Assembly: GCA_021785515.1 (NCBI GenBank)
Contig: JAJYEX010000003.1
Location: 1-64,000, forward strand
DNA length: 64,000 nt
Reading direction: 5' to 3'
Source: Pseudomonadota bacterium
Lineage (GTDB): Bacteria; Pseudomonadota; Gammaproteobacteria; Acidiferrobacterales; UBA6901
Below the pieces are notes generated by a model, which saw only the letters and a program-made list of their open reading frames with translations, did not search any database and was not told the origin of the DNA. The translations under genes and the position numbers were made by a program. This document shows, piece by piece, positions 1 through 64,000 of the stretch (position 1 is the stretch's first letter; the number at the start of each line of letters is the position of its first letter).

Positions 1-62
1 AGGCTGCCCTTGAGAAAGGTCCTGCGGGTTACGGTGGTCACAGTGGTCTCCTGAACAGTCAT
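1..62 (-). CDS. soxY: SoxY N-terminus (Tat signal), cut by the window edge
   Basis: Reading leftward from an ATG at 60-62, the frame stays open to the edge and gives about 20 residues ending in a twin-arginine motif, RRTFLKGS. That is how the periplasmic sulfur carrier SoxY begins, and soxY normally follows soxX, as here. A GTG at 39-41 has a good ribosome site (CAGGAG, 48-53, six bases away) and may be the true start; it keeps the RR motif. The SoxY body and its C-terminal GGCGG swinging arm lie outside the window, so the name rests on the Tat motif and the neighbour. Confidence 0.65.
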   Translation of the reverse strand, partial: MTVQETTVTTVTRRTFLKGS

Positions 63-158
63 CTGGGATGTCGGGTACACCTATTGCGGTCCGCTGCGGC
101 CTGCACGGTGACGGCGGGCGGGGTGGCGCCCGGTACGGTCACGGCCGGCAGGACCGGC

Positions 159-572
159 TCAAAGCGTTTCGAGAAAATCAATGACTTCATTGATCTGTTT
201 ATTGGTAAGAATCTTGTCGCGCCCGTACGGCGGCATGGGGCTCTGCGGATTGGCGACCGTCGGATCCCAGATCTGGGCCCGCAGCGTCGCAGGTTCGGGG
301 AAATGTTCATGAATGTCTACCAGGCGCGGTCCGATGTTGCCGGGTTCGATGGCGCCCGCGATCTCGTGACAGGCAAGGCAGTTGCCTTCCTTGCGGCTGA
401 TGACGATGCACCCGCCGATCACGGCAGGATCGGTGGGCGGATGGGCCTTGTTATGGCATTGCGCGCTGGTGGGCACATGACCGGCGGCCGCGGCGGATGT
501 GATTCCGCCCGCACCGCCCGCCAAAAGCACCGCGGCCGTTGTCCCGAGTATGACTCTGGCGGTCTTCCGCAT
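159..572 (-). CDS. soxX: Sulfur-oxidation c-type cytochrome SoxX
   Basis: SoxX is the small cytochrome c subunit of SoxAX, the periplasmic enzyme that couples thiosulfate oxidatively to the SoxYZ carrier. The 137-residue product has an N-terminal signal peptide ending near SAAAAG, one heme site CLACH in the family context GNCLACHEI, and a distal Met-ligand region MPPYG followed by ILTNKQINEVIDFL, typical of the SoxX C-terminus. An in-frame ATG lies 30 bases upstream, but the start at 572 has a strong AGGAGG about five bases before it and opens directly into the signal peptide. The next gene downstream begins like soxY, matching the usual soxXY order. Confidence 0.93.
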   Translation of the reverse strand: MRKTARVILGTTAAVLLAGGAGGITSAAAAGHVPTSAQCHNKAHPPTDPAVIGGCIVISRKEGNCLACHEIAGAIEPGNIGPRLVDIHEHFPEPATLRAQIWDPTVANPQSPMPPYGRDKILTNKQINEVIDFLETL

Positions 573-655
573 TGCTCCTCCTGACGGGTTGTTAAATTGC
601 AATCGGGCCGCGTCGCGTCGTCCGACAGGGCCGCGGCAAGCCGAAAACGTTTTGT

Positions 656-685
656 AGGATAGCGACCACAGCCGGGCAGTGGCAA
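656..685 (-). promoter_or_regulatory. Candidate sigma-70 promoter for soxXY
   Basis: On the minus strand TTGCCA (680-685) and TATCCT (656-661) are separated by 18 bases, in the gap upstream of soxX. Transcription would begin near 649, leaving about 75 bases of leader. This is a pattern match by eye only. Confidence 0.35.
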
Positions 686-774
686 GAAATTAAGCCGCCG
701 CGCCGGAAAATTTTGATGGAATAAAATCCAGATTCGGTATTACAGCAACTGCTAATGTGCCAGGGTGGTCCGGT

Positions 775-2244
775 TTACGGGGCGGTATCGAGTGCCGCCT
801 GTTCTTTGATTTGCCGGATCCTGGCATCCACGCTGGAGACGTAGTAGTAGTTGTTGCCGGCGTAGCGGCGCGCGATGGTGAGTTGCTCGATCGCCGCTGC
901 GGTATCGCCATTGAGATAGTAGTACTCGGCCAGTTCCCGGTGGGATTCAAGCAGCCGGCCGGTGTCGCCGGCGGCCACCGCCCGCATCTTGTGCAGCGTA
1001 GCGCTGTCCGGATCCGCGCGCAGCGCTGTCCGCAGCAGGGTGTGTGCCTGCCGCGCATGACCCGTTTCGAGCAGGGCGGCGGCGTAGCGTTGCATGACCG
1101 CGACATCATCCGGCGCGCTGCGCAGCAGCGCGGCGTAGCGTCCGAGGGCGGTGGCGTATTCGCCTGCCGACATCTCGATTTCGGCCTGCGCCAGGCGGAA
1201 CAGCCGGTAGTGCGGATGGCGCGCGACCAGATCGTTAATCTGTCGCAAAGCCGGGGCGAACTGCTGGTCCCGCGCCAGGGCCAGGGCGTAGCCGTACTGT
1301 TCGGCGTCCCGTTGCAGGTAGTGCCCGCTGGCGAGATTCTTGCGGAAGTAGACGACCAGGTCGTCCGGGTCATTACTGGAGATCACCCGCACCTCGGCCT
1401 GGGCGTCGAAGAATGCGGTATTGTTGGCGGGAGGGTGGTGCGGGAATTTTTCCGCCTCATTGGTCAGGTAGGCGATACGGTATGCGGTCGTCGGGTGATC
1501 GCTCAGGAATGCCGGTATGTTCGGCTCGAAACGGGTCGCGTTCCACATCAGCTTGAAAAAGCGCGGCATGGCGGTGGCGTTGTAGCCGGTGGCGTTGAGT
1601 GTCTGCATTCCGATACGGTCGGCTTCCGCCTCGAATCCGCGTGAATAATGCAGCTGGGTCTGGGCCACGGCGGCATTGCTCAGCGCGATTGTGGCGATGC
1701 CTCCTTCCGGACTTCCGGTGCCGGCCAGCACCAGGCCGGCGAGCATGGCTGCCATGGCGGGCAGCGAAAAGCGCTTGGACTGGGCGATTTCGCGGATGAC
1801 GTGGTGCTGGGTGACGTGCGCGATTTCGTGCGACAGCACCGCGGCCAGTTCGGATTCGCTGCGGGCGGTGAGGATCAAGCCCGCATACACGCCGATGTAT
1901 CCGCCCGGGACCGAAAACGAATTGATCGTCGGGGTGTTGATGATGAAGAAATGGAAGTGCTGACCGGCGGCGCTGGTGTGGGCGACGAGCTTCTGACCGA
2001 GGTTTTCGAGGTACTGGTTGAGCTCGGGATCGTGGACAATATTCATCTCGTGGCGCGCACGCCGCATGAAATCCGCGCCGAGCTGTTTTTCCTGCTGTGG
2101 AGTCACCACCGCGTAGGCCTCGTTGCCCAGGCTCGGGAGATTGGTGCCCAGGGTCGGATTCCCGGTGGCGGCCTGGGCATTGCCAAGCATTGCCGCGAGG
2201 GTCGCGGTGAGGACCAGCGTGCGTGTCCAGGATCGGCCCATCAT
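775..2244 (-). CDS. bepA: Periplasmic M48 metalloprotease with TPR tail, BepA/YfgC-like
   Basis: Zinc protease/chaperone of the M48 family; BepA acts in the periplasm in outer-membrane protein assembly and quality control. The product is 489 residues, the usual length for the family. A signal peptide ends near residue 26 (AQAA). The zinc site HEIAH is at 139-143 and the third ligand lies in GFEAEADRIG near 203-212. Residues from about 290 on are helical and TPR-like, as in BepA. It lies between sox and sHdr genes but shows no sequence link to sulfur metabolism. The start is MM at 2244/2241; no strong ribosome site separates them. Confidence 0.9.
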   Translation of the reverse strand: MMGRSWTRTLVLTATLAAMLGNAQAATGNPTLGTNLPSLGNEAYAVVTPQQEKQLGADFMRRARHEMNIVHDPELNQYLENLGQKLVAHTSAAGQHFHFFIINTPTINSFSVPGGYIGVYAGLILTARSESELAAVLSHEIAHVTQHHVIREIAQSKRFSLPAMAAMLAGLVLAGTGSPEGGIATIALSNAAVAQTQLHYSRGFEAEADRIGMQTLNATGYNATAMPRFFKLMWNATRFEPNIPAFLSDHPTTAYRIAYLTNEAEKFPHHPPANNTAFFDAQAEVRVISSNDPDDLVVYFRKNLASGHYLQRDAEQYGYALALARDQQFAPALRQINDLVARHPHYRLFRLAQAEIEMSAGEYATALGRYAALLRSAPDDVAVMQRYAAALLETGHARQAHTLLRTALRADPDSATLHKMRAVAAGDTGRLLESHRELAEYYYLNGDTAAAIEQLTIARRYAGNNYYYVSSVDARIRQIKEQAALDTAP

Positions 2245-2488
2245 GTCGTTACCGGTCTGCGCCTCGCGCAGCGTTGTGTCGGTTGGTGGCTCAGGGGACG
2301 GTTCGCGGCCGCCCGGGTGGTCTGCGGCCGGCGCGACCGGGCAAACCCCGCATCGGTGGCGGGATGTGCCGCGCCATCAATATGGTAGCGCAACGCGTTG
2401 CGGTCGTCATGGCGCCGCTCTTCCTTTGGACAGCGGTTCCGGTTGGGGGACTGGCCGGAAAAGGCTGCCGGGTTGCGCGGGCGTCCGC

Positions 2489-2794
2489 CTATTTACCCAT
2501 GTGCGGCGAGGAGGAATAGCGTTCCATGCTGGTGCGATCGGCCCAGTTGCTCTCGCTCAGGATGGCGTCCGGGATGACGAACCGGTTCTCTGCGGAAACC
2601 GGGGTGGTCCGGACGATCCGGATGATGTCGTCGTAGGCGAATTTGCCCAGCGCGCCGCCCTGATCTGTTCTGCGTGCGACCATGAACTTGTCATACAGGC
2701 AATAGGGATAGATGTTCGCGGGGCGCAGCTTGCCTGCCGGATCGCGCCAGGTGATCGTATAGCGGGTATGCGGTGCAAAGTCTTCTTTCTTCAC
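2489..2794 (-). CDS. Conserved-looking small protein of unknown function
   Basis: I do not recognise this 101-residue cytoplasmic protein. It has no signal peptide, membrane segment or cysteine pair. It is rich in charged and aromatic residues and looks like a small beta-rich fold (HTRYTITWRDPAGKLRPANIY, then a central FAYDDIIRIVRT). The start is a GTG at 2792-2794 preceded by a strong GGAGGTGA four bases away, which argues for a real gene. It is monocistronic, between the protease gene and the divergent rhodanese gene that opens the sHdr region. A role tied to the sulfur genes is possible but only positional. Confidence 0.6.
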   Translation of the reverse strand: MKKEDFAPHTRYTITWRDPAGKLRPANIYPYCLYDKFMVARRTDQGGALGKFAYDDIIRIVRTTPVSAENRFVIPDAILSESNWADRTSMERYSSSPHMGK

Positions 2795-3038
2795 GCGGTC
2801 ACCTCCAGGTCTTGGGCGGGATGGGGATGGAAGCCGGCCGAGATCCGGACCGTCGCTTTTCCCCGATGCCTGATAACCATTCAGAAAACGTGGGTTCAGC
2901 CCACAGCCATCGCCTTACCGGTTCGGGTCTATGGCAATTGGTGCCGGAACCGGCTAAGCTAAGAAACTAAAGAAATTCTGAATCTACTAATATACTTAAT
3001 CTGAGTGATAATTCTATTTCCTGTTGAGGAATTATACA

Positions 3039-3371
3039 ATGTACGGCTTCGATGAACTGGAGGTATCCGAACTGCAAGCCTGGCGGGACGCCGGCGAACG
3101 CGGCATCGAACTTATTGACGTGCGCACGCCCGCGGAGGTTGCGCGTGGCGCGATTCCGGGCGCGCGCCATATCCCGCTGCATCTGCTGCCGCTGCGCGAA
3201 CAGGAGCTCGATGGCGCGCAGCGCGTGGTATTTTACTGCCAGACCGGAGCCCGTTCGGCGCAGGCCTGCGCCTTTCTGGCGGCGCGGGGGCGGCGGAACA
3301 TTTATAATCTGCGCGGCGGCATTCGTGCATGGCAGCGCAGCGGCGAGGGATCGGTCGTTGAGGTGGCCTGA
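3039..3371 (+). CDS. rhd: Single-domain rhodanese of the sHdr locus
   Basis: Rhodaneses move sulfane sulfur through a persulfide on an active-site cysteine. In sHdr and Dsr sulfur oxidisers a rhodanese-TusA-DsrE2 set hands cytoplasmic sulfane sulfur along to the oxidising complex. The 110-residue product is one rhodanese domain with the catalytic loop CQTGARS (Cys67), the family motif LIDVRTPAEVARGAIPGA and a closing LRGGIRAW. The ATG at 3039 has GAGGA eight bases upstream; a TTG 15 bases earlier is less likely. tusA and dsrE2 follow in order. Confidence 0.92.
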   Translation: MYGFDELEVSELQAWRDAGERGIELIDVRTPAEVARGAIPGARHIPLHLLPLREQELDGAQRVVFYCQTGARSAQACAFLAARGRRNIYNLRGGIRAWQRSGEGSVVEVA

Positions 3372-3544
3372 GTCGCAGGATTGTTGTACAAAGTACGGGG
3401 TAAGGAGGCGGTAAGGCATTCGGTAGTCCGCAGGGCGCCTGATAGGGCGGTCTAATGGAGGATGCGGTACGATCGGTGCGGATCAATATAGTAATGGTAG
3501 GTGGGGTATCAGGGTATTGCCTAATTCCGAACAGGAGGAAAAAA

Positions 3545-3772
3545 ATGGCTGACAAAGAACTTGATGCACGCGGATTGAATTGCCCGCTTCCGATTCTGCG
3601 GACCAAGAAGATGCTGAATGATCTGACCGGTGGCCAGACGTTGCGCGTGGTGGCGACGGATCCTGGTGCCGTGAAGGATTTTCAGGCTTTCGCCAAGCAG
3701 ACCGGCAATGAGCTGCTCGAGTCCGCGGAGGCCAATGGCGAATACACGTTCATACTGAAGAAGAAGGCCTGA
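3545..3772 (+). CDS. tusA: Sulfur-carrier protein TusA
   Basis: TusA carries sulfane sulfur as a persulfide on a single cysteine and passes it to partner proteins. The 75-residue product has the family signature at its N-terminus, DARGLNCPLPILRTKK, with Cys13 in the CPxP motif, and the usual two-layer pattern ending in TFILKKKA. The ATG at 3545 follows a strong AGGAGG; a longer reading frame upstream lacks TusA-like sequence. It sits between the rhodanese and dsrE2 genes, the standard three-gene transfer module next to hdr genes in sulfur oxidisers. Confidence 0.95.
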   Translation: MADKELDARGLNCPLPILRTKKMLNDLTGGQTLRVVATDPGAVKDFQAFAKQTGNELLESAEANGEYTFILKKKA

Positions 3773-3840
3773 GGGTTCCGTGCGGCGACGGCTGCGCGGG
3801 CTGGGATATCGTGTTTAGCAATGAAATGAGGTTTTAAGTC

Positions 3841-4350
3841 ATGTCCGATGCCAAGAAACTGGCGATCATAGCGACGAAGGGTACGCTCGACTGGGCCTAT
3901 CCCCCGTTCATCCTGGCCTCTACAGCCGCCGCCCTCGGGTACGATGTGCAGGTGTTCTTCACGTTCTACGGGTTGCAGCTGCTGCGCAAGAAACTGGACC
4001 TCAAGGTCAGTCCTCTGGGCAATCCCGGCATGCCGATGAAGATGCCGTTCGGGCCGAAGTGGTTCAAGAACATCAACTGGAATATCCCGAACCTGGTGCA
4101 GTCGCTGGTTCCCGGGTATGAGTCCCTCGCCACGACCCTCATGAAGCAGACGGTCAAGAACAACGGTGTGGCGTCCATTCCCGATCTGCGCGAACTCTGT
4201 CGCGAAGCCGATGTCAAATTCATCGCGTGCCAGATGACCGTGGAACTGTTCGGGTTCGACCACAGCGATTTCATCGACGGTCTCGAGTTCGGTGGCGCGG
4301 CGACGTTTTTCGAGTTTGCAGGCGAGTCGGATGTCTGTCTGTTCATTTGA
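3841..4350 (+). CDS. dsrE2: DsrE2-family sulfurtransferase (sHdr-locus copy)
   Basis: DsrE2 proteins belong to the DsrE/DsrF-like superfamily and bind sulfane sulfur; here the partner would be TusA. The 169-residue product opens with LAIIATKGTLDWAYPP, continues with hydrophobic FILAST and VFFTFYGL segments, has a cysteine in FIACQMTVELFG and a second one four residues from the C-terminus (SDVCLFI). A close paralogue lies at 56712-57332, sharing long identical stretches (NPxMPMKMPFGPKWF, NNGVAS/NKGVAS) and both cysteines. The gene follows tusA by about 70 bases and is separated from hdrC1 by about 300 bases with a promoter, so it may end one transcription unit. Confidence 0.9.
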   Translation: MSDAKKLAIIATKGTLDWAYPPFILASTAAALGYDVQVFFTFYGLQLLRKKLDLKVSPLGNPGMPMKMPFGPKWFKNINWNIPNLVQSLVPGYESLATTLMKQTVKNNGVASIPDLRELCREADVKFIACQMTVELFGFDHSDFIDGLEFGGAATFFEFAGESDVCLFI

Positions 4351-4361
4351 GTCAGGGTTAA

Positions 4362-4407
4362 GGCACCGTCCGGCCCACCGGATCCGCTGACAGTGCGGTC
4401 CGGTGCC
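4362..4407 (+). other. Structured intergenic segment downstream of dsrE2
   Basis: GGCACCG (4362-4368) can pair with CGGTGCC (4401-4407), enclosing an inner hairpin TCCGG-CCCA-CCGGA (4369-4382). There is no T-run after it, so it is not a canonical terminator. It could slow transcription or stabilise the rhodanese-tusA-dsrE2 message. Confidence 0.3.
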
Positions 4408-4589
4408 GGGTGGTCGCTGCGAAGCGCTGCATGGTCTGGGCGATCGGGCAAGTAGTTCGCCCGGGCTGTTTCGGGTTCTTGGGTCTCTTGTCGGAGCCGT
4501 CCGTGCACCGGCCAGCGATATTTCCGGGGTGGATTCAAGGCAAGGGGGATCTTCCTCAGACGTACCCATTTTCCTGAAGGCGCGTATAC

Positions 4590-4618
4590 TTGACTGCAGG
4601 AGTCAGATTAGATATAAG
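4590..4618 (+). promoter_or_regulatory. Strong sigma-70 promoter of the sHdr operon, with a dyad over the -35 box
   Basis: TTGACT (4590-4595) and TATAAG (4613-4618) are exactly 17 bases apart. A perfect inverted repeat TGACT-GCAGG-AGTCA (4591-4605) covers the -35 element and spacer start, a position where a bound repressor would block RNA polymerase. The leader to hdrC1 is about 30 bases and AT-rich, with GGAG before the ATG. sHdr clusters in some bacteria are controlled by ArsR-type repressors; no such gene is in this window. Confidence 0.6.
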
Positions 4619-4655
4619 TAAATAATGATTTTCTAATATATTTTCGGAGATCCCG

Positions 4656-5348
4656 ATGGCGACGTATGCCGAAATGCAGGAAATCTACGATGACATCCGC
4701 AGTGATTTCCGTTTTGACCACGAACTCAATGGCTGCCTGAACTGCGGGATCTGTACCGCCACCTGTCCGGCAGCCCAGTACTACGACTTCAGTCCGCGCG
4801 AGATTGTACAGCTGCTGTGGACCGAGAACGTCGAACAGATCTATGACGCGATGCAGGAAAAGATCTGGGCCTGCGCCCAGTGCATGACCTGCGCCGCGCG
4901 CTGTCCCTTCAAGAATTCCCCGGGCGGTCTCATCGCCATCATGCGTGAAGTATCGATCAAGCATGGCATGCAGTCTGCCAAGGACGTGCTGCGTCCCTTC
5001 GGACGCGTCATGCTCAAGCTCATCACGACGGGCAATCAGCTGTCGCCCGACATGATCCAGCCCGATCATTTTCCCGACTGGGGTCCGAACATCCAGAAAG
5101 TGGAAGGCAATCTCAAGCTGCTGCGCAAGGCCATTCCGATGCGCACGCTTCAGACCACCGATACCGCGTGGGACGTCTCGCTCAAGACCTCGGTGGAGAT
5201 GTATACCATCTGGGAAATGACCGGCGTGCTCACCTCCCTCGAGATCGTCGACGAGAACCTGTTTGACGTCATTCAGGATTTCATCGACGAGAAACGCGAG
5301 GACTACCAGGACTGGCTCGAGGAGCACGAAGACAAGGAGAAGAAGTGA
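4656..5348 (+). CDS. hdrC1: sHdrC1, iron-sulfur subunit of the sulfur-oxidising Hdr-like complex
   Basis: HdrC-type subunits carry two [4Fe-4S] clusters and pass electrons between HdrA and HdrB. The 230-residue product has both cluster motifs: C27-x2-C30-x2-C33-x3-C37 followed by Pro, and C73-x2-C76-x2-C79-x3-C83 followed by Pro. The C-terminal third is acidic and helical with no membrane segment, so the protein is cytoplasmic. It is the first gene of hdrC1-B1-A-hyp-C2-B2, the order of sHdr operons in sulfur oxidisers, where the complex is thought to oxidise protein-bound sulfane sulfur to sulfite. Confidence 0.95.
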   Translation: MATYAEMQEIYDDIRSDFRFDHELNGCLNCGICTATCPAAQYYDFSPREIVQLLWTENVEQIYDAMQEKIWACAQCMTCAARCPFKNSPGGLIAIMREVSIKHGMQSAKDVLRPFGRVMLKLITTGNQLSPDMIQPDHFPDWGPNIQKVEGNLKLLRKAIPMRTLQTTDTAWDVSLKTSVEMYTIWEMTGVLTSLEIVDENLFDVIQDFIDEKREDYQDWLEEHEDKEKK

Positions 5349-5398
5349 GAGCCGCCTGGCGCCGATATGCCGTCTGAAACCGTAAGGAGTGCCCAGCC

Positions 5399-6811
5399 AT
5401 GAATCCGAAAGACTTTACCCCCGGCAACCACAACATGAGCGCCCAGGGGGCGGGCCCGGGAGCGATGAAACCGGGTTTCCACAATACCGACGGGCAGGGC
5501 ATTGCCGGTCACGGGTCGTTCTTCCAGCCCACCAATCTCTCACCCGAGGATGCCGCGAAAGCGACGGAGTGGGTGCGCAAACATGTCGACCGCCGCACCA
5601 TCGACCTCGGTGAACGCATGGAAGATGTGCGCGACCACATGCGTGAGCTCGAGAAGGATGGCCAGATCATCGTTCATCGTATCGGCGATCAGCACGAACC
5701 GAAGGTGGTGAAGACGCTTTTCGGCTGGGACAAGCGGATTCCGACCAAGCAGCTGTGGCATCACAAGTCCTGCGGGCAGTGCGGCAACATTCCCGGCTAT
5801 CCGACCTCGCTGCTGTGGCTGATGAACAAGTTCGGCTTTGTTCCCGGCAAGGATTATCTCGACGAGACTGACCAGACCTCCTGCACCGCCTGGAACTATC
5901 ACGGCTCGGGCATCGGCAACGTCGAGTCGCTGGCGGCCGTGTTCCTGCGCAACTTCCACCAGGCGTATGTCTCGGGCAAGCAGCACGGCTTCGAGCTCGG
6001 GCACTTCTTTCCGCTGGTGCACTGCGGCACCTCGTTCGGAAACTACAAGGAGATCCGCAAGTACCTGGTCGAGTCGGCGGAGCTGCGCGAGAAGGTCACC
6101 AAGATTCTGGGCCGGCTCGGCCGGCTGGTCGACGGCAAGATCGTCATACCGGAGGAGATCGTGCACTACTCCGAATGGGTGCACGTGATGCGCAACCGCA
6201 TCGCCTCGGAGCTTCAGACCATCGACATGTCGCACCTGCGGGTGACCATGCATGTGGCCTGCCACTACTACAAGATGATCCACGAGGACGCGGTGTACGA
6301 TCCCGAGACCCTGGGCGGTAACCGCACTGCAATTGGCACGGCGCTCGCCCAGGCGCTCGGCGCCCAGGTGATCGATTACTCGACCTGGTACGACTGCTGC
6401 GGATTCGGGTTCCGGCACATCATTTCCGAGCGCGAGTTCGTGCGCTCCTTCACCATGGACCGCAAGATCCGGGTGGCCAAGGAGGAGGCGCGGGCGGATG
6501 TGATGCTGGGCAACGACACCGGGTGCATCACCACGATGGACAAGAATCAGTGGATCGGGAAGGCGCATGGCAAGAACTTCCAGGTCCCGATCATGGCGGA
6601 CGTCCAGTTTGCGGCCCTGGCCTGCGGGGCGGATCCGTTCAAGATCGTGCAGCTGCAGTGGCACGCCTCGCCGTGCGAGGAGCTGGTCGAGAAGATCGGC
6701 ATCGACTGGAACGCGGCCAAGGCCGGTTTTGAGGCTTACCTGAAGCAGGTGGAGCAGGGCAACATCGAGTATCTCTATGATCCGGAACTGGCGCTGGGAG
6801 GAAAGGCCTGA
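5399..6811 (+). CDS. hdrB1: sHdrB1, CCG-domain catalytic-type subunit
   Basis: HdrB subunits bind non-cubane iron-sulfur clusters through CCG domains and form the disulfide-converting site. The 470-residue product is long for HdrB because of an N-terminal extension of about 110 residues, a feature of sHdrB1. Cysteine-rich regions follow: SCGQCGN, TSCTAWNYHG, VHCGTSFG, then HVACHYYK and DCCGFGFRH with the CCG signature, and later TGC and SPC. The ATG at 5399 has AAGGAG about nine bases upstream. It starts 50 bases after hdrC1 and ends two bases before hdrA, so the genes are co-transcribed. Confidence 0.93.
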   Translation: MNPKDFTPGNHNMSAQGAGPGAMKPGFHNTDGQGIAGHGSFFQPTNLSPEDAAKATEWVRKHVDRRTIDLGERMEDVRDHMRELEKDGQIIVHRIGDQHEPKVVKTLFGWDKRIPTKQLWHHKSCGQCGNIPGYPTSLLWLMNKFGFVPGKDYLDETDQTSCTAWNYHGSGIGNVESLAAVFLRNFHQAYVSGKQHGFELGHFFPLVHCGTSFGNYKEIRKYLVESAELREKVTKILGRLGRLVDGKIVIPEEIVHYSEWVHVMRNRIASELQTIDMSHLRVTMHVACHYYKMIHEDAVYDPETLGGNRTAIGTALAQALGAQVIDYSTWYDCCGFGFRHIISEREFVRSFTMDRKIRVAKEEARADVMLGNDTGCITTMDKNQWIGKAHGKNFQVPIMADVQFAALACGADPFKIVQLQWHASPCEELVEKIGIDWNAAKAGFEAYLKQVEQGNIEYLYDPELALGGKA

Positions 6812-6813
6812 CA

Positions 6814-7866
6814 ATGCAGAATACTGTGCTGGTAGTGGGCGGTGGTCCGGCGGGGCTGTCAGCCTGTGCCGGAGTGATCGGGGCCGGCAGGAACGTGGTG
6901 CTGGTGGAGAAGGAAGACCGGTTGGGCGGAGCGCCCATCCTGTCGGGCTACGCCAAGCTGGTGCCCTCGGGCGAATGGGCCAAGGATGCGATCGGCCGCA
7001 TGGTGAAGCATGTGGAGGACTCGCCGGCCGCGAAAGTCTACAAGAGCACCAGGGTGGTCAGCCTTGATGGCGGGCCCGGCAATTTCACCGCGACGCTCAG
7101 CAATGGCGAGAAGGTGAGTGCCGGATCGGTCGTGCTCACGACCGGCTTCACGCATTTCGATTCGATCAACAAGCCCGAATGGGGCTTCGGCACCTTCGAA
7201 GATGTGATGACGACCACCCAGATGGAGCAGATGGTGGCGAGCGGCAAGATCGCCTGTCCATCCGACGGGCGGGTTCCCGAACGCGTGTGCATCCTGCTGT
7301 GTGTCGGTTCGCGCGACCGCCAGATCGGCCGCGAGTGGTGCTCCAAGATCTGCTGTACCGTCTCCACCAACCTGGCCATGGAGATCAAGGAGATCTCGCC
7401 GCAGACCGACGTGTTCATCTATTACATGGATATCCGCACCTTCGGCCTGTACGAGGACAAGTTCTACTGGAAGTCCCAGGAGGAATTCAAGACCAAGTTC
7501 GTGAAGGCGCGTATCGCCGAGGTCACCCGTGCCCCCGACGGCAAGCGCCTGCTCGTGAAGGGCGAGGATACGCTGGTGAAGCGCCCGATCGTGATTCCCT
7601 TCGATATCGTGGTGCATGCCATCGGCATGGATCCGAACCTGGAGAACACGGAGATCGCACGGGTGTTCGGCATCGGCCTGGAGAAGCACGGGTTTATCGA
7701 CCGCGCCGAGCACTACACCAATACCTGCGGCACGACCCGCCGCGGAATCTACGTGGCAGGAGCAGCGCTCGGGCCGGAGACCATAGACGACTCGATCTCC
7801 CAGGGACAGGCTGCCGCCTCGCGTGCGGTGGCCGATCTGTATGCTCTGGTTCAGAAGACAGCCTGA
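6814..7866 (+). CDS. hdrA: sHdrA, FAD-binding electron-bifurcation-type subunit
   Basis: HdrA is the flavoprotein core of the complex. The 350-residue product is the short sHdr form. It begins with a dinucleotide-binding fold (VVGGGPAG, residues 7-14) and VLVEKEDRLGG. A cysteine group C148, C159, C163, C176, C180 and C181 (CILLCVGSRD...WCSKICC) can hold an iron-sulfur cluster. The C-terminal YVAGAALGPETIDDSISQG is the second flavin-contact region. Archaeal HdrA has extra ferredoxin domains that are absent here, as is normal for sHdrA. The gene starts two bases after hdrB1 ends. Confidence 0.95.
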   Translation: MQNTVLVVGGGPAGLSACAGVIGAGRNVVLVEKEDRLGGAPILSGYAKLVPSGEWAKDAIGRMVKHVEDSPAAKVYKSTRVVSLDGGPGNFTATLSNGEKVSAGSVVLTTGFTHFDSINKPEWGFGTFEDVMTTTQMEQMVASGKIACPSDGRVPERVCILLCVGSRDRQIGREWCSKICCTVSTNLAMEIKEISPQTDVFIYYMDIRTFGLYEDKFYWKSQEEFKTKFVKARIAEVTRAPDGKRLLVKGEDTLVKRPIVIPFDIVVHAIGMDPNLENTEIARVFGIGLEKHGFIDRAEHYTNTCGTTRRGIYVAGAALGPETIDDSISQGQAAASRAVADLYALVQKTA

Positions 7867-7924
7867 GACGGCCGCTTCCGGCGGCGACAGCGAAGCGGTG
7901 GTGGCGCTGCCGATGGGGGCGGCG

Positions 7925-8704
7925 ATGGACGCGGACATTTTCCGCAGCAAGTTCAGTGTGCTGCTCGGCCTGTTCGACGAGAACGGCGGTGTCGACTTCT
8001 ACCTCGAGGCCCTCGGCGCGAAGAGCCAGCTGTTCCAGGAGCTTCTGGGTCCGGGCTCCATCGAGGCCCTGAACCGGGACGGAATCGAGAATCTGCTGGA
8101 GACGGTCATGCCGGCGCGCAAGCGCCTCGGTACCGTGCTGGCGCAGATGGAGGCGGACCGGCTGGCCGTGGCGGTACGCGACCTGCTCTACGGCCGGGGT
8201 GGTCTGGAAGCGCGGATGCAGGGATTTATGGAGGCGCTGCCGGCCGATGCGGACGAGAAATCCACCCGGAAGACGCGGCGTGCGGGCTGGGACTTTGCAG
8301 CCGAGCTGCTGCATTTTCGGGCGCCGCAGCGCTATCCCCTGATGACCCGCTGGGTCTGGGATCCGTCCACCTTGAGCGGGGCGGTGCGCGAACTGCTGCC
8401 GGGTGGCGATTCGCGTACGGACATCGGGCTCGGGGGCGAGCCAGGGCTGTACGAGGCGGCCCGGGTATGGGTCGCGCAGCAGATGGCGGAAGAAGGGGTA
8501 TACCGTGAGCCGCAGTTTACGGTTGATCTGTTTCTGGCGCACGCCTATGCCGACTACATGCGCGCGATGTCGAGCGGAATGGGGCTGATGAATGCGGATT
8601 TCGGGGATCGGGCCGATCCCCTGGAGCCGGTGCGCAAGCTTCTGGGCATAGACGGGCCGCGCCGCGGCGGCGGGTCCCGGGTTAAGAAAGTGACGCTGCA
8701 CTGA
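7925..8704 (+). CDS. Conserved sHdr-operon protein of unknown function ('hyp')
   Basis: A protein at this place, between hdrA and hdrC2, recurs in sHdr operons and has no assigned function. From the ATG at 7925, which has GGGGGCGGCG just before it, the product is 259 residues, soluble and without cysteines or membrane segments. It is mostly helical; the middle contains RRAGWDFAAELLHFRAPQRYP and MTRWVWDPSTLSG, and the C-terminus is basic. The reading frame opens earlier, inside the hdrA end (ATG at 7823, GTG at 7898 and 7901, ATG at 7913), so the start is uncertain. Its persistence in the operon suggests an assembly or structural role, which is inference. Confidence 0.8.
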   Translation: MDADIFRSKFSVLLGLFDENGGVDFYLEALGAKSQLFQELLGPGSIEALNRDGIENLLETVMPARKRLGTVLAQMEADRLAVAVRDLLYGRGGLEARMQGFMEALPADADEKSTRKTRRAGWDFAAELLHFRAPQRYPLMTRWVWDPSTLSGAVRELLPGGDSRTDIGLGGEPGLYEAARVWVAQQMAEEGVYREPQFTVDLFLAHAYADYMRAMSSGMGLMNADFGDRADPLEPVRKLLGIDGPRRGGGSRVKKVTLH

Positions 8705-8732
8705 TTGGGTGCGGACCTGCGGAGGGTGGTGA

Positions 8733-9473
8733 ATGGCAATACATGAGAAATCGCTGATTGATCCGGACCGGATCATGACGCACGAGTCGCTGGTCGTGGA
8801 CGGTGTCGATGTCTCCGGACACTGGAACACCATGGTGGCGCCGCGCTTCCTGGGCGACTACGACGACGATTTCAACCGGATCATCCGGCAGTACCCGGGC
8901 GGCGAGAATGTGCACCGCTGCTGGCAGTGCGGTTCCTGCACCAATTCCTGCACCATGTACGCGCAGAACACCGATTTCAATCCGCGCTACTGGATCTATC
9001 TCACCAACCTCGGCCTGAAGAGCGAGATCCTGAAGGACAAGGACATCATCTGGACCTGCGTGTCCTGCAACAAGTGCACCAACATCTGTCCGAAGGACGT
9101 GCGCCCCGAAGGCGTGATGAAGGCGCTGGCGCACTGGCTGGAGGATGAGGGCCATACCCCCAAGACCCGCTCGTCGATATTCGATGAAGAGTTCACCGGC
9201 CAGGTGCTCGATCACGGCCGCATCGAGGACGCGCACGTGCTGCTCAATTTTCTGCGCAAGACCCAGCAGTCCTATTTCCAGGACTGGCTGATCGAGACGG
9301 TCAAGCGCCTCATGCGGCACCTGCCGGTGCGCATGCTGATCGTGCTCGGGTGGAATTTTGTGTTCACCCCCAAGACCCATTCCTGGGGGCGCACCGGAGA
9401 CGTGCTGCGGGAATACGTGCGGGAGCAGAAGGAAGCCGCACACGCACGCATGAAGGAGGCTGCCCATGTCTAA
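8733..9473 (+). CDS. hdrC2: sHdrC2, second iron-sulfur subunit
   Basis: Second HdrC-like subunit, carrying two [4Fe-4S] clusters. The 246-residue product has CWQCGSCTNSC in the N-terminal half and CVSCNKCTNICPKDVRP about 40 residues later, the two cluster motifs. The first motif ends in SCTM rather than the usual CP, a small departure. The C-terminal part contains an amphipathic, arginine-rich segment (LIETVKRLMRHLPVRMLIVLGWNFVF) that could contact membrane or partner. GGAGGGTGGTGA precedes the ATG. It overlaps hdrB2 by eight bases, so the two are translationally coupled. Confidence 0.94.
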   Translation: MAIHEKSLIDPDRIMTHESLVVDGVDVSGHWNTMVAPRFLGDYDDDFNRIIRQYPGGENVHRCWQCGSCTNSCTMYAQNTDFNPRYWIYLTNLGLKSEILKDKDIIWTCVSCNKCTNICPKDVRPEGVMKALAHWLEDEGHTPKTRSSIFDEEFTGQVLDHGRIEDAHVLLNFLRKTQQSYFQDWLIETVKRLMRHLPVRMLIVLGWNFVFTPKTHSWGRTGDVLREYVREQKEAAHARMKEAAHV

Positions 9474-10377
9474 GGTGGCCTACTACCCGGGATGCGCGCT
9501 GGAAGGGACAGGCGGCCCGTACGACAAATCGACCCGGGTGCTGGTGAAGGCGCTCGGGCTCAGCATGGACACCCTGGTGGACTGGAACTGCTGCGGGGCG
9601 ATGGAAGCGAAGAACGTTCATCCCATGCTGCAGACCTACATGTCCGCGCGCAACCTCGCCATTGCCGGCGAGCGCATGGGCTACGACACGGTCATGGCGC
9701 CGTGCAATGGCTGCTATCACAACCTGAAGAAGGCGGAGTACGAGCTTGCGACCTCGCCTCATGCGCTCGAGACGGTGCAGGACCTCGCGCACAAGGCGGA
9801 CGATCCGGTTTACCGTGGCGACGTGCGTACCCTGCACCTGCTGGAGTGGCTGATGGAAGAGCTCGGCCCCGAGGGCATCAAGAGCAAGCTCAGCCGCAGC
9901 CTCAACGGGATCCGGATCGCCAACTACTACGGTTGCATGTATACGCGGCCGCGCCAGATATTTCCCGAGAAAGACCAGGGTCCGGGCTCGGAGTCGAGCT
10001 ACAAGCCCCATTACATGGATGACCTGCTGGGGGCGGCGGGCGCGGTCAACGTGGATTTTCCGCTGAAGACGGCGTGCTGCGGCGGTGCCCATACCCTGTC
10101 GGATGCCGATACCTCCACGCAGCTGGTGCTCAATCTGCTGCAGGCGGCCGAGGATTCGGGTGCCGAGGTCATCGCGACCGAATGTCCGACCTGTCATTCC
10201 GGGCTTGAAATGCACCAGGTGCGGGCGGAAAAGGAGTTCGGGATCACGACCCGGGTGAAGATCCTGTACTTTACCCAGCTCCTGGGCCTGGCGCTGGGCC
10301 TGTCGCCCCGCAAGCTCGGGATCCACGAGAATATCAGTGACTCGATGGATTTCCTGAAGGAGAAGGGCGTAGCCTGA
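9466..10377 (+). CDS. hdrB2: sHdrB2, second CCG-domain subunit
   Basis: The 303-residue product has two complete CCG domains: YYPGCALEG, DWNCCGAMEAK and PCNGCYHN in the first, and YYGCMYTRP, TACCGGAHTL and ECPTCHSGLEM in the second. These bind non-cubane [4Fe-4S] clusters in HdrB, where the disulfide or persulfide substrate is handled. It is the classic 300-residue HdrB form, unlike the longer HdrB1. It overlaps hdrC2 by eight bases and is the last hdr gene before the lipoate-carrier genes. Confidence 0.95.
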   Translation: MSKVAYYPGCALEGTGGPYDKSTRVLVKALGLSMDTLVDWNCCGAMEAKNVHPMLQTYMSARNLAIAGERMGYDTVMAPCNGCYHNLKKAEYELATSPHALETVQDLAHKADDPVYRGDVRTLHLLEWLMEELGPEGIKSKLSRSLNGIRIANYYGCMYTRPRQIFPEKDQGPGSESSYKPHYMDDLLGAAGAVNVDFPLKTACCGGAHTLSDADTSTQLVLNLLQAAEDSGAEVIATECPTCHSGLEMHQVRAEKEFGITTRVKILYFTQLLGLALGLSPRKLGIHENISDSMDFLKEKGVA

Positions 10378-10430
10378 GGCGGCCGACGCGGCGCGCGCGG
10401 CAGGCTGAACCGATAACGAAAGGAGGAGGC

Positions 10431-10505
10431 ATGGCCGGTGCCGCCGGTGCACAAGGGCTTGTGCAACGGAGGAACGCGGCCGCTGCCGCGGGCCGAACCG
10501 GATGA
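10431..10505 (+). CDS. 24-codon leader reading frame coupled to lbpA1
   Basis: A strong ribosome site (AAGGAGGAGG) stands directly before an ATG at 10431. The frame runs 24 codons, is rich in Ala, Gly and Arg, and stops at TGA 10503-10505, overlapping the lbpA1 start codon as ATGA. lbpA1 itself has no Shine-Dalgarno sequence close to its ATG, so ribosomes probably reach it by finishing this leader. The peptide resembles nothing I know and may matter only as a translational coupler. The alternative is that the upstream site reflects a recent start-codon change in lbpA1. Confidence 0.45.
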   Translation: MAGAAGAQGLVQRRNAAAAAGRTG

Positions 10506-10951
10506 TCGAGTATAACGGTTGCGAGTACCGTCCCGGGCTGTATTACGACAAGGACTACCAGATCTGGATTCGTCCCGAACCGGATGGCAGCCTTGTGGTT
10601 GGCATGACTGATATCTCCCAGACGATCGCCGGACGCATCCTGCATGTACGGGTGCGCCGGCCCGGTACTGCCCGCCCGACGGGCAAGCCGGTCGCGACCA
10701 TTGAGAGCGGCAAGTGGGCCGGACCGGTACCGAACCTGTTCGACTGCGTGATCGAAGCCGCCAATCCGCAGGTGCTGGCACGTCCGGCCCTCCTCAATTC
10801 GGATCCGTACGGAGCCTGGGTGGCACGGGTGCGGCCGGATGCCGGGGCCGAACAGGTGCTGGCACGGCTGGTTACCGGGCAGGAAGCGGCCACCGGCTAT
10901 GCCGAGCGCTGCCGCCGGGAAGACATTCAGTGCAAACGCGGCAGGGGGTAA
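10502..10951 (+). CDS. lbpA1: Lipoate-binding protein LbpA1 (GcvH-like)
   Basis: LbpA proteins are GcvH-like lipoyl carriers dedicated to the sHdr system, where lipoate is thought to hold and present the sulfur substrate. The 149-residue product has the lipoyl hairpin ATIESGKWAGPV with Lys71 as the modified residue, and the usual second half LLNSDPYGAWVARVRP. The N-terminus aligns without gaps to LbpA2 (GLYYDKDYQIW versus GLSYNVENNAW). The C-terminal tail is longer and basic, with two cysteines, unlike LbpA2. It starts at the ATGA overlap with the leader frame and is followed six bases later by dsrE3. Confidence 0.93.
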   Translation: MIEYNGCEYRPGLYYDKDYQIWIRPEPDGSLVVGMTDISQTIAGRILHVRVRRPGTARPTGKPVATIESGKWAGPVPNLFDCVIEAANPQVLARPALLNSDPYGAWVARVRPDAGAEQVLARLVTGQEAATGYAERCRREDIQCKRGRG

Positions 10952-10957
10952 ACGCGC

Positions 10958-11377
10958 ATGGATTCCACACCAGAACAGTCGCCGCAGAACTTATACCTCG
11001 ATCACGAGGGCAAGACGGTGGTCATCGTGATGACCAGCGGGCCGACCACGCCCCACCGGTGCGCTACACCGTTCTATCTGGGCGCGCTGCTCGCGTCCAT
11101 GGACGCCGAGGTGAGCATTTTCTTCACGATGGAGGGGGTCAACCTGGTGAAGCGGGGGGTGCCCGAGACGCTCACGGCCATGCCCGGTGGCAAGCGCATC
11201 ATCGAGTTCATCCGGGATGCCAAGGCGGCCGGCGCCAAGCTCTATCTGTGCTCGCCGGCGTTGCCCGGCTATGCGATCGACCCGAAATCCGACGTCATCG
11301 CGGAGGTGGACGAGATTTCGAGCGGCGGCGTGCTGGCGGACATGATCCTGTCTTCCGACAAGGTATTGTTTTTCTGA
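10958..11377 (+). CDS. dsrE3: DsrE3-like sulfurtransferase
   Basis: Small DsrE-superfamily protein of the kind called DsrE3 in sHdr loci, where it is believed to pass sulfane sulfur between TusA and other carriers. The 139-residue product begins, after about 19 residues, with TVVIVMTSGPTTPHRCATPF, contains VSIFFTMEGVNLVKRG, and has a conserved cysteine in KLYLCSPALPG (Cys98), the position of the sulfur-binding cysteine in related proteins; Cys35 is additional. It lies between the two lbpA genes and ends just before a strong hairpin. Confidence 0.88.
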   Translation: MDSTPEQSPQNLYLDHEGKTVVIVMTSGPTTPHRCATPFYLGALLASMDAEVSIFFTMEGVNLVKRGVPETLTAMPGGKRIIEFIRDAKAAGAKLYLCSPALPGYAIDPKSDVIAEVDEISSGGVLADMILSSDKVLFF

Positions 11378-11382
11378 GTTTG

Positions 11383-11412
11383 GCGCGGCGGGATTGATCC
11401 CGGCCGCGCTTT
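11383..11412 (+). terminator. Strong hairpin between dsrE3 and lbpA2
   Basis: GCGCGGC-GGGAT (11383-11394) pairs with ATCCC-G-GCCGCGC (11397-11409), a 12-pair GC-rich stem with one bulged G and a two-base loop, followed by TTT. It begins six bases after the dsrE3 stop. The T-run is short, so it is more likely a partial terminator or mRNA 3' stabiliser inside the operon. An AT-rich TATATAAC (11418-11425) just beyond could be the -10 box of a separate lbpA2 promoter. Confidence 0.5.
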
Positions 11413-11472
11413 AGGGATATATAACGGATTTCTTGTGCGGTTCAACTTTTTTGCAGCATTGGAGGAGTGACA

Positions 11473-11910
11473 ATGGGCGCAGTGCGCGGATGCAACATCC
11501 CGGAGGGTCTGTCCTATAACGTCGAAAACAATGCCTGGGCACGCAAGGAGAGCGACGGGACAGTCACGGTCGGCGTGACGTCCTACGCCTGCTCGCTCGC
11601 CGGCGAGATCGTGTCCTACACGCCCAAGAAGGTGGGCAAGTCCATCGAGAAAGACAAGTCCTGCGCGACCGTCGAATCGGGGAAGTGGGTCGGCCCGGTG
11701 AAAACCCCGGTTGCGGGCGAGGTGGTGGCGGTCAACGATGCGGTGTCGGCCAAGCCAGGCCTGATCAACCGCGACCCCTATGGCGAGGGCTGGGTCATCC
11801 GTATCAAGCCCACGAACTGGGATGGGGACTCGGCTGCTCTGCAGCAGGGGGCGGCAGCGCTCAGCGCCTTCGAGACCAAGATGCAGGCGGACGGCTTCAA
11901 GGGCTGCTAG
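11473..11910 (+). CDS. lbpA2: Lipoate-binding protein LbpA2 (GcvH-like)
   Basis: Second lipoyl carrier of the locus. The 145-residue product has TVESGKWVGPVKTPV with lysine at residue 71, the same position as in LbpA1, then LINRDPYGEGWVIRIKP, typical of GcvH-like folds. The ATG at 11473 has GGAGGAGTGA just upstream; another ATG six bases earlier would disrupt that spacing. It carries more lysines around the hairpin than LbpA1 (PKKVGKSIEKDKS). Sulfur oxidisers with two lbpA genes are known, so the pair is not new, but it implies two carrier roles or partners. Confidence 0.94.
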   Translation: MGAVRGCNIPEGLSYNVENNAWARKESDGTVTVGVTSYACSLAGEIVSYTPKKVGKSIEKDKSCATVESGKWVGPVKTPVAGEVVAVNDAVSAKPGLINRDPYGEGWVIRIKPTNWDGDSAALQQGAAALSAFETKMQADGFKGC

Positions 11911-12007
11911 CCGCCCGGCGACACTAAGGCTGCACCTTGGGGCTGCAGACCGGCGGCGCCAGGCAGCGGGGCGGCTTCGAGCGGCGGATCACGGGGGCAA
12001 GCGGCAG

Positions 12008-13180
12008 ATGAATGAATGGCTCGATGTGGTGGCGCAAGTGGAGGCCATGGAGGGGCTGGCGCTTGATGTCGGACTGGTGGACGCCCTGCAGCACAGCGCC
12101 CCGCGGGCGGCGGACGGGGCGGATGCTGCGATCAACTTCTACACGCCGACGTTCAAATCGTTCCAGACTTCGGAGATCTCGGGCTGCGGTCGCAACGCCT
12201 GGCCGGCGGTGTCCATCACCGGCGGCGACTGCAAGCTCAAGTGTGATCACTGCAAGGCCAAGATCCTGGAGCCCATGATTGCGGCGCGCAGTCCCGAGGC
12301 GCTGTGGAACGTGGTCAGCGGGATCGTGGCCGACGGGGCCGGTGGCATGCTGCTCACCGGCGGGTCGAATCACCGCAACGAAGTCGAATACGGTCCGTTC
12401 TACCCGACCATCCGCCGCATCAAGGACAGCTATCCCGGGTTCCGGATTGCGGTGCATACAGCGCTGGTCGATGCGCCCGGGGCGCGGGCGATGACCGACG
12501 CCGGGATCGACGTCGCCATGATGGATGTCATCGGATCCCAGGACACGATCACCCAGGTCTATCACCTGAAGCGCACGGTGGACGATTTCGAGCGCACCCT
12601 CGAGACGCTGGTCGCCACCGGCATGAAAGTCGTGCCGCACATCGTCATCGGGCTGCACTATGGACGGCTGCTCGGGGAGCGCAATGCGCTGGAGATCATC
12701 GCGCGCCACCGCCCCGCGGCCGTGGTGCTGGTGGTAGTGATGCCGTTCTACGCGCCGGCCCACCGGCCATTTGTCACGCCCGACGCGGCCGAGGTGGGCC
12801 GGTTCTTCATGCAGGCGCGCGCGGTCCTGGGGGATATTCCGCTGCTGCTCGGGTGCGCCCGGCCGAGCGGGCAGGTCAAGACGCTCATCGATACCTATGC
12901 CGTGATGGCCGGCATGAACGGCATGGCTCACCCCTCGGAGGGCGTGGTGGAACTTGCCGCCCGCCTGGGACGCAAGGTGCGGGTCACGCCCGCGTGCTGT
13001 TCGATTGCGGTGGGCGATGAGGTCATGGCGGGTGCTGCACGCGATACCGGTCTGGAGCTTGATCTCGATGCGATCGTCGCGCACGAACGGGAACGGCGCC
13101 TGGCGCTGTCGCGCCGTGATGTGTTCGGGTCGATCAAGGTGGTGGGCGGCGGCGGTCCGGGAGCCGGTGGCTGCGCATGA
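12008..13180 (+). CDS. lipS1: Radical SAM lipoate synthase component LipS1
   Basis: LipS1 works with LipS2 to insert two sulfur atoms into octanoyl groups bound to LbpA, replacing LipA in sHdr organisms. The 390-residue product has the radical SAM motif C75-x3-C79-x2-C82 in GGDCKLKCDHCKAK, an MLLTGGSNH glycine-rich strand, and a C-terminal region with paired cysteines (TPACCSIAVGDE) and a final Gly-rich GGGGPGAGGCA. The start at 12008 follows lbpA2 by about 100 bases; the longer open frame upstream is low-complexity. Its last bases overlap the next gene as ATGA. The name follows known sHdr gene order. Confidence 0.9.
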   Translation: MNEWLDVVAQVEAMEGLALDVGLVDALQHSAPRAADGADAAINFYTPTFKSFQTSEISGCGRNAWPAVSITGGDCKLKCDHCKAKILEPMIAARSPEALWNVVSGIVADGAGGMLLTGGSNHRNEVEYGPFYPTIRRIKDSYPGFRIAVHTALVDAPGARAMTDAGIDVAMMDVIGSQDTITQVYHLKRTVDDFERTLETLVATGMKVVPHIVIGLHYGRLLGERNALEIIARHRPAAVVLVVVMPFYAPAHRPFVTPDAAEVGRFFMQARAVLGDIPLLLGCARPSGQVKTLIDTYAVMAGMNGMAHPSEGVVELAARLGRKVRVTPACCSIAVGDEVMAGAARDTGLELDLDAIVAHERERRLALSRRDVFGSIKVVGGGGPGAGGCA

Positions 13181-14292
13181 GCAGCGGACGGCCACGCTGG
13201 CGGGTGATCGACTTCGGGCCGCGCACGGCGGCCGAGTATGTCGCCGCCAACCGGGCCCTGCTCGAGGCGCGCCAGCAGGGGCTGGCGCCGAACACGCTTT
13301 CGTTTCTGAGTTTTCGCGAACCGGCAGCGCTGGTGGGTTTCCATCAGAGCGTCGATCAGGAGCTGCGGCGTGACTACTGTGCGGCGCACGGTATCACCAT
13401 CCAGCGGCGCGTGAGCGGTGGCGGGGCGCTCTACGTCGACCCCACCGTGATCGGCTGGGAGCTTTACCTGGACCGCCGGAGCGCCGGTTCCAACGACATG
13501 CTCGAGATCGCGCGCCGCATCTGCGAGGCGGCGGCGCGCGGCATCCGCGCCCTGGGCGTGGATGCGCGATTCCGCCCCCGCAACGACATCGAGGTCGGCG
13601 GGCGCAAGATCGCGGGCACCGGCGGCACTTATGACGGGGACGTGCTCCTGTACCATGGCTCCCTGCTCATTGATTTCGACGTCGAACGCATGCTGCGGGT
13701 CCTGCGGATTCCGGCCGAGAAACTGCAGGACAAGGCCATTGCCTCGGCGCGCGAGCGCGTAGCCAATCTGCGGGAGCTGCTGGGCGAGGCGCCGTCCATG
13801 GAGCGCGTGCTGGCCGTCATGGTGGAGGCATTCTCGGAGGAATTCGGTGTGGACTTCGAGCGCGCCGCGGGCTTGAGCCCGCCCGAGAACGAGAAATTCC
13901 GCGCCGCCCTGGCCGAGGTGCAAACCGAGGAGTGGGTGGAACAGGTCAGCCGGCCGGTGAGCGAGACGCCGACGCTGGACGGGGTGCATCGTTCGGCCGG
14001 TGGCCTCATCCGGGTGTCGCTTCTGGTGGATGTCGTGCGCGGGCGGATCAAGCAGGCGTGGTTTACCGGGGATTTCTTCGTCAATCCGCGACGCATGATT
14101 GCCGACCTTGAGGCGGCGCTGCGGGATTCGCCGCTTCCGGAGTTCCGGGCCACGGTGGACCGGTTTTTCGGGGGCTATCCGGCGGAGATGCTGCTGCTGC
14201 GCCGCGAGGATTTCACTGCGGCGCTCGACAACGCGCTTCAGGCTCTCGTCCCGCGCCCGGAGCTTCGTGGCGCAGGCGCCGCCCCGGGCTGA
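13177..14292 (+). CDS. slpl: sHdr-type lipoate-protein ligase, sLpl(AB)
   Basis: Attaches octanoate or lipoate to the LbpA lysine. The 371-residue product is a biotin/lipoate ligase fold: RRVSGGGALYVDPT holds the acyl-adenylate, and Lys144 in GGRKIAGTGG is the catalytic lysine. The last third matches an LplB-type accessory domain, so the ligase is a natural AB fusion. It overlaps lipS1 by four bases (ATGA), a sign of tight coupling, and precedes the FAD oxidoreductase by three bases. Confidence 0.9.
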   Translation: MSSGRPRWRVIDFGPRTAAEYVAANRALLEARQQGLAPNTLSFLSFREPAALVGFHQSVDQELRRDYCAAHGITIQRRVSGGGALYVDPTVIGWELYLDRRSAGSNDMLEIARRICEAAARGIRALGVDARFRPRNDIEVGGRKIAGTGGTYDGDVLLYHGSLLIDFDVERMLRVLRIPAEKLQDKAIASARERVANLRELLGEAPSMERVLAVMVEAFSEEFGVDFERAAGLSPPENEKFRAALAEVQTEEWVEQVSRPVSETPTLDGVHRSAGGLIRVSLLVDVVRGRIKQAWFTGDFFVNPRRMIADLEAALRDSPLPEFRATVDRFFGGYPAEMLLLRREDFTAALDNALQALVPRPELRGAGAAPG

Positions 14293-14295
14293 GCC

Positions 14296-15405
14296 GTGAC
14301 GGGTCCGTCCGATCCGGTCAGCATGACCACGCGGGGACGGCGCGAGGTCGATGTGCTGGTGGTCGGACTCGGGCCCGGCGGCGGTGCGGCTGCCCGGTGC
14401 GCGGCGGAGGAGGGCGCGGCCGTGCTGGCCGTGGATCGCAAGGCGCGCATCGGTGAACCGGTGCAGTGCGCGGAGTTTATCCCGAGGCCGCTCGGGCGTT
14501 GCGCGCAGGATGAGGATGTGCTGCAGCAGACGGTCGAGGGCATGAAAAGCTATCTGCCGTCGGGCGCGATGGAGCATTCGCCGTTTCCGGGGCTCATGGT
14601 GGACCGGGCCGCGTTCGACCGGTCGCTGGCGCGCAGGGCACAGAGCGCCGGCGCCGAAGTGCTGACGGGCACGCGGCTGCTCGCACTGGATATCGCCGGG
14701 GGTACGGCGCAGCTGGAAGCGGCCGACGCCGGCCGCATCGACGTCAGGTATCGTGCGCTCGTTGCAGCCGATGGACCGCATTCGCCGGTGGCGAGACTGG
14801 CCGGCCTGCCGGCCTTGGCGGTGGTGCACACCCGGCAGTACACGGTGCGGCTGCTTAAGCCCTATACGGATACCGACATCTGGCTGTCGGACGAGTTTCC
14901 CGGGGGTTACGGCTGGCTGTTCCCGAAGCGATCGTTCGCGAACGTGGGCCTGGGGGCCGACCCGAAATTCGAGGACGACCTCAAGGCGCCGCTCGATCGG
15001 CTGCACCGGCATCTGGTCGAGGCGGGCCTGGTCGGGGACGAGATCCTGTCCCGCACCGGTGGCGCCATCCCGGTCGGCGGCCTGCGCGCGCGCCTGGTGC
15101 ATCGCTGCGTGCTGTTTGTGGGCGACGCGGCCGGTTTGACCCATCCCATCACCGGTGCGGGCATCGCCGCCGCGGTGGAATCGGGTGAGGCTGCGGGCCG
15201 GGCTGCAGCGCGTTTTGCGTGCACTGGCGATGCTGCAGTCCTGGATGGATACGATGAGGAGATGCGCGAGCTGTATGGGGCGGCGCTCGATCGTGCCGCA
15301 GAGCGCAGACGGGAACTCGAATGCCACTGGCATACGCCGGCTGCCGGTGAAGACCGGACGATGCGGCGCGGATGGATCGCATTTGCGGAGTATTTTGCGG
15401 CTTAG
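14296..15405 (+). CDS. FAD-dependent oxidoreductase of the geranylgeranyl-reductase family (LipT-like)
   Basis: The 369-residue product begins with a flavin fold (VDVLVVGLGPGGGAAARCA), has a mid motif LVAADGPHSPVAR and the late GDAAGLTHPITGAGIAAAVESGE, all typical of the geranylgeranyl-reductase/monooxygenase-like family. A flavoprotein of this kind, called LipT in some reports, accompanies lipS1, lipS2 and slpl in sHdr loci and is proposed to supply electrons. That assignment rests on gene order. The start is GTG at 14296, three bases after slpl; an ATG at 14323 is possible. Neither has a clear ribosome site, which fits coupling. Confidence 0.85.
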   Translation: MTGPSDPVSMTTRGRREVDVLVVGLGPGGGAAARCAAEEGAAVLAVDRKARIGEPVQCAEFIPRPLGRCAQDEDVLQQTVEGMKSYLPSGAMEHSPFPGLMVDRAAFDRSLARRAQSAGAEVLTGTRLLALDIAGGTAQLEAADAGRIDVRYRALVAADGPHSPVARLAGLPALAVVHTRQYTVRLLKPYTDTDIWLSDEFPGGYGWLFPKRSFANVGLGADPKFEDDLKAPLDRLHRHLVEAGLVGDEILSRTGGAIPVGGLRARLVHRCVLFVGDAAGLTHPITGAGIAAAVESGEAAGRAAARFACTGDAAVLDGYDEEMRELYGAALDRAAERRRELECHWHTPAAGEDRTMRRGWIAFAEYFAA

Positions 15406-15463
15406 GGCCGGTGAGCTGCCGGCAATCGGACGGACGACGAATTCCAGCATTGAGGAGATAACC

Positions 15464-16594
15464 ATGGGTGCCCAGCAAGACGCCGTTGCGCCGGTCACGT
15501 TCTACCGGCCGGATTACCACGTCAAGACGCCGCATATGCGCTCGCCGGAGTACGTGCAGCTGTCCACCGCGGCGGCCATCACCCTGGGCCTGATCCCCGG
15601 GGTCATGCACCGCACCGCCTGCACCCACTGCCTGAATCTGCTGGTGACCTATCCGGAAGGGTGCCGGGCGAACTGCGCCTACTGCGGTCTTGCGCGACAC
15701 CGCGAGGAAGCGCGCGATTACGCCGACCGCAATTTCATACGCGTGGACTGGCCGGCGGTGCGTTACGAGGAGATCATCGAGCGCGTCAAATCGGGCAACG
15801 ACTCGGGCCAGTTCGAGCGCATGTGCATATCCATGATCACGCATCCCGACTCCGACGCCGACACGCGCGTGCTGCTGAAGCGCTGGATGGCGGAGGTCCC
15901 GCAGGTTCCGGTGTCCATTCTCTCCAATCCCACGACCATGGAGAAGGAGGACCTGGTCGAGCTGCACGACCTCGGCGCCGACATTTTCACGGTGGCGCTC
16001 GATGCGGTGACGCCGGAGATCTTCGACCGGACGCGCGGCAAGGGCGTGGACAGCCCGCACAAGTGGGACAAGTACTGGCGGGCGATCGAGTGGGCGGCCG
16101 AGGTGTTCGGACCGGAAAAGTTCGGTGCCCACCTGATCTGCGGCATGGGCGAAACTGAGCAGGAGATCCTCGAAGTCGCCCAGCGCATCACGGACCTGGG
16201 CGGACACAACCACATGTTCGCCTTTTTCCCCGAGCGCGGCTCGCTCATGGAGGACTGGGCGGCTGCGCCGCGTGACCAGTGGCGCCGCGTCCAGCTCGGC
16301 CGCTTCATCATCGACTATGCCGGAGGGCACGTCTCGCGCATGGGTTTCGATGACACCGGCCGGGTGACCGACTTTGGCCTGCCGGAGAACGAGCTTGCCG
16401 TGCTCATCGATTCCGGCAAACCCTTCCAGACGTCCGGCTGCCCGGGGAAGAGTGATGAGGAAGTTTCGGCCTGCAACCGGCCCTATGGGGATTCCAGCCC
16501 TTCCGACATCCGTTCCTTCCCGTTCGCACTCAACCGCGGCGATGTGCGTACTGTCCGGCGCCAGATGGACGGAGAGGACATCGGGACGCTCTAA
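15464..16594 (+). CDS. lipS2: Radical SAM lipoate synthase component LipS2
   Basis: Partner of LipS1 in sulfur insertion into the LbpA-bound octanoyl chain. The 376-residue product has the motif C67-x3-C71-x2-C74 in EGCRANCAYC, two further cysteines 11-14 residues before it (TACTHC), and C-terminal cysteines in TSGCPGKS and SACNRP that may bind an auxiliary cluster, as lipoyl synthases need two clusters. The ATG at 15464 has GAGGAG six bases upstream; the open frame before it overlaps the previous gene and is not coding. It is the last gene of the sHdr operon; the strand pattern breaks directly after it. Confidence 0.9.
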   Translation: MGAQQDAVAPVTFYRPDYHVKTPHMRSPEYVQLSTAAAITLGLIPGVMHRTACTHCLNLLVTYPEGCRANCAYCGLARHREEARDYADRNFIRVDWPAVRYEEIIERVKSGNDSGQFERMCISMITHPDSDADTRVLLKRWMAEVPQVPVSILSNPTTMEKEDLVELHDLGADIFTVALDAVTPEIFDRTRGKGVDSPHKWDKYWRAIEWAAEVFGPEKFGAHLICGMGETEQEILEVAQRITDLGGHNHMFAFFPERGSLMEDWAAAPRDQWRRVQLGRFIIDYAGGHVSRMGFDDTGRVTDFGLPENELAVLIDSGKPFQTSGCPGKSDEEVSACNRPYGDSSPSDIRSFPFALNRGDVRTVRRQMDGEDIGTL

Positions 16595-17076
16595 GCCGGA
16601 GCCGGACATCGAGTTTCCGGACTGCCGTCCATCGCAGCCGCTATTCCCGCGGATCGATCCTGGGACGGCTTAGTAACGGCGTGGGATGCGGGCCGAAGAG
16701 GGTGGGTGGCGGTTGCTGCCATGCCGCGATGGTGCTGTGCCCAGAAGGACCGCCGGTGCGGTGGCCGGGCACGCCTCGGCCTACTGTGAGCGCCTGTCTT
16801 CTCTTTCAAGAAGCGCATTAGCAGGCGGAAGCCGACGCCGTTCCACTTCATCACCCAGTCGATCACGCTGTCGCCAGTTCGGCAGGTGCCCAGGCAATGC
16901 CAGAGGCTCTTGTCGGGCGTCACGACGATGCTGGGTTCGTGGTCGTCGTGGAAGGGGCGCAGCCCGAGCAGGTCCTTGCCGTGGGCCTCGAGTGCGACGC
17001 CCGCGGCTTTGATGAGGCTGACGAGAAAGACGGAAGCTTTGAGCCGGTCGATTTCGTCAGGCGGGAGGCGGGGCAT
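16591..17076 (-). pseudogene. Truncated CHC2 zinc-finger primase fragment
   Basis: The first 75 or so residues from the ATG at 17076 look like the zinc-binding start of mobile-element primases of the DnaG CHC2 class: GLRPFHDDHEPSIVVTPDKSLWHCLGTCRTGDSVIDWV. The toprim and later domains are missing; after FLKEKTG the sequence turns into arginine- and proline-rich noise. The first zinc ligand, normally Cys in G-C-PFH, is Arg here, so the finger is probably non-functional. The frame overlaps the lipS2 end convergently. I read it as a leftover of an integrated element. Confidence 0.65.
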
Positions 17077-17190
17077 TTTTCGGGTTCCGGGCTGAACCCT
17101 GTCAAGGGGGTTGCGCATAACAGGTGTTGCAGGTGCTCGATGCCTTCATCGAGCGCGGCAAGCTCAAGAAGAAGATGGGATAACAGCCGC

Positions 17191-17510
17191 GTGAATGCGA
17201 CCTACGAGTTCGACTGGGACGCAGCCAAGGCCGAGGCCAACACCCGCAAGCACGGCGTCACCTTCGAGAATGCGATGACGGTATTCCGTGACCCGCTGGC
17301 GCTGACGGTCTATGATGAAGCACATAGCGAGCAGGAAGAGCGCTGGGTGATGATCGGCCGGACTGAAAGCGGAGTACTGTCCTCGTGGTCCATACCTTCA
17401 TCCCGACTACGCCCGGCAGTGCATTCATCCGGATTATCTCGGCGCGGGAGGCGACGAACCGCGAACGGCAACAGTACGAAGCGCCCTCAAGCAGGCCGCG
17501 TAACGGCTAA
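17191..17510 (+). pseudogene. brnT: BrnT-family toxin gene with a frameshift
   Basis: BrnT is a ribonuclease toxin of type II toxin-antitoxin pairs. From the GTG at 17191 the product reads YEFDWDAAKAEANTRKHGVTFENAMTVFRDPLAL and then HSEQEERWVMIGRTESG, an almost ideal BrnT N-terminal two-thirds. Near 17380 the family sequence jumps frame: the next frame carries LVVHTF and RIISAREATNRERQQYE to a stop at 17508-17510. One lost base would explain it. The toxin is therefore disabled, unless this is a sequencing error. Confidence 0.75.
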
Positions 17511-17522
17511 AGAGACAAGACC

Positions 17523-17723
17523 ATGAAGCAGGAATATGATTTTTCGAAGGGCGAACGCGGGAAGTTTTACCAGCCTGATCTCAAGCTCATTCCGCCGGTA
17601 CACCTGGAGCCCAAGGTGCTGGAATATCTCGCCGCGCGCGCCCAGGCCCGCGGCATCCCCTTAAGCGAGCTCGTCAATGAGCTGCTTAAGAAGGACATCG
17701 AGCTGATCGAGGCGGGGCGGTGA
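17523..17723 (+). CDS. Antitoxin partner of the BrnT-like gene
   Basis: The 66-residue product starts MKQEYDFSKGERGKFYQP, the form seen in antitoxins that follow brnT, then LEPKVLEYLAARAQARGIPLSELVNELLKKDIELIE, a ribbon-helix-helix-like DNA-binding helix pair. Such antitoxins bind the toxin and repress their own promoter. It starts 12 bases after the shifted brnT frame ends. It appears intact although the toxin is broken, as often happens when such a pair decays. It could be classed as BrnA-like or CopG-like; I cannot separate these by eye. Confidence 0.7.
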   Translation: MKQEYDFSKGERGKFYQPDLKLIPPVHLEPKVLEYLAARAQARGIPLSELVNELLKKDIELIEAGR

Positions 17724-18356
17724 ACCTGGACTTCCCTGTTCATCCCGGGTTTGTCCGTCACCGGCCGGTGCGTCGGGTGGGGATTGACGGAGTGTGGGCT
17801 TCGCAGGCGCCTTGGCGTCGGACAATAGTAGCTGCCGCGCCATAGGCTGAACACGCTGCTAAAGACCGAAACCACCTAAATCAACACCGTGTCGCTGCGC
17901 TGCGATGGGGGCGGCAGGAATGACCGGAATGCCTGGCAGCAATCAGGCCAAAATCGGTGACAGGAATCGGCGAAATACGTATTTACCTGCCGCAGAAGTC
18001 TGAAAGCCGAGCCTTTGCCTCGTACGAACCAATTTCGCTCTTCATAATCATCACCGACGCCTATAGATGGACGTATGCCTGGTCTGCAGGCTGGTCTGTA
18101 GCGGCAAAGGCTGTACAGGGCGGGCGCCTGCACCGAAAGCCGCATGATTTCGCGAACCGGCGGGGAACGGGGCGCGCGTCTCCCGACCCCGGGATCCTGA
18201 GGTGACCGGTTCTGCAACGCGTTCGGACACTGGCATCTGCGGGCCGCGCGACCACGCGCGGCCACCTGTCCTGGCGGGCGTGGCATTCGGATTGTATGTC
18301 TCAGGTGCAGGCGATCAGGCTCAGTGCAGTGAAGAAGACGGCACCGCAGAATCCAC
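17724..18356. other. Non-coding stretch between toxin-antitoxin remnant and prsR
   Basis: I see no convincing gene here. The most notable element is a perfect nine-pair hairpin GGCCGCGCG-ACCA-CGCGCGGCC at 18242-18263, about 95 bases past the prsR stop in the direction of prsR transcription. It has no T-run but may end or stabilise the prsK-prsR message. Confidence 0.5.
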
Positions 18357-19709
18357 CTATACCTTCAGGCCGTATTTCTTGATGAGGTCGTACATGGTGG
18401 GGCGGCTGATGCCGAGCAGATCAGCGGCCTGGGTGACTTTGCCGCCGGCGTGGCCGAGCGCGCGCACAATGGTCTGGCGTTCCACCTGCTCGCGCACGTC
18501 CCGCAGGTTGAACGTCGCGGGCGCTCCCTCCGGTGCGTCGAGTTCCAGGTCTTTGGCATCGATATGGGCTCCCTCCGCCATGATCGTGGCGCGCTTCACG
18601 CGGTTCTTAAGCTCCCGCACGTTTCCGGGCCAGTTGTGGCCCTCGAGTGCCGACAGCGCCTCGCGCGAGAAGCCGCGGAATGTCCGCCCCTGTTCGCGCG
18701 CAAAATGGTCGAGGAATGAGCGTGCCAGCAGCAAGGTATCGCCCGTGCGCTGGCGCAGTGCCGGAATCTGCACCCGGATCTCACTGATCCGGTAAAAAAG
18801 ATCTTCGCGGAAGGTGCCGGCCTGGATCTTGGACGGCAGGTCCTGGTGCGTGGCGCACACCACCCGCACGTCGACTGGAATCTCCTCGCGTCCGCCAACC
18901 CGCTCGAAGGTACGCTCCTGCAGAAAGCGCAGCAGCTTGGCCTGCAGCGCCATGGGCAGATCGCCAATTTCATCAAGAAACAGGGTGCCGCCATCGGCGT
19001 ATTCGATCTTGCCGCGGGTCTGCTTCCCGGCTCCGGTGAACGCGCCCTTCTCGTATCCGAAAAGTTCGCTCTCCAGCAGGTTTTCGGGGATGGCGGCGCA
19101 GTTGATGGCGACGAAGCGGTTCTCCGCGCGCGGGCTGCGGGTGTGGACGGACTGGGCGCAGAGCTCTTTGCCGGTGCCGCTCTCGCCGAGCAGCAAGATG
19201 GTGGCGTCCGACGGGGCGACCTTTTCGATGGTCTGGCAGACCTTAAGCATCTCGGCGCTGCATGCGATCACCCCGTCGATCGAGGATTCCTGCTGTTGCA
19301 GCAGCCGGCGGTTCTCGGTCTCGAGCTCGTGCATGCGGTAGGCGCGGTTGACGAGAAAGCCGAGCAGCTCGGCGTTGATCGGCTTGTTGAAAAAATCATA
19401 GGCGCCCATGCCGACTGCGCGCACCGCGTTCTCCCGGTCGTCATTTCCCGTGACAACGATGACCTTGGTGCGGGGGGCCACCTGCAGGATCTCCTCCAGC
19501 GTCGCGAATCCCTCGCTGCTGCCGTTGGGGTCGGGTGGCAGCCCCAAATCCAGGGTCACCACCGGTGGCTCGTGGCGGCGGACCTGTTCGAGGGCGTGGG
19601 CGCGGTCGCCCATGGTAAGCACTTCGTAACCGTCAAAGCACCAGCGCAGCTGCTTCTGCAGTCCCGGATCATCTTCAACGACGAGAAGTTTGCGAACGGG
19701 TGCGGTCAT
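18357..19709 (-). CDS. prsR: PEP-CTERM-type sigma-54 response regulator PrsR
   Basis: Regulator of exosortase and exopolysaccharide genes, paired with PrsK. The 450-residue product has a receiver domain with phosphorylation site Asp54 (VTLDLGLPPD), an AAA+ domain with Walker A GESGTGKE at 174-181 and the sigma-54 contact loop GAFTGA at 221-226, and a Fis-type helix-turn-helix at the C-terminus (ADLLGISRPTMYDLIKKYGL). This is the complete layout of an active enhancer-binding protein. It follows prsK by nine bases. Its targets should carry -24/-12 promoters; one candidate is at 54849-54864. Confidence 0.95.
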   Translation of the reverse strand: MTAPVRKLLVVEDDPGLQKQLRWCFDGYEVLTMGDRAHALEQVRRHEPPVVTLDLGLPPDPNGSSEGFATLEEILQVAPRTKVIVVTGNDDRENAVRAVGMGAYDFFNKPINAELLGFLVNRAYRMHELETENRRLLQQQESSIDGVIACSAEMLKVCQTIEKVAPSDATILLLGESGTGKELCAQSVHTRSPRAENRFVAINCAAIPENLLESELFGYEKGAFTGAGKQTRGKIEYADGGTLFLDEIGDLPMALQAKLLRFLQERTFERVGGREEIPVDVRVVCATHQDLPSKIQAGTFREDLFYRISEIRVQIPALRQRTGDTLLLARSFLDHFAREQGRTFRGFSREALSALEGHNWPGNVRELKNRVKRATIMAEGAHIDAKDLELDAPEGAPATFNLRDVREQVERQTIVRALGHAGGKVTQAADLLGISRPTMYDLIKKYGLKV

Positions 19710-19718
19710 CCAGCGATA

Positions 19719-21848
19719 CTAATTGCTGGCTGTCCGGTATGCAATCGGCAGGTCGGAATGACTGGTCAGTGGCAGATGCAGGCGAAAGATGGTGCCGTGG
19801 CCCGGCCGGCTGAAGACGTCGATGTCGCCGCCGAGCGAGCGGATGAACTCGCGGGTTTCGTAGACCCCGATGCCCATGCCGGCCCCGCCCTTGGTGGTCT
19901 CAAACGGCCGGAACAGCCGCTCCTTGATGAAGGCTTCATCCATGCCGCAGCCGGTGTCTTCGACTTCGACAATGGCGTGGCCACGGCCGGAGCGCAAGCG
20001 GACAGTCACGCGTCCGTTGACTGGGGTCGCTTCCCGGGCGTTCTGCAGAATATGGCCGATCACGGCCGCCAGACGGTCATGGTTGGCGGAAACGGAAATT
20101 TTGTGCTCCTGGCACTCCAGGGTCGTCTCCGGATCGTGGATACCGTGGGCGTTGACCACATCGGTCAGAAGCTGCGGCAGGTCTACCGCTTCCGCGCGTT
20201 CTTCCGTGGCGTGGTCGCGACGCAGGTTCGCCAGCAGCCGGTTCATCTTGGCGATGGAGCTCTCCACCGTATGGATAGCATCTTCCATGAACTGGGGATT
20301 GTGTTTGTGTTTGGCGGCGTTCGATACCACCAAAGACAGCTGTGCGATGAGGTTCTTGACGTCATGCACGACAAATGCCGAGAGGCGGTTGAACGTCTCG
20401 AACTGGCGGGTTTCGGCCAGCGCGCGCGTGGCGTCGAGCTGCGCCAGGTGGCTCGCCGCCTGGCGACCGGCGGTCTTGAGCAGGTCGCAGTCCTCCCAGT
20501 TGAATTCACGCCGCAGCGGAGCAAGCGGAGAGCGCGCCAGCACGACAAATCCGAGCAGTTTCTCGTGCAGGATCAGCGGCACCACCAGCCATGCTCCCGA
20601 CATGCCATGCAACCATTCGGGCAGCGCGGGCGCCTCGATGCCGTGAAAGCGCCGCACCGATTTTTCGTGTTCATCCAGGTTGATGACCCATTCGCGCTGT
20701 TCGAGAAACCGCACGAGGTGTCCATCGCCCGGTTCGCTGGGCGGCACAGGATCACTCATGTTCCAGCGTGCCACGGGTTCAAAGCGTCCACTGTCGCGGC
20801 GCATCCACAGGACTCCTCCGGGGCTGTCGATGATCTGGGCAATGGCCTTGATCGCCCGCTCCCGCAGCTGGGTGGCGGGTTCGCCGGATGACAGGGTGCG
20901 AATGAAACGCAGCCATTCATCGCGGTAATCGTACTTGTATCCGAAGAAGTGTTTGCTGATGAACACACGCAGGGCCGCCCGCAGCTGCCCCGAAAACAGC
21001 AGGATGGCCAGTACCAGCACCGCGCCGAACAGAAAGATGGTCTGAAATACCAGACCCCAGCTGCCCCCATATACATCCACGTAGTAGCCGCCGGCACCCA
21101 TGGCCAACAGATAGATGCCGGCACCCACCAGTGCCGTGGTGTGAAAGACCACGCGCCGGGAAACATAGACATCGATCGCATCGCGATTGGGAGACCACTG
21201 CAGGTTGCGCGCCAGCGCCACGCCGATCACGGGCACCACCATGGCATGGATAAAGCCGCGCGCATCCCAGAGCGTGGAACTGACCCGCTGGAACAGCAGC
21301 GCGTCGGAGTAGAGATAGAAGTCGTAGGCAAACATGCCGCCCACGCCGACGCACAGGTACTTGATCGCGCGGCGCTGTTCGGGTGGTGTGTTGCGGTAGA
21401 GCTGTTCGACCAGCACCAGGCCGGCGACCGTCATGAGCAGATGTCCGGCCAGGACATCGTTGCCGGCAATGAATCCAAGCGCTGACCCGCCGGTGATGCG
21501 GTAGAGGTCGAGCAGCATGAGTGCAGCCGTAAAAGCCGCGGCCGATCCGAACACGATCATGAAGCGGCGGTTCGTGGTGGAATCGTCCGGAAAAACAGCG
21601 CGCAGCATCGCCAGCAGAAATGTAAACCACGCGAGCCCGCGCAGCAGCCCAAGCATCTGGGCAATGATCAGCAGGCCGCCGTAGGCGCCCTGATAGGCGA
21701 TGGCGGCCGCCCAGGCGACGGTGGACAGTGACGCCACCGCCAGCAGGGACTTGCGGAACTGCCCCTTGCGGCCGGTGAGCAGCAGCAGGCCGAGGCCGAG
21801 GAAGGCGACGGCCGTGGTCGAGTAGCTGATCACTTCTACGTTGATCAT
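19719..21848 (-). CDS. prsK: PEP-CTERM-type membrane sensor histidine kinase PrsK
   Basis: Sensor partner of PrsR. From the ATG at 21848 the product is 709 residues: a long run of hydrophobic segments over the first 280 residues forms the membrane sensor, then a GAF-like region, a dimerisation helix with phospho-acceptor in FVVHDVKNLIAQL, and an ATPase domain (NAREATPVNG, VEDTGCGMD, FETTKGGAGMGIGVYE). An earlier ATG at 21893 adds 15 residues of polar sequence before the first membrane helix and is less likely. The signal sensed is unknown. The kinase and regulator genes close the polysaccharide locus on the left. Confidence 0.93.
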   Translation of the reverse strand: MINVEVISYSTTAVAFLGLGLLLLTGRKGQFRKSLLAVASLSTVAWAAAIAYQGAYGGLLIIAQMLGLLRGLAWFTFLLAMLRAVFPDDSTTNRRFMIVFGSAAAFTAALMLLDLYRITGGSALGFIAGNDVLAGHLLMTVAGLVLVEQLYRNTPPEQRRAIKYLCVGVGGMFAYDFYLYSDALLFQRVSSTLWDARGFIHAMVVPVIGVALARNLQWSPNRDAIDVYVSRRVVFHTTALVGAGIYLLAMGAGGYYVDVYGGSWGLVFQTIFLFGAVLVLAILLFSGQLRAALRVFISKHFFGYKYDYRDEWLRFIRTLSSGEPATQLRERAIKAIAQIIDSPGGVLWMRRDSGRFEPVARWNMSDPVPPSEPGDGHLVRFLEQREWVINLDEHEKSVRRFHGIEAPALPEWLHGMSGAWLVVPLILHEKLLGFVVLARSPLAPLRREFNWEDCDLLKTAGRQAASHLAQLDATRALAETRQFETFNRLSAFVVHDVKNLIAQLSLVVSNAAKHKHNPQFMEDAIHTVESSIAKMNRLLANLRRDHATEERAEAVDLPQLLTDVVNAHGIHDPETTLECQEHKISVSANHDRLAAVIGHILQNAREATPVNGRVTVRLRSGRGHAIVEVEDTGCGMDEAFIKERLFRPFETTKGGAGMGIGVYETREFIRSLGGDIDVFSRPGHGTIFRLHLPLTSHSDLPIAYRTASN

Positions 21849-22833
21849 GGGCGCTTTCGTGCTCCCGTGTTGCCTGATCGCCGCCGCCGGCATGCGTGCC
21901 GCAGAGCGGTGCCGCTATGCGGCGCACCGGCGCAACCGGTTCGCCGTTCCGCTATCGGGTGTTCCCTGACGTTTCGTGCCGGGGTACGTCCTGTGGCCGG
22001 AAACCGCAGACCGCTAACATGCAGTGCCGTTTCGGCATCGTTCGGGCCGGCGTCCGATGCGCGCCGCATGCAAAGCTGGCCGGGGGATTGCGTGGTGCGA
22101 TCTTGGGCCCCGCAACTGTTCCGACCCCGTTGGCTCTGTGCTGCCCGGCAGCGTGGCCGTGGCGTACCCGAGTGGCCTGGAATAGACGTCAAGGGTTCAT
22201 ACCCTGTCCGCGGGCCCCCGCGCCGGCGACCCATCCCTTGTTTGCCATCCGGTCCCCGTTCCCCTAATGCGCCCTGCGTGCCCATTCTGGTCTCGCTGTT
22301 TTTGTTGTTCCGGCCTGTCCTTGCCGCCAGCTGATTTTTGAGACGGGAGAGGCAGGGTAGTGCTACACCCGCTTCCTTTCACATGAATAATACTAGCATC
22401 GGAATATTACACTAGGTTTAAGCGTCTCGGTCATCCGGCTGCATGGCGCGCATATCGGATTGAATGCGCGAAGCATATCGTAAACATTAATATATTATTA
22501 AATTGTTAAATTATACTTTTTGTCTGCTGACATCGCCGTCCCCAGGCACAGAACTCAATAAGCCCAGGCCTGCCTGAGATAGCTGCATGCCACGTTCGTG
22601 ACACTGTCGGGGTTCCCGCCCGGATTTGTCATGGGCAAGACCACTGCAGGCTTCTCAGGCAGTCCTCCGGTACCGCTGGTAATTGTTTCGCAGGCTAAAT
22701 TACCGCTGTCCTCGAGCGCACCCATCCATGGATACATCGGGCCCCGGTTCGGAATGGCTCCCGGAAAGGGATGCGGTGGTATACAGCCTGTCCGCCTGCC
22801 GCTTTCCAGGGCCGTCCGGTTGGATGGTGCCGC
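21849..22833. other. Long non-coding gap between prsK and prsT
   Basis: Nearly 1 kb with no gene I can support. It has a sharply AT-rich stretch near 22480-22520 that would suit a promoter for prsK-prsR on the minus strand, though no clean -35/-10 pair is obvious. A minus-strand frame at 22555-22737 ends neatly but matches nothing recognisable. Confidence 0.5.
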
Positions 22834-25221
22834 TCAGTGCAGCGAATCCAGTATCGCGCGTGCTTTCGCCGCCCTGTCGAATCGGGTTGCCGCGGCCGCT
22901 TTGGCGAGATGAATTCGGGCAGCGGCTACGTCACCTTTCTGGCGATAAGCCAGGCCCAGGTGGTACTGGAAGATTGGAATCTGTGGCTGTGCATCGACCG
23001 CCTTGGTCAGCAGAGTGATCGCCTGATCCGTGTTGCCGGACTTCAGGCTCACCCAGCCCGCGGTGTCGAGGAATGCCGGAACCGGGGATGAGGTCAGGTG
23101 TGCCGCAAGTGTTTGCGCTTCCTTCAGCCGGGCAGTACCGCCGCGTTTGACAAGCAGGACCGCCAGGTTGTTTGCGGCCACTGCGTCGTTCGGGTCCGCC
23201 TGCAGCGCGCTGCGGTAGGTGACGGTCGCCTTCTGGTCCTGATGTTCCGCCTGATAGTAACCTGCCAGCGCGAGCAGCAATTGCTGGTCTCCGGGAATTG
23301 CCTTCAGTCCCTGTTGGTACACCGCAAGGATGTCGCCATGGTCGCCGCGCAACCGGTCGAGTCGCGCAAGATTGACGTAAGGAACGTTCCATTTCGGGGC
23401 GATCGTTATGGCGCGTTGCAGTTCGTTCCCGGCATCAGTGTACTTCTTAAGGCGCATGTACACCTCACCCAGCAGCTCATGTGCAGGTGCGTCATTCGGG
23501 TCCGTGTGAATTTGCTGTTGCAGACGTGCCACAGCCCGCCCCGAAGCGCCCTGCGCCATGTAGGTATCAATCAGTGCGGTCAGCACCTGCGGTGCCCCAG
23601 GTGCCCGCTGAAGTGCGAGTTCGAATTGGGTTGCCGCCTGATCATATTGCTTTTGCGATCCGTACAGTTGTCCCAGACGGAAGGGGCCGGTGGGGTCCTT
23701 GGGAAAGGCCGTACTGAGCTGCCTCAGCGCCTGCGCAGCGCCGCCGATGTCATGGCGGGCGACCAGGACGGCCGCTTCCGCCTCGAGTGCGTTGGCGTCA
23801 TTCGGCGCGATGCTGAGTGCCCGATGAACTTCCTTGAGCGCAGCGCCGCTGTCGTTTTGCTGCATCAGAAACTGAGCAAACCGCAGCCTGGCATTGGCGT
23901 CGTTCGGATTGTCGCTCACAGCGCGCTGCAAATCCTGCCGCGCAAGGTCCGGGGCGTGATTCATCAGGTTCGCTTCGGCCAGCAAAGCAAGCACCTTGGC
24001 CGAGGTAGGCTGGTCTTTGAGAATGGAGCGGAACGCCGACGTTGCCGTCAGCGGGTCATTGTGCTGTAGCGCGTTCGTTCCCTCGAGCAGCAATGCCTCG
24101 TCATTCTGTGGGTTCTTTTTCAGGATCTTTTTAACCAGCTTCATTCCCTCATCGGTTCTGCCTTCCTGAAAAAGCAGACTGGCCAGACTGTCGCGCGCTG
24201 ACAACTTGTCCTGTTTCGAGTCATCGCGCGAAATGATCCGGCGGTATACGGCCTCTGCCTTGGCGGGGGCGCCGGTATGCTCGTAAAGTGCCGCAAGCGC
24301 AAACCGCGCGCGGTCCTTGTCCGGATAGGACCGGATGGTTTGCTGAAGTTCCGCTTCCGCTTGGGGTATGCCGCGGTTTATGGCAAGAAACTGCGCAAGC
24401 GTCACCTCCCGGCGCACGTCTTTCGGGTTGGCCTGGACCGCATCACGCAGCACCTGCTCTGCCTGATCGATCTGCTTGATATGCACCAGGAATGAGGCGT
24501 ACAAGACGCGCGGCTGCAGTCGGCTGGGTTCAAGCGCGATGATTTTCTGGAACTGTTTCCCGACTATGTCATAGTTCGCAGGATTCCTCGCGTAAAAGCT
24601 GATCAGCGTGCCGCGCAAACGAACATCGTTCGGGTTATGGGAGATTGCCGCCCGAAGCACCGCAATACCTTTGGCGGTATCGCCTTGGCGATTATAGATC
24701 GCAGCCAGAAGCGAAGCCGCGCGGTAGTTTGCCGGATCGACCGCAATGATGGAGTTGATTTCCTTGATCGCGCCCTTGGTGTTCCCCTGCTTGGCCATGA
24801 TCGCCGCCTTGAGCAGCTTCCCGTTGGTGCTGGCTGGGTGTTTAGCGAGAATCGAGTCGGCGATCTGGCTGGCTTTCGAAATGTTGCCGGACAGGAGGTA
24901 GAAGGTTCCGAGCCTCGTTTGCGCCGCCGGGTAGTCGGGCTGCAGTTGAACCGCCTCTTGATAGTAGCCGACCGCCTGACGAAGGTTGCCTCTTTTCTCC
25001 TCGATTTTTGCAAGAAAATAGCAGGCCTGCGCATTTTTCGGATTGATCTGTAGCACATTCCGCAGTTCGATTGCAGCCTTTGGCAGGTCCTGTTTGGCCA
25101 TGTAACCTTTCGCGCGTTTCAGATAGGCCGCCTCCCGGCTGGCGGCGCCGCCACAGGCACCAAGAAGGACAGCAACGAGGGCTATCATCAGCAGCGCACC
25201 AGCAGTTTCTTTTCTCTTCAC
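22834..25221 (-). CDS. prsT: TPR-repeat lipoprotein PrsT of the exosortase system
   Basis: PrsT accompanies PrsK/PrsR in PEP-CTERM/exosortase loci. The product of about 795 residues has a lipoprotein signal with lipobox LLGACGG, then some 20 tetratricopeptide repeats to the C-terminus (recurrent A-x-LAxLYxxxGxxxKA-type units). It is probably anchored in the outer or inner membrane facing the periplasm and acts as a scaffold. The GTG at 25221 has AGGAGG nine bases upstream and gives MKRKETAG, a normal lipoprotein start; the ATG at 25245 would place eight polar residues before it and has no ribosome site. Confidence 0.92.
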   Translation of the reverse strand: MKRKETAGALLMIALVAVLLGACGGAASREAAYLKRAKGYMAKQDLPKAAIELRNVLQINPKNAQACYFLAKIEEKRGNLRQAVGYYQEAVQLQPDYPAAQTRLGTFYLLSGNISKASQIADSILAKHPASTNGKLLKAAIMAKQGNTKGAIKEINSIIAVDPANYRAASLLAAIYNRQGDTAKGIAVLRAAISHNPNDVRLRGTLISFYARNPANYDIVGKQFQKIIALEPSRLQPRVLYASFLVHIKQIDQAEQVLRDAVQANPKDVRREVTLAQFLAINRGIPQAEAELQQTIRSYPDKDRARFALAALYEHTGAPAKAEAVYRRIISRDDSKQDKLSARDSLASLLFQEGRTDEGMKLVKKILKKNPQNDEALLLEGTNALQHNDPLTATSAFRSILKDQPTSAKVLALLAEANLMNHAPDLARQDLQRAVSDNPNDANARLRFAQFLMQQNDSGAALKEVHRALSIAPNDANALEAEAAVLVARHDIGGAAQALRQLSTAFPKDPTGPFRLGQLYGSQKQYDQAATQFELALQRAPGAPQVLTALIDTYMAQGASGRAVARLQQQIHTDPNDAPAHELLGEVYMRLKKYTDAGNELQRAITIAPKWNVPYVNLARLDRLRGDHGDILAVYQQGLKAIPGDQQLLLALAGYYQAEHQDQKATVTYRSALQADPNDAVAANNLAVLLVKRGGTARLKEAQTLAAHLTSSPVPAFLDTAGWVSLKSGNTDQAITLLTKAVDAQPQIPIFQYHLGLAYRQKGDVAAARIHLAKAAAATRFDRAAKARAILDSLH

Positions 25222-25407
25222 AGCGTCATGCCTCCTACAAACCATTACGTTCTTCTGAATTCATCTAAACACAGTCAAATGACTTTTAATTAAAAATGCG
25301 CCCTGTTGTGATTCCGGGTCATAGTAAAACACAAAGCCGGTTGCCACGGATAGGCCGTGCTCACGGACGTATCCGTACGTGTGGGTTAGCGACAGATTTC
25401 CGGGCAC

Positions 25408-27039
25408 TTACGCCAGGCCAAGACCGCGCAATCCCAGAAGCAGCAATGTCGCAAAGGAGGACATATTCAGCAGATTCCAGCGGCTCTTCATGCGTGAAGT
25501 GATGAGTTCACAGCCATAGAAGACGACAACAAGTTTCATGGCCATTGCCCCGAGCTCCGCTTGCTGTCTGCTGTCGTGGGTCAGAATGCCGACAGACAGA
25601 ACCACGAAAAGCACGAGGTAGTCCATGGGTGTGGTCTTGAAATCGACATGCTTGGTATAACGTACTGCCAACCCGATAGCGGCAGCGAGCACGATAAAGT
25701 AGACGATCTCGGCAGTAGCCAAATGCGGAAACCGGGCAATTGTGTAACGATCATTGAGATAGATGATGAATGAGGCCGTGACGTAGTTGATGGCGCGCAA
25801 TACGACGGAACCCGGTTGCCGCGAAAACGCCAGCTGCAGAAGCAGCAGGGCTGCGCACAGGCATGCGCCGACTCCAAAGTCGTACGGGACCCGTGTGGCG
25901 CTCACGCTGACGACCAGGAACAGCACCGGGATGGCTGCGGTAACCAGCTTTAGCGGGCGATCGGCCAGAAGACCGTGTCGGTTGAAGAATGTTATGACGG
26001 TCTGGGCGTTGAGCCGGTTCTGGTGCCGGTGGGCACGCCAGCCGTGATGCTCGGCCAGGGTCAGAAGCGCAAATATCGCAGCGCAGACCCCGAGATAGAG
26101 CGAGACAATCAGCCAGCCAGACTGGTATCTCAGGAATATGGCCGAGACGACGAATAGCGTCTGGACGGAGTAGATGATCACTACTGCCTCGTAATGATCG
26201 AAACCAAGCTCCAGCAGGCGGTGGTGGATGTGATTCTTCGAGGCCCGGAACCAGTTCATCCGGTGGTAAACGCGTTGCGCGAATACGGCCAGGATATCGA
26301 TGATGGGCAGACCGAGAAACAGGGCAGGCAGGGCCGGACTGAGTGCGGTATTTACATTCTGGGTCAGCGCGACGGCCAAAAAACCGAGTGTAAACCCCAG
26401 AAATTGACTGCCACCGTCGCCCATGAAGACGCGCGCGGGATGGGTGTTGTACCGCAAAAAGCCTAGCACGCCGCCGAGTGTGGCGGCTGCCATCGTTATA
26501 ATCAGGCTCCCATTAACGGGCAGTGCGAGATACGCGATGCAGACCAGGCTCAGAACTGAGAGCCCACCCGCGAGTCCATCCAGGCCGTCTGAGTGGTTGG
26601 CGGCGTTGATCATGCCGACCATCGCGAAGACTGTGAAGGGTTTGCCGATATCGGGCGGTATCGGGCTCATTTCGCGGAACGGCAGTTGGTGGACAAAGGT
26701 GTTGCCGTAATAGACGACTGCTATGACCGCGATGAACTGGCCAATGAACTTGACGTAGTGACCCAGTTCCCGGCAGTCATCCCACATGCCAAAGGCAAGC
26801 AGGACCACGGAACCGAAGAGGTAGGCGTACATGCTGCTGTCCATCGGAACCCAAATGCGTACCGCGACCAGGGTCCCAATGACAATGCCTATTCCGCCGA
26901 CCCTGGGTATGGGAGAAGAGTGCACCTTGCGCGGATCCGGCAGGTCGACCATGCCGAGCCGTGGTGCCAGCTGGATCATCAGCGGTGTAATGGCAACGCT
27001 GACAAGCATTGCGGTAAAAAAGGCGAGTAAGTAGTTCAA
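25408..27039 (-). CDS. WecA/MraY-family polyprenyl-phosphate sugar-1-phosphate transferase with C-terminal membrane extension
   Basis: Such enzymes start glycan synthesis by placing sugar-1-phosphate on undecaprenyl phosphate in the inner membrane. The 543-residue product has family motifs: KVHSSPIPRVGG, DDCRE, NHSDGLDGLAGG, FMGDGGSQFLG and HIHHRLLELGF, within many membrane helices. WecA-like enzymes are usually near 350 residues; this one continues for about 190 residues with further hydrophobic segments and no motif I know. Similar long forms occur in exosortase loci. It is the only initiating-type transferase in the window and is the likely first enzyme of the repeat unit. Confidence 0.88.
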   Translation of the reverse strand: MNYLLAFFTAMLVSVAITPLMIQLAPRLGMVDLPDPRKVHSSPIPRVGGIGIVIGTLVAVRIWVPMDSSMYAYLFGSVVLLAFGMWDDCRELGHYVKFIGQFIAVIAVVYYGNTFVHQLPFREMSPIPPDIGKPFTVFAMVGMINAANHSDGLDGLAGGLSVLSLVCIAYLALPVNGSLIITMAAATLGGVLGFLRYNTHPARVFMGDGGSQFLGFTLGFLAVALTQNVNTALSPALPALFLGLPIIDILAVFAQRVYHRMNWFRASKNHIHHRLLELGFDHYEAVVIIYSVQTLFVVSAIFLRYQSGWLIVSLYLGVCAAIFALLTLAEHHGWRAHRHQNRLNAQTVITFFNRHGLLADRPLKLVTAAIPVLFLVVSVSATRVPYDFGVGACLCAALLLLQLAFSRQPGSVVLRAINYVTASFIIYLNDRYTIARFPHLATAEIVYFIVLAAAIGLAVRYTKHVDFKTTPMDYLVLFVVLSVGILTHDSRQQAELGAMAMKLVVVFYGCELITSRMKSRWNLLNMSSFATLLLLGLRGLGLA

Positions 27040-27526
27040 TAGCGGGATCTCGTCTTAGATTTGGCACGCGGTGTTCAATGTTCTTGGCCTATGGTGTTTC
27101 GCGGCATCCCTTAAAATTCGTCACCGAAAGCATAGGCATACTCTATGCCGCCCAGAGCCTGATCCGGGAGGCTGAAGTGCCCGAAAAGTCTCGCGTCATG
27201 GCTGTTCGGCAATCCTGGCGGCAGTGTCCCAGCCGAATTCTGGCCAGGATTTCGAGGCGCCTGTCCGTCCGATACTTGGCATCTTTTCGTCTTTTTTAAG
27301 AGTCTGGCTGGCATAACCGGTCGAGCAAAATTAAATCGTTCCTACGTTCCTCCTGGCCGTATGTACCAGATCCAAAGGTGGTCTGTGTACCGCTTCTCTG
27401 TAGGACGTACCCGGCAATCGGCAGCAGCTGCGGTTCGGTCAGGACAGACTGACGATGCGCAGCCAGCGCTGCCTGCCCAGGGGGTTGCAGCGAAATGTGT
27501 CCGTCTGAAACGCAAATCCAGGTCTA
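27040..27526. other. Non-coding gap between the WecA-like gene and the exosortase gene
   Basis: No supportable gene. It probably holds the promoter of the WecA-like gene. A plus-strand TGGCACG at about 27062 resembles half of a sigma-54 site but lacks the GC element at the right distance. Confidence 0.45.
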
Positions 27527-29113
27527 TCAGTGCGGAACATAGCGGGGCAGGATCGGAGCGACTTCTTTGGCAAATGTGCGCAACGACCGGTCTGCTGACG
27601 CAATTGATCCGCCGGGCGGAATAAAGGTGACAAGGCGCACCAGAGCCCCGTCCGTACGGTGCCGGGTCAGACCGTCCCAGAACAGATACCATTTCACCGC
27701 ATATTCATTCGTGAGCAGTCGCCCCTGCTCCTGGAACCAGTAGTACACCAGTTCGTTTATGTTGCCCTTTTTGATGATTGCGCGGTTGACCCACAACGGC
27801 ATGCCATACATCGTGACTCCGGGAATCCGGACTTGCGCCAGCTTCTTGATTTCCCACCCGCCGCCTGGGATGCAAGTGCGCGGGGTATGAGCGGCATCGC
27901 CTGGCTTCTGAGTATTGTAGTAGGACACGTAAAAATTTACCGTACCTGCTCCGGGTGCGACATAGTCTGCGAGAATGTAGTCCGAGAGCTTGAGCTGGTT
28001 GAGAAAAACGTCTTGTATGCGATGGGTTTTGCCGACCCAAGGTCCGATCCTAAGCGGAAATTCGGAGAAGTTCAGCCGTTGCGGCACAATGTCCTGGTGC
28101 TGTCCGATCGTGATCGATGCGCCCGCTGTAGCTACCAGCATCACAAACAGCGGATACTGGAAACGGATCGCGGAACGCGGCCGGCTGCTCGCGTTGGCAG
28201 GGATCGATTCGCCGAAGTCCAGGCGGAATGTCTCCGACAGACCGTGCCCGGAAGAAGATCCGATGCGGGAAAGAATCGCCATTTCCCCGATTATCATCGC
28301 AATACAGATCATGAATACGAGCCAGCCTTCGAACATATGCCGAAATCCCTCGGCCTGTCTGATTCCCGCGTAATCTACCAGTACACCGATCACCCCTATC
28401 CGGACGCTGTTCATGATGACCGTTATCGGGATGCACGACAGGAAAACGACGACCTTCTTCCATAAGGATGCCCGGAAGAGATACGCGGCAATGAAGGAGA
28501 GGCTCATCAGAGGAAACAGATAGCGAAGGCCGCTGCACGCCCGTGCCACCTGAAGCTTGTAAGTGCCAAGATCGATGACGTTTCCAGATAGGTATACCGC
28601 GACACCCAGTTGGCGGATCACCCAGACGCCGAGCTGTGACGACAGGAGCTGCAACCGGGCCGACATGCCGGCGTATACAACCCCCGGGAGTGGGATCATG
28701 AAGAAAAGGAAGAACAACGCCACCCAGATCAGGCGAAATGCCTTCCAGCCCATTACGGACAGGGCGAGCCCCATCAGCACCACGACCATTCCGTACTGCA
28801 CTACCGGGAAAACCGTGGCCAGTGTCCCGGCAAGGTACAGCCCGAGCCCCAGGGCAACCACCACCAGTCCCCAAGGCGATCCCACGAACGGGATGCGCGC
28901 AAGCTCCCATCTGCGCTGCCAGATGTGGTACAGAGTAATGACTGGGATCAGATAGCCGTAGCTGTATGCCTTCCAGACATTCCAGTGATGGATCATGTCC
29001 TCCAGGCTGTGCCGGAAGGTCCAGAAGACGATGACCAGCGCCACGATAACTGGTGCCCAGAACAGCGGGGTGGTACGCCAGTAGGATGTAGAATTTTCAG
29101 TGTTGCCCGTCAT
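27527..29113 (-). CDS. xrtD: XrtD-type exosortase fused to an EpsI domain
   Basis: Exosortases are membrane transpeptidase-like enzymes that cut and anchor proteins bearing PEP-CTERM-like tails. The 528-residue product has about eight membrane segments and the catalytic set Cys193 (ARACSGLRYLFP), Arg238 (MNSVRIG) and His259 (FRHMFEGW). From about residue 305 an EpsI domain follows, with its TCIPGGGWEI motif. The NSVRIG and HMFEGW forms match the XrtD (VPLPA-CTERM) group better than XrtA, which has NGLRAY and HLIYGW. No sorting-tail substrate is encoded here. Confidence 0.88.
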   Translation of the reverse strand: MTGNTENSTSYWRTTPLFWAPVIVALVIVFWTFRHSLEDMIHHWNVWKAYSYGYLIPVITLYHIWQRRWELARIPFVGSPWGLVVVALGLGLYLAGTLATVFPVVQYGMVVVLMGLALSVMGWKAFRLIWVALFFLFFMIPLPGVVYAGMSARLQLLSSQLGVWVIRQLGVAVYLSGNVIDLGTYKLQVARACSGLRYLFPLMSLSFIAAYLFRASLWKKVVVFLSCIPITVIMNSVRIGVIGVLVDYAGIRQAEGFRHMFEGWLVFMICIAMIIGEMAILSRIGSSSGHGLSETFRLDFGESIPANASSRPRSAIRFQYPLFVMLVATAGASITIGQHQDIVPQRLNFSEFPLRIGPWVGKTHRIQDVFLNQLKLSDYILADYVAPGAGTVNFYVSYYNTQKPGDAAHTPRTCIPGGGWEIKKLAQVRIPGVTMYGMPLWVNRAIIKKGNINELVYYWFQEQGRLLTNEYAVKWYLFWDGLTRHRTDGALVRLVTFIPPGGSIASADRSLRTFAKEVAPILPRYVPH

Positions 29114-29218
29114 CTGTAATCCAACTCCTCATGTATTGCTAGGCCACATTTCATTCTAGGGCGCAGAAGGTTTCCTTCCAAAATCCACACTGTGGATCCG
29201 ACGAAAATTTTTGCCTTT

Positions 29219-30580
29219 TCAATAGAGCGCTTCATATGCCTTCAGCAGGTTCGGTGCCTCGTATTTCCACTCAAGTTGCTCCTCGATGCGCCGCCGGCCC
29301 AGAGCGCCCATTTCCTGCCGTCTGACCGGATCATCGACAAGCTCGGTCAGCTTGCGGGCCAAATCAACAGCATCATTGGGGGCCGCATACAGGGAGGCAG
29401 GCCCTGCAGACACCCGCCCTTCCGTGAGCTCGAACTGTACGATCGGTTTTCCCAGCGCCATGTATTCCATGATCTTATTCATGGTGGATTTGTCGTTCAT
29501 CGGGTTGGCGATGTCGGGATTGACGCACACATCGGCCGTGTTCAGCATTTCGAGCATTTCCCGGTCTGGCACCCTGCCCGTGAAGGTGACGTAGTCTGCC
29601 ACTTCGGCCCGCCTGGCGTAGTCGCGCAGGTTTTCGAGTTCGGTGCCGCCTCCAACCAGGCCAAACTGGATATCCTTCCGGCCCAAGGAATACACGATGT
29701 ACTTAACCGCGTCCAGCAGCAGATCTATTCCTTCCTGTCTGCCCATTACCCCTACATAGCCGACGAGATAGCGGCGTCCGTTTCTAAGGTGCTCTGTCGG
29801 GGGAAGACGCTGCAGCCGGCGCAGGTCGGGTCCGCTGCGCACCACAAAGACCCGGTCCGGCCGCATTCCCCCACGTTCTATGGCAATGCGGCGGTAGGAC
29901 TCGTTTGTTGCAATCGATACGTCGGCCGCATGAAAGGTCCAGCGCTCCAGCGCTAGCATCAGCCGGTAGAAAAAGTCCCGCCGGTTAAACTTCGTCTCAT
30001 AGAGTTCGGGGTTAATGTCGTGATGATCAAAAAGAAACTTCTTTCCGAACAACTTGAAGAAGCGGCCGATGACAAAAATCGTATCCGGCGGATTGCATGC
30101 ATGCATGATGTCAAAGCCGCGCCCCAGCGCGACACGCACGGCAAGCACGAACTCCCAGAACAATGCGGCGGAATACTCCAGTGCATAGCCAACCGGTCCC
30201 GAGGCTTCGACCGGAAGATTGTGGCGGTAAATATGGACTCCGTCGATCACTTCCCTTGATTGCAGGTGACCCTTTCCCTTGGGACAAATGACGCTGACCT
30301 GATATCCGGCCGAGACCAGGGTGGTCGCCTCCTGCCATACCCGGCGATCAAACGGCACCGGAAGATTTTCCACGATAATAAGAACACGCCTCGCCGTTTT
30401 GGGGCGAGCGAGCGCCGTGTCTCCGATCCCTGTGTCTTTCGGTTGCCCGGTCACCGACGTGTCTGCCGTTGGCGCGGCTCTTGGTGCGGGAGTCGCCCCG
30501 CGCAAGCCGTTATTACCAGCATATGCCTTCGTAATTGCTGCCGGTGGTGATAGAACTGGGGTCCAGGTGGACCAGGTCAA
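29219..30580 (-). CDS. Glycosyltransferase family 4
   Basis: GT-B glycosyltransferase that adds one sugar of the repeat unit on the cytoplasmic face. The family part begins at about residue 64 (RRVLIIVENLPVPFDRRVWQEA) and runs through the donor-binding region (VNPDIANPMNDKSTMNKIMEYMALGKPIVQFE). The first 60 residues are low-complexity and Ala/Pro-rich. The assigned ATG makes the gene overlap the dehydrogenase gene by 68 bases; a start inside that region is likely, but no good ribosome site decides it. It is separated from the exosortase gene by about 100 bases. Confidence 0.88.
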   Translation of the reverse strand: MTWSTWTPVLSPPAAITKAYAGNNGLRGATPAPRAAPTADTSVTGQPKDTGIGDTALARPKTARRVLIIVENLPVPFDRRVWQEATTLVSAGYQVSVICPKGKGHLQSREVIDGVHIYRHNLPVEASGPVGYALEYSAALFWEFVLAVRVALGRGFDIMHACNPPDTIFVIGRFFKLFGKKFLFDHHDINPELYETKFNRRDFFYRLMLALERWTFHAADVSIATNESYRRIAIERGGMRPDRVFVVRSGPDLRRLQRLPPTEHLRNGRRYLVGYVGVMGRQEGIDLLLDAVKYIVYSLGRKDIQFGLVGGGTELENLRDYARRAEVADYVTFTGRVPDREMLEMLNTADVCVNPDIANPMNDKSTMNKIMEYMALGKPIVQFELTEGRVSAGPASLYAAPNDAVDLARKLTELVDDPVRRQEMGALGRRRIEEQLEWKYEAPNLLKAYEALY

Positions 30581-31829
30581 TCATGGTTTGTCCGGGACGG
30601 AGCCGGCCTGGCACGTCGCGGAATTCAGGAGCGCCGTTTCCAATGATGATCGTATCAGAGGAATCGAGTACGTGCCCGATCTCGTTCTGCAACAGTCGGG
30701 CAATATGCGGAATGTGATTCAGAATATAGTCGCGGTTGGCTCCGACCAGGCTCGCCATCTGAACGTTGTGATCATAGATCAGCACCTCACGGCCTTTGCC
30801 GATCAACCGCTCCGCCAGTTCCACCAGTGGACTCTCGCGCAGGTCATCTGTTCCCGCCTTGAAGCTCAGACCAAGCAATCCGACTTTCCGGCCTGGCCGG
30901 TCCATGATCATCCGGAATGCACGGGCTACCTGTTGTTCGTTGCTGGGCAGGATGGCATCAAGAATTGGAACGTTCAGGTCGAGACTCCGTGCGCGGTAGG
31001 TGAGGGCGCGGACATCTTTTGGAAGGCATGATCCTCCGAACGCGTACCCGGGTTTCAGGTAGGTGGGCGATATGTTGAGTTTTAGATCCTGGCAGAAAAC
31101 GTTCATGACCTCACGCCCGTCGATGCCGACCGCTTTGCATATGGTCCCTATTTCATTGGCGAAACCTACCTTCAACGCATGCCAAACGTTGTCGGTATAC
31201 TTCACCATCTCCGCGGTCTCGATGGCGGTGCGGATCAGCGGCGCATCGATCCCTTCGTAGAGCGCCGCAACGACATCCCCCCCGCGGGCGCCCATCTCGC
31301 CGATCACCGTTTTAGGCGGATGGAAAAAGTCATAGATGGCCGTGGCTTCCCGGAGAAATTCCGGGTTGATGCAGACCTCAAAATCCTCGCCCGCCCGCCG
31401 GCCTGACGCCCGTTCGAGCTCGGGAATGACAACGGAATTCATGCTTCCCGGCAGCATCGTGCTGCGCATGACCACGACGTGGTGCTTCGATGAGCGGGGC
31501 ATGGATGCGCCGATCTCCCGGCACACCGCCCGGACGTATTTGAGGTCCAGATTTCCGTTGGGTTGGCTTGGAGTGCCGACGCACACGAGCGAGATGTCGC
31601 TCGATGCCAGTGCCTCCTCTGCAACGGTGGTAGCACGCAACAGACCTGATCGAACGCCTTCGGCGATCAGTTTGTCGAGATCCATTTCGATAACCGGCGT
31701 ATGGCCGGCATTGATCAGGTCGACCTTGACCTTGTTCTGATCGACTCCGATGATGGTGTGGCCGAGTTTTGCCAGGCATCCGGCCGATACGGCCCCCACA
31801 TACCCAAGTCCGAAAATTGCAATTTTCAT
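30513..31829 (-). CDS. GDP-mannose 6-dehydrogenase (AlgD-like)
   Basis: Oxidises a nucleotide sugar to the uronic acid. The 438-residue product is strikingly like Pseudomonas AlgD: IFGLGYVGAVSAGCLAKLGH at the start (NAD site), CVGTPSQPNGNLDL, catalytic cysteine in GYAFGGSCLPKDVRALTYRA, GLSFKAGTDDLRESPLVELAE, and the ending YEGICW. AlgD makes GDP-mannuronate for alginate-type polymers. UDP-glucose dehydrogenases share the fold, but the C-terminal match favours GDP-mannose. It suggests that the polymer contains a uronic acid. It lies just downstream of the heparinase-like gene. Confidence 0.88.
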   Translation of the reverse strand: MKIAIFGLGYVGAVSAGCLAKLGHTIIGVDQNKVKVDLINAGHTPVIEMDLDKLIAEGVRSGLLRATTVAEEALASSDISLVCVGTPSQPNGNLDLKYVRAVCREIGASMPRSSKHHVVVMRSTMLPGSMNSVVIPELERASGRRAGEDFEVCINPEFLREATAIYDFFHPPKTVIGEMGARGGDVVAALYEGIDAPLIRTAIETAEMVKYTDNVWHALKVGFANEIGTICKAVGIDGREVMNVFCQDLKLNISPTYLKPGYAFGGSCLPKDVRALTYRARSLDLNVPILDAILPSNEQQVARAFRMIMDRPGRKVGLLGLSFKAGTDDLRESPLVELAERLIGKGREVLIYDHNVQMASLVGANRDYILNHIPHIARLLQNEIGHVLDSSDTIIIGNGAPEFRDVPGRLRPGQTMIDLVHLDPSSITTGSNYEGICW

Positions 31830-31872
31830 CGTACACCCATTAGGTTAGACAGCAGACTCCACCAGCCCGCGG

Positions 31873-33858
31873 CTATGCGGACTGTATCTGAAATTCGGTC
31901 CGGACGCTGACCGGAGCCTGTCCCGACCAGCTTCCCTCGAGGGTCGTTGCCGGTTCCTTGCGGCCCAGAGCCGGGGAATACCAGCCGAGCGGCGGATGGT
32001 CTTGGCCCTTAATGGCATGCCATGCCCAGCGGTCGTCGACCTTGATACAAAGTCGTCGTGGCGCCCCGGGTTGTTCCGCCATCCAGTCACCCGGCAGGCC
32101 GAGGTTTCGGATGGACACAAAGGGTGCAAAGTGGAATCGGATCCGGAAGTCGTGATGGCCCGTGCCCTCCAGCGTGTCGAGCACCTGAAGCAGGGCCGGA
32201 GCGGAGGACAGCTCCAGGCGGCGCTGGTGCCGGATTCCGAGTCTGTGATACCCGTCATGCGTTCCTGTCACCCACTGCATGCGATCCTCAGACCCCCAGC
32301 CGTCCAGCCGGACCGGTGCGTGATCGAGCCAGAGAAACGGCCCGCCGATCCTGGACTGATTCTGGTTGTCGACCGTGACGGTATTATGTGCGGATGTTCC
32401 ACGGAAATAATTGCGCCACTGGGTTTCGCCATGATAGGCATAGGTGCCGGGATCAACCAGCCACCACTCGGACCCGATTGCCAGACAGACACTCAACGCG
32501 TCCGCATGGCCGTGAGCCGCAATGGAAGGATAACCAAGTGAGCCGGCATCGAACAGCACTCGAATCGTGTCTGTGCCCAGCAGGACATAACCCCCCTGCG
32601 GAAACGCGTCAGGAAATCGGACTGACGAGGGCTCGGCCGCCACCCGCGCGGGCAGGTGCCCGGTGCCCAGGGTGATCCAAAAGGCTTTTTGCGGAAACGC
32701 CCGACCCGATTCCGTAACCGCAGGGGCATCAAACAGCTCAGCGACCATTGCGCGCGCTGCGTAAAAGGGATCCTCGTCAGATCCGATCTCGAAGCGTACA
32801 GCGAGCCCGTCGTCCGCATCCCCCAACTGCGGAGGGCGGCCGCCTGGTGCGGAAACGGCTGCAAGGAATCTGGCCATATCTACAATACGATCCCGAAACA
32901 ATTCCGAAAATGGGTGACCACACCGCAATCCGGTCAGCGACGCCAGCGCCAGGTATTCCAAAACCCATAGGTGGTAATACACCGCCTGCTCCTTGTCGAC
33001 TCCATCTTGCCAGACCTGGCGGGCTGCTTCGCGTTCGAGTTCCGCGTGCGCGAGATTTGCCCAGCGCTGTCCGTCAGGTCCCATGTCGAAAATCTGCGTG
33101 GCCATCCACAGCCCCGTGAGCTCTCCGATCAGGTGATTGTTGGCAGACGAATAGCGGGAAAGGTGTCCACGTATGAACACCGCATGCTGATAGATGGAGG
33201 TGCCCAGCTGATTGCGGTCCGCAATACAGCCAAACAGGCCATCTTCTCCATCACGCAATGCCAACAGGCTGTGACAGAACGACCAGGAGATGAGACGTAG
33301 TGCAACCTCCAGCGCGCTGCACCAGTGTACGCCCCGTCCATACGGATTGGCCTGTATCCAGGAGCCTATCTGGCTGGTGATCGCGGCGCGATATTGCGGT
33401 TCACCAGTGCATGCATAGGCCACAGCCAGAGGCAACAGGTGCTGGTGGCGACCGAGTTCCCACAGAACCTTGATATCGCCGACCAGCAGCGGGTTCCGAT
33501 AGTCGATTGTCTTGCCGTAATGCAGAGGCGCCCGCACGCCCGTCAGCGGGTCTCGATGCCAGTCAACGGGATTTCCGACATCGAGTGTGCTGTGCCCAAA
33601 AAATGGTATACGTCCTGCAACAATATTTTGAAGGGCGTCGTGATCCAGCCGGTAGTGCGACTGCCACCACTCGAGCCATCCGTCTACGGCCGGCACCAGG
33701 CTCAGTACCGGACGCACAGGCTTGGAAGGCTCCGGGACCCGGTTGCGGGCGAGCTGCAGTTGTTCCCGGCCCTGTGCGAGCCACTGAGTTCCGCGATGGC
33801 AGATTTCTCCCGCGCCCATGGCGCGAAGGCGGTTAAGCTTCCACGCGAGTGTTTTCAT
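31873..33858 (-). CDS. Heparinase II/III-family polysaccharide lyase
   Basis: Enzymes of this family cleave uronate-containing polysaccharides by beta-elimination. The 661-residue product has an N-terminal helical (alpha/alpha) region to about residue 330 (including RYSSANNHLIGELTGLW) and the family C-terminal beta domain with AAHGHADALSVCLAIG, WWLVDPGTYAYHGETQWRNYFRGTSAHNT. No signal peptide is visible, so it may act in the cytoplasm or by an unusual export route, as other exosortase-locus members do. The ATG at 33858 starts the family sequence MKTLAWKLNRLR and overlaps the next gene upstream by 26 bases. An AlgD-like gene beside it fits a uronate polymer. Confidence 0.88.
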   Translation of the reverse strand: MKTLAWKLNRLRAMGAGEICHRGTQWLAQGREQLQLARNRVPEPSKPVRPVLSLVPAVDGWLEWWQSHYRLDHDALQNIVAGRIPFFGHSTLDVGNPVDWHRDPLTGVRAPLHYGKTIDYRNPLLVGDIKVLWELGRHQHLLPLAVAYACTGEPQYRAAITSQIGSWIQANPYGRGVHWCSALEVALRLISWSFCHSLLALRDGEDGLFGCIADRNQLGTSIYQHAVFIRGHLSRYSSANNHLIGELTGLWMATQIFDMGPDGQRWANLAHAELEREAARQVWQDGVDKEQAVYYHLWVLEYLALASLTGLRCGHPFSELFRDRIVDMARFLAAVSAPGGRPPQLGDADDGLAVRFEIGSDEDPFYAARAMVAELFDAPAVTESGRAFPQKAFWITLGTGHLPARVAAEPSSVRFPDAFPQGGYVLLGTDTIRVLFDAGSLGYPSIAAHGHADALSVCLAIGSEWWLVDPGTYAYHGETQWRNYFRGTSAHNTVTVDNQNQSRIGGPFLWLDHAPVRLDGWGSEDRMQWVTGTHDGYHRLGIRHQRRLELSSAPALLQVLDTLEGTGHHDFRIRFHFAPFVSIRNLGLPGDWMAEQPGAPRRLCIKVDDRWAWHAIKGQDHPPLGWYSPALGRKEPATTLEGSWSGQAPVSVRTEFQIQSA

Positions 33859-35740
33859 GTTTTGATCTGTGCCCGGGTGCTGCATAAATTCTGTGCCACA
33901 GTTCCAGATTCAGCAGTGACCACAGCAGTTTCTCATGATTCTGGCGTCCGTCCAGATGCTCTCTCAAAACGCGATTCAGCTCGCTGCGCTGATAATAAGT
34001 CCGTGTCAGAGAGGTCTCGCCAGTAAGGTGATCGCAGAGATACTCGCGCATCTTGCCCCGAAACCACTCGTTCACTGGGACCCGGAAACCCACCTTGGGC
34101 CGATCGAGAATGGACTTTGGCAGCACTCGCCGCATCGCCTGCCGGAGAATCCACTTGGTCTGGGTGCCGCGCACGCGGTAGTGATCTGGAAGCGAGGAGA
34201 CAAAGGCGACCAGTTCATGATCAAGAAACGGCATCCGTGCCTCCAGCGACGCCGCCATGGTCATGCGGTCGCCACGCTCAAGAAGATTGTCGGGAAGCCA
34301 GCTGGTCTGGTCAAAATAGAGAATGCGTCGCAGGGCCGTATTGTGTTCGGCGGGGTCCTGCTGCGTAACCGAAGGACATTTTGGTGTCAGGTCCGGCGCC
34401 AGTCGATCGCGCGCGCTCGGCGTCATGGCGCCAAACCAGCAAGGCATCCGTTCCTGCCAGGAGGAGAGCCCGAGATTGGCAACTGCCGTCTTGATCCGGC
34501 GGAACCGATAGGGGAGAGCGCGGATTAAAGGCGCCACAACCGCGTCGCGCAGCGGGCGCGGGATGTGCTGATAGGGCGCCGCGTAGCGCTCGAATACATG
34601 CTTCGGGTAACCGCCCAGCGTTTCGTCGCTGCCCTCACCGGTCAGAATCATTTTTACCGAGCGGGCAGCTTCGCGCGACAGCAGCAGGATAGGAATGTCT
34701 GAAGGCTCGGATACGGGCGCGTCCCGATAGTGAATCGCCTCGGGCAGGTGCGTTATCACGTCGTTCTCGGAAATTGTCAGCTCATGGTGCTGGGTACCGA
34801 AGGCTTGTGCCACTACCCGGGCATAGGCGAGTTCGCTGTAGCGGGCTTCGCGGAAGCCGACAGAGAAGGTCGATACCGGTATGGCGCTATGCCGCGTCAT
34901 CATGGCCACAACCGCTGACGAGTCGATACCGCCCGACAGAAAGGCACCGAAAGGCACGTCGCTGACCATCCGGCACTCCACTGCCTTGTCCAGCCGCTCC
35001 AGGAAGGCGCCGACCGGGTCTCTGGGTAGTGTGCTATCCAGGCGAGAATTTCCGTCCGGTGGAGCGTAGTAACGGTGCTCTATTATTTTTCCTGCGTGCC
35101 ATTCCAGCCATGATCCGGGTGCAAGCTTTCGGATTCCACGGAAGAGTGTGGCGGGCGCGGGGACATAGCGGTAGGCCAGGTAGTCCCAGACTGCCTCCGT
35201 GTTGACGGTATTTAAAGCAGCGCTGTAGGCGAGCAGGGCCTTGATTTCCGAAGCAAACGCAAGAAAGCCATCGCCTTGTGCCACAAACAGTGGCTTTTTG
35301 CCGAAACGATCACGCGCAAGAAGAAGCGTCTCGGTGTGTCCATTCCACACCGCAAAGGCAAACATCCCGGAAAGATGATCGACGCACTGGTTGCCGAATT
35401 CCTGGTAGGCACGGAGCAGTACCTCAGTATCGGAATTCGTGGAAAATACGTATCCTCGCTTCTGAAGTTCTTTGCGAATCTCCCGATAGTTGTAGATTTC
35501 GCCATTGAAGACGAGCTGAATCCGGCCGGACTCATCGGCCATCGGCTGATGACCAGTTGCCAGATCAATGATGGAAAGCCGCCGATGTCCAAGCGCAACC
35601 TCCAGTGTTCCATGGGAGGCGGTACCGGTATAGGCGCCGCTGTCGTCCGGACCGCGATGGGCAAGCACATCCGTCATCCGCGAGATACGATCCATCGGAT
35701 CTCCTCCGCGTTGTCTGACAAATCCGGCAATGCCGCACAT
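33833..35740 (-). CDS. Exosortase-locus amidotransferase, asparagine-synthase type (first copy)
   Basis: Class II glutamine amidotransferase joined to an asparagine-synthase ATP-binding domain. The 635-residue product starts MCGIAGFV, leaving Cys2 as the nucleophile, has the glutaminase GHRRLSIIDLATGHQPM region, and the PP-loop LSGGIDSSAVVAMM. Both halves look active. Genes of this kind recur in exosortase/exopolysaccharide loci and probably amidate a sugar or peptide part of the polymer, not free aspartate. The second copy at 38285-40153 is similar but not identical. Confidence 0.9.
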   Translation of the reverse strand: MCGIAGFVRQRGGDPMDRISRMTDVLAHRGPDDSGAYTGTASHGTLEVALGHRRLSIIDLATGHQPMADESGRIQLVFNGEIYNYREIRKELQKRGYVFSTNSDTEVLLRAYQEFGNQCVDHLSGMFAFAVWNGHTETLLLARDRFGKKPLFVAQGDGFLAFASEIKALLAYSAALNTVNTEAVWDYLAYRYVPAPATLFRGIRKLAPGSWLEWHAGKIIEHRYYAPPDGNSRLDSTLPRDPVGAFLERLDKAVECRMVSDVPFGAFLSGGIDSSAVVAMMTRHSAIPVSTFSVGFREARYSELAYARVVAQAFGTQHHELTISENDVITHLPEAIHYRDAPVSEPSDIPILLLSREAARSVKMILTGEGSDETLGGYPKHVFERYAAPYQHIPRPLRDAVVAPLIRALPYRFRRIKTAVANLGLSSWQERMPCWFGAMTPSARDRLAPDLTPKCPSVTQQDPAEHNTALRRILYFDQTSWLPDNLLERGDRMTMAASLEARMPFLDHELVAFVSSLPDHYRVRGTQTKWILRQAMRRVLPKSILDRPKVGFRVPVNEWFRGKMREYLCDHLTGETSLTRTYYQRSELNRVLREHLDGRQNHEKLLWSLLNLELWHRIYAAPGHRSKHENTRVEA

Positions 35741-35755
35741 GTTCTGCGCTACCCT

Positions 35756-35983
35756 TTACCTGTACCGGCTTTTCGAAGACTGTTGCTGCGACGCATCGGA
35801 ACGGCGTTGCACGTAAAAAGCTACCTCAGGCCCGAAAGATGTATTGGTAAACACGATCCCGCATTCCAGGTACTGCACCAAAGTGAACGTCTCCTGCGTC
35901 TGGCGATAGTCTTGCCCCGCCATCTTGGGACGAGTGCGCGGCGTACCGCATAATCCGCAGTTTACGATTGATCGCTGATTCAA
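35756..35983 (-). pseudogene. N-terminal fragment of a SAM methyltransferase
   Basis: The 75-residue frame reads VNCGLCGTPRTRPKMAGQDYRQTQETFTLVQYLECGIVFTN, which resembles the zinc-ribbon start of a common class of sugar methyltransferases. The second CxxC pair is broken (Tyr where the first Cys should be) and no SAM-binding domain follows before a stop. I read it as the stub of a deleted gene, located 15 bases upstream of the amidotransferase. It might alternatively be a real small protein. Confidence 0.45.
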
Positions 35984-36262
35984 TGTTTCTTTCCTTTCCC
36001 AGAAAGGTGGCTCACATTTGCGACGGCGTTTCGAGCCTTATGTTGATGCAGTAAGTCGGTGTGCGGAAAAACACTTGGGTTTTGCCTGGCCTGATTCAGC
36101 CTCTGCAGTCAGTGGCAGCGATCTCCTGCGTGACGAACGGCAATAGCTTCGTTCTCGACCTGTTTTGTTAACCATCCAGAACCAGTTGCGACCAAAATGT
36201 TCTGGCCATCGACATCTAAGGGAGCTGAATAGAACTACAAAATCCGCGATCTGGCAGGTACA

Positions 36263-37099
36263 TCATTTTCTTTTCATATGCACCCAAAGGTGCCATCCCA
36301 AGGCTCGCGCTAACGGCAACCGCGAGACCGGCAGGGGTGGCGCGTGCATGAACTCCTGGTGCCATTGCATGATTGTGAAATCCGGGAAATCAGCCCTAAC
36401 CGTGGGCAAATCATATACTTTGCTATAGGGGTTAAGCGGTCCGTCCGTGTTATGGTGAACAAAGTTTCTGATCTTCAAGTAACGCCACAGACCGCGAGTG
36501 TGTGCATTTTTTAGGTGCTGGTCATAGACCCCTCCGGGATTGATACCGAGCGCGTAAAGCATAAGCAAACCTGCCCGGCGGATGAGTCCGATAGCGAGCC
36601 AGTAATTCAGGGAGCGCCGTGCGTACAGCATCGCGATCAGATCTCCGCCAGGTTTCAGTACGCGCGCAATTTCTTTCTGGGCCTGTCTGACTTCTGGAAT
36701 GTGATGAAGTACTCCGTGACTGAACACAATATCAAACCGACCGTCAGAGAAAGGCAGCGACAACGCGCTTCCTCGGACAAGTTCTTCGTGTGGAAGATTT
36801 CGCAATTTCAGCCGCTGAGTCACTCGATCCACCGACTCCTGAGTGAGATCGACCCCGCTCCAGATCGCACCTCTCCGGATAAGCTGTTCGCTGTCAGCGC
36901 CCTGACCGAGTCCGATTTCAAGAACGCGTTTATTGCGAAAATCGATTTTATCCAGACAATCCAGGATGTGAGCTTCCTTCCGATAGCGAAAAGCGTCATA
37001 GCGCTGAAAAAATTTCTCATAATCGTTATTCAGGCCACTAACCTGATGATCACCGCATGGGTGTGCGTTCCAGAATTGTCGAATCTCTTCTTCTGTCAT
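36263..37099 (-). CDS. Class I SAM-dependent methyltransferase
   Basis: The 278-residue product has the SAM-binding motif VLEIGLGQGADSEQLIRRG with acidic loop SGVDLT, and the later FDIVFSHGVLHHIPEVRQAQKEIARVLKPGG, which marks the UbiE/Methyltransf_11 type. It probably methylates a sugar of the polymer. The start codon lies 18 bases downstream of the next glycosyltransferase gene. Base composition is visibly lower in GC than the sulfur block, as for its two neighbours to the right. Confidence 0.85.
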   Translation of the reverse strand: MTEEEIRQFWNAHPCGDHQVSGLNNDYEKFFQRYDAFRYRKEAHILDCLDKIDFRNKRVLEIGLGQGADSEQLIRRGAIWSGVDLTQESVDRVTQRLKLRNLPHEELVRGSALSLPFSDGRFDIVFSHGVLHHIPEVRQAQKEIARVLKPGGDLIAMLYARRSLNYWLAIGLIRRAGLLMLYALGINPGGVYDQHLKNAHTRGLWRYLKIRNFVHHNTDGPLNPYSKVYDLPTVRADFPDFTIMQWHQEFMHAPPLPVSRLPLARALGWHLWVHMKRK

Positions 37100-37117
37100 G
37101 GCTGCATCTGATTTATG

Positions 37118-38254
37118 TTACCGGTTCGGATTAACCTGAAAACTCCGCGCTGTCGAACTATCGCTTAATGCCAGATATCTCTTTGTGAGTCTGGCTGCTA
37201 CATCGGAAGCCAAAAATCTTCGTATCGCATAGCCGTAATTGAAGTTAGAAATACTGCTGGCCAGCACCCTGTCTCTGGCGAGCGCGCCAAGTTTTTCGGC
37301 AATCGAAGCCGTATCACGCCTAGCGACCAAATATCCCATACGTCCGTTTTCGAAGAAATCTGTCAGTCCGCCTACGGCGCAAGTGATCACCGGCATTCCG
37401 AACGCCATTGCCTCCAGTACAGAATTGGGCATGCCTTCCGCGTAGTCGGACGGAAAACAATATATGTGGTGACTAGTAAGCAAATCACGTTTTTGCTGAT
37501 CTCTCACATACCCGGCCAGTTCGATGAATCCCCGGTGCGCACCTGAGCGATCAAGCATCCGGCCGAGCTCATTCCGGGCAGGGCCATCACCCGCAATCGT
37601 CAGAGAGACTGGTGCTCCGGCCTGGCGAAGTGCCATTACGGCTTCCATGGTCTCTATTACGCCCTTTGCGTGCTCGAGCCTGGCCATGAAGAGAATCTTT
37701 ACGACCGGGGTCGAACGGATGCTTTCCATTTTTTCGGCGATTGAAAAATCCTTCAAAAATCCATCCGGTACGGTGGTGGTCTCGGTCTCGATCGGCGTGG
37801 ATACTCCCCATTCACGTAATTTTTCCCTAAATCTTGATGCGAGCACCAGTGAAGCATCCGCGCGCCCGTAGGTGACGCGAAAAAACCAATTTAGATACCG
37901 ATCAATCCTGGCCTCCATGTGCCTGTCCCACCCGCGAAAAAAAACCATAACCGGTATTTTACGTTGGCGCGCATGGTGGACGAAGGCGCCATCGCGAAAG
38001 AAGCTTTTGACAGTGAGAGAGGGGTTGACATGCACAATAGACGGGGAAAACGTGCGAATTACATGCCGGAATCTTGCTTGGTCCGCCAGCACGTGTAGCT
38101 TCCCTGAAGAGCCTCGAGTGCTGCCTATTTCACAGTACTCGACCGCAAATCTGGAGTCGGCTTTAAGAAATGGCAAAACGGCATTGTAATAGTTAGCTAC
38201 GCCGCCTTGATCACGTAACGACGGGCCGGTAATTAATACACGGATTGGTGTCAT
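37118..38254 (-). CDS. Glycosyltransferase family 4
   Basis: The 378-residue product opens with VLITGPSLRDQGGVANYYNAVLP, a GT-B acceptor domain start, and has the donor domain with LFMARLEHAKGVIETMEAV, IAGDGPARNELGRML and CFPSDYAEGMPNSVLEAMAFGMPVITCAVGG. It should transfer one sugar of the repeat unit. The gene is about 30 bases from the amidotransferase gene upstream and 18 from the methyltransferase gene downstream, so the three are one unit. Confidence 0.9.
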   Translation of the reverse strand: MTPIRVLITGPSLRDQGGVANYYNAVLPFLKADSRFAVEYCEIGSTRGSSGKLHVLADQARFRHVIRTFSPSIVHVNPSLTVKSFFRDGAFVHHARQRKIPVMVFFRGWDRHMEARIDRYLNWFFRVTYGRADASLVLASRFREKLREWGVSTPIETETTTVPDGFLKDFSIAEKMESIRSTPVVKILFMARLEHAKGVIETMEAVMALRQAGAPVSLTIAGDGPARNELGRMLDRSGAHRGFIELAGYVRDQQKRDLLTSHHIYCFPSDYAEGMPNSVLEAMAFGMPVITCAVGGLTDFFENGRMGYLVARRDTASIAEKLGALARDRVLASSISNFNYGYAIRRFLASDVAARLTKRYLALSDSSTARSFQVNPNR

Positions 38255-38284
38255 GTATGCAGCAACGCGTTTCCGGTCGCCCGG

Positions 38285-40153
38285 TTAGCCATAGCCGGCA
38301 GTGTGAGACCACCGTGCCAGAAGGATCAGCATCCAGATAAAGTTGCCGTTATCTGATCTGCCTTGTTTGTTATCGTCAATCACCCGGCGGATTACATCAT
38401 TGCGTAAGCCGAAATCCAGCCGCTGCAACTGCTCGAGCTGGTTATCGAGTGTGTTGCCCTTGAACCACTCCCGTAGCGGAACAGAAAACCCTTTCTTGGG
38501 TGCGGACAATAAAGAAGGCGGGAGCGATCTGGCGACAGAGCGCCGGAGCACATGTTTGCGCCGATAACCAGGCATTTTTAGGTCCTTGCTCACTGTTGCC
38601 ATGAATTCTACCAGGCGATGATCCAAAAACGGTATGCGTGTTTCAAGGGAGTTGGCCATGCTCATCCGGTCAACTTTTCTCAGCATCTGATCCGGCAGCG
38701 TTACCGTGAATTGAAAATACATCAGCTTGTAGAAGGAATCGGCGTAACAGCACTCACCTAAAATGCCGTTAATGAAGTCCTCAACCGGCCACATGCCCGG
38801 AAGCCCCTTTGCTATCTCTTTGATAATTGCCGGGCGAACATATGCCAGCTTGTTTATCAGACGAGAGGCGAAGGTAGTCGCGGCCGCAGAGCACACGCTC
38901 GCAATCCGGTTGGTCGTGTAACGTAGGTTGCCTGTGATAGGACGAGACACCCAAGAAGCAATGCAAGGTATCGCTTTCTGAACGAATTCCGGAAGCTTTT
39001 GGTACTGATGAGCAAATTTTTCGCCTTGGTATACCGTGTAGCCAGACAGCACCTCATCACCACCGTCACCGGTCAACGCCATTTTCACGTATTGTCGGGT
39101 GTAGCGGCAAATGTGCCCCGTTGGAATTGCCGAAGAATCACCGAATGGCTCGTCGTAATGACGCAGAACTCCGATAACCGAATCCTCCAGAATCTCCGGG
39201 CGAACAACATATTCATGGTGGTTGGTGTGAAAGCAGTGCGCGACATCGCGTGCGAGAGCCCTTTCATCGAAATCTGGTTCATCGAAGCCGATGGTGAATG
39301 TCTCGACCGGATGATCAGTATATTCAGTCATCAGACTAACTATGCTTGCAGAATCCAGCCCGCCGCTTAAAAATGCGCCAAACGGCACATCGCTGCGCAT
39401 TCTCAACCGCACCGAGTCGTGCAGCAATTCAGAAAATTCCGCACAGACCTTAACGCCATCCGTAAGCATGTCGGATTCATGGACTTGCGGAAATCGCCAG
39501 TACTCATGCACGGAGGTGCGGCCATCCTCAGCCAATAAGTAGTGCCCTGGACGTAACTGAAGCACGTTTTTATAAAAGGTATTGGGTGCCGGGATGTATC
39601 CGAGAGTTAGATAGATTTCCTGCAGCTCGGTCCTGGGTATACATGGCATGCCGTATGCAAAAATGCTCTTGATCTCGGATCCGAATAGAAGCGAGTTATC
39701 GAACGTGGCGTAATATAGAGGTTTCTCGCCGATTCTGTCTCTGGACAAAAACAACCTTCGGCGCCGACGATCCCAGATCGCAAAAGCCCACATTCCATTG
39801 AATTTGGTTTGGCATGCCGTATCCCAGGCGTCGTACGCGTGCAATATGACTTCAGTATCGGATTCAGTCTGAAATCGGTAACCCAGCCGCTTCAGCTCTT
39901 CGCGCAGTTCGATGTAGTTGTATATTTCGCCGTTGAACGTGATGGCAAGTGTTCCATCAACGTTGAGCATGGGTTGGTGGCCGCCCGACAGGTCGATTAT
40001 CGAAAGGCGTCGGTGCCCAAAACCTAGCCTGTCGTCCACATACGTACCTTCCCCGTCGGGCCCGCGGTGTGTCACGGCAGCCGTCATGGCCCGTAGCCGG
40101 TCATGGTGTACCACCTTTTGTCCGAAATGCATTATGCCGGTGATTCCACACAT
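38285..40153 (-). CDS. Exosortase-locus amidotransferase, asparagine-synthase type (second copy)
   Basis: The 622-residue product begins MCGITGIMHFG with Cys2, shows FGHRRLSIIDLSGGHQPML, and a PP-loop LSGGLDSASIVSLM; both domains look intact. It differs enough from the copy at 33833-35740 to be an old paralogue or a separate acquisition. Its GC content is lower than that of most of the window. It is the first gene of a three-gene group, with about 500 non-coding bases upstream. Confidence 0.9.
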   Translation of the reverse strand: MCGITGIMHFGQKVVHHDRLRAMTAAVTHRGPDGEGTYVDDRLGFGHRRLSIIDLSGGHQPMLNVDGTLAITFNGEIYNYIELREELKRLGYRFQTESDTEVILHAYDAWDTACQTKFNGMWAFAIWDRRRRRLFLSRDRIGEKPLYYATFDNSLLFGSEIKSIFAYGMPCIPRTELQEIYLTLGYIPAPNTFYKNVLQLRPGHYLLAEDGRTSVHEYWRFPQVHESDMLTDGVKVCAEFSELLHDSVRLRMRSDVPFGAFLSGGLDSASIVSLMTEYTDHPVETFTIGFDEPDFDERALARDVAHCFHTNHHEYVVRPEILEDSVIGVLRHYDEPFGDSSAIPTGHICRYTRQYVKMALTGDGGDEVLSGYTVYQGEKFAHQYQKLPEFVQKAIPCIASWVSRPITGNLRYTTNRIASVCSAAATTFASRLINKLAYVRPAIIKEIAKGLPGMWPVEDFINGILGECCYADSFYKLMYFQFTVTLPDQMLRKVDRMSMANSLETRIPFLDHRLVEFMATVSKDLKMPGYRRKHVLRRSVARSLPPSLLSAPKKGFSVPLREWFKGNTLDNQLEQLQRLDFGLRNDVIRRVIDDNKQGRSDNGNFIWMLILLARWSHTAGYG

Positions 40154-40648
40154 GGCCGTTAAAACCGTATTCCCTCAACCGACCGGCGACCAGTTGTGTC
40201 TGCGTGTCGACAAGAATGCACCAAGCAGATTAAGCCCAAAGTTGATTGGAGGCGGATGATGCAAAGGTGAGCCCGATTACAGCGGAAGAATTTGCCGCGG
40301 TTGTCCGGCGCAACGCGTGGGTCAGTCGTTGTCTCTTGATGTGTTGCGCAAGCATATAAAAAACTTGATACGACTGGTAGTTCTGGCATTTTTGGCTGTA
40401 TCAGCATAACTGTTTCAAAGCTAAAAAATAGAACGAAACATGTTGTGGCTCGTGGACTCGTTTCGATCCGAAACTAGGCGGTCGATCCTCGCGGCAGGAA
40501 AATGGCAGGGATTCATGGATCCAGGGTACTGAGCTTTGGGTCGGGAATGGGGATCGCCCCGATTCTCTGTTGCACACAAAATCTGCGTAGGATTCGTGTA
40601 CACAGATTACGGATAGCCATTGATCGTTCTCCGGCCTGGAATATCGGG
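40154..40648. other. Non-coding gap upstream of the second amidotransferase gene
   Basis: No gene is supportable. AT-rich segments at 40340-40445 would suit a promoter for the three-gene group to the left. The gap separates that group from the long operon to the right. Confidence 0.45.
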
Positions 40649-41743
40649 TTAATGCTGATTCTCTAGCACGGATTTGATGTGGTCTACCAGTGCTGACTCG
40701 AAGCGTGCCATACTGAATTCAGTCTCCCAACGCTTCCGTGCGCGTACCCCTATTGTCCGCAGGCGATCTGCGCCTGAGTACAGCTCTCGGATTGTGTCGC
40801 GCAGTGACTCCGACGAGCCCGCTTCGTATTCCATCCCGCTTACTCTGTCGACAAAGTATTGAGCAACCACGTCAAAGCCGGGATAAACCACCGTCTTCGA
40901 AAACTGCATCGCCGCCAGTGCGACCATCTGCCCCGACGAGCCGACGTTCTCTTTCAGAGGAATGACCACCAGTCGGGCACCTGCGAGCAGGTTATGGAAG
41001 CGCCGCAGATCGATATCTTGGAAGTGCCGTATATTCGGAGAAAGTGTTCGGGCGAGATGATTTAGTCGCGAGCTGACGATAATGAACGGAACATCGGGAA
41101 GCCCGCGAGCCGCGGCTACGAGTGTCTCATAGTCGCGGTTTGTGTATCCGCCGGCAAAAACATAATCCCCGGTCCGGATCGCGTCCGGATCGACGGCCTC
41201 TATCGGGCCGCGACAGTATGGAAAGTACCGTACGTTGGCCACGGGTGACAACGCGGTAAAGTAGTCACGCTCGCCTGACGACTGCACCATGAGTGCGACG
41301 TTACCGTGGAGCAACCAGGCGAGAATTCGGCGCACAGCACGTCTTGTTCCCATCTGATGGATATAGAAATTGAAAAGATAGATATTCTTCCGGACGCCAA
41401 ACAGAGAAAGAATCCGGGCAATCAGCAAGCACGGATAATGCGCGGAGTCTGTAATCAGCAATGTGTGAGGATTGCAGGCTGCCGGACTGAACAGCAGGCG
41501 GAAGAACTGTAGTGCGGAAGATATGCCCAAACCGAATTTTCCGGAAAAGGCGCGGTGGCGTCCAGGTCGGCGAAGTGGCAACAGTTTAACGCGGCAATAT
41601 TTGGCCAGATGATCGGTCAGGGTTGGCACCGCGGCAAACGCCACGGAGGCGAATAATACGTGGGTTGATCGCAAAGCGTCCTTGTCACGCAGAGCGGGTG
41701 TGGTGCTGTCGCGGACCTGCGTTTCGTGGGGGGCGGAGACCAT
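40649..41743 (-). CDS. Probable glycosyltransferase (GT-B fold)
   Basis: The 364-residue product lacks the strongest GT4 signature but has a GT-B pattern: an N-terminal domain with HTLLITDSAHYPCLLIARIL, then YVFAGGYTNRDYETLVAAARGLPDVPFIIV and LAGARLVVIPLKENVGSSGQMVALAAMQFSKTVVYPGFD, typical of nucleotide-sugar binding. The first 35 residues are polar and may precede the real start. It is the last gene of the long operon, 22 bases after the glycosidase-like gene. Confidence 0.75.
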   Translation of the reverse strand: MVSAPHETQVRDSTTPALRDKDALRSTHVLFASVAFAAVPTLTDHLAKYCRVKLLPLRRPGRHRAFSGKFGLGISSALQFFRLLFSPAACNPHTLLITDSAHYPCLLIARILSLFGVRKNIYLFNFYIHQMGTRRAVRRILAWLLHGNVALMVQSSGERDYFTALSPVANVRYFPYCRGPIEAVDPDAIRTGDYVFAGGYTNRDYETLVAAARGLPDVPFIIVSSRLNHLARTLSPNIRHFQDIDLRRFHNLLAGARLVVIPLKENVGSSGQMVALAAMQFSKTVVYPGFDVVAQYFVDRVSGMEYEAGSSESLRDTIRELYSGADRLRTIGVRARKRWETEFSMARFESALVDHIKSVLENQH

Positions 41744-41764
41744 TGTCGGGAAGCGCTTAACGCC

Positions 41765-44032
41765 TTAAGGACCCACAGAGACATGCAAAGAATCAGGTGA
41801 GATACCGTTGATCTGCACGTACACCGGCCATGCTGCCAGTGTCACATCACCGGCATGCACGGCGTCCGGTATGGGATCCCCCATCATGTTTAGAACGCGA
41901 ACGTGAGAGGTCTGCAGGTTTAGCGTTCCTTGCTGCTTCTTCCAGTTATAGGCAAGTATGAGGGACCCGTTCGGGGTCTGGAACACATAGGCCCGGTCGC
42001 CTCCGGGGTCGGTCATGGTGCGGCGATACTGTGCAGATCCAAGCAGCACCGTCATCGCGTTGTATGCGGGGATTTGTGGCGTAGGTTGCCAGTTTGCATC
42101 GAACAGTCCCCAGCCTCGTTCAGGATAGGCAATCGTCGGCAGGTTTTGGGCTAAGCCGAACCAGAATACCCGGCGTACTCCGGAAGCCATCGCTGCCGCG
42201 TATACCATTGGGATCTGTCTCGCGACGTTCCAGGGCGTTGTCGTTTTCTGGTTGTGTCCGACAAGCTGACGTTTGGCGCGAAAGTCATTCAGGTGAGATC
42301 CGGGTTCAGCCCATGGGATCCCCATTTCTGTGTCCCAGATGGGCATGGTGCGAAGCTCGTGTTCCTTAAGGGAACGGCGCATGCGGTGTACAAATCCGCC
42401 TTGAAGATTACGCCGATCGTAGTCTCGACCAAAGAATTGAAATGCGTGGGCCCCATGATAGGAGAGGACATCGATCTCGGTGAGCGCACCGTCTGCGGCA
42501 AGTTGACGCAGGAAAGATGGAATGCGTCGAGGCCCTGGAGCAAAATCGCCGTCGCGGCCCGCTATCGTGCTGGAAAATCCGACCAGGTGGGACGAGGGTG
42601 CGTAGCGCCGCTGCTCGGTACGGGTCAGCTGCACGATCTTCAGAAAATCCGGTTCTGTGAACTTCCAGCCTGGCTCATTCCATATTTCATAGTAAGGAAT
42701 GCGGTTTCCGAAATGGCGAAAGACCGTCTCCAGGTACGCTTGGTAGCGATCGAGATCGAGGTAATCGCGCCCCTGTCCGGCAACCTGCCTGCGTAGTGGG
42801 CGTGGTCCGATGCCCGTGAGGAGGTTGAATCCCGGGCCTTCGGGTGCACGGCTGCGCATCCACGCCGGAATCCGGTCCGGTGTGTTGGATCCGAGCTCAA
42901 ACATCGGCGACAAGCCATTCAGGTCGATCTCTCGTAACGCGCCTTCCGCCTGAGAAAAATTCCAGGTCTGCCCATTCGGGCTGAGGAGATCCGGCGACAG
43001 CAGCGAAAATATCCGCACGCTCCCTATGCCCATATTCCGCACCAGCCCGTAGAGATCCCGAGGACGCAGAAAGGCGCTGATAAAGGTTTGCAGGCCAGGC
43101 TCTTCCATACACAGGCCAAACAGCCTGTGGTTCGCGGACGATCCGGGGTCCGGAGTGATGACCGCGTAGCTGCGGGTGGTACTGGCAGCTTGATCGCCTG
43201 CATGGGGGACGGTGACGGAATCGACCTGGAAATAACCGCGTTCCGCAGTCGCCAAGGGGATGTCCGCCTTCCAGATTCCGTAACCGAGCGAATGTGCCGC
43301 CGCTGTTCCATGAGCAACCTCGATCCGCTGAAGCGGATTTGTGATCCGGAAACGGATCTCTTCAGGAACCGGCCCTCGGCCACGCAGTATGAAGCGCGTA
43401 CGGCTGCCGACAGCGTAAACCCCAAGTGCTTGATCGAGCTGCGGCTCCATCCAGAGATTGGGATGCCAGGGCTTCGTGCCCGCGGTGGTCGGGCCTTGCA
43501 GGCTCAGGTCATCGACTAGGACGGCGTCCTTCGAAGATAGCCAGATGTACACAAGGTAGGGCCGTGGCCGTCCTGGTGCGGCGCGAAATGTTGCGTCGGT
43601 ATGGTGTTCGCCCGGCTTAATGAGCAAGGTTTTCGAAAATACCCGTTCGTCCCGTGTGTTTGCCTGGATTGTCAGCGCCACTGGCGCAGATGAGCGGGTG
43701 AGCAGCCCGATTCGGTAGGTCCGGCCGGAAACGAGTGACATTACCTGCGGCGTTATACGGTATCCTCCATCGGGAAGCGCCGGAAGATAAAGTGAGTAGG
43801 CGCCGTCCAGCGCGGAGCGATGATCCAAACGCGCCAGTGGCGCCACCGTTTCGGCCGGTAGGTACCTGGGGTAACGATGCACTTGAATATCGACCATTCC
43901 AAGCTCGAAGCTTCCCCCAACGATATGCTGAGGCATCCCGTTGCCCCCGGTTTCCGCGGCGCCCGCCAGCGTGGCGTATCCAAATGTGACAGATAGAACA
44001 GCAAAGCAGATTCCCAATGTGCGCCCTAGCAT
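41765..44032 (-). CDS. Secreted glycoside hydrolase, GH39/PslG-like
   Basis: The 755-residue product has a signal peptide (cleaved near AGAAE), an N-terminal beta-sandwich, carbohydrate-binding-like part to about residue 300, and a TIM-barrel part with acid/base Glu in YYEIWNEPGW and a likely nucleophile Glu in IWDTEMG, the arrangement of clan A hydrolases such as GH39 and the biofilm hydrolase PslG. Hydrolases of this type in polysaccharide operons trim the product or clear it from the periplasm. It overlaps the downstream-lying glycosyltransferase gene by seven bases. Confidence 0.8.
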   Translation of the reverse strand: MLGRTLGICFAVLSVTFGYATLAGAAETGGNGMPQHIVGGSFELGMVDIQVHRYPRYLPAETVAPLARLDHRSALDGAYSLYLPALPDGGYRITPQVMSLVSGRTYRIGLLTRSSAPVALTIQANTRDERVFSKTLLIKPGEHHTDATFRAAPGRPRPYLVYIWLSSKDAVLVDDLSLQGPTTAGTKPWHPNLWMEPQLDQALGVYAVGSRTRFILRGRGPVPEEIRFRITNPLQRIEVAHGTAAAHSLGYGIWKADIPLATAERGYFQVDSVTVPHAGDQAASTTRSYAVITPDPGSSANHRLFGLCMEEPGLQTFISAFLRPRDLYGLVRNMGIGSVRIFSLLSPDLLSPNGQTWNFSQAEGALREIDLNGLSPMFELGSNTPDRIPAWMRSRAPEGPGFNLLTGIGPRPLRRQVAGQGRDYLDLDRYQAYLETVFRHFGNRIPYYEIWNEPGWKFTEPDFLKIVQLTRTEQRRYAPSSHLVGFSSTIAGRDGDFAPGPRRIPSFLRQLAADGALTEIDVLSYHGAHAFQFFGRDYDRRNLQGGFVHRMRRSLKEHELRTMPIWDTEMGIPWAEPGSHLNDFRAKRQLVGHNQKTTTPWNVARQIPMVYAAAMASGVRRVFWFGLAQNLPTIAYPERGWGLFDANWQPTPQIPAYNAMTVLLGSAQYRRTMTDPGGDRAYVFQTPNGSLILAYNWKKQQGTLNLQTSHVRVLNMMGDPIPDAVHAGDVTLAAWPVYVQINGISPDSLHVSVGP

Positions 44033-45120
44033 CTCAACACCGCCTCATAGTGCTGAACCATGGTGTCGACCGAAAATCTGGTGGCCACGCGAGCCCGTGC
44101 GGCCGCACTGAATGCCCGCCTTGTTTCTGGATCCGTCAGCCGGCGTATCGCGACCGTCAAAGCCATGCTGTCGCCGGGCGGACAGAGAAATCCGCATTCC
44201 CCGTGAACAATCATCTCGGATGCTCCGCCTATATCGGACAGAATTACGGGCAAGCCAGTGGCCATTGCTTCAAGCGCTGCGTTGGAAAACGTTTCCACCG
44301 CAAGCGATGGAAGAACGAAAAGATCCATGGAGCTGAGAAGCGGTCTGACATCCCCGGATCGTCCGGTGAACTGAACCGCTTCCCCAAGCCCCATGCTGTG
44401 CACCAGTCCACGCACCGTGGCAAGTTGTGGGCCGTCGCCCACTAGCAAAAGCCGGACCGCAAGACCTTCCTGACGCAGCCGTGCGATGGCGTCCAGCAAT
44501 ACCCGATGGCCTTTTTCCGGACGAAATTGCGCAACCATCCCGAGCGTCAATTCCCTGCCTGACCGCGGCGGAGTCCCAGTCAGATCGGCTGGGGTGTAAT
44601 AGTCTAAATCAACACCGTTGTAAATCACTGTGGTCCGGTCAGCGTGCAAGCGATAGCGCCGGACCCACGCCCGTTGCTGCGCAAAGCTGCCGAAGACCAC
44701 CGTGTCAGCGTGCCGCATCAGAGGCGCGTACAGCAGCATCTGTAAGCGCTCATATGAGGAATGAAAGTCAGTCGTGTTGACGCTTACAACGTGGCGGAGC
44801 GGTAGAGAAAGCTTCCGTCCTGCTAGTCGTGTGTACAGCATGGGAAACTGGTTAACACTCCAAACGAGTGCGATGCGTCGCCGCTCAAGGTAATCGTGTA
44901 GCCGGCCCAGTACGTCACGATCGACACGTTTTCGCCGCGCAAGCTGCAGAATTTCCACTTCGGCTGCCACCATTGGCAGCAGGTCCTGGGGGTCTCCGAG
45001 CACACCCAGGTGCACTTCCCACCCTCTTCGGGCAAGACGGTTCGCCATGGAAACGGTTTTCTTCTCCGACCCCCCGACACAGAGGCTTGAGAGAACGAAC
45101 ATGCAGCGGTTTGCATTCAT
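44026..45120 (-). CDS. Glycosyltransferase family 4
   Basis: The 364-residue product starts CMFVLSSLCVGGSEKKTVSMANRLARRGWEVHL, a typical GT4 opening, and has MVAQFRPEKGHRVLLDAIARL, LVGDGPQLATVRGLV and LPSLAVETFSNAALEAMATGLPVILSDIGG with the EX7E acidic pair. It overlaps the polymerase/ligase gene by four bases and the hydrolase gene by seven, so the three are translationally linked. Confidence 0.92.
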   Translation of the reverse strand: MNANRCMFVLSSLCVGGSEKKTVSMANRLARRGWEVHLGVLGDPQDLLPMVAAEVEILQLARRKRVDRDVLGRLHDYLERRRIALVWSVNQFPMLYTRLAGRKLSLPLRHVVSVNTTDFHSSYERLQMLLYAPLMRHADTVVFGSFAQQRAWVRRYRLHADRTTVIYNGVDLDYYTPADLTGTPPRSGRELTLGMVAQFRPEKGHRVLLDAIARLRQEGLAVRLLLVGDGPQLATVRGLVHSMGLGEAVQFTGRSGDVRPLLSSMDLFVLPSLAVETFSNAALEAMATGLPVILSDIGGASEMIVHGECGFLCPPGDSMALTVAIRRLTDPETRRAFSAAARARVATRFSVDTMVQHYEAVLRC

Positions 45121-46475
45121 CGAGCCCGACGAAACTGAGGCGTAGCAGGTGCCGCGTTACGCGTGGAAGCCATAACTGGTGTGTTTGCGCTGGCCCGCGC
45201 CTCTGAGCGTTCGCGCACGTAACGCGCATAGCCGGCAAGGATGCCAAATGTAAACGACCAGATTATGTAGACGTTAATTGGAACTGAAAGCATAAATGTC
45301 CACAACACGATGAACATGGCTGACAGAATGCATTGATACAGAAGCCGGTCATGGGGGCGCACTGTTCTGCGAAAAAAGCGAAATACGTCCCGACCGAGCC
45401 AAGCCGTCAAAAACAGGCCCGCGAATCCGACTTCGACCCACATTTTTAGAAACATGTTATGGGTGGCGATCACTGTTCCCAGAATCTGGTAGATGTGGGC
45501 GTGATATGTGCCCCAGCCGAAGCCCACGAACGCGGCGAGTGGATGCAGTGTAAATAGACGCAGAATTGCTGCCCATACGAAAGTGCGACCAGAGGAGATG
45601 ATGTCAATAGTCGAAAAGCCCTCGCTGCGCAGCAGCTGGTTCGTGTGGTGGTTGCCGGCGAAGAGCCTCATCCGGTCAAGCGCATCCTTAAGAAAATGAC
45701 CGTGAGTGACCAGGGCGAACGTGAGAACTCCGACAGCGCCGAGCGCAAATACCCGAAGAAAGAACGCGTACTGTCGGGTCCAGATCATCAACAGGAAAAA
45801 TTCTGCCGCCAGTGCCAGCATTGCGCCCCGGGAACCGGAAAGGGCAATCCCTGCAATGGAAGTCAGTATCAGGAACAGATACAGCAGACGCGCCCCCTGC
45901 AAACGGGAACGCACGTAAAGATAATACGTCAGCGGTATGAACATGGCCAGCGAATATGCCCCTTGGTTGGAGTAGCTCGCGTAGCTGGCAAAACGGGTGT
46001 GGCCCTGTGACAGCACATGCTGGTAGAAGGGATTTATGCCGGTAACGTAATAGCTGAGCGCCAGAATGTTGAGTAGACCGAAGGTGATGACAACGGCGCG
46101 CAGCGGGCGCAGACCGGCTTCGGGCCGCGCGGTGAGCAGGTAGGCAATTCCGTACAGCAGGAACGGGTCGAACAGTTCGTTCTTGTAGTCAACCAGCATG
46201 TTGAAGGCCACAAGGTGAGCACCGTCTGCCAGCACCGGTGCGTAAAGCATGCTGAGTGGGGCCAGTACGAGCAGCACCGCCATAGCTTTGCCCCCGGGAA
46301 GGCTTTTCAGCAGCGACAGACGGTTCATGTAGAAAATAAGAATCGAAACGCAGGCCAGGTAGAGGACCACGTTCTTGATGCTCAGTCCGGTAATGGCGCT
46401 AGGCGCGACGTACAATTTTGCAACCACGATCATAGCCAGGACGCCGAAAAACAGGATCTGATTCAGGGGGCGCAT
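45117..46475 (-). CDS. O-antigen ligase/polymerase family membrane protein (Wzy-like)
   Basis: The 452-residue product has about ten to twelve membrane helices and a large periplasmic loop. The RGAMLALAAEFFLLMIW and later GFGWGTYHAHIYQ regions resemble the Wzy_C/O-antigen ligase family. In a Wzx/Wzy-type pathway it would polymerise repeat units in the periplasm. The flippase gene lies directly upstream and chain-length and export genes further up, giving the full set. Polymerase versus ligase cannot be told from sequence alone. Confidence 0.82.
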   Translation of the reverse strand: MRPLNQILFFGVLAMIVVAKLYVAPSAITGLSIKNVVLYLACVSILIFYMNRLSLLKSLPGGKAMAVLLVLAPLSMLYAPVLADGAHLVAFNMLVDYKNELFDPFLLYGIAYLLTARPEAGLRPLRAVVITFGLLNILALSYYVTGINPFYQHVLSQGHTRFASYASYSNQGAYSLAMFIPLTYYLYVRSRLQGARLLYLFLILTSIAGIALSGSRGAMLALAAEFFLLMIWTRQYAFFLRVFALGAVGVLTFALVTHGHFLKDALDRMRLFAGNHHTNQLLRSEGFSTIDIISSGRTFVWAAILRLFTLHPLAAFVGFGWGTYHAHIYQILGTVIATHNMFLKMWVEVGFAGLFLTAWLGRDVFRFFRRTVRPHDRLLYQCILSAMFIVLWTFMLSVPINVYIIWSFTFGILAGYARYVRERSEARASANTPVMASTRNAAPATPQFRRAR

Positions 46476-46563
46476 CGAGTTACTCTTTGAATCCTTGTCA
46501 CTTTAAAGGTTGGTGAAATGGCAAAGACTGGTCGTGGCAGTAGTACGAAGTACTTTGCCGTGT

Positions 46564-48024
46564 TCATGGCGACTCTTTCCGTCGCAGAATCAGAGTCGAA
46601 ATCTCGCCCACCGTCACCGCACGAGACAGGTGAACTAATAGGCCAAATGTTGCCACTGCTGCCATCGACCAAAACGCAAGGGTCAAAAGCCCATTTTTCG
46701 GTACTATGGCGAGCACTGCAGCGGTAAATGTTCCTGCAGTCACGATTTTGACGAAAGCGGACAGAAAGTCACCTGACGGACGCAGAGCGAGCGCCTTCCG
46801 CAGCAGCATCTGGACGATTACAACGGTAACGGCCTGGGCGACAGCTGCACCCGGGAGTCCATACGAATGTGTCAGCAGCAAAGTAAGCGGAACATCCACG
46901 GCCAGCGCTGTGACGCTGGAACCGAGGATTAGCAAAGGACGCTCCTCAAGTCGCGCGGCGACCCAGGTGAGTTCGTTTAGACCGTACCCAAGTCCGAAAA
47001 TGCCAAGCGCCGTTAGAATAAGGAGCATGTGTTGACCGAGGGCCAGAACTATCTGGGGAAACCACAGTTGCAATAGCGGCCCAAGTACGTCAGCGAGCAT
47101 GACCACGCCCAGGCACGCCAGAACGAGGAAGTACAGCTCGCAGCGCTCCCAGACGAACGCCGCGCGTGCACGACTGCCGGTATCCCAGAGACGGGGCAGA
47201 TGGGAATTGAGATAGACCAGAAGTGGCTCGTCGGTAGCCGCAAGGAAGCGGGCAAGGACGTAGGCGATATTAAATGCTCCAAGCGCTCGTGCACCCAGGA
47301 AATACGGCACTACGAGACGCGGCACCGCAGCGAGGTTGCCCTCCGTTATCGCCATAGCCGCGAATGGCCAGGAGAAACGCAAGTACGTCCTGATGACCCG
47401 CCAGTTGAATCGTGGGCGCCCAACTTCCAGACCGAGAATCAGACACATGACTGCAACCACCGTCCACGAGGTTGCAGTCATGACAACTATGCCCGGGGTC
47501 AGGGTGCGCCAGACATAGATGGCTGCGGCAAAGGCCAGATACGGAAGGATGTCCTTCAAGAACCGGAAAAAGGCAGCCTGTTTCAGCCGCCGACGGCTGT
47601 TGAGGTAAATCTGCAAGAGCGATCCGATGCTTTCGGATACAATCAATGGGGCCGCCACGGCAATGGCCAGTTTAAATTTTCCGCCCAAAAACAGGTGGCT
47701 GAGTGTTCCGGCCGCAAGAAACAGCGTCGTACAGAGCGCCAGTGCAATGATGGTGCTGAAAATGATCGGTGACCAGAAGATTTCCCGTAGCCGCTCCGTC
47801 TCATGTTCATCCACCGATGAGCCATAGCGCAGCACTGCCTGGCCGAGCGCGAGTTGCGCAAAACCGGTCAGGATAAGTACGTTGGTCGTGACCTGGACGT
47901 AGGCGCCGTAGGTGGCAAGCCCTAGGGCATGCAGGATGATCGGGATCAGAAAGATGCCCTTCAGCCTGTTGGTCCAGCTGAGCACCACGATCGCCAGAGA
48001 GTCCGTGGCCTTCTTCGTCAGCAT
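46564..48024 (-). CDS. Polysaccharide flippase (Wzx, MATE-like exporter family)
   Basis: The 486-residue product has about twelve to fourteen hydrophobic segments, beginning AIVVLSWTNRLKGIFLIPIILHALGLATYGAYVQV, the standard opening of Wzx-type flippases that turn lipid-linked repeat units to the periplasmic side. It lies between a methyltransferase gene and the polymerase gene. Small gaps on both sides (about 46 and 88 bases) suggest co-transcription. Confidence 0.88.
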   Translation of the reverse strand: MLTKKATDSLAIVVLSWTNRLKGIFLIPIILHALGLATYGAYVQVTTNVLILTGFAQLALGQAVLRYGSSVDEHETERLREIFWSPIIFSTIIALALCTTLFLAAGTLSHLFLGGKFKLAIAVAAPLIVSESIGSLLQIYLNSRRRLKQAAFFRFLKDILPYLAFAAAIYVWRTLTPGIVVMTATSWTVVAVMCLILGLEVGRPRFNWRVIRTYLRFSWPFAAMAITEGNLAAVPRLVVPYFLGARALGAFNIAYVLARFLAATDEPLLVYLNSHLPRLWDTGSRARAAFVWERCELYFLVLACLGVVMLADVLGPLLQLWFPQIVLALGQHMLLILTALGIFGLGYGLNELTWVAARLEERPLLILGSSVTALAVDVPLTLLLTHSYGLPGAAVAQAVTVVIVQMLLRKALALRPSGDFLSAFVKIVTAGTFTAAVLAIVPKNGLLTLAFWSMAAVATFGLLVHLSRAVTVGEISTLILRRKESP

Positions 48025-48070
48025 CCTGGGTGCCTACCCTCCATCCTCGGATCGCGGAGGGGAACCTGTT

Positions 48071-48823
48071 TCAGGCCGGCCGTTCCACGACAACCGTGCT
48101 TCCCTTCACGTTACCCCGCTCACTGAATAACGTCTTTGTCGGGGCGTCATACCAGGTCATGGCGCCGTAGCGCGCGGCGTTGTTGTTCAGTCCCAGGTAT
48201 AGCCGCCCCCCCGGGCGCAAATGCGAAAGTGCATCATCCAGAAAGAATTCCCATTCCGCCCGAGACCACTCATCGGACCGTTTGTGGTTGTTGAAGCACA
48301 CCAGAAACGCCGATATGAGATCAAATGTTCCGTCGACTGCCAGCGCCTCATATGGGCGTATCAGCAATGATTGTTTTTTGCACCGATGAGCATAAAACAT
48401 CTGATCATAAACCAGTCTTTCGATGTCTGAAAAGAAATTCTCCGGGATGTCGATGCCTAGAGCCTCGTGTCCAAAATGCCGACACACAGCCAGGAAATAG
48501 CCTGGTCCGCACCCAAGATCAAGGATACGTCGGCTGGGTCCGGCGTGTAGACCGGCCCGAGCCGCCTGGACAATCGCGCTCCGTAGCCAGAAGGCGTGAT
48601 CCGGATACTTGGCCGCACTCTTAGGATCGCGCTCGTAGTCAGATCGTACTTGCGTGCGTAGCCGATCCAGGGCTTTAGCATCGATTTCGTGCAAAATTGA
48701 GCGATAGGTCTTTTCAAGCGACTTGGCGCCGAATCCGGAACAGCCGATCAGTTGTCGCTCCCACCTGAGGTGCTCGTATACGCGTCGCGGAAGAATGTAT
48801 TTGGCCAAGTCACGCGCCGCCAT
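48071..48823 (-). CDS. Class I SAM-dependent methyltransferase
   Basis: The product has the SAM motif RRILDLGCGPGYFLAVCRHFGHEALGIDIPENF and LRPGGRLYLGLNNN, and probably methylates a sugar or lipid-linked intermediate. The ATG at 48823 has GGAGGAA nine bases upstream and overlaps the end of the preceding glycosyltransferase gene by 14 bases; an ATG at 48859 would extend the overlap to 50. From 48823 the length is 250 residues, normal for the family. Confidence 0.87.
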   Translation of the reverse strand: MAARDLAKYILPRRVYEHLRWERQLIGCSGFGAKSLEKTYRSILHEIDAKALDRLRTQVRSDYERDPKSAAKYPDHAFWLRSAIVQAARAGLHAGPSRRILDLGCGPGYFLAVCRHFGHEALGIDIPENFFSDIERLVYDQMFYAHRCKKQSLLIRPYEALAVDGTFDLISAFLVCFNNHKRSDEWSRAEWEFFLDDALSHLRPGGRLYLGLNNNAARYGAMTWYDAPTKTLFSERGNVKGSTVVVERPA

Positions 48824-50102
48824 TTTTGGGGTTCCTCCGTCGTATGTGCATCTCAGCATCCGCGATTAGTTGCCCGTACAGCGCGCGGTAGCGTTCCATC
48901 ATTGATGCAAACTGATCGTAGCGTAGACGTCCGGAAACGGCACCAGCCGCAAGCCGTTCACGAAGATCGCCGGTCTCTGCCATACAGCGGATGTGTTTGG
49001 CCAAAGCCTCTGCATTGCCTTTTGGAAAAAGAAGGCCGTTACGCCCATTTTCGATCATGCCTGAAATGACCGTGATATCACTTCCGATCGCCGGCAGCCC
49101 ATTGAATAGTGCTTCAGAGAGCGCGAGCGGACGCGCCTCGGCCAGTGATGGAATGATGAAAACATCCGAGAGCGCGTAGTATTCATGTACGCGTTCATGT
49201 GGAACCTTGCCAGTAAACTGCACCCGATCTGCAAGTCCGGAATCGGTGATCCGGCCGCGCAACGGCTCTAAAAGCCCTCCGTCGCCAACAAACAAAACGT
49301 AAATCCGGTGTTGTCGCATAAATTCAGCGCCCAGTCGCTCGAGTGCGGCAACCAGAACGTCGGGACCTTTGAAGGTTTTTACGGTACCGAGGCACAGAAA
49401 TACGAGATCATCGGGCGGAACATGACGCAAAGCCCTTAGCTCCGCGCGGCTGTGTTTCGGGCGCAGAAATGGCAGGTAGGAATGGATTGTTTCGACCGGG
49501 TAACCGTACCGGCGCATATACTCATCAGAGATCATGTCCGATACTCCGATACGTGCCGCCGCGTGGCGGAAATAGACCTTATGCAGCCAGTCGGGTTTCG
49601 CCGGAAGCATGTGGCCGCTCGAAATCCGCAGGACATACGGAATGCCGTACCGTCGTGCCAGCGCCATTACATGGTAGTACTGAAAGAGGTGCCCACTCGA
49701 ATAGGGGATATGGATCAGGCCAATCCGGTCACGGTTACGCCGTATGAAGTCCACGTGGTGCGCCAGAGTAAACACGGTTTGCAGACGGCCGAAAGGACTG
49801 CGGATATCGCGGACACGGATCCGAAATTCGGGAAAACGCCGGTCGCACTCGGCCAGCACCGCCAACGGAAAATGTTTGCTGAGCGTTTTGGCAAAGTAAT
49901 AGTGGAAGATCTCAATGCCACCCGTGTGGCAGGGATAGAGTACGTTGGTCAGAAGCACGATCCAGTTTCGGCCATGCCGCCTTGTCGCGCCCTCCGGGTT
50001 CACATGGGCAGCTTCCCGGTTGGCCACGTTAGGCTGTTGTGCCCGGCCTAGTCCAGCGATCAGCGTGGACGGACGGCTTGGCCTGCGCACCCCGCTCACC
50101 AT
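48810..50102 (-). CDS. Glycosyltransferase family 4
   Basis: The product is 430 residues; the family part begins after about 45 polar residues (WIVLLTNVLYPCHTGGIEIFHYYFAKTLSKH). It has FLCLGTVKTFKGPDVLVAALERL, FVGDGGLLEPLRGRI and IPSLAEARPLALSEALFNGLPAIGSDI. The assigned ATG overlaps the UDP-sulfoquinovose synthase gene by seven bases; a later start is possible. Direct coupling to that gene makes this the best candidate for adding the sulfonated sugar, which is inference. Confidence 0.9.
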   Translation of the reverse strand: MVSGVRRPSRPSTLIAGLGRAQQPNVANREAAHVNPEGATRRHGRNWIVLLTNVLYPCHTGGIEIFHYYFAKTLSKHFPLAVLAECDRRFPEFRIRVRDIRSPFGRLQTVFTLAHHVDFIRRNRDRIGLIHIPYSSGHLFQYYHVMALARRYGIPYVLRISSGHMLPAKPDWLHKVYFRHAAARIGVSDMISDEYMRRYGYPVETIHSYLPFLRPKHSRAELRALRHVPPDDLVFLCLGTVKTFKGPDVLVAALERLGAEFMRQHRIYVLFVGDGGLLEPLRGRITDSGLADRVQFTGKVPHERVHEYYALSDVFIIPSLAEARPLALSEALFNGLPAIGSDITVISGMIENGRNGLLFPKGNAEALAKHIRCMAETGDLRERLAAGAVSGRLRYDQFASMMERYRALYGQLIADAEMHIRRRNPKNGGA

Positions 50103-51244
50103 CGGGCATTTTTGCCCATGAACCTGGACGCGTCGATATCATCCTGATGATTTCGGGCCAGAACGAGCATCTCCATGAGTACCTCATCGGTCAGAAGATG
50201 AGGTCGAAGGCCGAGGGCATCGAAGGCAGCGTGCGCGGGGTGGTAATAATGACTTTCCGATTCCATCCGCGGATTGGGAACCGACCGGATTTCAACCTTA
50301 AGGTCGAGCGCGCTTGCAGCATTCGCCACCTGTTCCGCCAATTCACGAACTGAAAACGTCTGGGTGAACTGGTTCATCACACGCAGTTCGCCGGCTGATG
50401 GCGGTGTGTCGATCGCAAGGCGCACGCACTGCAAGGTGTCAAGCAGGTTAAGATAACCGCGCGTCTGTCCGCCCTCTCCGTAGACGGTCAGTGGATACCC
50501 GGCGGCCGCCTGAACGACAAACCGGTTCAAAACCGTACCAAACAGTTCATCATAGTTCAGAAAAGGCAGAAGCCGGTGTTCCTGGCGGTTTTCCGGGGTA
50601 AAAACGCCGTAAACCGGCCCCTGCATGAGATCTGTGACACGCAATTTCCAGGTGCGTACGTAAAACCAGATCAGATCAGTATCCTGGATCTTGGTCGTGT
50701 GATACAGCGACCCAGCAGCGCGTGGGTACAAGAAGCGGTCCCGTCGGCCCTTGTGTTCGATTTCCAGCCAGCCTTCTTCGATATCGATATTCGGGGTGCC
50801 ATATTCACCCATGGTTCCGAGTTTTACGATATGGGTCTGCGGGCAGAATTCCCGCACCGCAAAGATTACGTTCGCAGTTACAGTGAGATTGTTCTGCAGC
50901 GTCAGCATCGCGGCTCGACGGTTCAGCATTGAGTACGGGGCGGAAGGCTGCTCAGCGTAATGTACTATGCACTCCGGCTGTGACGATGCCATGACAGATG
51001 AGATGAATTCCCATTCACGCAGATCGCCAACCTCATGCCGGATCGTGTACCCAGAAAGCTTCTGCCAAAGTTTCACGCGCTCCGGCAGTGGCGGTACGGG
51101 GTAGAGAGGTGCAACATTCTCCTCCAAGCACATCTTGCGCCGCAGGTAATTGTCCGCCACCGTCACCTCGTGGCCGCGTGCCGAAAGATCCATCGCAGTG
51201 GGCCAGCCGAGATAACCATCACCGCCGAGAATCAGAATTTTCAC
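50096..51244 (-). CDS. UDP-sulfoquinovose synthase, SQD1/SqdB/Agl3-like
   Basis: This enzyme makes UDP-sulfoquinovose from UDP-glucose and sulfite. The product of about 382 residues shares long signature runs with SQD1: GGDGYLGWPTAMDLS, LGTMGEYGTPNIDIEEG, NRFVVQAAAGYPLTVYGEGG, TRGYLNLLDTLQCV and NQFTQTFSV. Counted from the GTG at 51244, the catalytic set is Thr144, Tyr181, His182 and Lys185, almost the same spacing as Thr145, Tyr182 and Lys186 of plant SQD1. The GTG has GGAGGG eight bases upstream; an ATG at 51271 is the alternative. Setting inside a glycosyltransferase operon, not beside sqdX-type lipid genes, points to a polysaccharide product. Confidence 0.88.
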   Translation of the reverse strand: MKILILGGDGYLGWPTAMDLSARGHEVTVADNYLRRKMCLEENVAPLYPVPPLPERVKLWQKLSGYTIRHEVGDLREWEFISSVMASSQPECIVHYAEQPSAPYSMLNRRAAMLTLQNNLTVTANVIFAVREFCPQTHIVKLGTMGEYGTPNIDIEEGWLEIEHKGRRDRFLYPRAAGSLYHTTKIQDTDLIWFYVRTWKLRVTDLMQGPVYGVFTPENRQEHRLLPFLNYDELFGTVLNRFVVQAAAGYPLTVYGEGGQTRGYLNLLDTLQCVRLAIDTPPSAGELRVMNQFTQTFSVRELAEQVANAASALDLKVEIRSVPNPRMESESHYYHPAHAAFDALGLRPHLLTDEVLMEMLVLARNHQDDIDASRFMGKNARW

Positions 51245-51328
51245 GGCGCCGCCCTCCGATACTGCGGCCATATTCTTATGGCGCAGTATCGATGTCCCAA
51301 GCGTGTGAATCCGCCGCGTCTGTGAGGC

Positions 51329-52399
51329 TTAGCGGCCATCGGCCGCCTCCGACCGTGCTGCCTCGTCAAGAATGCCAGAGGAAATCAGAAAGTCCTTGAT
51401 CTGTTCGATGCCCATGCAGTCCTCGGAAGACGAGATATAAGCCCTTTCTACGCCAGGATGAACCAGGTTCGGGTAGACGTGATCAACATGCTTGTACATG
51501 AAACGGTGCGCAGGAAGGGTCACAAACATGTCTTCAAGTTCCTGGGAGCGGTGGGTTTCCTCATCACTCATCAATTCCTCGTAGAGTTTTTCGCCTGGCT
51601 TTGAACCTATATAGGTCATTTTGATATCGGCGGGATCCCGTCCATAGCGCGGTGCCAGCAGCTCGATCATCGCCTGCGCAAGATCCAGAATTCTTACCAC
51701 AGGCATCTTGGTGATAAACACTTCACCGCCGCGTGCGAGCATCACCGCGCGGATCACGAGCGCGGCAGCTTCTGATACCGACATGATAAAGCGCGTCATG
51801 CGCTCGTCCGTGACCGTCAGTGCCTGGCCTTCGCGAATCTGTTTCGCAAAGATCGGCACTACGGAGCCGCGCGAACCCAGTACGTTTCCGAACCGGACGC
51901 TTGCAAGCACGGTGGAACCGTGCGAGCCGGTGATGTTAGCCGCCGTAATCAGCTTTTCACCCATCAATTTGGTCGTACCCATGACGCTCGTCGGGTTGAC
52001 CGCCTTGTCGGAACTCGTGAACAGTACGTTGGCCACGCCCGCCCGGCGCGCGGCATGAATAACGTTTTGCACCCCGTGAATGTTGGTCTGTACCGTGTCG
52101 AATGAATTGTATTCGGCGAGATAGACGTGCTTGTGCGCAGCAAGATGAAATACTGTGTGCGCGCCCACGAATACTTCCTCGAGTTTATCCCGGTCCCGCA
52201 CGTCCCCGAGGAATGCGCTTACGCGGCCGCCATTAGTGTAGCGTTGCCCCTGCAGGAATAGCGCCGATTCGTTGTTGTCGAGGATCCGGATTTCTGCCGG
52301 CTGGTGCTCGCGCAGCAGAACGTCCACGAGTTCAGATCCAACGGTACCCGAGGCGCCCGTCACCACGATGGTCTGGTTTTTGAAGTAGTCGCGATTCAC
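51329..52399 (-). CDS. Nucleotide-sugar 4,6-dehydratase, CapE/FlaA1-like short SDR
   Basis: The 356-residue product has the NAD motif VVTGASGTVGSELVDVL, and the active-site run FTSSDKAVNPTSVMGTTKLMGEK. Met stands where most SDRs have the catalytic Tyr, as in CapE-type inverting UDP-GlcNAc 4,6-dehydratases. It should give a keto-deoxy amino sugar precursor. The GTG at 52399 overlaps the stop of the upstream epimerase gene as GTGA, a clear coupling sign, and is preferred over the ATG at 52441. Confidence 0.85.
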   Translation of the reverse strand: MNRDYFKNQTIVVTGASGTVGSELVDVLLREHQPAEIRILDNNESALFLQGQRYTNGGRVSAFLGDVRDRDKLEEVFVGAHTVFHLAAHKHVYLAEYNSFDTVQTNIHGVQNVIHAARRAGVANVLFTSSDKAVNPTSVMGTTKLMGEKLITAANITGSHGSTVLASVRFGNVLGSRGSVVPIFAKQIREGQALTVTDERMTRFIMSVSEAAALVIRAVMLARGGEVFITKMPVVRILDLAQAMIELLAPRYGRDPADIKMTYIGSKPGEKLYEELMSDEETHRSQELEDMFVTLPAHRFMYKHVDHVYPNLVHPGVERAYISSSEDCMGIEQIKDFLISSGILDEAARSEAADGR

Positions 52400-53382
52400 A
52401 GCTTGGCCCCCACATGGTAGTTTTCTCGAAACCATGCCCACGTCTGCTCCAGGCCTTGGTGCAGTGACATCTTCGGCTCATAGCCGATCTGGCGGCGGGC
52501 TTTGGATATGTCGGAAAAGCTGCGGACGATTTCACCTTTACGCGCACCCACGTGCCGGATTTCCACCTGGATCCCGAGATCGCGTTCCACGACGCGACGC
52601 ACCTGTGCAGCGATCTCGTTGACCGTGCTTTCGTGAAATGTCGCGATCTGAAAGGTTTCGCCACCCGTGTCGGAATCAAGTGCCCCAAGGATGGCGGAGC
52701 ACAGATCGTCGATATAGATGAAATCCCGTGTCTGTTCGCCGTCCCCGTAAATAATAAGCGGTTCTCCTTCAAGCGCTGAACGGAAGAAACGGGCAACAAC
52801 GCTGCCTTTATGGGCCGATCCGGGACCATAGACATTCGAGAAGCGTAGAGCGGTGGTGCGGATTCCGAATGAGTGAAAGTATGCGCTGCAATATCCTTCC
52901 CCGGAAAGCTTTGATGCTCCATAGGGGGACATGGGGCGGGCCGGAAGACCTTCGTGCACCGGAGGCGTAGTTTCGCCCAGCGGGGCGCTTGAGGAGGCAA
53001 AAACGAACTGTCGTGTGCCCTGTTGCACGCAGGCTTGTAGCAAATTAAGCGTACCGAGCACGTTAGTCTCACAGTCGAACAGCGGTGATTCGATGCTTGG
53101 CATGACGCCGCTCTGGGCGGCGAGGTGCACGGTTGCCTGGGCCCCGGTGAGTGCTGCGGCACAGGCGGCCGGATCGCGGATATCTCCGATCATGAGGTCG
53201 ATTTTGGTGCTATCTGCAGGCCAGCCGGACGCCTGCTGAACGGTAGCCACGCGTGCGAGCTCGCCCTGTGTTCCGACAGAAAGATTGTCCAGAATCCGGA
53301 CACGGTCGCCACGATTCAGCAGAATTCGTGTCAGATTGCGGCCGATGAAACCGCAACCTCCGGTAATCGTAATCGATTTCAT
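52396..53382 (-). CDS. NAD-dependent sugar-nucleotide epimerase/dehydratase (GalE-like)
   Basis: The 328-residue product is an extended SDR: ITGGCGFIGRNLTRILLNRGDRVRILDN at the NAD site, DVRDPAACAAAL-type acid strand (here DIRDPAACAAAL), catalytic YGASKLSGEGY and RFSNVYGPGSAHKGSVV. It resembles UDP-glucose 4-epimerases and UDP-glucuronate epimerases; the substrate cannot be set by eye. It overlaps the dehydratase gene by four bases and follows the GT2 gene by 13. Confidence 0.88.
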   Translation of the reverse strand: MKSITITGGCGFIGRNLTRILLNRGDRVRILDNLSVGTQGELARVATVQQASGWPADSTKIDLMIGDIRDPAACAAALTGAQATVHLAAQSGVMPSIESPLFDCETNVLGTLNLLQACVQQGTRQFVFASSSAPLGETTPPVHEGLPARPMSPYGASKLSGEGYCSAYFHSFGIRTTALRFSNVYGPGSAHKGSVVARFFRSALEGEPLIIYGDGEQTRDFIYIDDLCSAILGALDSDTGGETFQIATFHESTVNEIAAQVRRVVERDLGIQVEIRHVGARKGEIVRSFSDISKARRQIGYEPKMSLHQGLEQTWAWFRENYHVGAKL

Positions 53383-53395
53383 CGTGACCTAGTCC

Positions 53396-54418
53396 TTAAG
53401 AATGGTGAATGGATGCAAGCTCGTTCTCAAGTCTGCGGCGGTCGCGGCGATAGAGCCAGTATCCAAGCGGATAGAGGAGGAGAAATTTCCACCGGGAGGG
53501 CACGTCCGCCATCTGACGTGACAATGGAATGGACGCGTGTAGCGAGAAGCGAACATAATTTGCATAGTACTTGATCATGAACTTGAGCGGGAAACGATAT
53601 GGGTAATCGAGAAGCTCTTTGTAGTATTGTGTTGTAGTCGGGGCGCCGTCGATCTGGTGTGCGAGGGCACGATCCGACAGTCCCTCCTGTTGGTACTCCT
53701 TTACGGTAATGCGCTCGTTTACATAGCGGGTAAGGTACCGGCGCCCGATCCGGTTCCAGATCAGCTGTTCGCCCACGAAGGCGCGCTGGTTTTCCGGAAA
53801 GGGAAATTCCCGCAGCACTTCCGTACGCATGATGCCTGCACGGTTTCCCGACATGCCGTAATATAGGCGGATCCCGACCGGATCGGAGTCTACTATGTCT
53901 TCGGCCGGGTGGTTTCCCTCGATTTTTCCAGACTCGAATTCCGATAGGCCGACGACCCCAGCATAGCGAATCTGCTGTTCCCCGGGAATTTCAGCCCAGC
54001 GCCGCATCAACCGCTCCAAGGCATCAGGACGGTACCAGTCGTCCGAGTCCAGTCCAGCCAGAAAAAACCCACGGGCCTCCTTCGCGCCACGGTTGATGGC
54101 TGTGTGCACGCCGCCATTGGGTTTACGAACATAGCGGATTGGGATGGATCCCTCAGCGCTCAGTTTCCGCACCGTTTCTTCGGTATTGTCCGTGGATCCA
54201 TCGTCAACCACCAGCCATTCGAAGTCCCGAAAGGTCTGTAACACAAGGGAACGATAGACGCGCTGGAGCAAGTGCGCACGATTGTAGGTCGCCGTGAAAA
54301 CCGTGATGGCGTACCGAAAGTCCTGACGGTTCAGGGCGGCCTCCCTTTTTAGCAGGTGGTCCATGGCATCGGATAGTGGCGATTTACGCACGCCACGTGG
54401 ATTCCCGGTTTCAGGCAT
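53396..54418 (-). CDS. Glycosyltransferase family 2
   Basis: GT-A enzyme, first gene of the long polysaccharide operon. The 340-residue product has ITVFTATYNRAHLLQRVYRSLVLQ, WLVVDDGSTDNTEE, the metal-binding GLDSDDWYRPDAL and HTAINRGAKEARG. The first 35 residues are polar and the real start may be an internal ATG (residue 19). About 890 bases without genes lie upstream, where a promoter for the whole operon is expected. Confidence 0.9.
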   Translation of the reverse strand: MPETGNPRGVRKSPLSDAMDHLLKREAALNRQDFRYAITVFTATYNRAHLLQRVYRSLVLQTFRDFEWLVVDDGSTDNTEETVRKLSAEGSIPIRYVRKPNGGVHTAINRGAKEARGFFLAGLDSDDWYRPDALERLMRRWAEIPGEQQIRYAGVVGLSEFESGKIEGNHPAEDIVDSDPVGIRLYYGMSGNRAGIMRTEVLREFPFPENQRAFVGEQLIWNRIGRRYLTRYVNERITVKEYQQEGLSDRALAHQIDGAPTTTQYYKELLDYPYRFPLKFMIKYYANYVRFSLHASIPLSRQMADVPSRWKFLLLYPLGYWLYRRDRRRLENELASIHHS

Positions 54419-55306
54419 ATCCGATGGATCTCGCCGCCCGCGTCGATGGACCCTGCGAAGCGCCTTACCATCACGAACCTGAAAAGGTATCGGGCATTTC
54501 CGTTCGAGGGCTCACGGCACAGACCTGCCGGACGTGGCGCCTGATTTTGAGTAACGGAGAGCAGGTGCCGAGCCCGATCTCCAAAAACCGGGACTGGATC
54601 GTCAGAACTCCCCGGTGTACAAGATCGATCGGGTCTGGGTTTGTTGCCTGCATCAGCAGATGCAATATCTATGGTCTCGGGAGAGAACCTTCAGTGGACA
54701 CGGAGCCGATAATGACGGGGCGACGTACGTATCGGCCAAGGTGCGAATACACAGAATATCTCGAACGCAGGGAGGCTGTCTGTCTGGTGATCACCCGCAT
54801 GTCCGGTGTTCCGTCTTCCGGGGGTTGTTGTATGCAACTCACAACTGTTGCATCCGGTGGGCCAATTTTGTGTGACCGGATAGGCGATAACAATCGGAGG
54901 ATGAGCCCGCTGAGCGGGCGCAAAATCCGTCAGGGAATCCTCCGAGCGTGTCAGATGGGAAAAATCCGAAGGACTGCTAGGTCATTGGCGGGCCGGGGTA
55001 GTGCCGTACCGGGAACCCGGTGCGCACGACCCTGCTGTGGGCACGCTACCGCCATGAGGCGTGGTAAACAGACCATCCCCCTAAGACATCATGAAAGCTT
55101 ATATATGGTGTAGGCTCGACTTTCCCCGAGACCCACTTTGAGCGCGACCACCACGCAGCGCCCTCGTGTCCATTCTAGCAGAGTCCTGCGGGGCTTTGAC
55201 AAATCGGGCTGTTTTGCAACCCGATGGATCGCACAAGAAAAGCCATTTCCGTTTTCTTACAAGCGTCCTGCGCGGCCTCATGTTGACCGGGTTTGAATCA
55301 GCGGAG
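54419..55306. other. Long non-coding region upstream of the polysaccharide operon
   Basis: No gene is supportable on either strand. It lies upstream of the GT2 gene and downstream of the TIGR03790 gene, both minus-strand, so it is the control region of the long operon. A hairpin GCCCGC-TGA-GCGGGC is at 54905-54919. The dyad and sigma-54-like element at 54832-54864 are listed separately. Confidence 0.5.
54832..54864 (-). promoter_or_regulatory. Candidate sigma-54 promoter with overlapping dyad
   Basis: On the minus strand, 54864-54849 reads TGGCCC-ACCGGA-TGCA: a GG and a GC ten bases apart, the fixed -24/-12 spacing, with a fair match to TGGCAC-N5-TTGC. A perfect seven-base inverted repeat ATGCAAC-N8-GTTGCAT (54832-54853) overlaps the -12 side. 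PrsR at 18357-19709 is a sigma-54 activator, so such a promoter is expected. The leader to the GT2 gene would be over 400 bases. Confidence 0.3.
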
Positions 55307-56362
55307 TTACGGGTGACTGCGAGGCGAAAATGGGGTGGCTAGAGGTTCACCAATAAAGATGCCCTGGCCAGGCATAGCCACGCTTTTCCAGTAGGCTTCG
55401 ATCAAGGTCTCGCCTTTCAGGTAGTAGCGCATTACGACACCAGGGCTCGGAAATTTGTCCAGAAAATTACACGGCTCCACTACGGTTCCGTAGCTACCTG
55501 TGGCGCCGGCCTCAAGCCAGGCGAGACTGCTCATCTGGGCGCTGTGGATCAGCACGCCACCGGTGGACGTCAGATGATCGGCAATTGCGCCTGGCAGGAA
55601 ATGGTTGCTGCGCAACGCTCGCACCCGCTTAATACCAGTGAAATAAAACAGCACGTCTTTCTTGCCGGTGATGTAGTTCGCCCGCACAATCCGAAGCCGG
55701 ATCTTCTTGCCCAGTTCGCTGACAATTTCCGGATACATCGCGGCGCGCACATTACGTGCCTGATCCGAGGTGCTCAGGAGATAGCCTGTGCCGCGCGGAA
55801 AGGTGCCGTCGGAGGCTACACCCCGATCGATGAGGCGCCGGACTGCCCGGAAGCTGGTTCCTGCAAGTGCCATGGTCGGACGGATCCCGAAGTCCGTATA
55901 GGGGGCATGGCTCGGGGAATCGAAATAGGGGTCATATTTGGTGGGCCGGCAGCCGCTCGCGCAATAGGCGCGATGGAAGCCCATGGCAAATGCGGTCGTG
56001 ATGGACATGCATCCCACCCGGTAGGGCGCGGCCCAGGTCAGCGCGTACGCCTGGACGTTGGGCGGTGTGCGGGCGTCGACCCGTGTCTTGATGGCGCGAA
56101 ATTGGGCAGGAGCCATCACCGCTGAGCCGGGCTTGAAGCGGATATGGATCATGTTGGCGTTCGGGATGTGGCGCATTGCCTGGTAGTACTCACCAATTCG
56201 CTCGCTGAGCGGGTCATCGTCGTTAACGATGACTGCGAGATCCTGTGGCCCGAGGCGCGGCGTCTGGCGGCTGGGCTGGGCCGCTTTAGCGATAAGTGGA
56301 GTTATGCTAACTAACTGTAAAACAATAATAATGCACCGAAGTGCTGGAATGTTTCGAATCAT
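55307..56362 (-). CDS. TIGR03790-family secreted protein
   Basis: Family of unknown function found with exosortase and other secretion loci. From the ATG at 56362 the product is 351 residues with a signal peptide (IPALRCIIIVLQLVSITPLIAKAAQ), then GPQDLAVIVNDDDPLSERIGEYYQAMRHIPNANMI, the usual opening of the family, several conserved cysteines (YRVGCMS, CASGCRPTKYD) and late STGGVLIHSAQMSSLAWLEAGATGSYGTVVEPCN. The open frame extends 100 residues further upstream, but that part is not family-like. It lies alone between the operon control region and the divergent dsrE2 copy. Confidence 0.78.
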   Translation of the reverse strand: MIRNIPALRCIIIVLQLVSITPLIAKAAQPSRQTPRLGPQDLAVIVNDDDPLSERIGEYYQAMRHIPNANMIHIRFKPGSAVMAPAQFRAIKTRVDARTPPNVQAYALTWAAPYRVGCMSITTAFAMGFHRAYCASGCRPTKYDPYFDSPSHAPYTDFGIRPTMALAGTSFRAVRRLIDRGVASDGTFPRGTGYLLSTSDQARNVRAAMYPEIVSELGKKIRLRIVRANYITGKKDVLFYFTGIKRVRALRSNHFLPGAIADHLTSTGGVLIHSAQMSSLAWLEAGATGSYGTVVEPCNFLDKFPSPGVVMRYYLKGETLIEAYWKSVAMPGQGIFIGEPLATPFSPRSHP

Positions 56363-56711
56363 CTGTTGTGTTGACTTTGAGCTTCTGTAGCGCCTAGTAT
56401 AGGTTGAGGGTTCGATAAAGATAATTAATCCGCGAATCCTCAGCAAAATCAGCCCAGTCAGGGCTGATTTGAGTAGCCCGACACAGTCTGTCCGGCGCGG
56501 CGCATGATGCCGGCCACCGTAAAGAATGACTACATAAAATACCGATCCATGTTGGGCGTAGTAGTTGAAAGCAGGGTTGTTCGTGCCGGATCTTTGGAAA
56601 GGCCAGGGTGCGCAGGTTGCGCGGCCGACCAGACACCGCTCGCGCAGAGGGGTGCAGGCAAGGATGGACACGAGCCATTGTCAACGCTGATGAAGAAGGA
56701 GAGGAGAAAAG

Positions 56712-57332
56712 ATGTCTACGACCGCAGAAAAGGTTTCGCAGCTCGATACCAAGCAGCTTGAGAAATTCATCGACCTGCGCCTCGAAGAGACGCTTCCCAA
56801 AAAGCTCGCGGAGCTTGAGGCCAACAAGACCCCGAGCATGGCGCTGATCGCGACCAAGGGTACGTTGGACTGGGCCTATCCTCCGTTCATTCTGGCGTCC
56901 ACGGGTGCGGCACTGGGCTGGGACGTCAAGGTATTTTTCACGTTTTATGGTCTGTTGCTCCTGAAAAAGGAGATCGGGGCAGAAGTGAGCCCCCTGGGCA
57001 ATCCGGCGATGCCCATGAAGATGCCCTTCGGGCCAAAGTGGTTCCAGAACATCCAGTGGCCGATGCCCAACCTGCTCATGGGCAATATCCCCGGATTCGA
57101 GAAGGTCGCAACCAGTCTCATGAAGAAAACCTTCAAGAACAAAGGTGTGGCTTCGGTCAAGGAACTGCGCGACCTGTGCATCGAAGCGGGCGTCGAAATG
57201 ATTGCCTGCCAGATGACGGTGGATGTGTTCGGTTTCAGCAAAGACGAATTCATCCCGGAAGTGAAGGACTATGTCGGCGCCGCGTCGTTCCTGCCGATTG
57301 CCTCTAAGTCGGATGTCTGCTTGTTCATCTGA
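56712..57332 (+). CDS. dsrE2: DsrE2-family sulfurtransferase, second copy, inside the polysaccharide locus
   Basis: The 206-residue product repeats the sHdr-locus DsrE2 almost throughout: ATKGTLDWAYPPFILAST, NPAMPMKMPFGPKWFQNI, CQMTV and the C-terminal SDVCLFI with both cysteines. It adds a charged, helical N-terminal extension of about 43 residues (DTKQLEKFIDLRLEETLPKKLAELEAN) that the copy at 3841-4350 lacks. AGGAGAGGAG precedes the ATG. It is the only plus-strand gene in the locus, with its own hairpin terminator, so it is expressed separately. A role in sulfane-sulfur handling is expected; why it sits here is unknown. Confidence 0.9.
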   Translation: MSTTAEKVSQLDTKQLEKFIDLRLEETLPKKLAELEANKTPSMALIATKGTLDWAYPPFILASTGAALGWDVKVFFTFYGLLLLKKEIGAEVSPLGNPAMPMKMPFGPKWFQNIQWPMPNLLMGNIPGFEKVATSLMKKTFKNKGVASVKELRDLCIEAGVEMIACQMTVDVFGFSKDEFIPEVKDYVGAASFLPIASKSDVCLFI

Positions 57333-57361
57333 TCCCGCGATCCAGGCTGTAGGTACTTATG

Positions 57362-57402
57362 CAGAACACCATGCGTCGTATCCGGCGCATGGTGTTCTGT
57401 TT
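57362..57402 (+). terminator. Hairpin terminator of the second dsrE2 gene
   Basis: A perfect 14-base stem, CAGAACACCATGCG (57362-57375) against CGCATGGTGTTCTG (57386-57399), with a ten-base loop, followed by TTTCCC. It begins about 30 bases past the dsrE2 stop. The stem is strong; the T-run is short. Confidence 0.75.
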
Positions 57403-57584
57403 CCCTGTGCATTATGTTCCGCACTGAGTGTATCGCAGGTTTTTTGGGCTGAGGGTGGATCAGGTAAGGGCTTGGTGTGCGAGCGGTTCAAGCGCACCGC
57501 GATCTGGGAGGTCCACCGCCCAGCTCGTCATAGGGCCATGTCCGAGGCCCCGGATATTTATCCTGTGATGCGCCGGGATGGTCG

Positions 57585-58421
57585 CTAAGCGCTTTCTATC
57601 GCCGGACTGCGGAAAAGACCCCCTTTACGCTTCTCATTCGCCACATCTTCCACCATTACCGCCGTGATACGCTTGGCCTGTTCGGCGTAGCCGAACACGA
57701 GCGCCGTGTCGCACAGCACATTGATAAGTCGCGGTACACCGCCGGTATTGCGAAACACAGTCTCGCTGGCTGCGCTGTCGAACAGTTCCGGATCGCCACC
57801 GGCTGTCACAAGGCGGTGACGGATGTAGTTGCGCGTTTCTTCGGCATTCAGCGGCTCGAGGTGGTAGTCAACCGAAATGCGCTGGGCAAACTGCTCTAGG
57901 TCGGGCCTGCGCAGCATGTCACGCAGGCCAGCCTGCCCCACCAGAAAGACCTGCAGTACCTGATCCTTGTCGGCGTTTACGTTGGACAACATCCGCAGTT
58001 CCTCAAGCGTATCGGCCTCCATATTCTGAGCCTCGTCGATGATGAGAACCGTGCGACGATTGCGGGCATATTCCTGAATGAGAAAATCGATAAATGTTTG
58101 ATACAAGGACACCTTGTCCCTGCCCGCATACTCAAGGTTGAAGGCCATCAGCACCCACTGCAGCAGTTCGCCGCCGGACCGGTGGGTGTTCGAAATTAGC
58201 CCCACTGTTACCTCACGGCCGAGCTGGTTCAGCAGCTGGCGAATCAGCGTGGTCTTTCCGGTCCCTATCTCCCCGGTAATGACGCTGAAGCCCGCCTGGT
58301 TCATGAGGCTGTACTCCAGCAACGCCAGCGCCATGCCGTGTTTGGGGCTGGGATAGAGAAAGCTCGGATCGGGCAGAAGCGAGAACGGCTTTTCCCGGAA
58401 CCCGTAGAATTTCTCGTACAT
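57585..58421 (-). CDS. Exosortase-system AAA ATPase, ExeA-like
   Basis: The 278-residue product matches the ATPase found beside the chain-length and kinase genes in exosortase loci. It has MYEKFYGFREKPFSLLPDPSFLY, Walker A GEIGTGKTT (50-58), Walker B VLIIDEAQN and LRMLSNVNADKDQVLQVFLVGQ with sensor residues, as in GspA/ExeA proteins. It is probably a cytoplasmic motor or regulator of export. It precedes the dsrE2 copy convergently with about 250 bases between. Confidence 0.9.
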   Translation of the reverse strand: MYEKFYGFREKPFSLLPDPSFLYPSPKHGMALALLEYSLMNQAGFSVITGEIGTGKTTLIRQLLNQLGREVTVGLISNTHRSGGELLQWVLMAFNLEYAGRDKVSLYQTFIDFLIQEYARNRRTVLIIDEAQNMEADTLEELRMLSNVNADKDQVLQVFLVGQAGLRDMLRRPDLEQFAQRISVDYHLEPLNAEETRNYIRHRLVTAGGDPELFDSAASETVFRNTGGVPRLINVLCDTALVFGYAEQAKRITAVMVEDVANEKRKGGLFRSPAIESA

Positions 58422-58652
58422 ATTCGCAATGCCTCTAGGCAGTCCAGTTTGACCTGCACGGCCAAACCCCTGCGGAATGCTTCTGTGCCGGCCTTTTTCC
58501 TAAAACCCAGGGAGTCCCGCGCAGCCGGTCGGACAAACTGCGCGTCTGCGGGTGCTGATCAAAGTTCTTGCGCACCATTTTCCTGTCACCGGCCCAGCCG
58601 GCCGACTCGAGCCCAGCCTGTGCTGCGGAGCCGTCACGCTAATTCGACCCAG

Positions 58653-59573
58653 TCAGCCGTCTGTCCGTTCCGGTCTACGGCTGGTCCACGCCCGGAAGCG
58701 TTTGCCGATTGCTTCAAAAAATCCGCCAGCGCTTGCAGTGTCGGTGCTGCGGCTGGACTGGTTCTCTTTTGCGCGGATTTTCGTGCGCGACTTGTTTAAA
58801 ACAGTTCCGATAAGCTGGGTATTCTGTATCAGAAGCTCAGTGGTGTGCTCTATTTCGTGTGTTGTGGCTCGGCCTTCTTCAACGACCAGCAGCGCCGCGT
58901 CCACGTAGGGAGAGAACGCGATGGCGTCGGCAGCAGAGAGCAGCGGAGGCAGGTCGAACAAAACGATGCGGGAGTTGTAGCGGGATTTCAGTTCTTCCAC
59001 CAGCCGCACCATTTTCGGTGAATTGAGCATCTCGGAAGACTGTTCCAGCGGCTTGCCGCCCGGAAGTATGACAAATGATCCTATACCCGCGGGATGCACC
59101 AGTAGCTGCGAAATCGGTACATCACCGGTTAGGTAGTCGCTCAAACCAAATTCCGGATTGATACCAAAATAGGTGTGGATGCTGGGGCTCCGCAGGTTGG
59201 CGTCGACCAGCAACACGGTGTAGTCGACCTCCCGTGCAAGGCTGATGGCCAGGTTAATGGCGGTCAGGGTTTTGCCTTCGCCGGCCACGGGGCTTATAAC
59301 TGCCAGCGTATTCCAGTGCTTCTCGCGCAGACGTTGCAGGACCTGGGTGCGGAGAATCTTGTAGGATTCCGCAAATTTTCCCGAGTCAAGCCCAGTAAGT
59401 ACACGCATCTCCCGCAAGAAATGGAGTGGGACTTCCTCCGTGCGGGTCTGGGTATAAACGATCCGGTCAGCAGCAGGTGCCGGATTGCCCGCGGTGTCGG
59501 ACATCACCAACGTTCCGCCGGCCTGGAGGCGTTCCGTCCGTGCTTTTTCAAGCGCCTGTTTGATGCGTTCCAT
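58653..59573 (-). CDS. CpsD/CapB-family tyrosine autokinase-like protein without a tyrosine tail
   Basis: BY-kinases control polymer length together with the Wzz-like chain-length protein. The 306-residue product has Walker A-like SPVAGEGKT (94-102), Walker A' VLLVDANLRSPS and Walker B VLFDLPPLL, and lies next to the chain-length gene. Its C-terminal 75 residues contain no tyrosine, so the usual autophosphorylated Tyr cluster is absent. It may be an ATPase without self-phosphorylation or phosphorylate elsewhere. A polar N-terminal linker (1-55) precedes the kinase part. Confidence 0.88.
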   Translation of the reverse strand: MERIKQALEKARTERLQAGGTLVMSDTAGNPAPAADRIVYTQTRTEEVPLHFLREMRVLTGLDSGKFAESYKILRTQVLQRLREKHWNTLAVISPVAGEGKTLTAINLAISLAREVDYTVLLVDANLRSPSIHTYFGINPEFGLSDYLTGDVPISQLLVHPAGIGSFVILPGGKPLEQSSEMLNSPKMVRLVEELKSRYNSRIVLFDLPPLLSAADAIAFSPYVDAALLVVEEGRATTHEIEHTTELLIQNTQLIGTVLNKSRTKIRAKENQSSRSTDTASAGGFFEAIGKRFRAWTSRRPERTDG

Positions 59574-59743
59574 AGTTAATCAGCCCCATGTTTCATATGT
59601 ATGGCGGAACACCGCGGGGTCTGTATCGAAGAAACGACAGCCAGATCAGTTCCAGACATCGCGGCCCCTCGTTTGTAGCGCAGGTCTCATGAAAGTGGAG
59701 TATAGGTTTCAGCAGATCTTATTGTTCTGCCCGCTACGGTGAC

Positions 59744-61510
59744 TCAGCTGTGCACAAACCCGGAGAGAACACGAACGCCCTTGAACCACAATACGTCCCA
59801 GGGAATCCACAGAATTTGGATAAGCACCACAGCGATGACCAAAACCGCAATACTGGAAACGACCGCCATGCGCCTCACTTTCTCGTGGTGCGCACGATCC
59901 ACACCGTTTTCGATGTAGGGGATCACGGACAATGGCGCGGCGCCGGTGACCGCCGACAGGCCGCGCGCACCGTAAACCGATTTGTCGGTGCTTTCGGCCA
60001 CAGCTGCATATCCAAGACCGCTGGCCAGCGACAAAATGATCCCAAGGGCCACAATAGCCAGACGGTTGGGCTTGATCGGTTTCTGTGGCAGGTCTGGTGG
60101 GTCGATCATCACAAGCCGTTCACCCTCCTGGGCCTTCTCCATCTGCTCACCGATTCCGGCATCCATCTGCTTGTTCTTCAACTTCATGAATTCCAGCTGG
60201 GAGGTCTCGTAATCGCGTCGAAGGTCACGATATTTGCGCTGAACTTCAGGTGTCGCCGAGAGATCCTCCTCGAAGTTGGTGATCTTGGCTCTCAGCTGGT
60301 CGCGCTGCTTGGTCACCGATGCAATGTTGGTCCTGACGCCCTGAAGCTGTGCGCTGAGCGTGATATATGCCGGGTTCTGGGGTTTCATTGCCGGAGCTGA
60401 AGACTGTTTGGCGGTATCTTTCTTTATCTCCGCCTGAAGCGCAGTCAATTCCATCTGTAGCCGTACCACATCTGGATACTTGGCCGAGTATTTCTGGCGC
60501 TCTGCGGCCAGAGTAGTGCGCAGTTGCGCTTCTTCCTTTACTAACGCGCTGGTGTCCGGAGCCCCGCCGACCTGCTTCTTGAGACTGGCAATTTCGCGTT
60601 TCAAGCGCACTACATCCGGGTAGTCAGGATAATACTTTGCCCTCGCCACGGCGTACTCAGTCTCAAGCATCTGCAGTCTGCTGGCGGGATCCATGACGGC
60701 CTGGCCGTCCGGTCCGGCAATAGGAAGGTATGGGTCGATTTGATCAAGCTGCCCCTGCAGGTAGGTTTTACGATCCTCAAGTGACTGCAATCGGTCATCC
60801 GCTTCAATGATCTGATCTTCGTTCCGATCCATGAGCTCCATATTCATCTGCTGCAGTCCGGGGAGGCTTGCAGCATGTTTTTCCTTGAATGTGGCTATCT
60901 TTGCTTCAATCTGATTGATGTGAGTTTGGAGTTTCTTGACCTGACCGGTAAGGAAGTCGTATGTGCCCGCTGCCTGCGCCGCGCGGGTTTTAAGGTTTTC
61001 ATTCAGATACAGCGTAGCCAGTTCGTTGTCCACCTTCTGCGCGATGCCTGGCTGGTCGCTGTCGTAGGACAGTTTAAAGGCGATAATCGCATCCTGCGGC
61101 TGGCCAGTCGATGGGTTGACCACCTTGGCGGTAATGGGCTTGAGCTTGATGTCGTGACGCATGAGCTTGATGAGCTCTTCCGTCGTGTCGCTGTTGCGCT
61201 TGCTCGGGTAGAGATTGAACTGCTTAATCATGCCAAGCAGGTTGGCGCGCGTCATGACTTCCTGGCTGACGACCTTGATGCGCTGCCAGGCGTAGGCGGT
61301 GATTGTCGAGCGGACGAGGGCTTTCGGGATTTCCTGCTCTTCGATAAGGATCGTTGCCGATGAGCGGTACACCGGGGGAATTACAAATGCGACGATTATA
61401 CTGATGATCACCAATACTGAACTGACCAGCAGTATTGCCTTGCGTCGCCGCCGCAGGGCGTCCAGGATATCGCCAAAACCCTTGGTTGGTTCTGTAGTTT
61501 CTTCGTTCAT
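59744..61510 (-). CDS. Polysaccharide chain-length determinant (Wzz/GNVR type)
   Basis: Inner-membrane co-polymerase setting chain length and forming the periplasmic bridge to the exporter. From the ATG at 61510 the product is 588 residues: first membrane helix at about 20-42 (AILLVSSVLVIISIIVAFVI), the Wzz-type YRSSATILIEEQEIP, a long coiled-coil rich periplasmic part with two LETEYAVARAKYYPDYPDVVRLKRE-like and QKYSAKYPDVVRLQMEL repeats, then the GNVR-like PDLPQKPIKPN and a second helix, and a further C-terminal hydrophobic pair. The open frame begins 51 codons earlier but that part is not protein-like. Confidence 0.9.
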   Translation of the reverse strand: MNEETTEPTKGFGDILDALRRRRKAILLVSSVLVIISIIVAFVIPPVYRSSATILIEEQEIPKALVRSTITAYAWQRIKVVSQEVMTRANLLGMIKQFNLYPSKRNSDTTEELIKLMRHDIKLKPITAKVVNPSTGQPQDAIIAFKLSYDSDQPGIAQKVDNELATLYLNENLKTRAAQAAGTYDFLTGQVKKLQTHINQIEAKIATFKEKHAASLPGLQQMNMELMDRNEDQIIEADDRLQSLEDRKTYLQGQLDQIDPYLPIAGPDGQAVMDPASRLQMLETEYAVARAKYYPDYPDVVRLKREIASLKKQVGGAPDTSALVKEEAQLRTTLAAERQKYSAKYPDVVRLQMELTALQAEIKKDTAKQSSAPAMKPQNPAYITLSAQLQGVRTNIASVTKQRDQLRAKITNFEEDLSATPEVQRKYRDLRRDYETSQLEFMKLKNKQMDAGIGEQMEKAQEGERLVMIDPPDLPQKPIKPNRLAIVALGIILSLASGLGYAAVAESTDKSVYGARGLSAVTGAAPLSVIPYIENGVDRAHHEKVRRMAVVSSIAVLVIAVVLIQILWIPWDVLWFKGVRVLSGFVHS

Positions 61511-62069
61511 GCTGCTAGCTCGTTCACGGTTGTCGGCACTGCCACGGTGTGGTGGCTTTGTATCGTGGGTTCGGTCAGGACAGATCCTCTCAGTCCGTTC
61601 ACCACGAATACCGGTTACCAATGCATTATAAATAATAGTGTTAAAGTTGTTGCGGTGCTCCAATACCGGGTGCCTAGGCTTTCTCGGATTCCACCGGCCT
61701 ACGCTAGAAAGCTCGGGGGGCTATCCTCCAAAATCCCGGCCGTAACGGTACTTGCATCACACTCCGCGTTTGCCCGCGGAGTTGGCCGCCGTTATGGTCC
61801 GTATCCCCAGCGGCTATTCTTTCGGGTTACCGGCGGGGACGGCTCGTAGTTTTAGTTTAATACCCAGCCACTTTGTACCCTATGCCAGAGCTTCTGGGCT
61901 GGCGGCCTTTTGCGACTGATCGCTATCGGAGCGAATCTGTCGCCGTAATACAGGCTTTTGAATGCGGCTAGCGGTGCCCGTCTAGACCTGTGTATATTCT
62001 ATCAACTCCGGGCGGATTTCTCGAAAAATCCTCAACTTTGTTCCGGGGTAACCCATAACCCACTGATTG
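61511..62069. other. Non-coding gap upstream of the chain-length gene
   Basis: No gene seen. It contains a perfect eight-pair hairpin ACTCCGCG-TTTGCC-CGCGGAGT at 61761-61782 without a T-run. It separates the outer-membrane genes from the chain-length, kinase and ATPase group, so a separate promoter is likely. Confidence 0.45.
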
Positions 62070-63350
62070 TTATCTCGAAAGAGTTAGATAGGGCCAGCTA
62101 TACTTCAGCGTCAGGTAAACAGAACTGGACTTGGCCGGTATCATATTATTCGATCCCGGGCCGCCCGAGTCATATTTCACCCATATGTACTGGTATTGCG
62201 CGCTTACCTTAAGGTTCCGTGTCCACTCCCATCGCAGTTCAGTCGAGGCACCGTAGTAGTCGCGATTTAGTTCAGTCACGCTGGTGCCTACTGCACGGAT
62301 ACGGTAGGCATTGACGGATGCCAGGCCAAGCAGGCGCGGTGAGATCTGCCAATTATCGCCGAGCGTGCTGGAATCAATCAGGACCTGGGTTCCGGCACCG
62401 CTGGGGGAGATGGATCTGCCAAAGGCCAGATTTACGGTGTTTCGTTCGAACTGCTTTGTCAGGGTCGCATTGTAGATCGTGCCGGAGTTCTTGCTGAATG
62501 CTGTCTCGGCATAACATTGCCCGAAATAGGCCAATATGAATGGATTGCACTGCCTCTCGGCGCTACGGGTGCCTTGTGCGCCAACAGACAGACTGCCCGT
62601 GAGCGTATTGGAAAACTGGTGGTTAAGACCAATCATGGCCGTGGACGTATTCGATTTGTCGTACTCCTGGGCAAACTGCAGTACCGGGACTTTGAAGTAC
62701 GAGTAGCCTACGGACCCGATTATCTGGTTACGCGGGGTGACTTGATCGGACAACTGCACATTGACCGCGTTCTGACTGTAATTGAACAGCCCAGCCGTCG
62801 CGGCTTTGAGGTAGCCGGCCCCATCGTACTGATAGCTGAGCTGGAGGTTCACGTTTGGGGTGACTATCCAGGTCCAGGTTGGAGAGAGGGTGCGTGTAAT
62901 ACGCTCTACCTGTGTGTGGACCAGTCCGACATCAGCCACATAACTTGTGCCCGTCAGGACTGACTCCTTGGCGTAAGTTCCGGTGAGGGCCCAGGTGCTA
63001 CGGAGAGTCTGGTAATTGGATTGCAGGTTCAAATACTGGTTGTTCGTATTGAGGTCGCTGTGTCCCCCGTAGCGGGTACTTTGCCATTGAGCAGTCCCGC
63101 TCAGATTCCATGCCTCCTGTTGTGCGCTGACGTCCACGCTCGGGCTCAGAATCGTCCCCGTGACGGCTGGCCCGGGAACCGGAGTCAGCAAAATATTGTC
63201 GTTGTAGAGTTCCTGGAGGCTGACGGCAGGGGTTATCGACCACTCGGTCGATCTCGCAGCAGGAGCCGCGACAAGTGCCGCCACAAACCCAAGTATTGGC
63301 AGCAGCGCCGGCGGGATCAACCGGTGCGGAGTCGGGTGCATTCTGGTCAT
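62070..63350 (-). CDS. TIGR03016-like outer-membrane beta-barrel protein of the exosortase system
   Basis: The 426-residue product has a signal peptide (ending near AAPAARSTE) and then alternating amphipathic strands to the C-terminus, ending YLTLKYSWPYLTLSR, a typical beta-barrel close. Repeated patterns such as LQLSYQYDGAGY, NAVNVQLSDQVTPRNQIIGSVGYSYF and NTVNLAFGRSISP fit the PEP-CTERM-associated outer-membrane family. Two cysteines (RQCNP, GQCYAE) may form a loop disulfide. It probably helps carry the polymer across the outer membrane, next to the Wza-like gene. Confidence 0.85.
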   Translation of the reverse strand: MTRMHPTPHRLIPPALLPILGFVAALVAAPAARSTEWSITPAVSLQELYNDNILLTPVPGPAVTGTILSPSVDVSAQQEAWNLSGTAQWQSTRYGGHSDLNTNNQYLNLQSNYQTLRSTWALTGTYAKESVLTGTSYVADVGLVHTQVERITRTLSPTWTWIVTPNVNLQLSYQYDGAGYLKAATAGLFNYSQNAVNVQLSDQVTPRNQIIGSVGYSYFKVPVLQFAQEYDKSNTSTAMIGLNHQFSNTLTGSLSVGAQGTRSAERQCNPFILAYFGQCYAETAFSKNSGTIYNATLTKQFERNTVNLAFGRSISPSGAGTQVLIDSSTLGDNWQISPRLLGLASVNAYRIRAVGTSVTELNRDYYGASTELRWEWTRNLKVSAQYQYIWVKYDSGGPGSNNMIPAKSSSVYLTLKYSWPYLTLSR

Positions 63351-63507
63351 GGCACTGCTCGGTTTAAGGGTATAGTGGAGGGCCGGTCCGGGTTATCGAC
63401 CGCCCTGGAATCGTGCCTGCGTGTGGAATCCGGCAGATTCGGGGCAGGCGTATCGAGCAGCAGTGCAGCGTGCCTGTGTGTTGCACTCCATCGGGCTACG
63501 CGGGTCC

Positions 63508-64000
63508 CTACGGTACCACCACCACGTCGCCCGATTGCAGGACAATATTCTGTCCAAGATGTTCACCGTCTTCGACCTGACCGTACTTGAACGGAATGGC
63601 TGTTTCCGTTCCATTTACCCGGCGCAGAATCTTGATGCTGTTCTCCGAGGCGAACGGGGTCAGTCCTCCCGCCTCACTGAGCACTTGCATGACGTCCAGA
63701 TTGCGATCGGCAACGAATGCGCCGGGCTGCTTCACTTCGCCGAGCACAAACACCTTGTTCCCATTCTCTTGTTTGACCGCCACCGTTACCACCGGGTCAG
63801 GCATGTACTTCGCGAGCGCGGTGGCCACTTCCTGCTGGACATCCGGAATGGTCCTGCCGGCTGCGTGGATATCTCCCGTCAAAGGAAAGGACACGGTACC
63901 ATCAGGAAGCACCAGTACGTCCCCATCGAGATCCTTTTCCTTCCAGACAGAAATGGTGAGCACATCACCCGGCTGGATGAGGTAAGGCGACTGAAATTTT
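63508..64000 (-). CDS. Wza-like polysaccharide export protein, cut by the right edge
   Basis: Outer-membrane export pore component of the poly_export/SLBB family. The visible 164 residues read from the edge: SPYLIQPGDVLTISVWKEKD, DGTVSFPLTGDIHAAGRTI, VTVAVKQENGNKVFVLGEVKQPGAFVADRNLDVMQVLSEAGGLT (SLBB domain) and VLQSGDVVVVP at the end. The frame is open to 64000, so the start, signal peptide and lipobox lie outside. A GTG at 63963 is internal, not the start. Confidence 0.9.
   Translation of the reverse strand, partial: KFQSPYLIQPGDVLTISVWKEKDLDGDVLVLPDGTVSFPLTGDIHAAGRTIPDVQQEVATALAKYMPDPVVTVAVKQENGNKVFVLGEVKQPGAFVADRNLDVMQVLSEAGGLTPFASENSIKILRRVNGTETAIPFKYGQVEDGEHLGQNIVLQSGDVVVVP

Follow-up and report, generated by a model that had tools for sequence, protein, structure and literature searches.

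A proline-type SQD1-like enzyme is paired with a Pen-like dehydratase homologue in bacterial surface-polysaccharide loci

We analysed a stretch of 64,000 nucleotides (the window) and verified on its minus strand an open reading frame at 50096-51271, here called gene Q, which encodes 391 amino acids counted from the ATG. Q can start at ATG 51271 or at GTG 51244 ('VKILILGGDGYLGW'). The GTG, which the preliminary description had chosen, is the better start because most homologues begin there. Q is present in one copy in the host genome, which is 99.9% complete. Four other species of the host genus gave weak matches only, and Q, having no counterpart there, is therefore an accessory gene. A second gene of interest, D, lies 57 bp upstream of Q (Table 1).

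Table 1. Positions and assignments of the features discussed in the window
Feature	Position	Strand	Remarks
Q: SQD1-family 'EQP' NDP-sugar enzyme, Pro for SQD1/Agl3 Arg101	50096..51244 (alternative ATG 51271)	-	Homology, fold, alignment, tree
D: Pen/PseB-like extended SDR (PF02719), SSDK...M...K active-site motif	51329..52441	-	Partner gene
E: NAD-dependent epimerase (UDP-hexose 4-epimerase-like)	52396..53382	-	Overlaps D
GT2 glycosyltransferase	53396..54418	-	
GT4 glycosyltransferase	48810..50102	-	Overlaps Q end; candidate transferase for the sugar
SAM methyltransferase	48071..48859	-	
Wzx-type flippase (PF13440)	46564..48024	-	
Wzy/O-antigen ligase-like (PF04932)	45117..46475	-	
GT4 glycosyltransferase	44026..45120	-	
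Exosortase XrtD (VPLPA-CTERM type)	27527..29113	-	Above curated cut-off; marks EPS locus type
sHdr-type cluster: Fer4/CCG subunits, flavoprotein, lipoate-binding GcvH-like protein, DsrE, radical SAM, lipoate ligase	4656..14292	+	Pfam domains in order

Past Q, the gene order runs from the GT4, whose frame overlaps that of Q by 7 bp, to the methyltransferase, Wzx and Wzy, so the GT4 overlap and the Wzx/Wzy context described earlier are borne out. The locus is of the XrtD/PEP-CTERM exopolysaccharide type. Of the 80 related loci, 31 have a homologue of the epimerase gene E close to Q. Two XrtA-type amidotransferases (33833-35740 and 38285-40153) and a heparinase-like protein (31873-33885) are also encoded within this polysaccharide locus. 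Searching the host genome for SqdD (GT8), without a positive control for the search, we obtained no match, and none adjoins Q. The polysaccharide rather than sulfolipid context proposed for Q thus held up.

Performing phmmer searches, we found that Q matches plant SQD1 with an E value of 4e-122 and 48.9% identity over 376 residues without gaps; besides SQD1, the search gave no further strong match. The predicted fold resembles 1i24/1qrr with a TM score of 0.86. The triad T153, Y190 and K194 of Q corresponds to T145, Y182 and K186 of SQD1, and its GxxGxxG motif reads G16-x2-G19-x2-G22. Q also shares with the SQD1/SqdB/Agl3 enzymes (EC 3.13.1.1) the GTMGEYGTPNIDIEEG and SxYHxxK motifs and, probably, the use of sulfite. 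The equivalents of His95, Met145, Glu147, Tyr148, Ser180 and Thr185, which were tested in Agl3, are kept in Q and in nearly the whole clade to which it belongs, and the equivalent of His183 is likewise conserved in Q. The SQD1 signatures and the Thr/Tyr/Lys triad reported in the preliminary description were therefore confirmed by homology search, alignment and predicted fold. Against NF041015, Q scores 419.5 bits (curated cut-off 575). Since only one of 14 control genomes passes, this cut-off is too narrow to decide membership, and the shortfall was dropped as counter-evidence. In the AlphaFold model of Q, loops 109-116, 154-169 and 179-188 fall below a pLDDT of 50. These are the active-site loops, and the model was therefore used for no inference on the Arg101 pocket.

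The Agl3 R101A mutant is inactive, and the R101A primer reads A-E-Q-[A]-S-A-P (PMC4388408), which places Arg101 of Agl3 at EQ-R-SAP. The Q sequence at this position is EQ-P-SAP. Proline occupies it in 88/88 clade members (Q and 87 relatives), while all 39 Arg-type sequences carry Arg; this is the sole column with one residue in 100% of the sequences on each side. All 80 nearest relatives of Q in genome_contigs have Pro as well, retrieved with scan patterns that left out the Arg101-equivalent residue. In a maximum-likelihood tree of 140 rows, the EQP clade with Q comprises 90 rows (89 Pro, one unread), on a branch of 0.62 with 100% support, given as aLRT only. The clade lies within the SQD1 family and adjoins a few Pro-type members that have no D, then Arg-type Chloroflexota and plant SQD1; Agl3 and cyanobacterial SqdB were left out of the tree. 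The tree suggested in the preliminary description thus places Q inside the SQD1 family, though apart from the rest, in a long-branched clade whose members come from polysaccharide loci.

Pro-type relatives without D were found in Chloroflexota, in some class relatives, in a haloarchaeon and in many viral contigs. Therefore, Pro at this position does not require D, and the idea that D solely substitutes for a dehydration step lost with Arg101 was weakened. The haloarchaeal protein (L107, Haladaptatus plasmid) reads AAQPSAPYS and its gene adjoins GT4 and wecB genes; haloarchaeal 'SqdB' annotations may be worth re-examining. In IMG/VR (viral_contigs L253-L332), at least 107 contigs encode phage- or virus-linked SQD1-family proteins. 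Of 80 such proteins, at least 51 have Pro where Agl3 has Arg101, under a search pattern that favoured Pro. None has D, and three have a CysH-like gene nearby.

Of the 77 loci with enough sequence, 65 have a D homologue immediately upstream of the Q homologue in the same orientation; they are distributed over Desulfobacterota, Pseudomonadota, Nitrospirota, Chloroflexota, Myxococcota and other phyla. An independent sample, 274 genomes of the host's class, gave the same picture. D (at least 292 bits, 10 genomes) adjoins a Pro-type gene in 10/10, and the Pro-type genes of at least 56% identity all have D (10/10). Below 292 bits the D scores drop to 231 bits or less, belonging to generic PseB-like proteins in other contexts. 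No D was found beside SQD1 relatives in the Arg-type loci examined. The alphaproteobacterial sqdB-sqdD-sqdC sulfolipid operons (L106, L109) encode a synthase homologous to Q (40-42% identity), but with Arg present, a GT8 transferase adjoining and no D. By gene neighbourhood, D is linked almost one-to-one to the EQP clade. We found no third universal member in the D-Q loci, where the neighbours are varied glycosyltransferases, Wzx, sulfotransferases, NeuB and LegC.

The best PDB match of D by sequence is Pen of Bacillus thuringiensis, a UDP-GlcNAc 5,6-dehydratase, at 44% identity (PseB, 38%), and Pen is also the best match by fold (TM 0.81/0.92). The DK pair is common to both. The D proteins examined carry [ST]SDK/STDK...M...K in place of the Pen-type [ST]DKx(n)Yx3K; Met at the catalytic Tyr position is known from PglF/WbpM (PMC8987622). 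D may thus act as a putative 5,6- or 4,6-dehydratase with Met in place of the catalytic Tyr of Pen. D also differs from Pen in context, the examined part of the window having no pseudaminic acid pathway. Pen converts UDP-GlcNAc to a 5,6-ene, and UDP-sulfoquinovose synthase without sulfite converts UDP-glucose to a 5,6-ene (PMC8987622). The product of Pen is therefore of the kind that the synthase gives without sulfite, which we count in favour of a route with two enzymes.

Q alone might be an ordinary UDP-sulfoquinovose synthase using UDP-glucose and sulfite, and D would then supply another sugar of the same polymer. We regard this as quite unlikely. The 49% identity to SQD1, the triad and the retained equivalents from His95 to Thr185 (His183 included) agree with it, as does the CysH linkage described below. 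However, the Arg that Agl3 requires is Pro in every clade member, the pairing with D is near-obligate across otherwise different loci and phyla, and D was never beside the Arg-type relatives examined. One surface-polysaccharide locus (G282:C14; L170 / L117) carries both types, an Arg-type gene and a Pro-type gene with D, 11 kb apart, which argues against redundancy and for different sugars. Pro in place of Arg101 throughout the clade, together with the tie to a D that no examined Arg-type relative has beside it, suggests that Q differs in substrate or product. The name 'UDP-sulfoquinovose synthase' given to Q in the preliminary description was therefore premature; the substitution of Arg101 and the clade-specific partner gene upstream, which ties Q to a Pen-like dehydratase, had been overlooked.

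As R101A abolishes Agl3 activity, an enzyme with Pro at this position might fail to sulfonate altogether. In that case Q and D together would serve a deoxy- or amino-sugar pathway, with Q as an epimerase, reductase or dehydratase. The loss of the essential Arg, the resemblance of D to UDP-GlcNAc 4,6- and 5,6-dehydratases and the LegC/PseC- and NeuB-type genes of a few cassettes are in line with such a role. The SQD1 active site is otherwise conserved, though, and the recruitment of a second-copy CysH would have no obvious reason unless sulfite is needed, and hence we judge a non-sulfonating Q unlikely.

We checked the cassettes for CysH (PAPS/APS-reductase family) and found it in or near 12 of 88 (L031, L041, L046, L047, L059, L073, L077, L080, L190 and L195, with divergent CysH-family genes immediately upstream of D in L192 and L194); the other 76 have none nearby. 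Of eight genomes tested, six have a further CysH elsewhere. Assuming one copy per 3.5 Mb, chance would place about 0.4 CysH genes in 80 loci, and the probability of eight or more is about 6e-9. The control loci were few: CysH was found in 0/16 generic PseB-like loci and in one of 28 Arg-type loci, where it is a fusion. In that case (L172 610-2658; G185:C53), a CysH (APS/PAPS reductase) is joined to an Arg-type SQD1-like enzyme in one frame of 683 codons. CysH was present in 0/27 desulfo/delta loci versus 8/53 others (Fisher P 0.046), as expected if such hosts make sulfite in energy metabolism. CysH-type enzymes, predicted to form sulfite, are thus recruited to some D-Q cassettes. The linkage could instead reflect general sulfate activation for O-sulfation of the polysaccharide rather than sulfite supply to Q, since sulfotransferase domains are present in some cassettes and L043 has a CysD-like gene. 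But CysH uses up APS/PAPS to form sulfite, the opposite of what a sulfotransferase needs, and the CysH-SQD1 fusion occurs in an Arg-type relative; we find this explanation very improbable. Judged from gene linkage, sulfite is the likely co-substrate of Q, in support of the sulfite use suggested before.

The host itself has neither PF01507 (CysH; positive in 14/14 controls) nor CysD that we could find in its genome. Its sHdr-LbpA-DsrE genes at 4.6-14.3 kb have the Pfam domain content of an sHdr system, with Hdr-like Fer4/CCG/flavoprotein subunits and a lipoate-binding protein. The preliminary description had called them neighbouring; the genes were verified by their domains, but lying about 36 kb from Q on the opposite strand, they are neighbours in a loose sense. 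Two DsrAB-like pairs are encoded elsewhere in the host (G000:C11 635666-637505 and G000:C18 44199-46061). With no PF01507 and with sHdr and two DsrAB-like pairs, sulfur oxidation is therefore the likely source of sulfite in this host, and the earlier suggestion to this effect is plausible.

We propose that Q and D form a nucleotide-sugar cassette of two enzymes whose product, a C6-sulfonated UDP-sugar, enters a surface polymer. We infer the sulfonation, the substrate and the product, and hold the balance for and against the proposal to be about even. By analogy with Pen, D would dehydrate a UDP-sugar (UDP-GlcNAc to the 5,6-ene, or possibly another UDP-hexose). The bound NAD+ of Q would convert this to the 4-keto-5,6-ene, and Q would then add sulfite at C6 and reduce C4, yielding the C6-sulfonated UDP-sugar. 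In this host, sulfur oxidation (sHdr, rDsr) would supply the sulfite, and a GT4 of the cassette would pass the sugar to the Wzx/Wzy-assembled surface polymer. UDP-GlcNAc is a candidate substrate because D resembles Pen, which is our sole ground for naming it. The product is probably other than plain sulfoquinovose. More tentatively, and with some doubt, the D-Q pair could represent an undescribed, cross-phylum route to a C6-sulfonated UDP-sugar distinct from sulfoquinovose, for example of the 6-sulfo-quinovosamine type from UDP-GlcNAc, for bacterial surface polysaccharides. On this view, some hosts would draw the sulfite from sulfur oxidation or sulfate reduction, and others would have a dedicated CysH.

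Sulfoquinovose is regarded as a sugar of phototroph sulfolipids and of one archaeal glycan. Agl3 of Sulfolobus acidocaldarius, which serves sulfoquinovose in the S-layer N-glycan, sets a precedent, its sulfosugar being part of a surface glycan and not of a lipid; unlike Q, it is archaeal, its Arg101 is present and essential, and no D partner has been described. Compared with SQD1/SqdB/Agl3 as a group, Q differs in its clade-wide Pro for Arg101, its polysaccharide-type rather than SqdD loci, its linkage to D and its separate long-branched clade. In the part of the literature covered, we found no paper linking a sulfosugar in bacterial exopolysaccharide to such genes. The hosts of D-Q cassettes include roseobacters and others besides sulfate reducers and sulfur oxidisers. 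The loss of Arg101 across the clade, the partner D and, in some relatives, a CysH suggest a widespread, undescribed sulfonated-sugar pathway in bacterial surface polymers. If the proposal is true, C-S bonded sugars would be common in bacterial surface polymers, D-Q would be a genetic marker for them and would offer a clean test of the role of Arg101 in the SQD1 mechanism, and such sugars would constitute an organosulfonate source outside photosynthesis.

Follow-up and report, generated by a model that had tools for sequence, protein, structure and literature searches.

Results

A long-form DsrE2 gene at an exosortase-type polysaccharide locus

The 64,000-nucleotide stretch of DNA analysed here, hereafter the window, carries on its forward strand (56712..57332) a gene for a 206-residue long-form DsrE2, a predicted sulfane-sulfur carrier, which we designate dsrE2L. 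On one side lies a divergent, exosortase-associated TIGR03790 gene (55307..56362, reverse strand; 248.9 bits against a cut-off of 67), whose start was re-read as the ATG at 56362, and on the other a convergent gene for a PEP-CTERM/exosortase-associated ATPase (57585..58421, reverse strand), which at 309.7 bits falls just below the TIGR03015 cut-off of 324.5 bits. The block to which the ATPase belongs continues on the reverse strand with a tyrosine autokinase (58653..59573; TIGR03018, 184.8 bits), a chain-length determinant-like protein (59744..61663; assigned by synteny in block-bearing loci), a fast-evolving outer-membrane-type protein (62070..63350; no NCBIfam match at the threshold used) and a polysaccharide export protein (63508..63963; TIGR03027, 127.7 bits). 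The host locus also includes PrsT, PrsK and PrsR (18357-25245) and, on the reverse strand, an exosortase (27527-29113) that scores best as XrtD (TIGR04152, 537 bits) and not as XrtA. All of the annotated polysaccharide neighbours lie on the reverse strand, which bears out the placement of dsrE2L given in the first-pass annotation, between the TIGR03790 gene and the exosortase-type ATPase and opposite to both. That annotation also saw no evident role for a sulfane-sulfur carrier in the company of export genes, and this stands; we know of no description of DsrE2 as a part of PEP-CTERM/exosortase polysaccharide loci. Outside the window, a large surface protein without an NCBIfam match is encoded at L230 1901-3898 (contig C4 65300-67297); it has a C-terminal hydrophobic stretch and an arginine-rich tail, and both G002 and G017 conserve it as a neighbour of the block, together with FadL-like and TPR proteins.

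Profile searches with NCBIfam identify the product as a bona fide DsrE2, as had been claimed for this second dsrE2 of the window, with a score of 221.5 bits against NF047629 (sulfur carrier protein DsrE2; curated cut-off 210 bits), and Pfam PF13686 is matched at 158 bits (E 2.4e-46). An AlphaFold2 model generated from a 37-row alignment (mean pLDDT 81 and pTM 0.68, residues ~91-130 being the poorly modelled part) predicts a helix at residues 13-38 followed by the DsrE core. The modelled protein appears to adopt a globular DsrE-type fold and was matched by Foldseek with a probability of 1.00 to 3pnx, 2qs7, 3mc3 and 2hy5 (DsrE/DsrF-like fold), of which 3pnx is a putative sulfurtransferase DsrE and 2qs7 is SSO1126, cited as a DsrE2B (PMC4175335). 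Two transmembrane helices are described for DsrE2 of the A. vinosum type (PMC12998232), while members of the DsrE2A subgroup have two strictly conserved cysteines (PMC4175335) and are tied, genetically or in function, to Dsr or Hdr systems. Among relatives of dsrE2L, Cys166 is invariant in all 37 aligned sequences; Cys203 varies, being replaced by Thr in G002 and G003, by Ala in L034 and by Ser in G033.

Two DsrE2 lineages in one genome

The window holds a paralog of dsrE2L in its sHdr locus, located ~40 kb away, where the short-form gene dsrE2s (3841..4350, forward strand) directly follows tusA (3545-3772). dsrE2L had been described as a near copy of this gene; the two proteins are only 64-65% identical, and a tree of 114 DsrE2 sequences places them in separate clades, dsrE2s among short forms in a starred clade and dsrE2L among the long forms. 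Within the latter, the copies at polysaccharide loci form one clade together with the copy of G032 (SH-aLRT 84). The extra helical N-terminus to which attention had been drawn is retained by our analysis as a predicted helix, with an extension of ~37 residues relative to dsrE2s, but some 100 long DsrE2 proteins, the majority of them gamma- and betaproteobacterial, have it as well, and it is therefore no distinguishing mark of dsrE2L. After the sHdr genes, the window further encodes LipS1- and LipS2-type lipoyl synthases (11780-16594), both scoring below the NCBIfam cut-offs, and an open reading frame on the forward strand (16897-17526) whose C-terminal part matches the BrnT toxin (PF04365, 59.7 bits).

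The genomic context of other long DsrE2 genes is informative as to the role of the subfamily. They adjoin TusA at ~30 loci and a rhodanese, assigned by reading the sequence, at 13, while on Thiothrix and Haladaptatus plasmids they occur with TusA, a YeeE-type transporter, and MBL-fold or DoxX genes. Judged from these neighbours, the association with TusA, rhodanese and YeeE supports a role of the long forms in cytoplasmic sulfane-sulfur trafficking. At the loci of the dsrE2L clade itself, no tusA, rhodanese, hdr or dsr gene adjoins the DsrE2 gene; seven TusA homologs are encoded in the genome of the window. The finding that M. cuprina DsrE2B was unreactive with the sulfur compounds tested (PMC4175335) also cautions against over-confidence in assigning sulfur chemistry by family.

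Putative transcription signals and leader

A putative sigma-70-type promoter (TTGACT-N18-TAGTAT; 56371..56400, forward strand) lies directly upstream of the divergent TIGR03790 gene, the start of which is ~10 bp away. It has 9/12 consensus matches, a level expected by chance in this region; the block is conserved in G002 and G003, and promoter-like sites with TTGACT or TTGACC also precede the gene in other members of the clade and in the rhodanese-linked relatives. The strong ribosome-binding site noted previously is present as AAGGAGAGGAG (56696..56706, forward strand) and, as read from the sequence, is conserved in G002 and G003. Similarly, the hairpin reported behind the gene is real, with arms of 17 nt (57362-57378 and 57383-57399) that are 94% complementary and an isolated stem of -32 kcal/mol; followed by three T only, this element (57362..57399) is a probable terminator with a weak T tract between the convergent genes, and strong hairpins follow the stop codon in 8/9 clade loci checked. 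Despite the presence of PrsR and PrsK in the locus, the region upstream of dsrE2L contains no sigma-54 match, and across the window the motif TGGCACN5TTGCW occurs at chance frequency (37 matches against 34.5 expected), so that sigma-54 control was rejected. Together, the promoter-like site, the hairpin and the lack of a sigma-54 match suggest that dsrE2L is an independent transcription unit. Assessed for a shared operon or shared regulation with the exosortase machinery, dsrE2L was instead found on the opposite strand with a promoter-like site and a hairpin of its own.

We also considered the 5' leader as a structured RNA and rejected it, as its folding is no better than that of shuffled sequences (z -0.9) and no Rfam model matches it at the gathering level, the sole hit being a sub-threshold Ocean-VII. 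Leaders of 18 loci mostly gave z near 0, the lowest being -2.3 (L114). In three members of the rhodanese-linked group (L049, L051 and L056), the leader has segments UACGGGU and ACCCGUA that might base-pair, adjacent to a CCGU/ACGG hairpin that precedes the ribosome site, and in L052 substitutions in both segments seem to preserve this pairing; folding of the whole leader in the group is not above shuffles.

Conserved linkage to one ATPase ortholog group

To place the locus in an evolutionary context, the dsrE2L clade and the ATPase (57585-58421) were searched in 57 genomes of the order. Members of the clade were found in nine (G000, G002, G003, G012, G017, G021, G028, G032 and, as a 68-residue fragment at a contig end, G033), and ATPase orthologs of at least 70% identity in eight (G000, G002, G003, G012, G017, G021, G028 and G033). 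All eight of these orthologs have a member of the dsrE2L clade on the opposite strand at a distance of 0.25-5 kb, an order that is also seen on the partial contig L034. No DsrE2 was found near the other ATPase loci read (identity up to 68%, some in the same genomes), though in a few of these (L159, L165) the sequence stops shortly past the ATPase gene. G001 and G004, which belong to the same genus as the window, have neither the dsrE2L clade nor a close ATPase ortholog.

The genes around this pair vary between lineages. Between dsrE2L and the ATPase, G000 has no annotated gene, G003, L034, G021 and G028 have one for a sugar epimerase, and G033 has several genes. On the far flank, G000, G002 and G017 encode a surface protein together with FadL-like and TPR proteins, and G012 and G028 carry rnhB-lpxB. 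TIGR03790 adjoins dsrE2L in G000, G002, G003, G021 and G028 and is missing from G012, G017 and G032, which led us to discard it as a true partner; moreover, no DsrE2 match lies close to TIGR03790 in 36 other genomes of the class that bear this gene.

The comparison of gene order bears directly on the earlier suggestion that dsrE2L may have moved to this site recently. Had a dsrE2 copy landed by chance in the polysaccharide locus of this one strain, its orientation opposite to the neighbours would be accounted for, but the placement is shared by several genera and is thus not confined to one strain, the gene is only 64-65% identical to the sHdr copy, and it is under purifying selection. Recent chance insertion is refuted by the conserved placement, and we consider it exceedingly improbable. 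Nor is there a sign of recent transposition, with no notable repeats flanking dsrE2L and no tRNA in the window. Composition speaks neither for nor against a horizontal origin, the GC3 of dsrE2L being 0.76, with 0.68-0.86 for the sHdr genes and 0.59-0.72 for the polysaccharide genes.

Sequence constraint and divergence of the block

Selection on dsrE2L is strongly purifying, with omega of 0.03-0.05 within the genus and ~0.1 to G017, and of 0.02-0.05 in both the window's genus and the g9 genomes. Within the genus the protein is 93-94% identical to the window copy, compared with 40-88% for the block proteins. These values weigh against dsrE2L being a redundant and functionless paralog kept by linkage only, an idea that could appeal to the presence of another DsrE2 in the genome and to the lack of the clade in G001 and G004, and which we find hardly credible. 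In the block itself, the proteins at 57585-63350 are 40-88% identical to their counterparts in G002 and G003 (L113, L114, L173), with 83-97% for the sHdr proteins of G002; the polysaccharide block diverges much faster than the sHdr proteins or has been replaced.

Exchange of the block together with dsrE2L is possible. Its sHdr-locus DsrE2 sets G033, which carries another family code, outside the window's genus (85-86% identity vs 93-99%), whereas in the block genes it joins G002 and G003, and G000 becomes the outlier: for the ATPase, G033 is 90-92% and G000 86-88% identical to G002/G003, and for the autokinase 83-84% and 69%, respectively (the chain-length gene was left out of the nucleotide comparison for frame errors). 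The 68-residue dsrE2L fragment of G033 leans weakly with the block (97-99% vs 94%). Such a pattern would be expected if block and dsrE2L were exchanged horizontally as a unit, the recipient gaining an extra sulfur carrier, but the quartet signal of dsrE2L is just 6 vs 4 sites, the G033 contig could be mis-binned, and tRNA and notable flanking repeats are lacking, such that we judge dsrE2L to be unlikely to represent the cargo of an island of this kind.

Retention of dsrE2L without the block

One genome separates the two components. The dsrE2L gene of G032 is flanked by rml genes and rnhB-lpxB, like that of G012, but the polysaccharide block is absent at this site, and the best ATPase match in the rest of the genome reaches 63%, so that a close ortholog is lacking. 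The gene is intact (222.7 bits) and constrained (omega 0.04 vs G012 and G021); the strong downstream hairpin was not seen here. Because the joined arrangement is also found in two other genera, deletion of the block in G032 is the simpler reading, resting on one draft genome. Retention of an intact and constrained dsrE2L without the block suggests that its job is probably independent of this block.

Discussion

Taken together, we consider it probable that dsrE2L is an independently transcribed sulfane-sulfur carrier which has been a long-term passenger of one polysaccharide locus and is not a part of its export machinery. The protein, of the long form and soluble, would bind sulfane sulfur at Cys166 in the cytoplasm and may pass it between donors of the TusA or rhodanese type and the sHdr machinery or other acceptors. 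Its gene appears tied physically to a single ortholog group of exosortase-type loci (ATPase, autokinase, chain-length, outer-membrane and export genes) in putative Acidiferrobacter-like and Sulfuricaulis/Sulfurifustis-like genera, and has presumably been inherited and lost mostly together with the block, as a passenger with what may be its own promoter and terminator and no working part in export. Several points run against this reading: neutrality alone does not readily explain why the linkage persists while the gap varies between 0.25 and 5 kb, G032 is a single draft genome, no TusA or rhodanese gene adjoins the copies of this clade, and the promoter match taken by itself is at chance level.

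A rival reading of the conserved linkage is functional coupling, in which dsrE2L would signal or deliver sulfane sulfur and surface polymer would accordingly be made when the cell is on a sulfur or sulfide-mineral surface. Linkage of 8/8 to one ATPase ortholog group through gene turnover on both sides, the joint absence of the dsrE2L clade and the close ATPase from G001 and G004, and the proximity of the TIGR03790 start to the promoter-like site are all consistent with such a role. However, G032 has kept dsrE2L under constraint although it lacks the block, TIGR03790 is missing from three clade genomes and occurs in 36 others without a nearby DsrE2, and no paper in the literature searched mentions both 'DsrE' and 'exosortase'. 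A link between sulfur and polymer would fit the co-inheritance, yet the apparently separate transcription unit of dsrE2L, the lack of a sigma-54 match upstream and the retention in G032 make it the less likely reading, and we regard this coupling as rather unlikely; the same holds for a variant in which dsrE2L modifies a cysteine of the export or sorting machinery and the linkage reflects that job, to which we give similarly little credence. That dsrE2L is a dedicated link from intracellular sulfane sulfur to surface polymer or protein sorting, held by selection at one exosortase-type locus in mineral and sulfur oxidisers, seems decidedly doubtful. When At. ferrooxidans grew as a biofilm on pyrite, its cells had more of a DsrE protein and of Hdr subunits (PMC6450195); attachment can thus go with higher levels of proteins for sulfur oxidation, an observation that is silent on linkage to polymer genes.

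Either outcome has wider implications. If dsrE2L is a passenger only, the long DsrE2 carriers would constitute a distinct subfamily that also has a life beyond operons of the sHdr and Dsr type, and it would follow that a polysaccharide locus, even one that diverges fast, can carry a sulfur gene along stably. If it is functionally tied, dsrE2L would offer a handle on how sulfur oxidisers match their attachment polymer to sulfur supply, which matters for bioleaching.

Relative to known systems, dsrE2L resembles the NF047629 family (prototypes DsrE2A Alvin_2601 and DsrE2B Mcup_0682) in its score above the cut-off, its predicted DsrE fold and an invariant cysteine within an ACQMTV motif; it differs in its long N-terminal helix, in a second cysteine (Cys203) that varies among relatives, and in its position at a polysaccharide locus, not next to tusA or hdr. 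The rhd-tusA-dsrE2 and tusA-dsrE2 modules linked to hdr or dsr genes (PMC4175335) find their counterpart in the sHdr locus of the window, with its tusA, dsrE2s and hdr genes, whereas dsrE2L stands alone in a clade without upstream tusA or rhodanese. The long DsrE2 proteins of Thiothrix and haloarchaeal plasmids (L228, L229) align over 96-100% of the query at 41-60% identity, including most of the N-terminal region, but are embedded with TusA, YeeE-type transporters, and DoxX or MBL-fold genes. Finally, the host locus of dsrE2L has the same parts as PEP-CTERM/exosortase loci, namely PrsK, PrsR, PrsT, XrtD, TIGR03015, TIGR03018 and TIGR03027.
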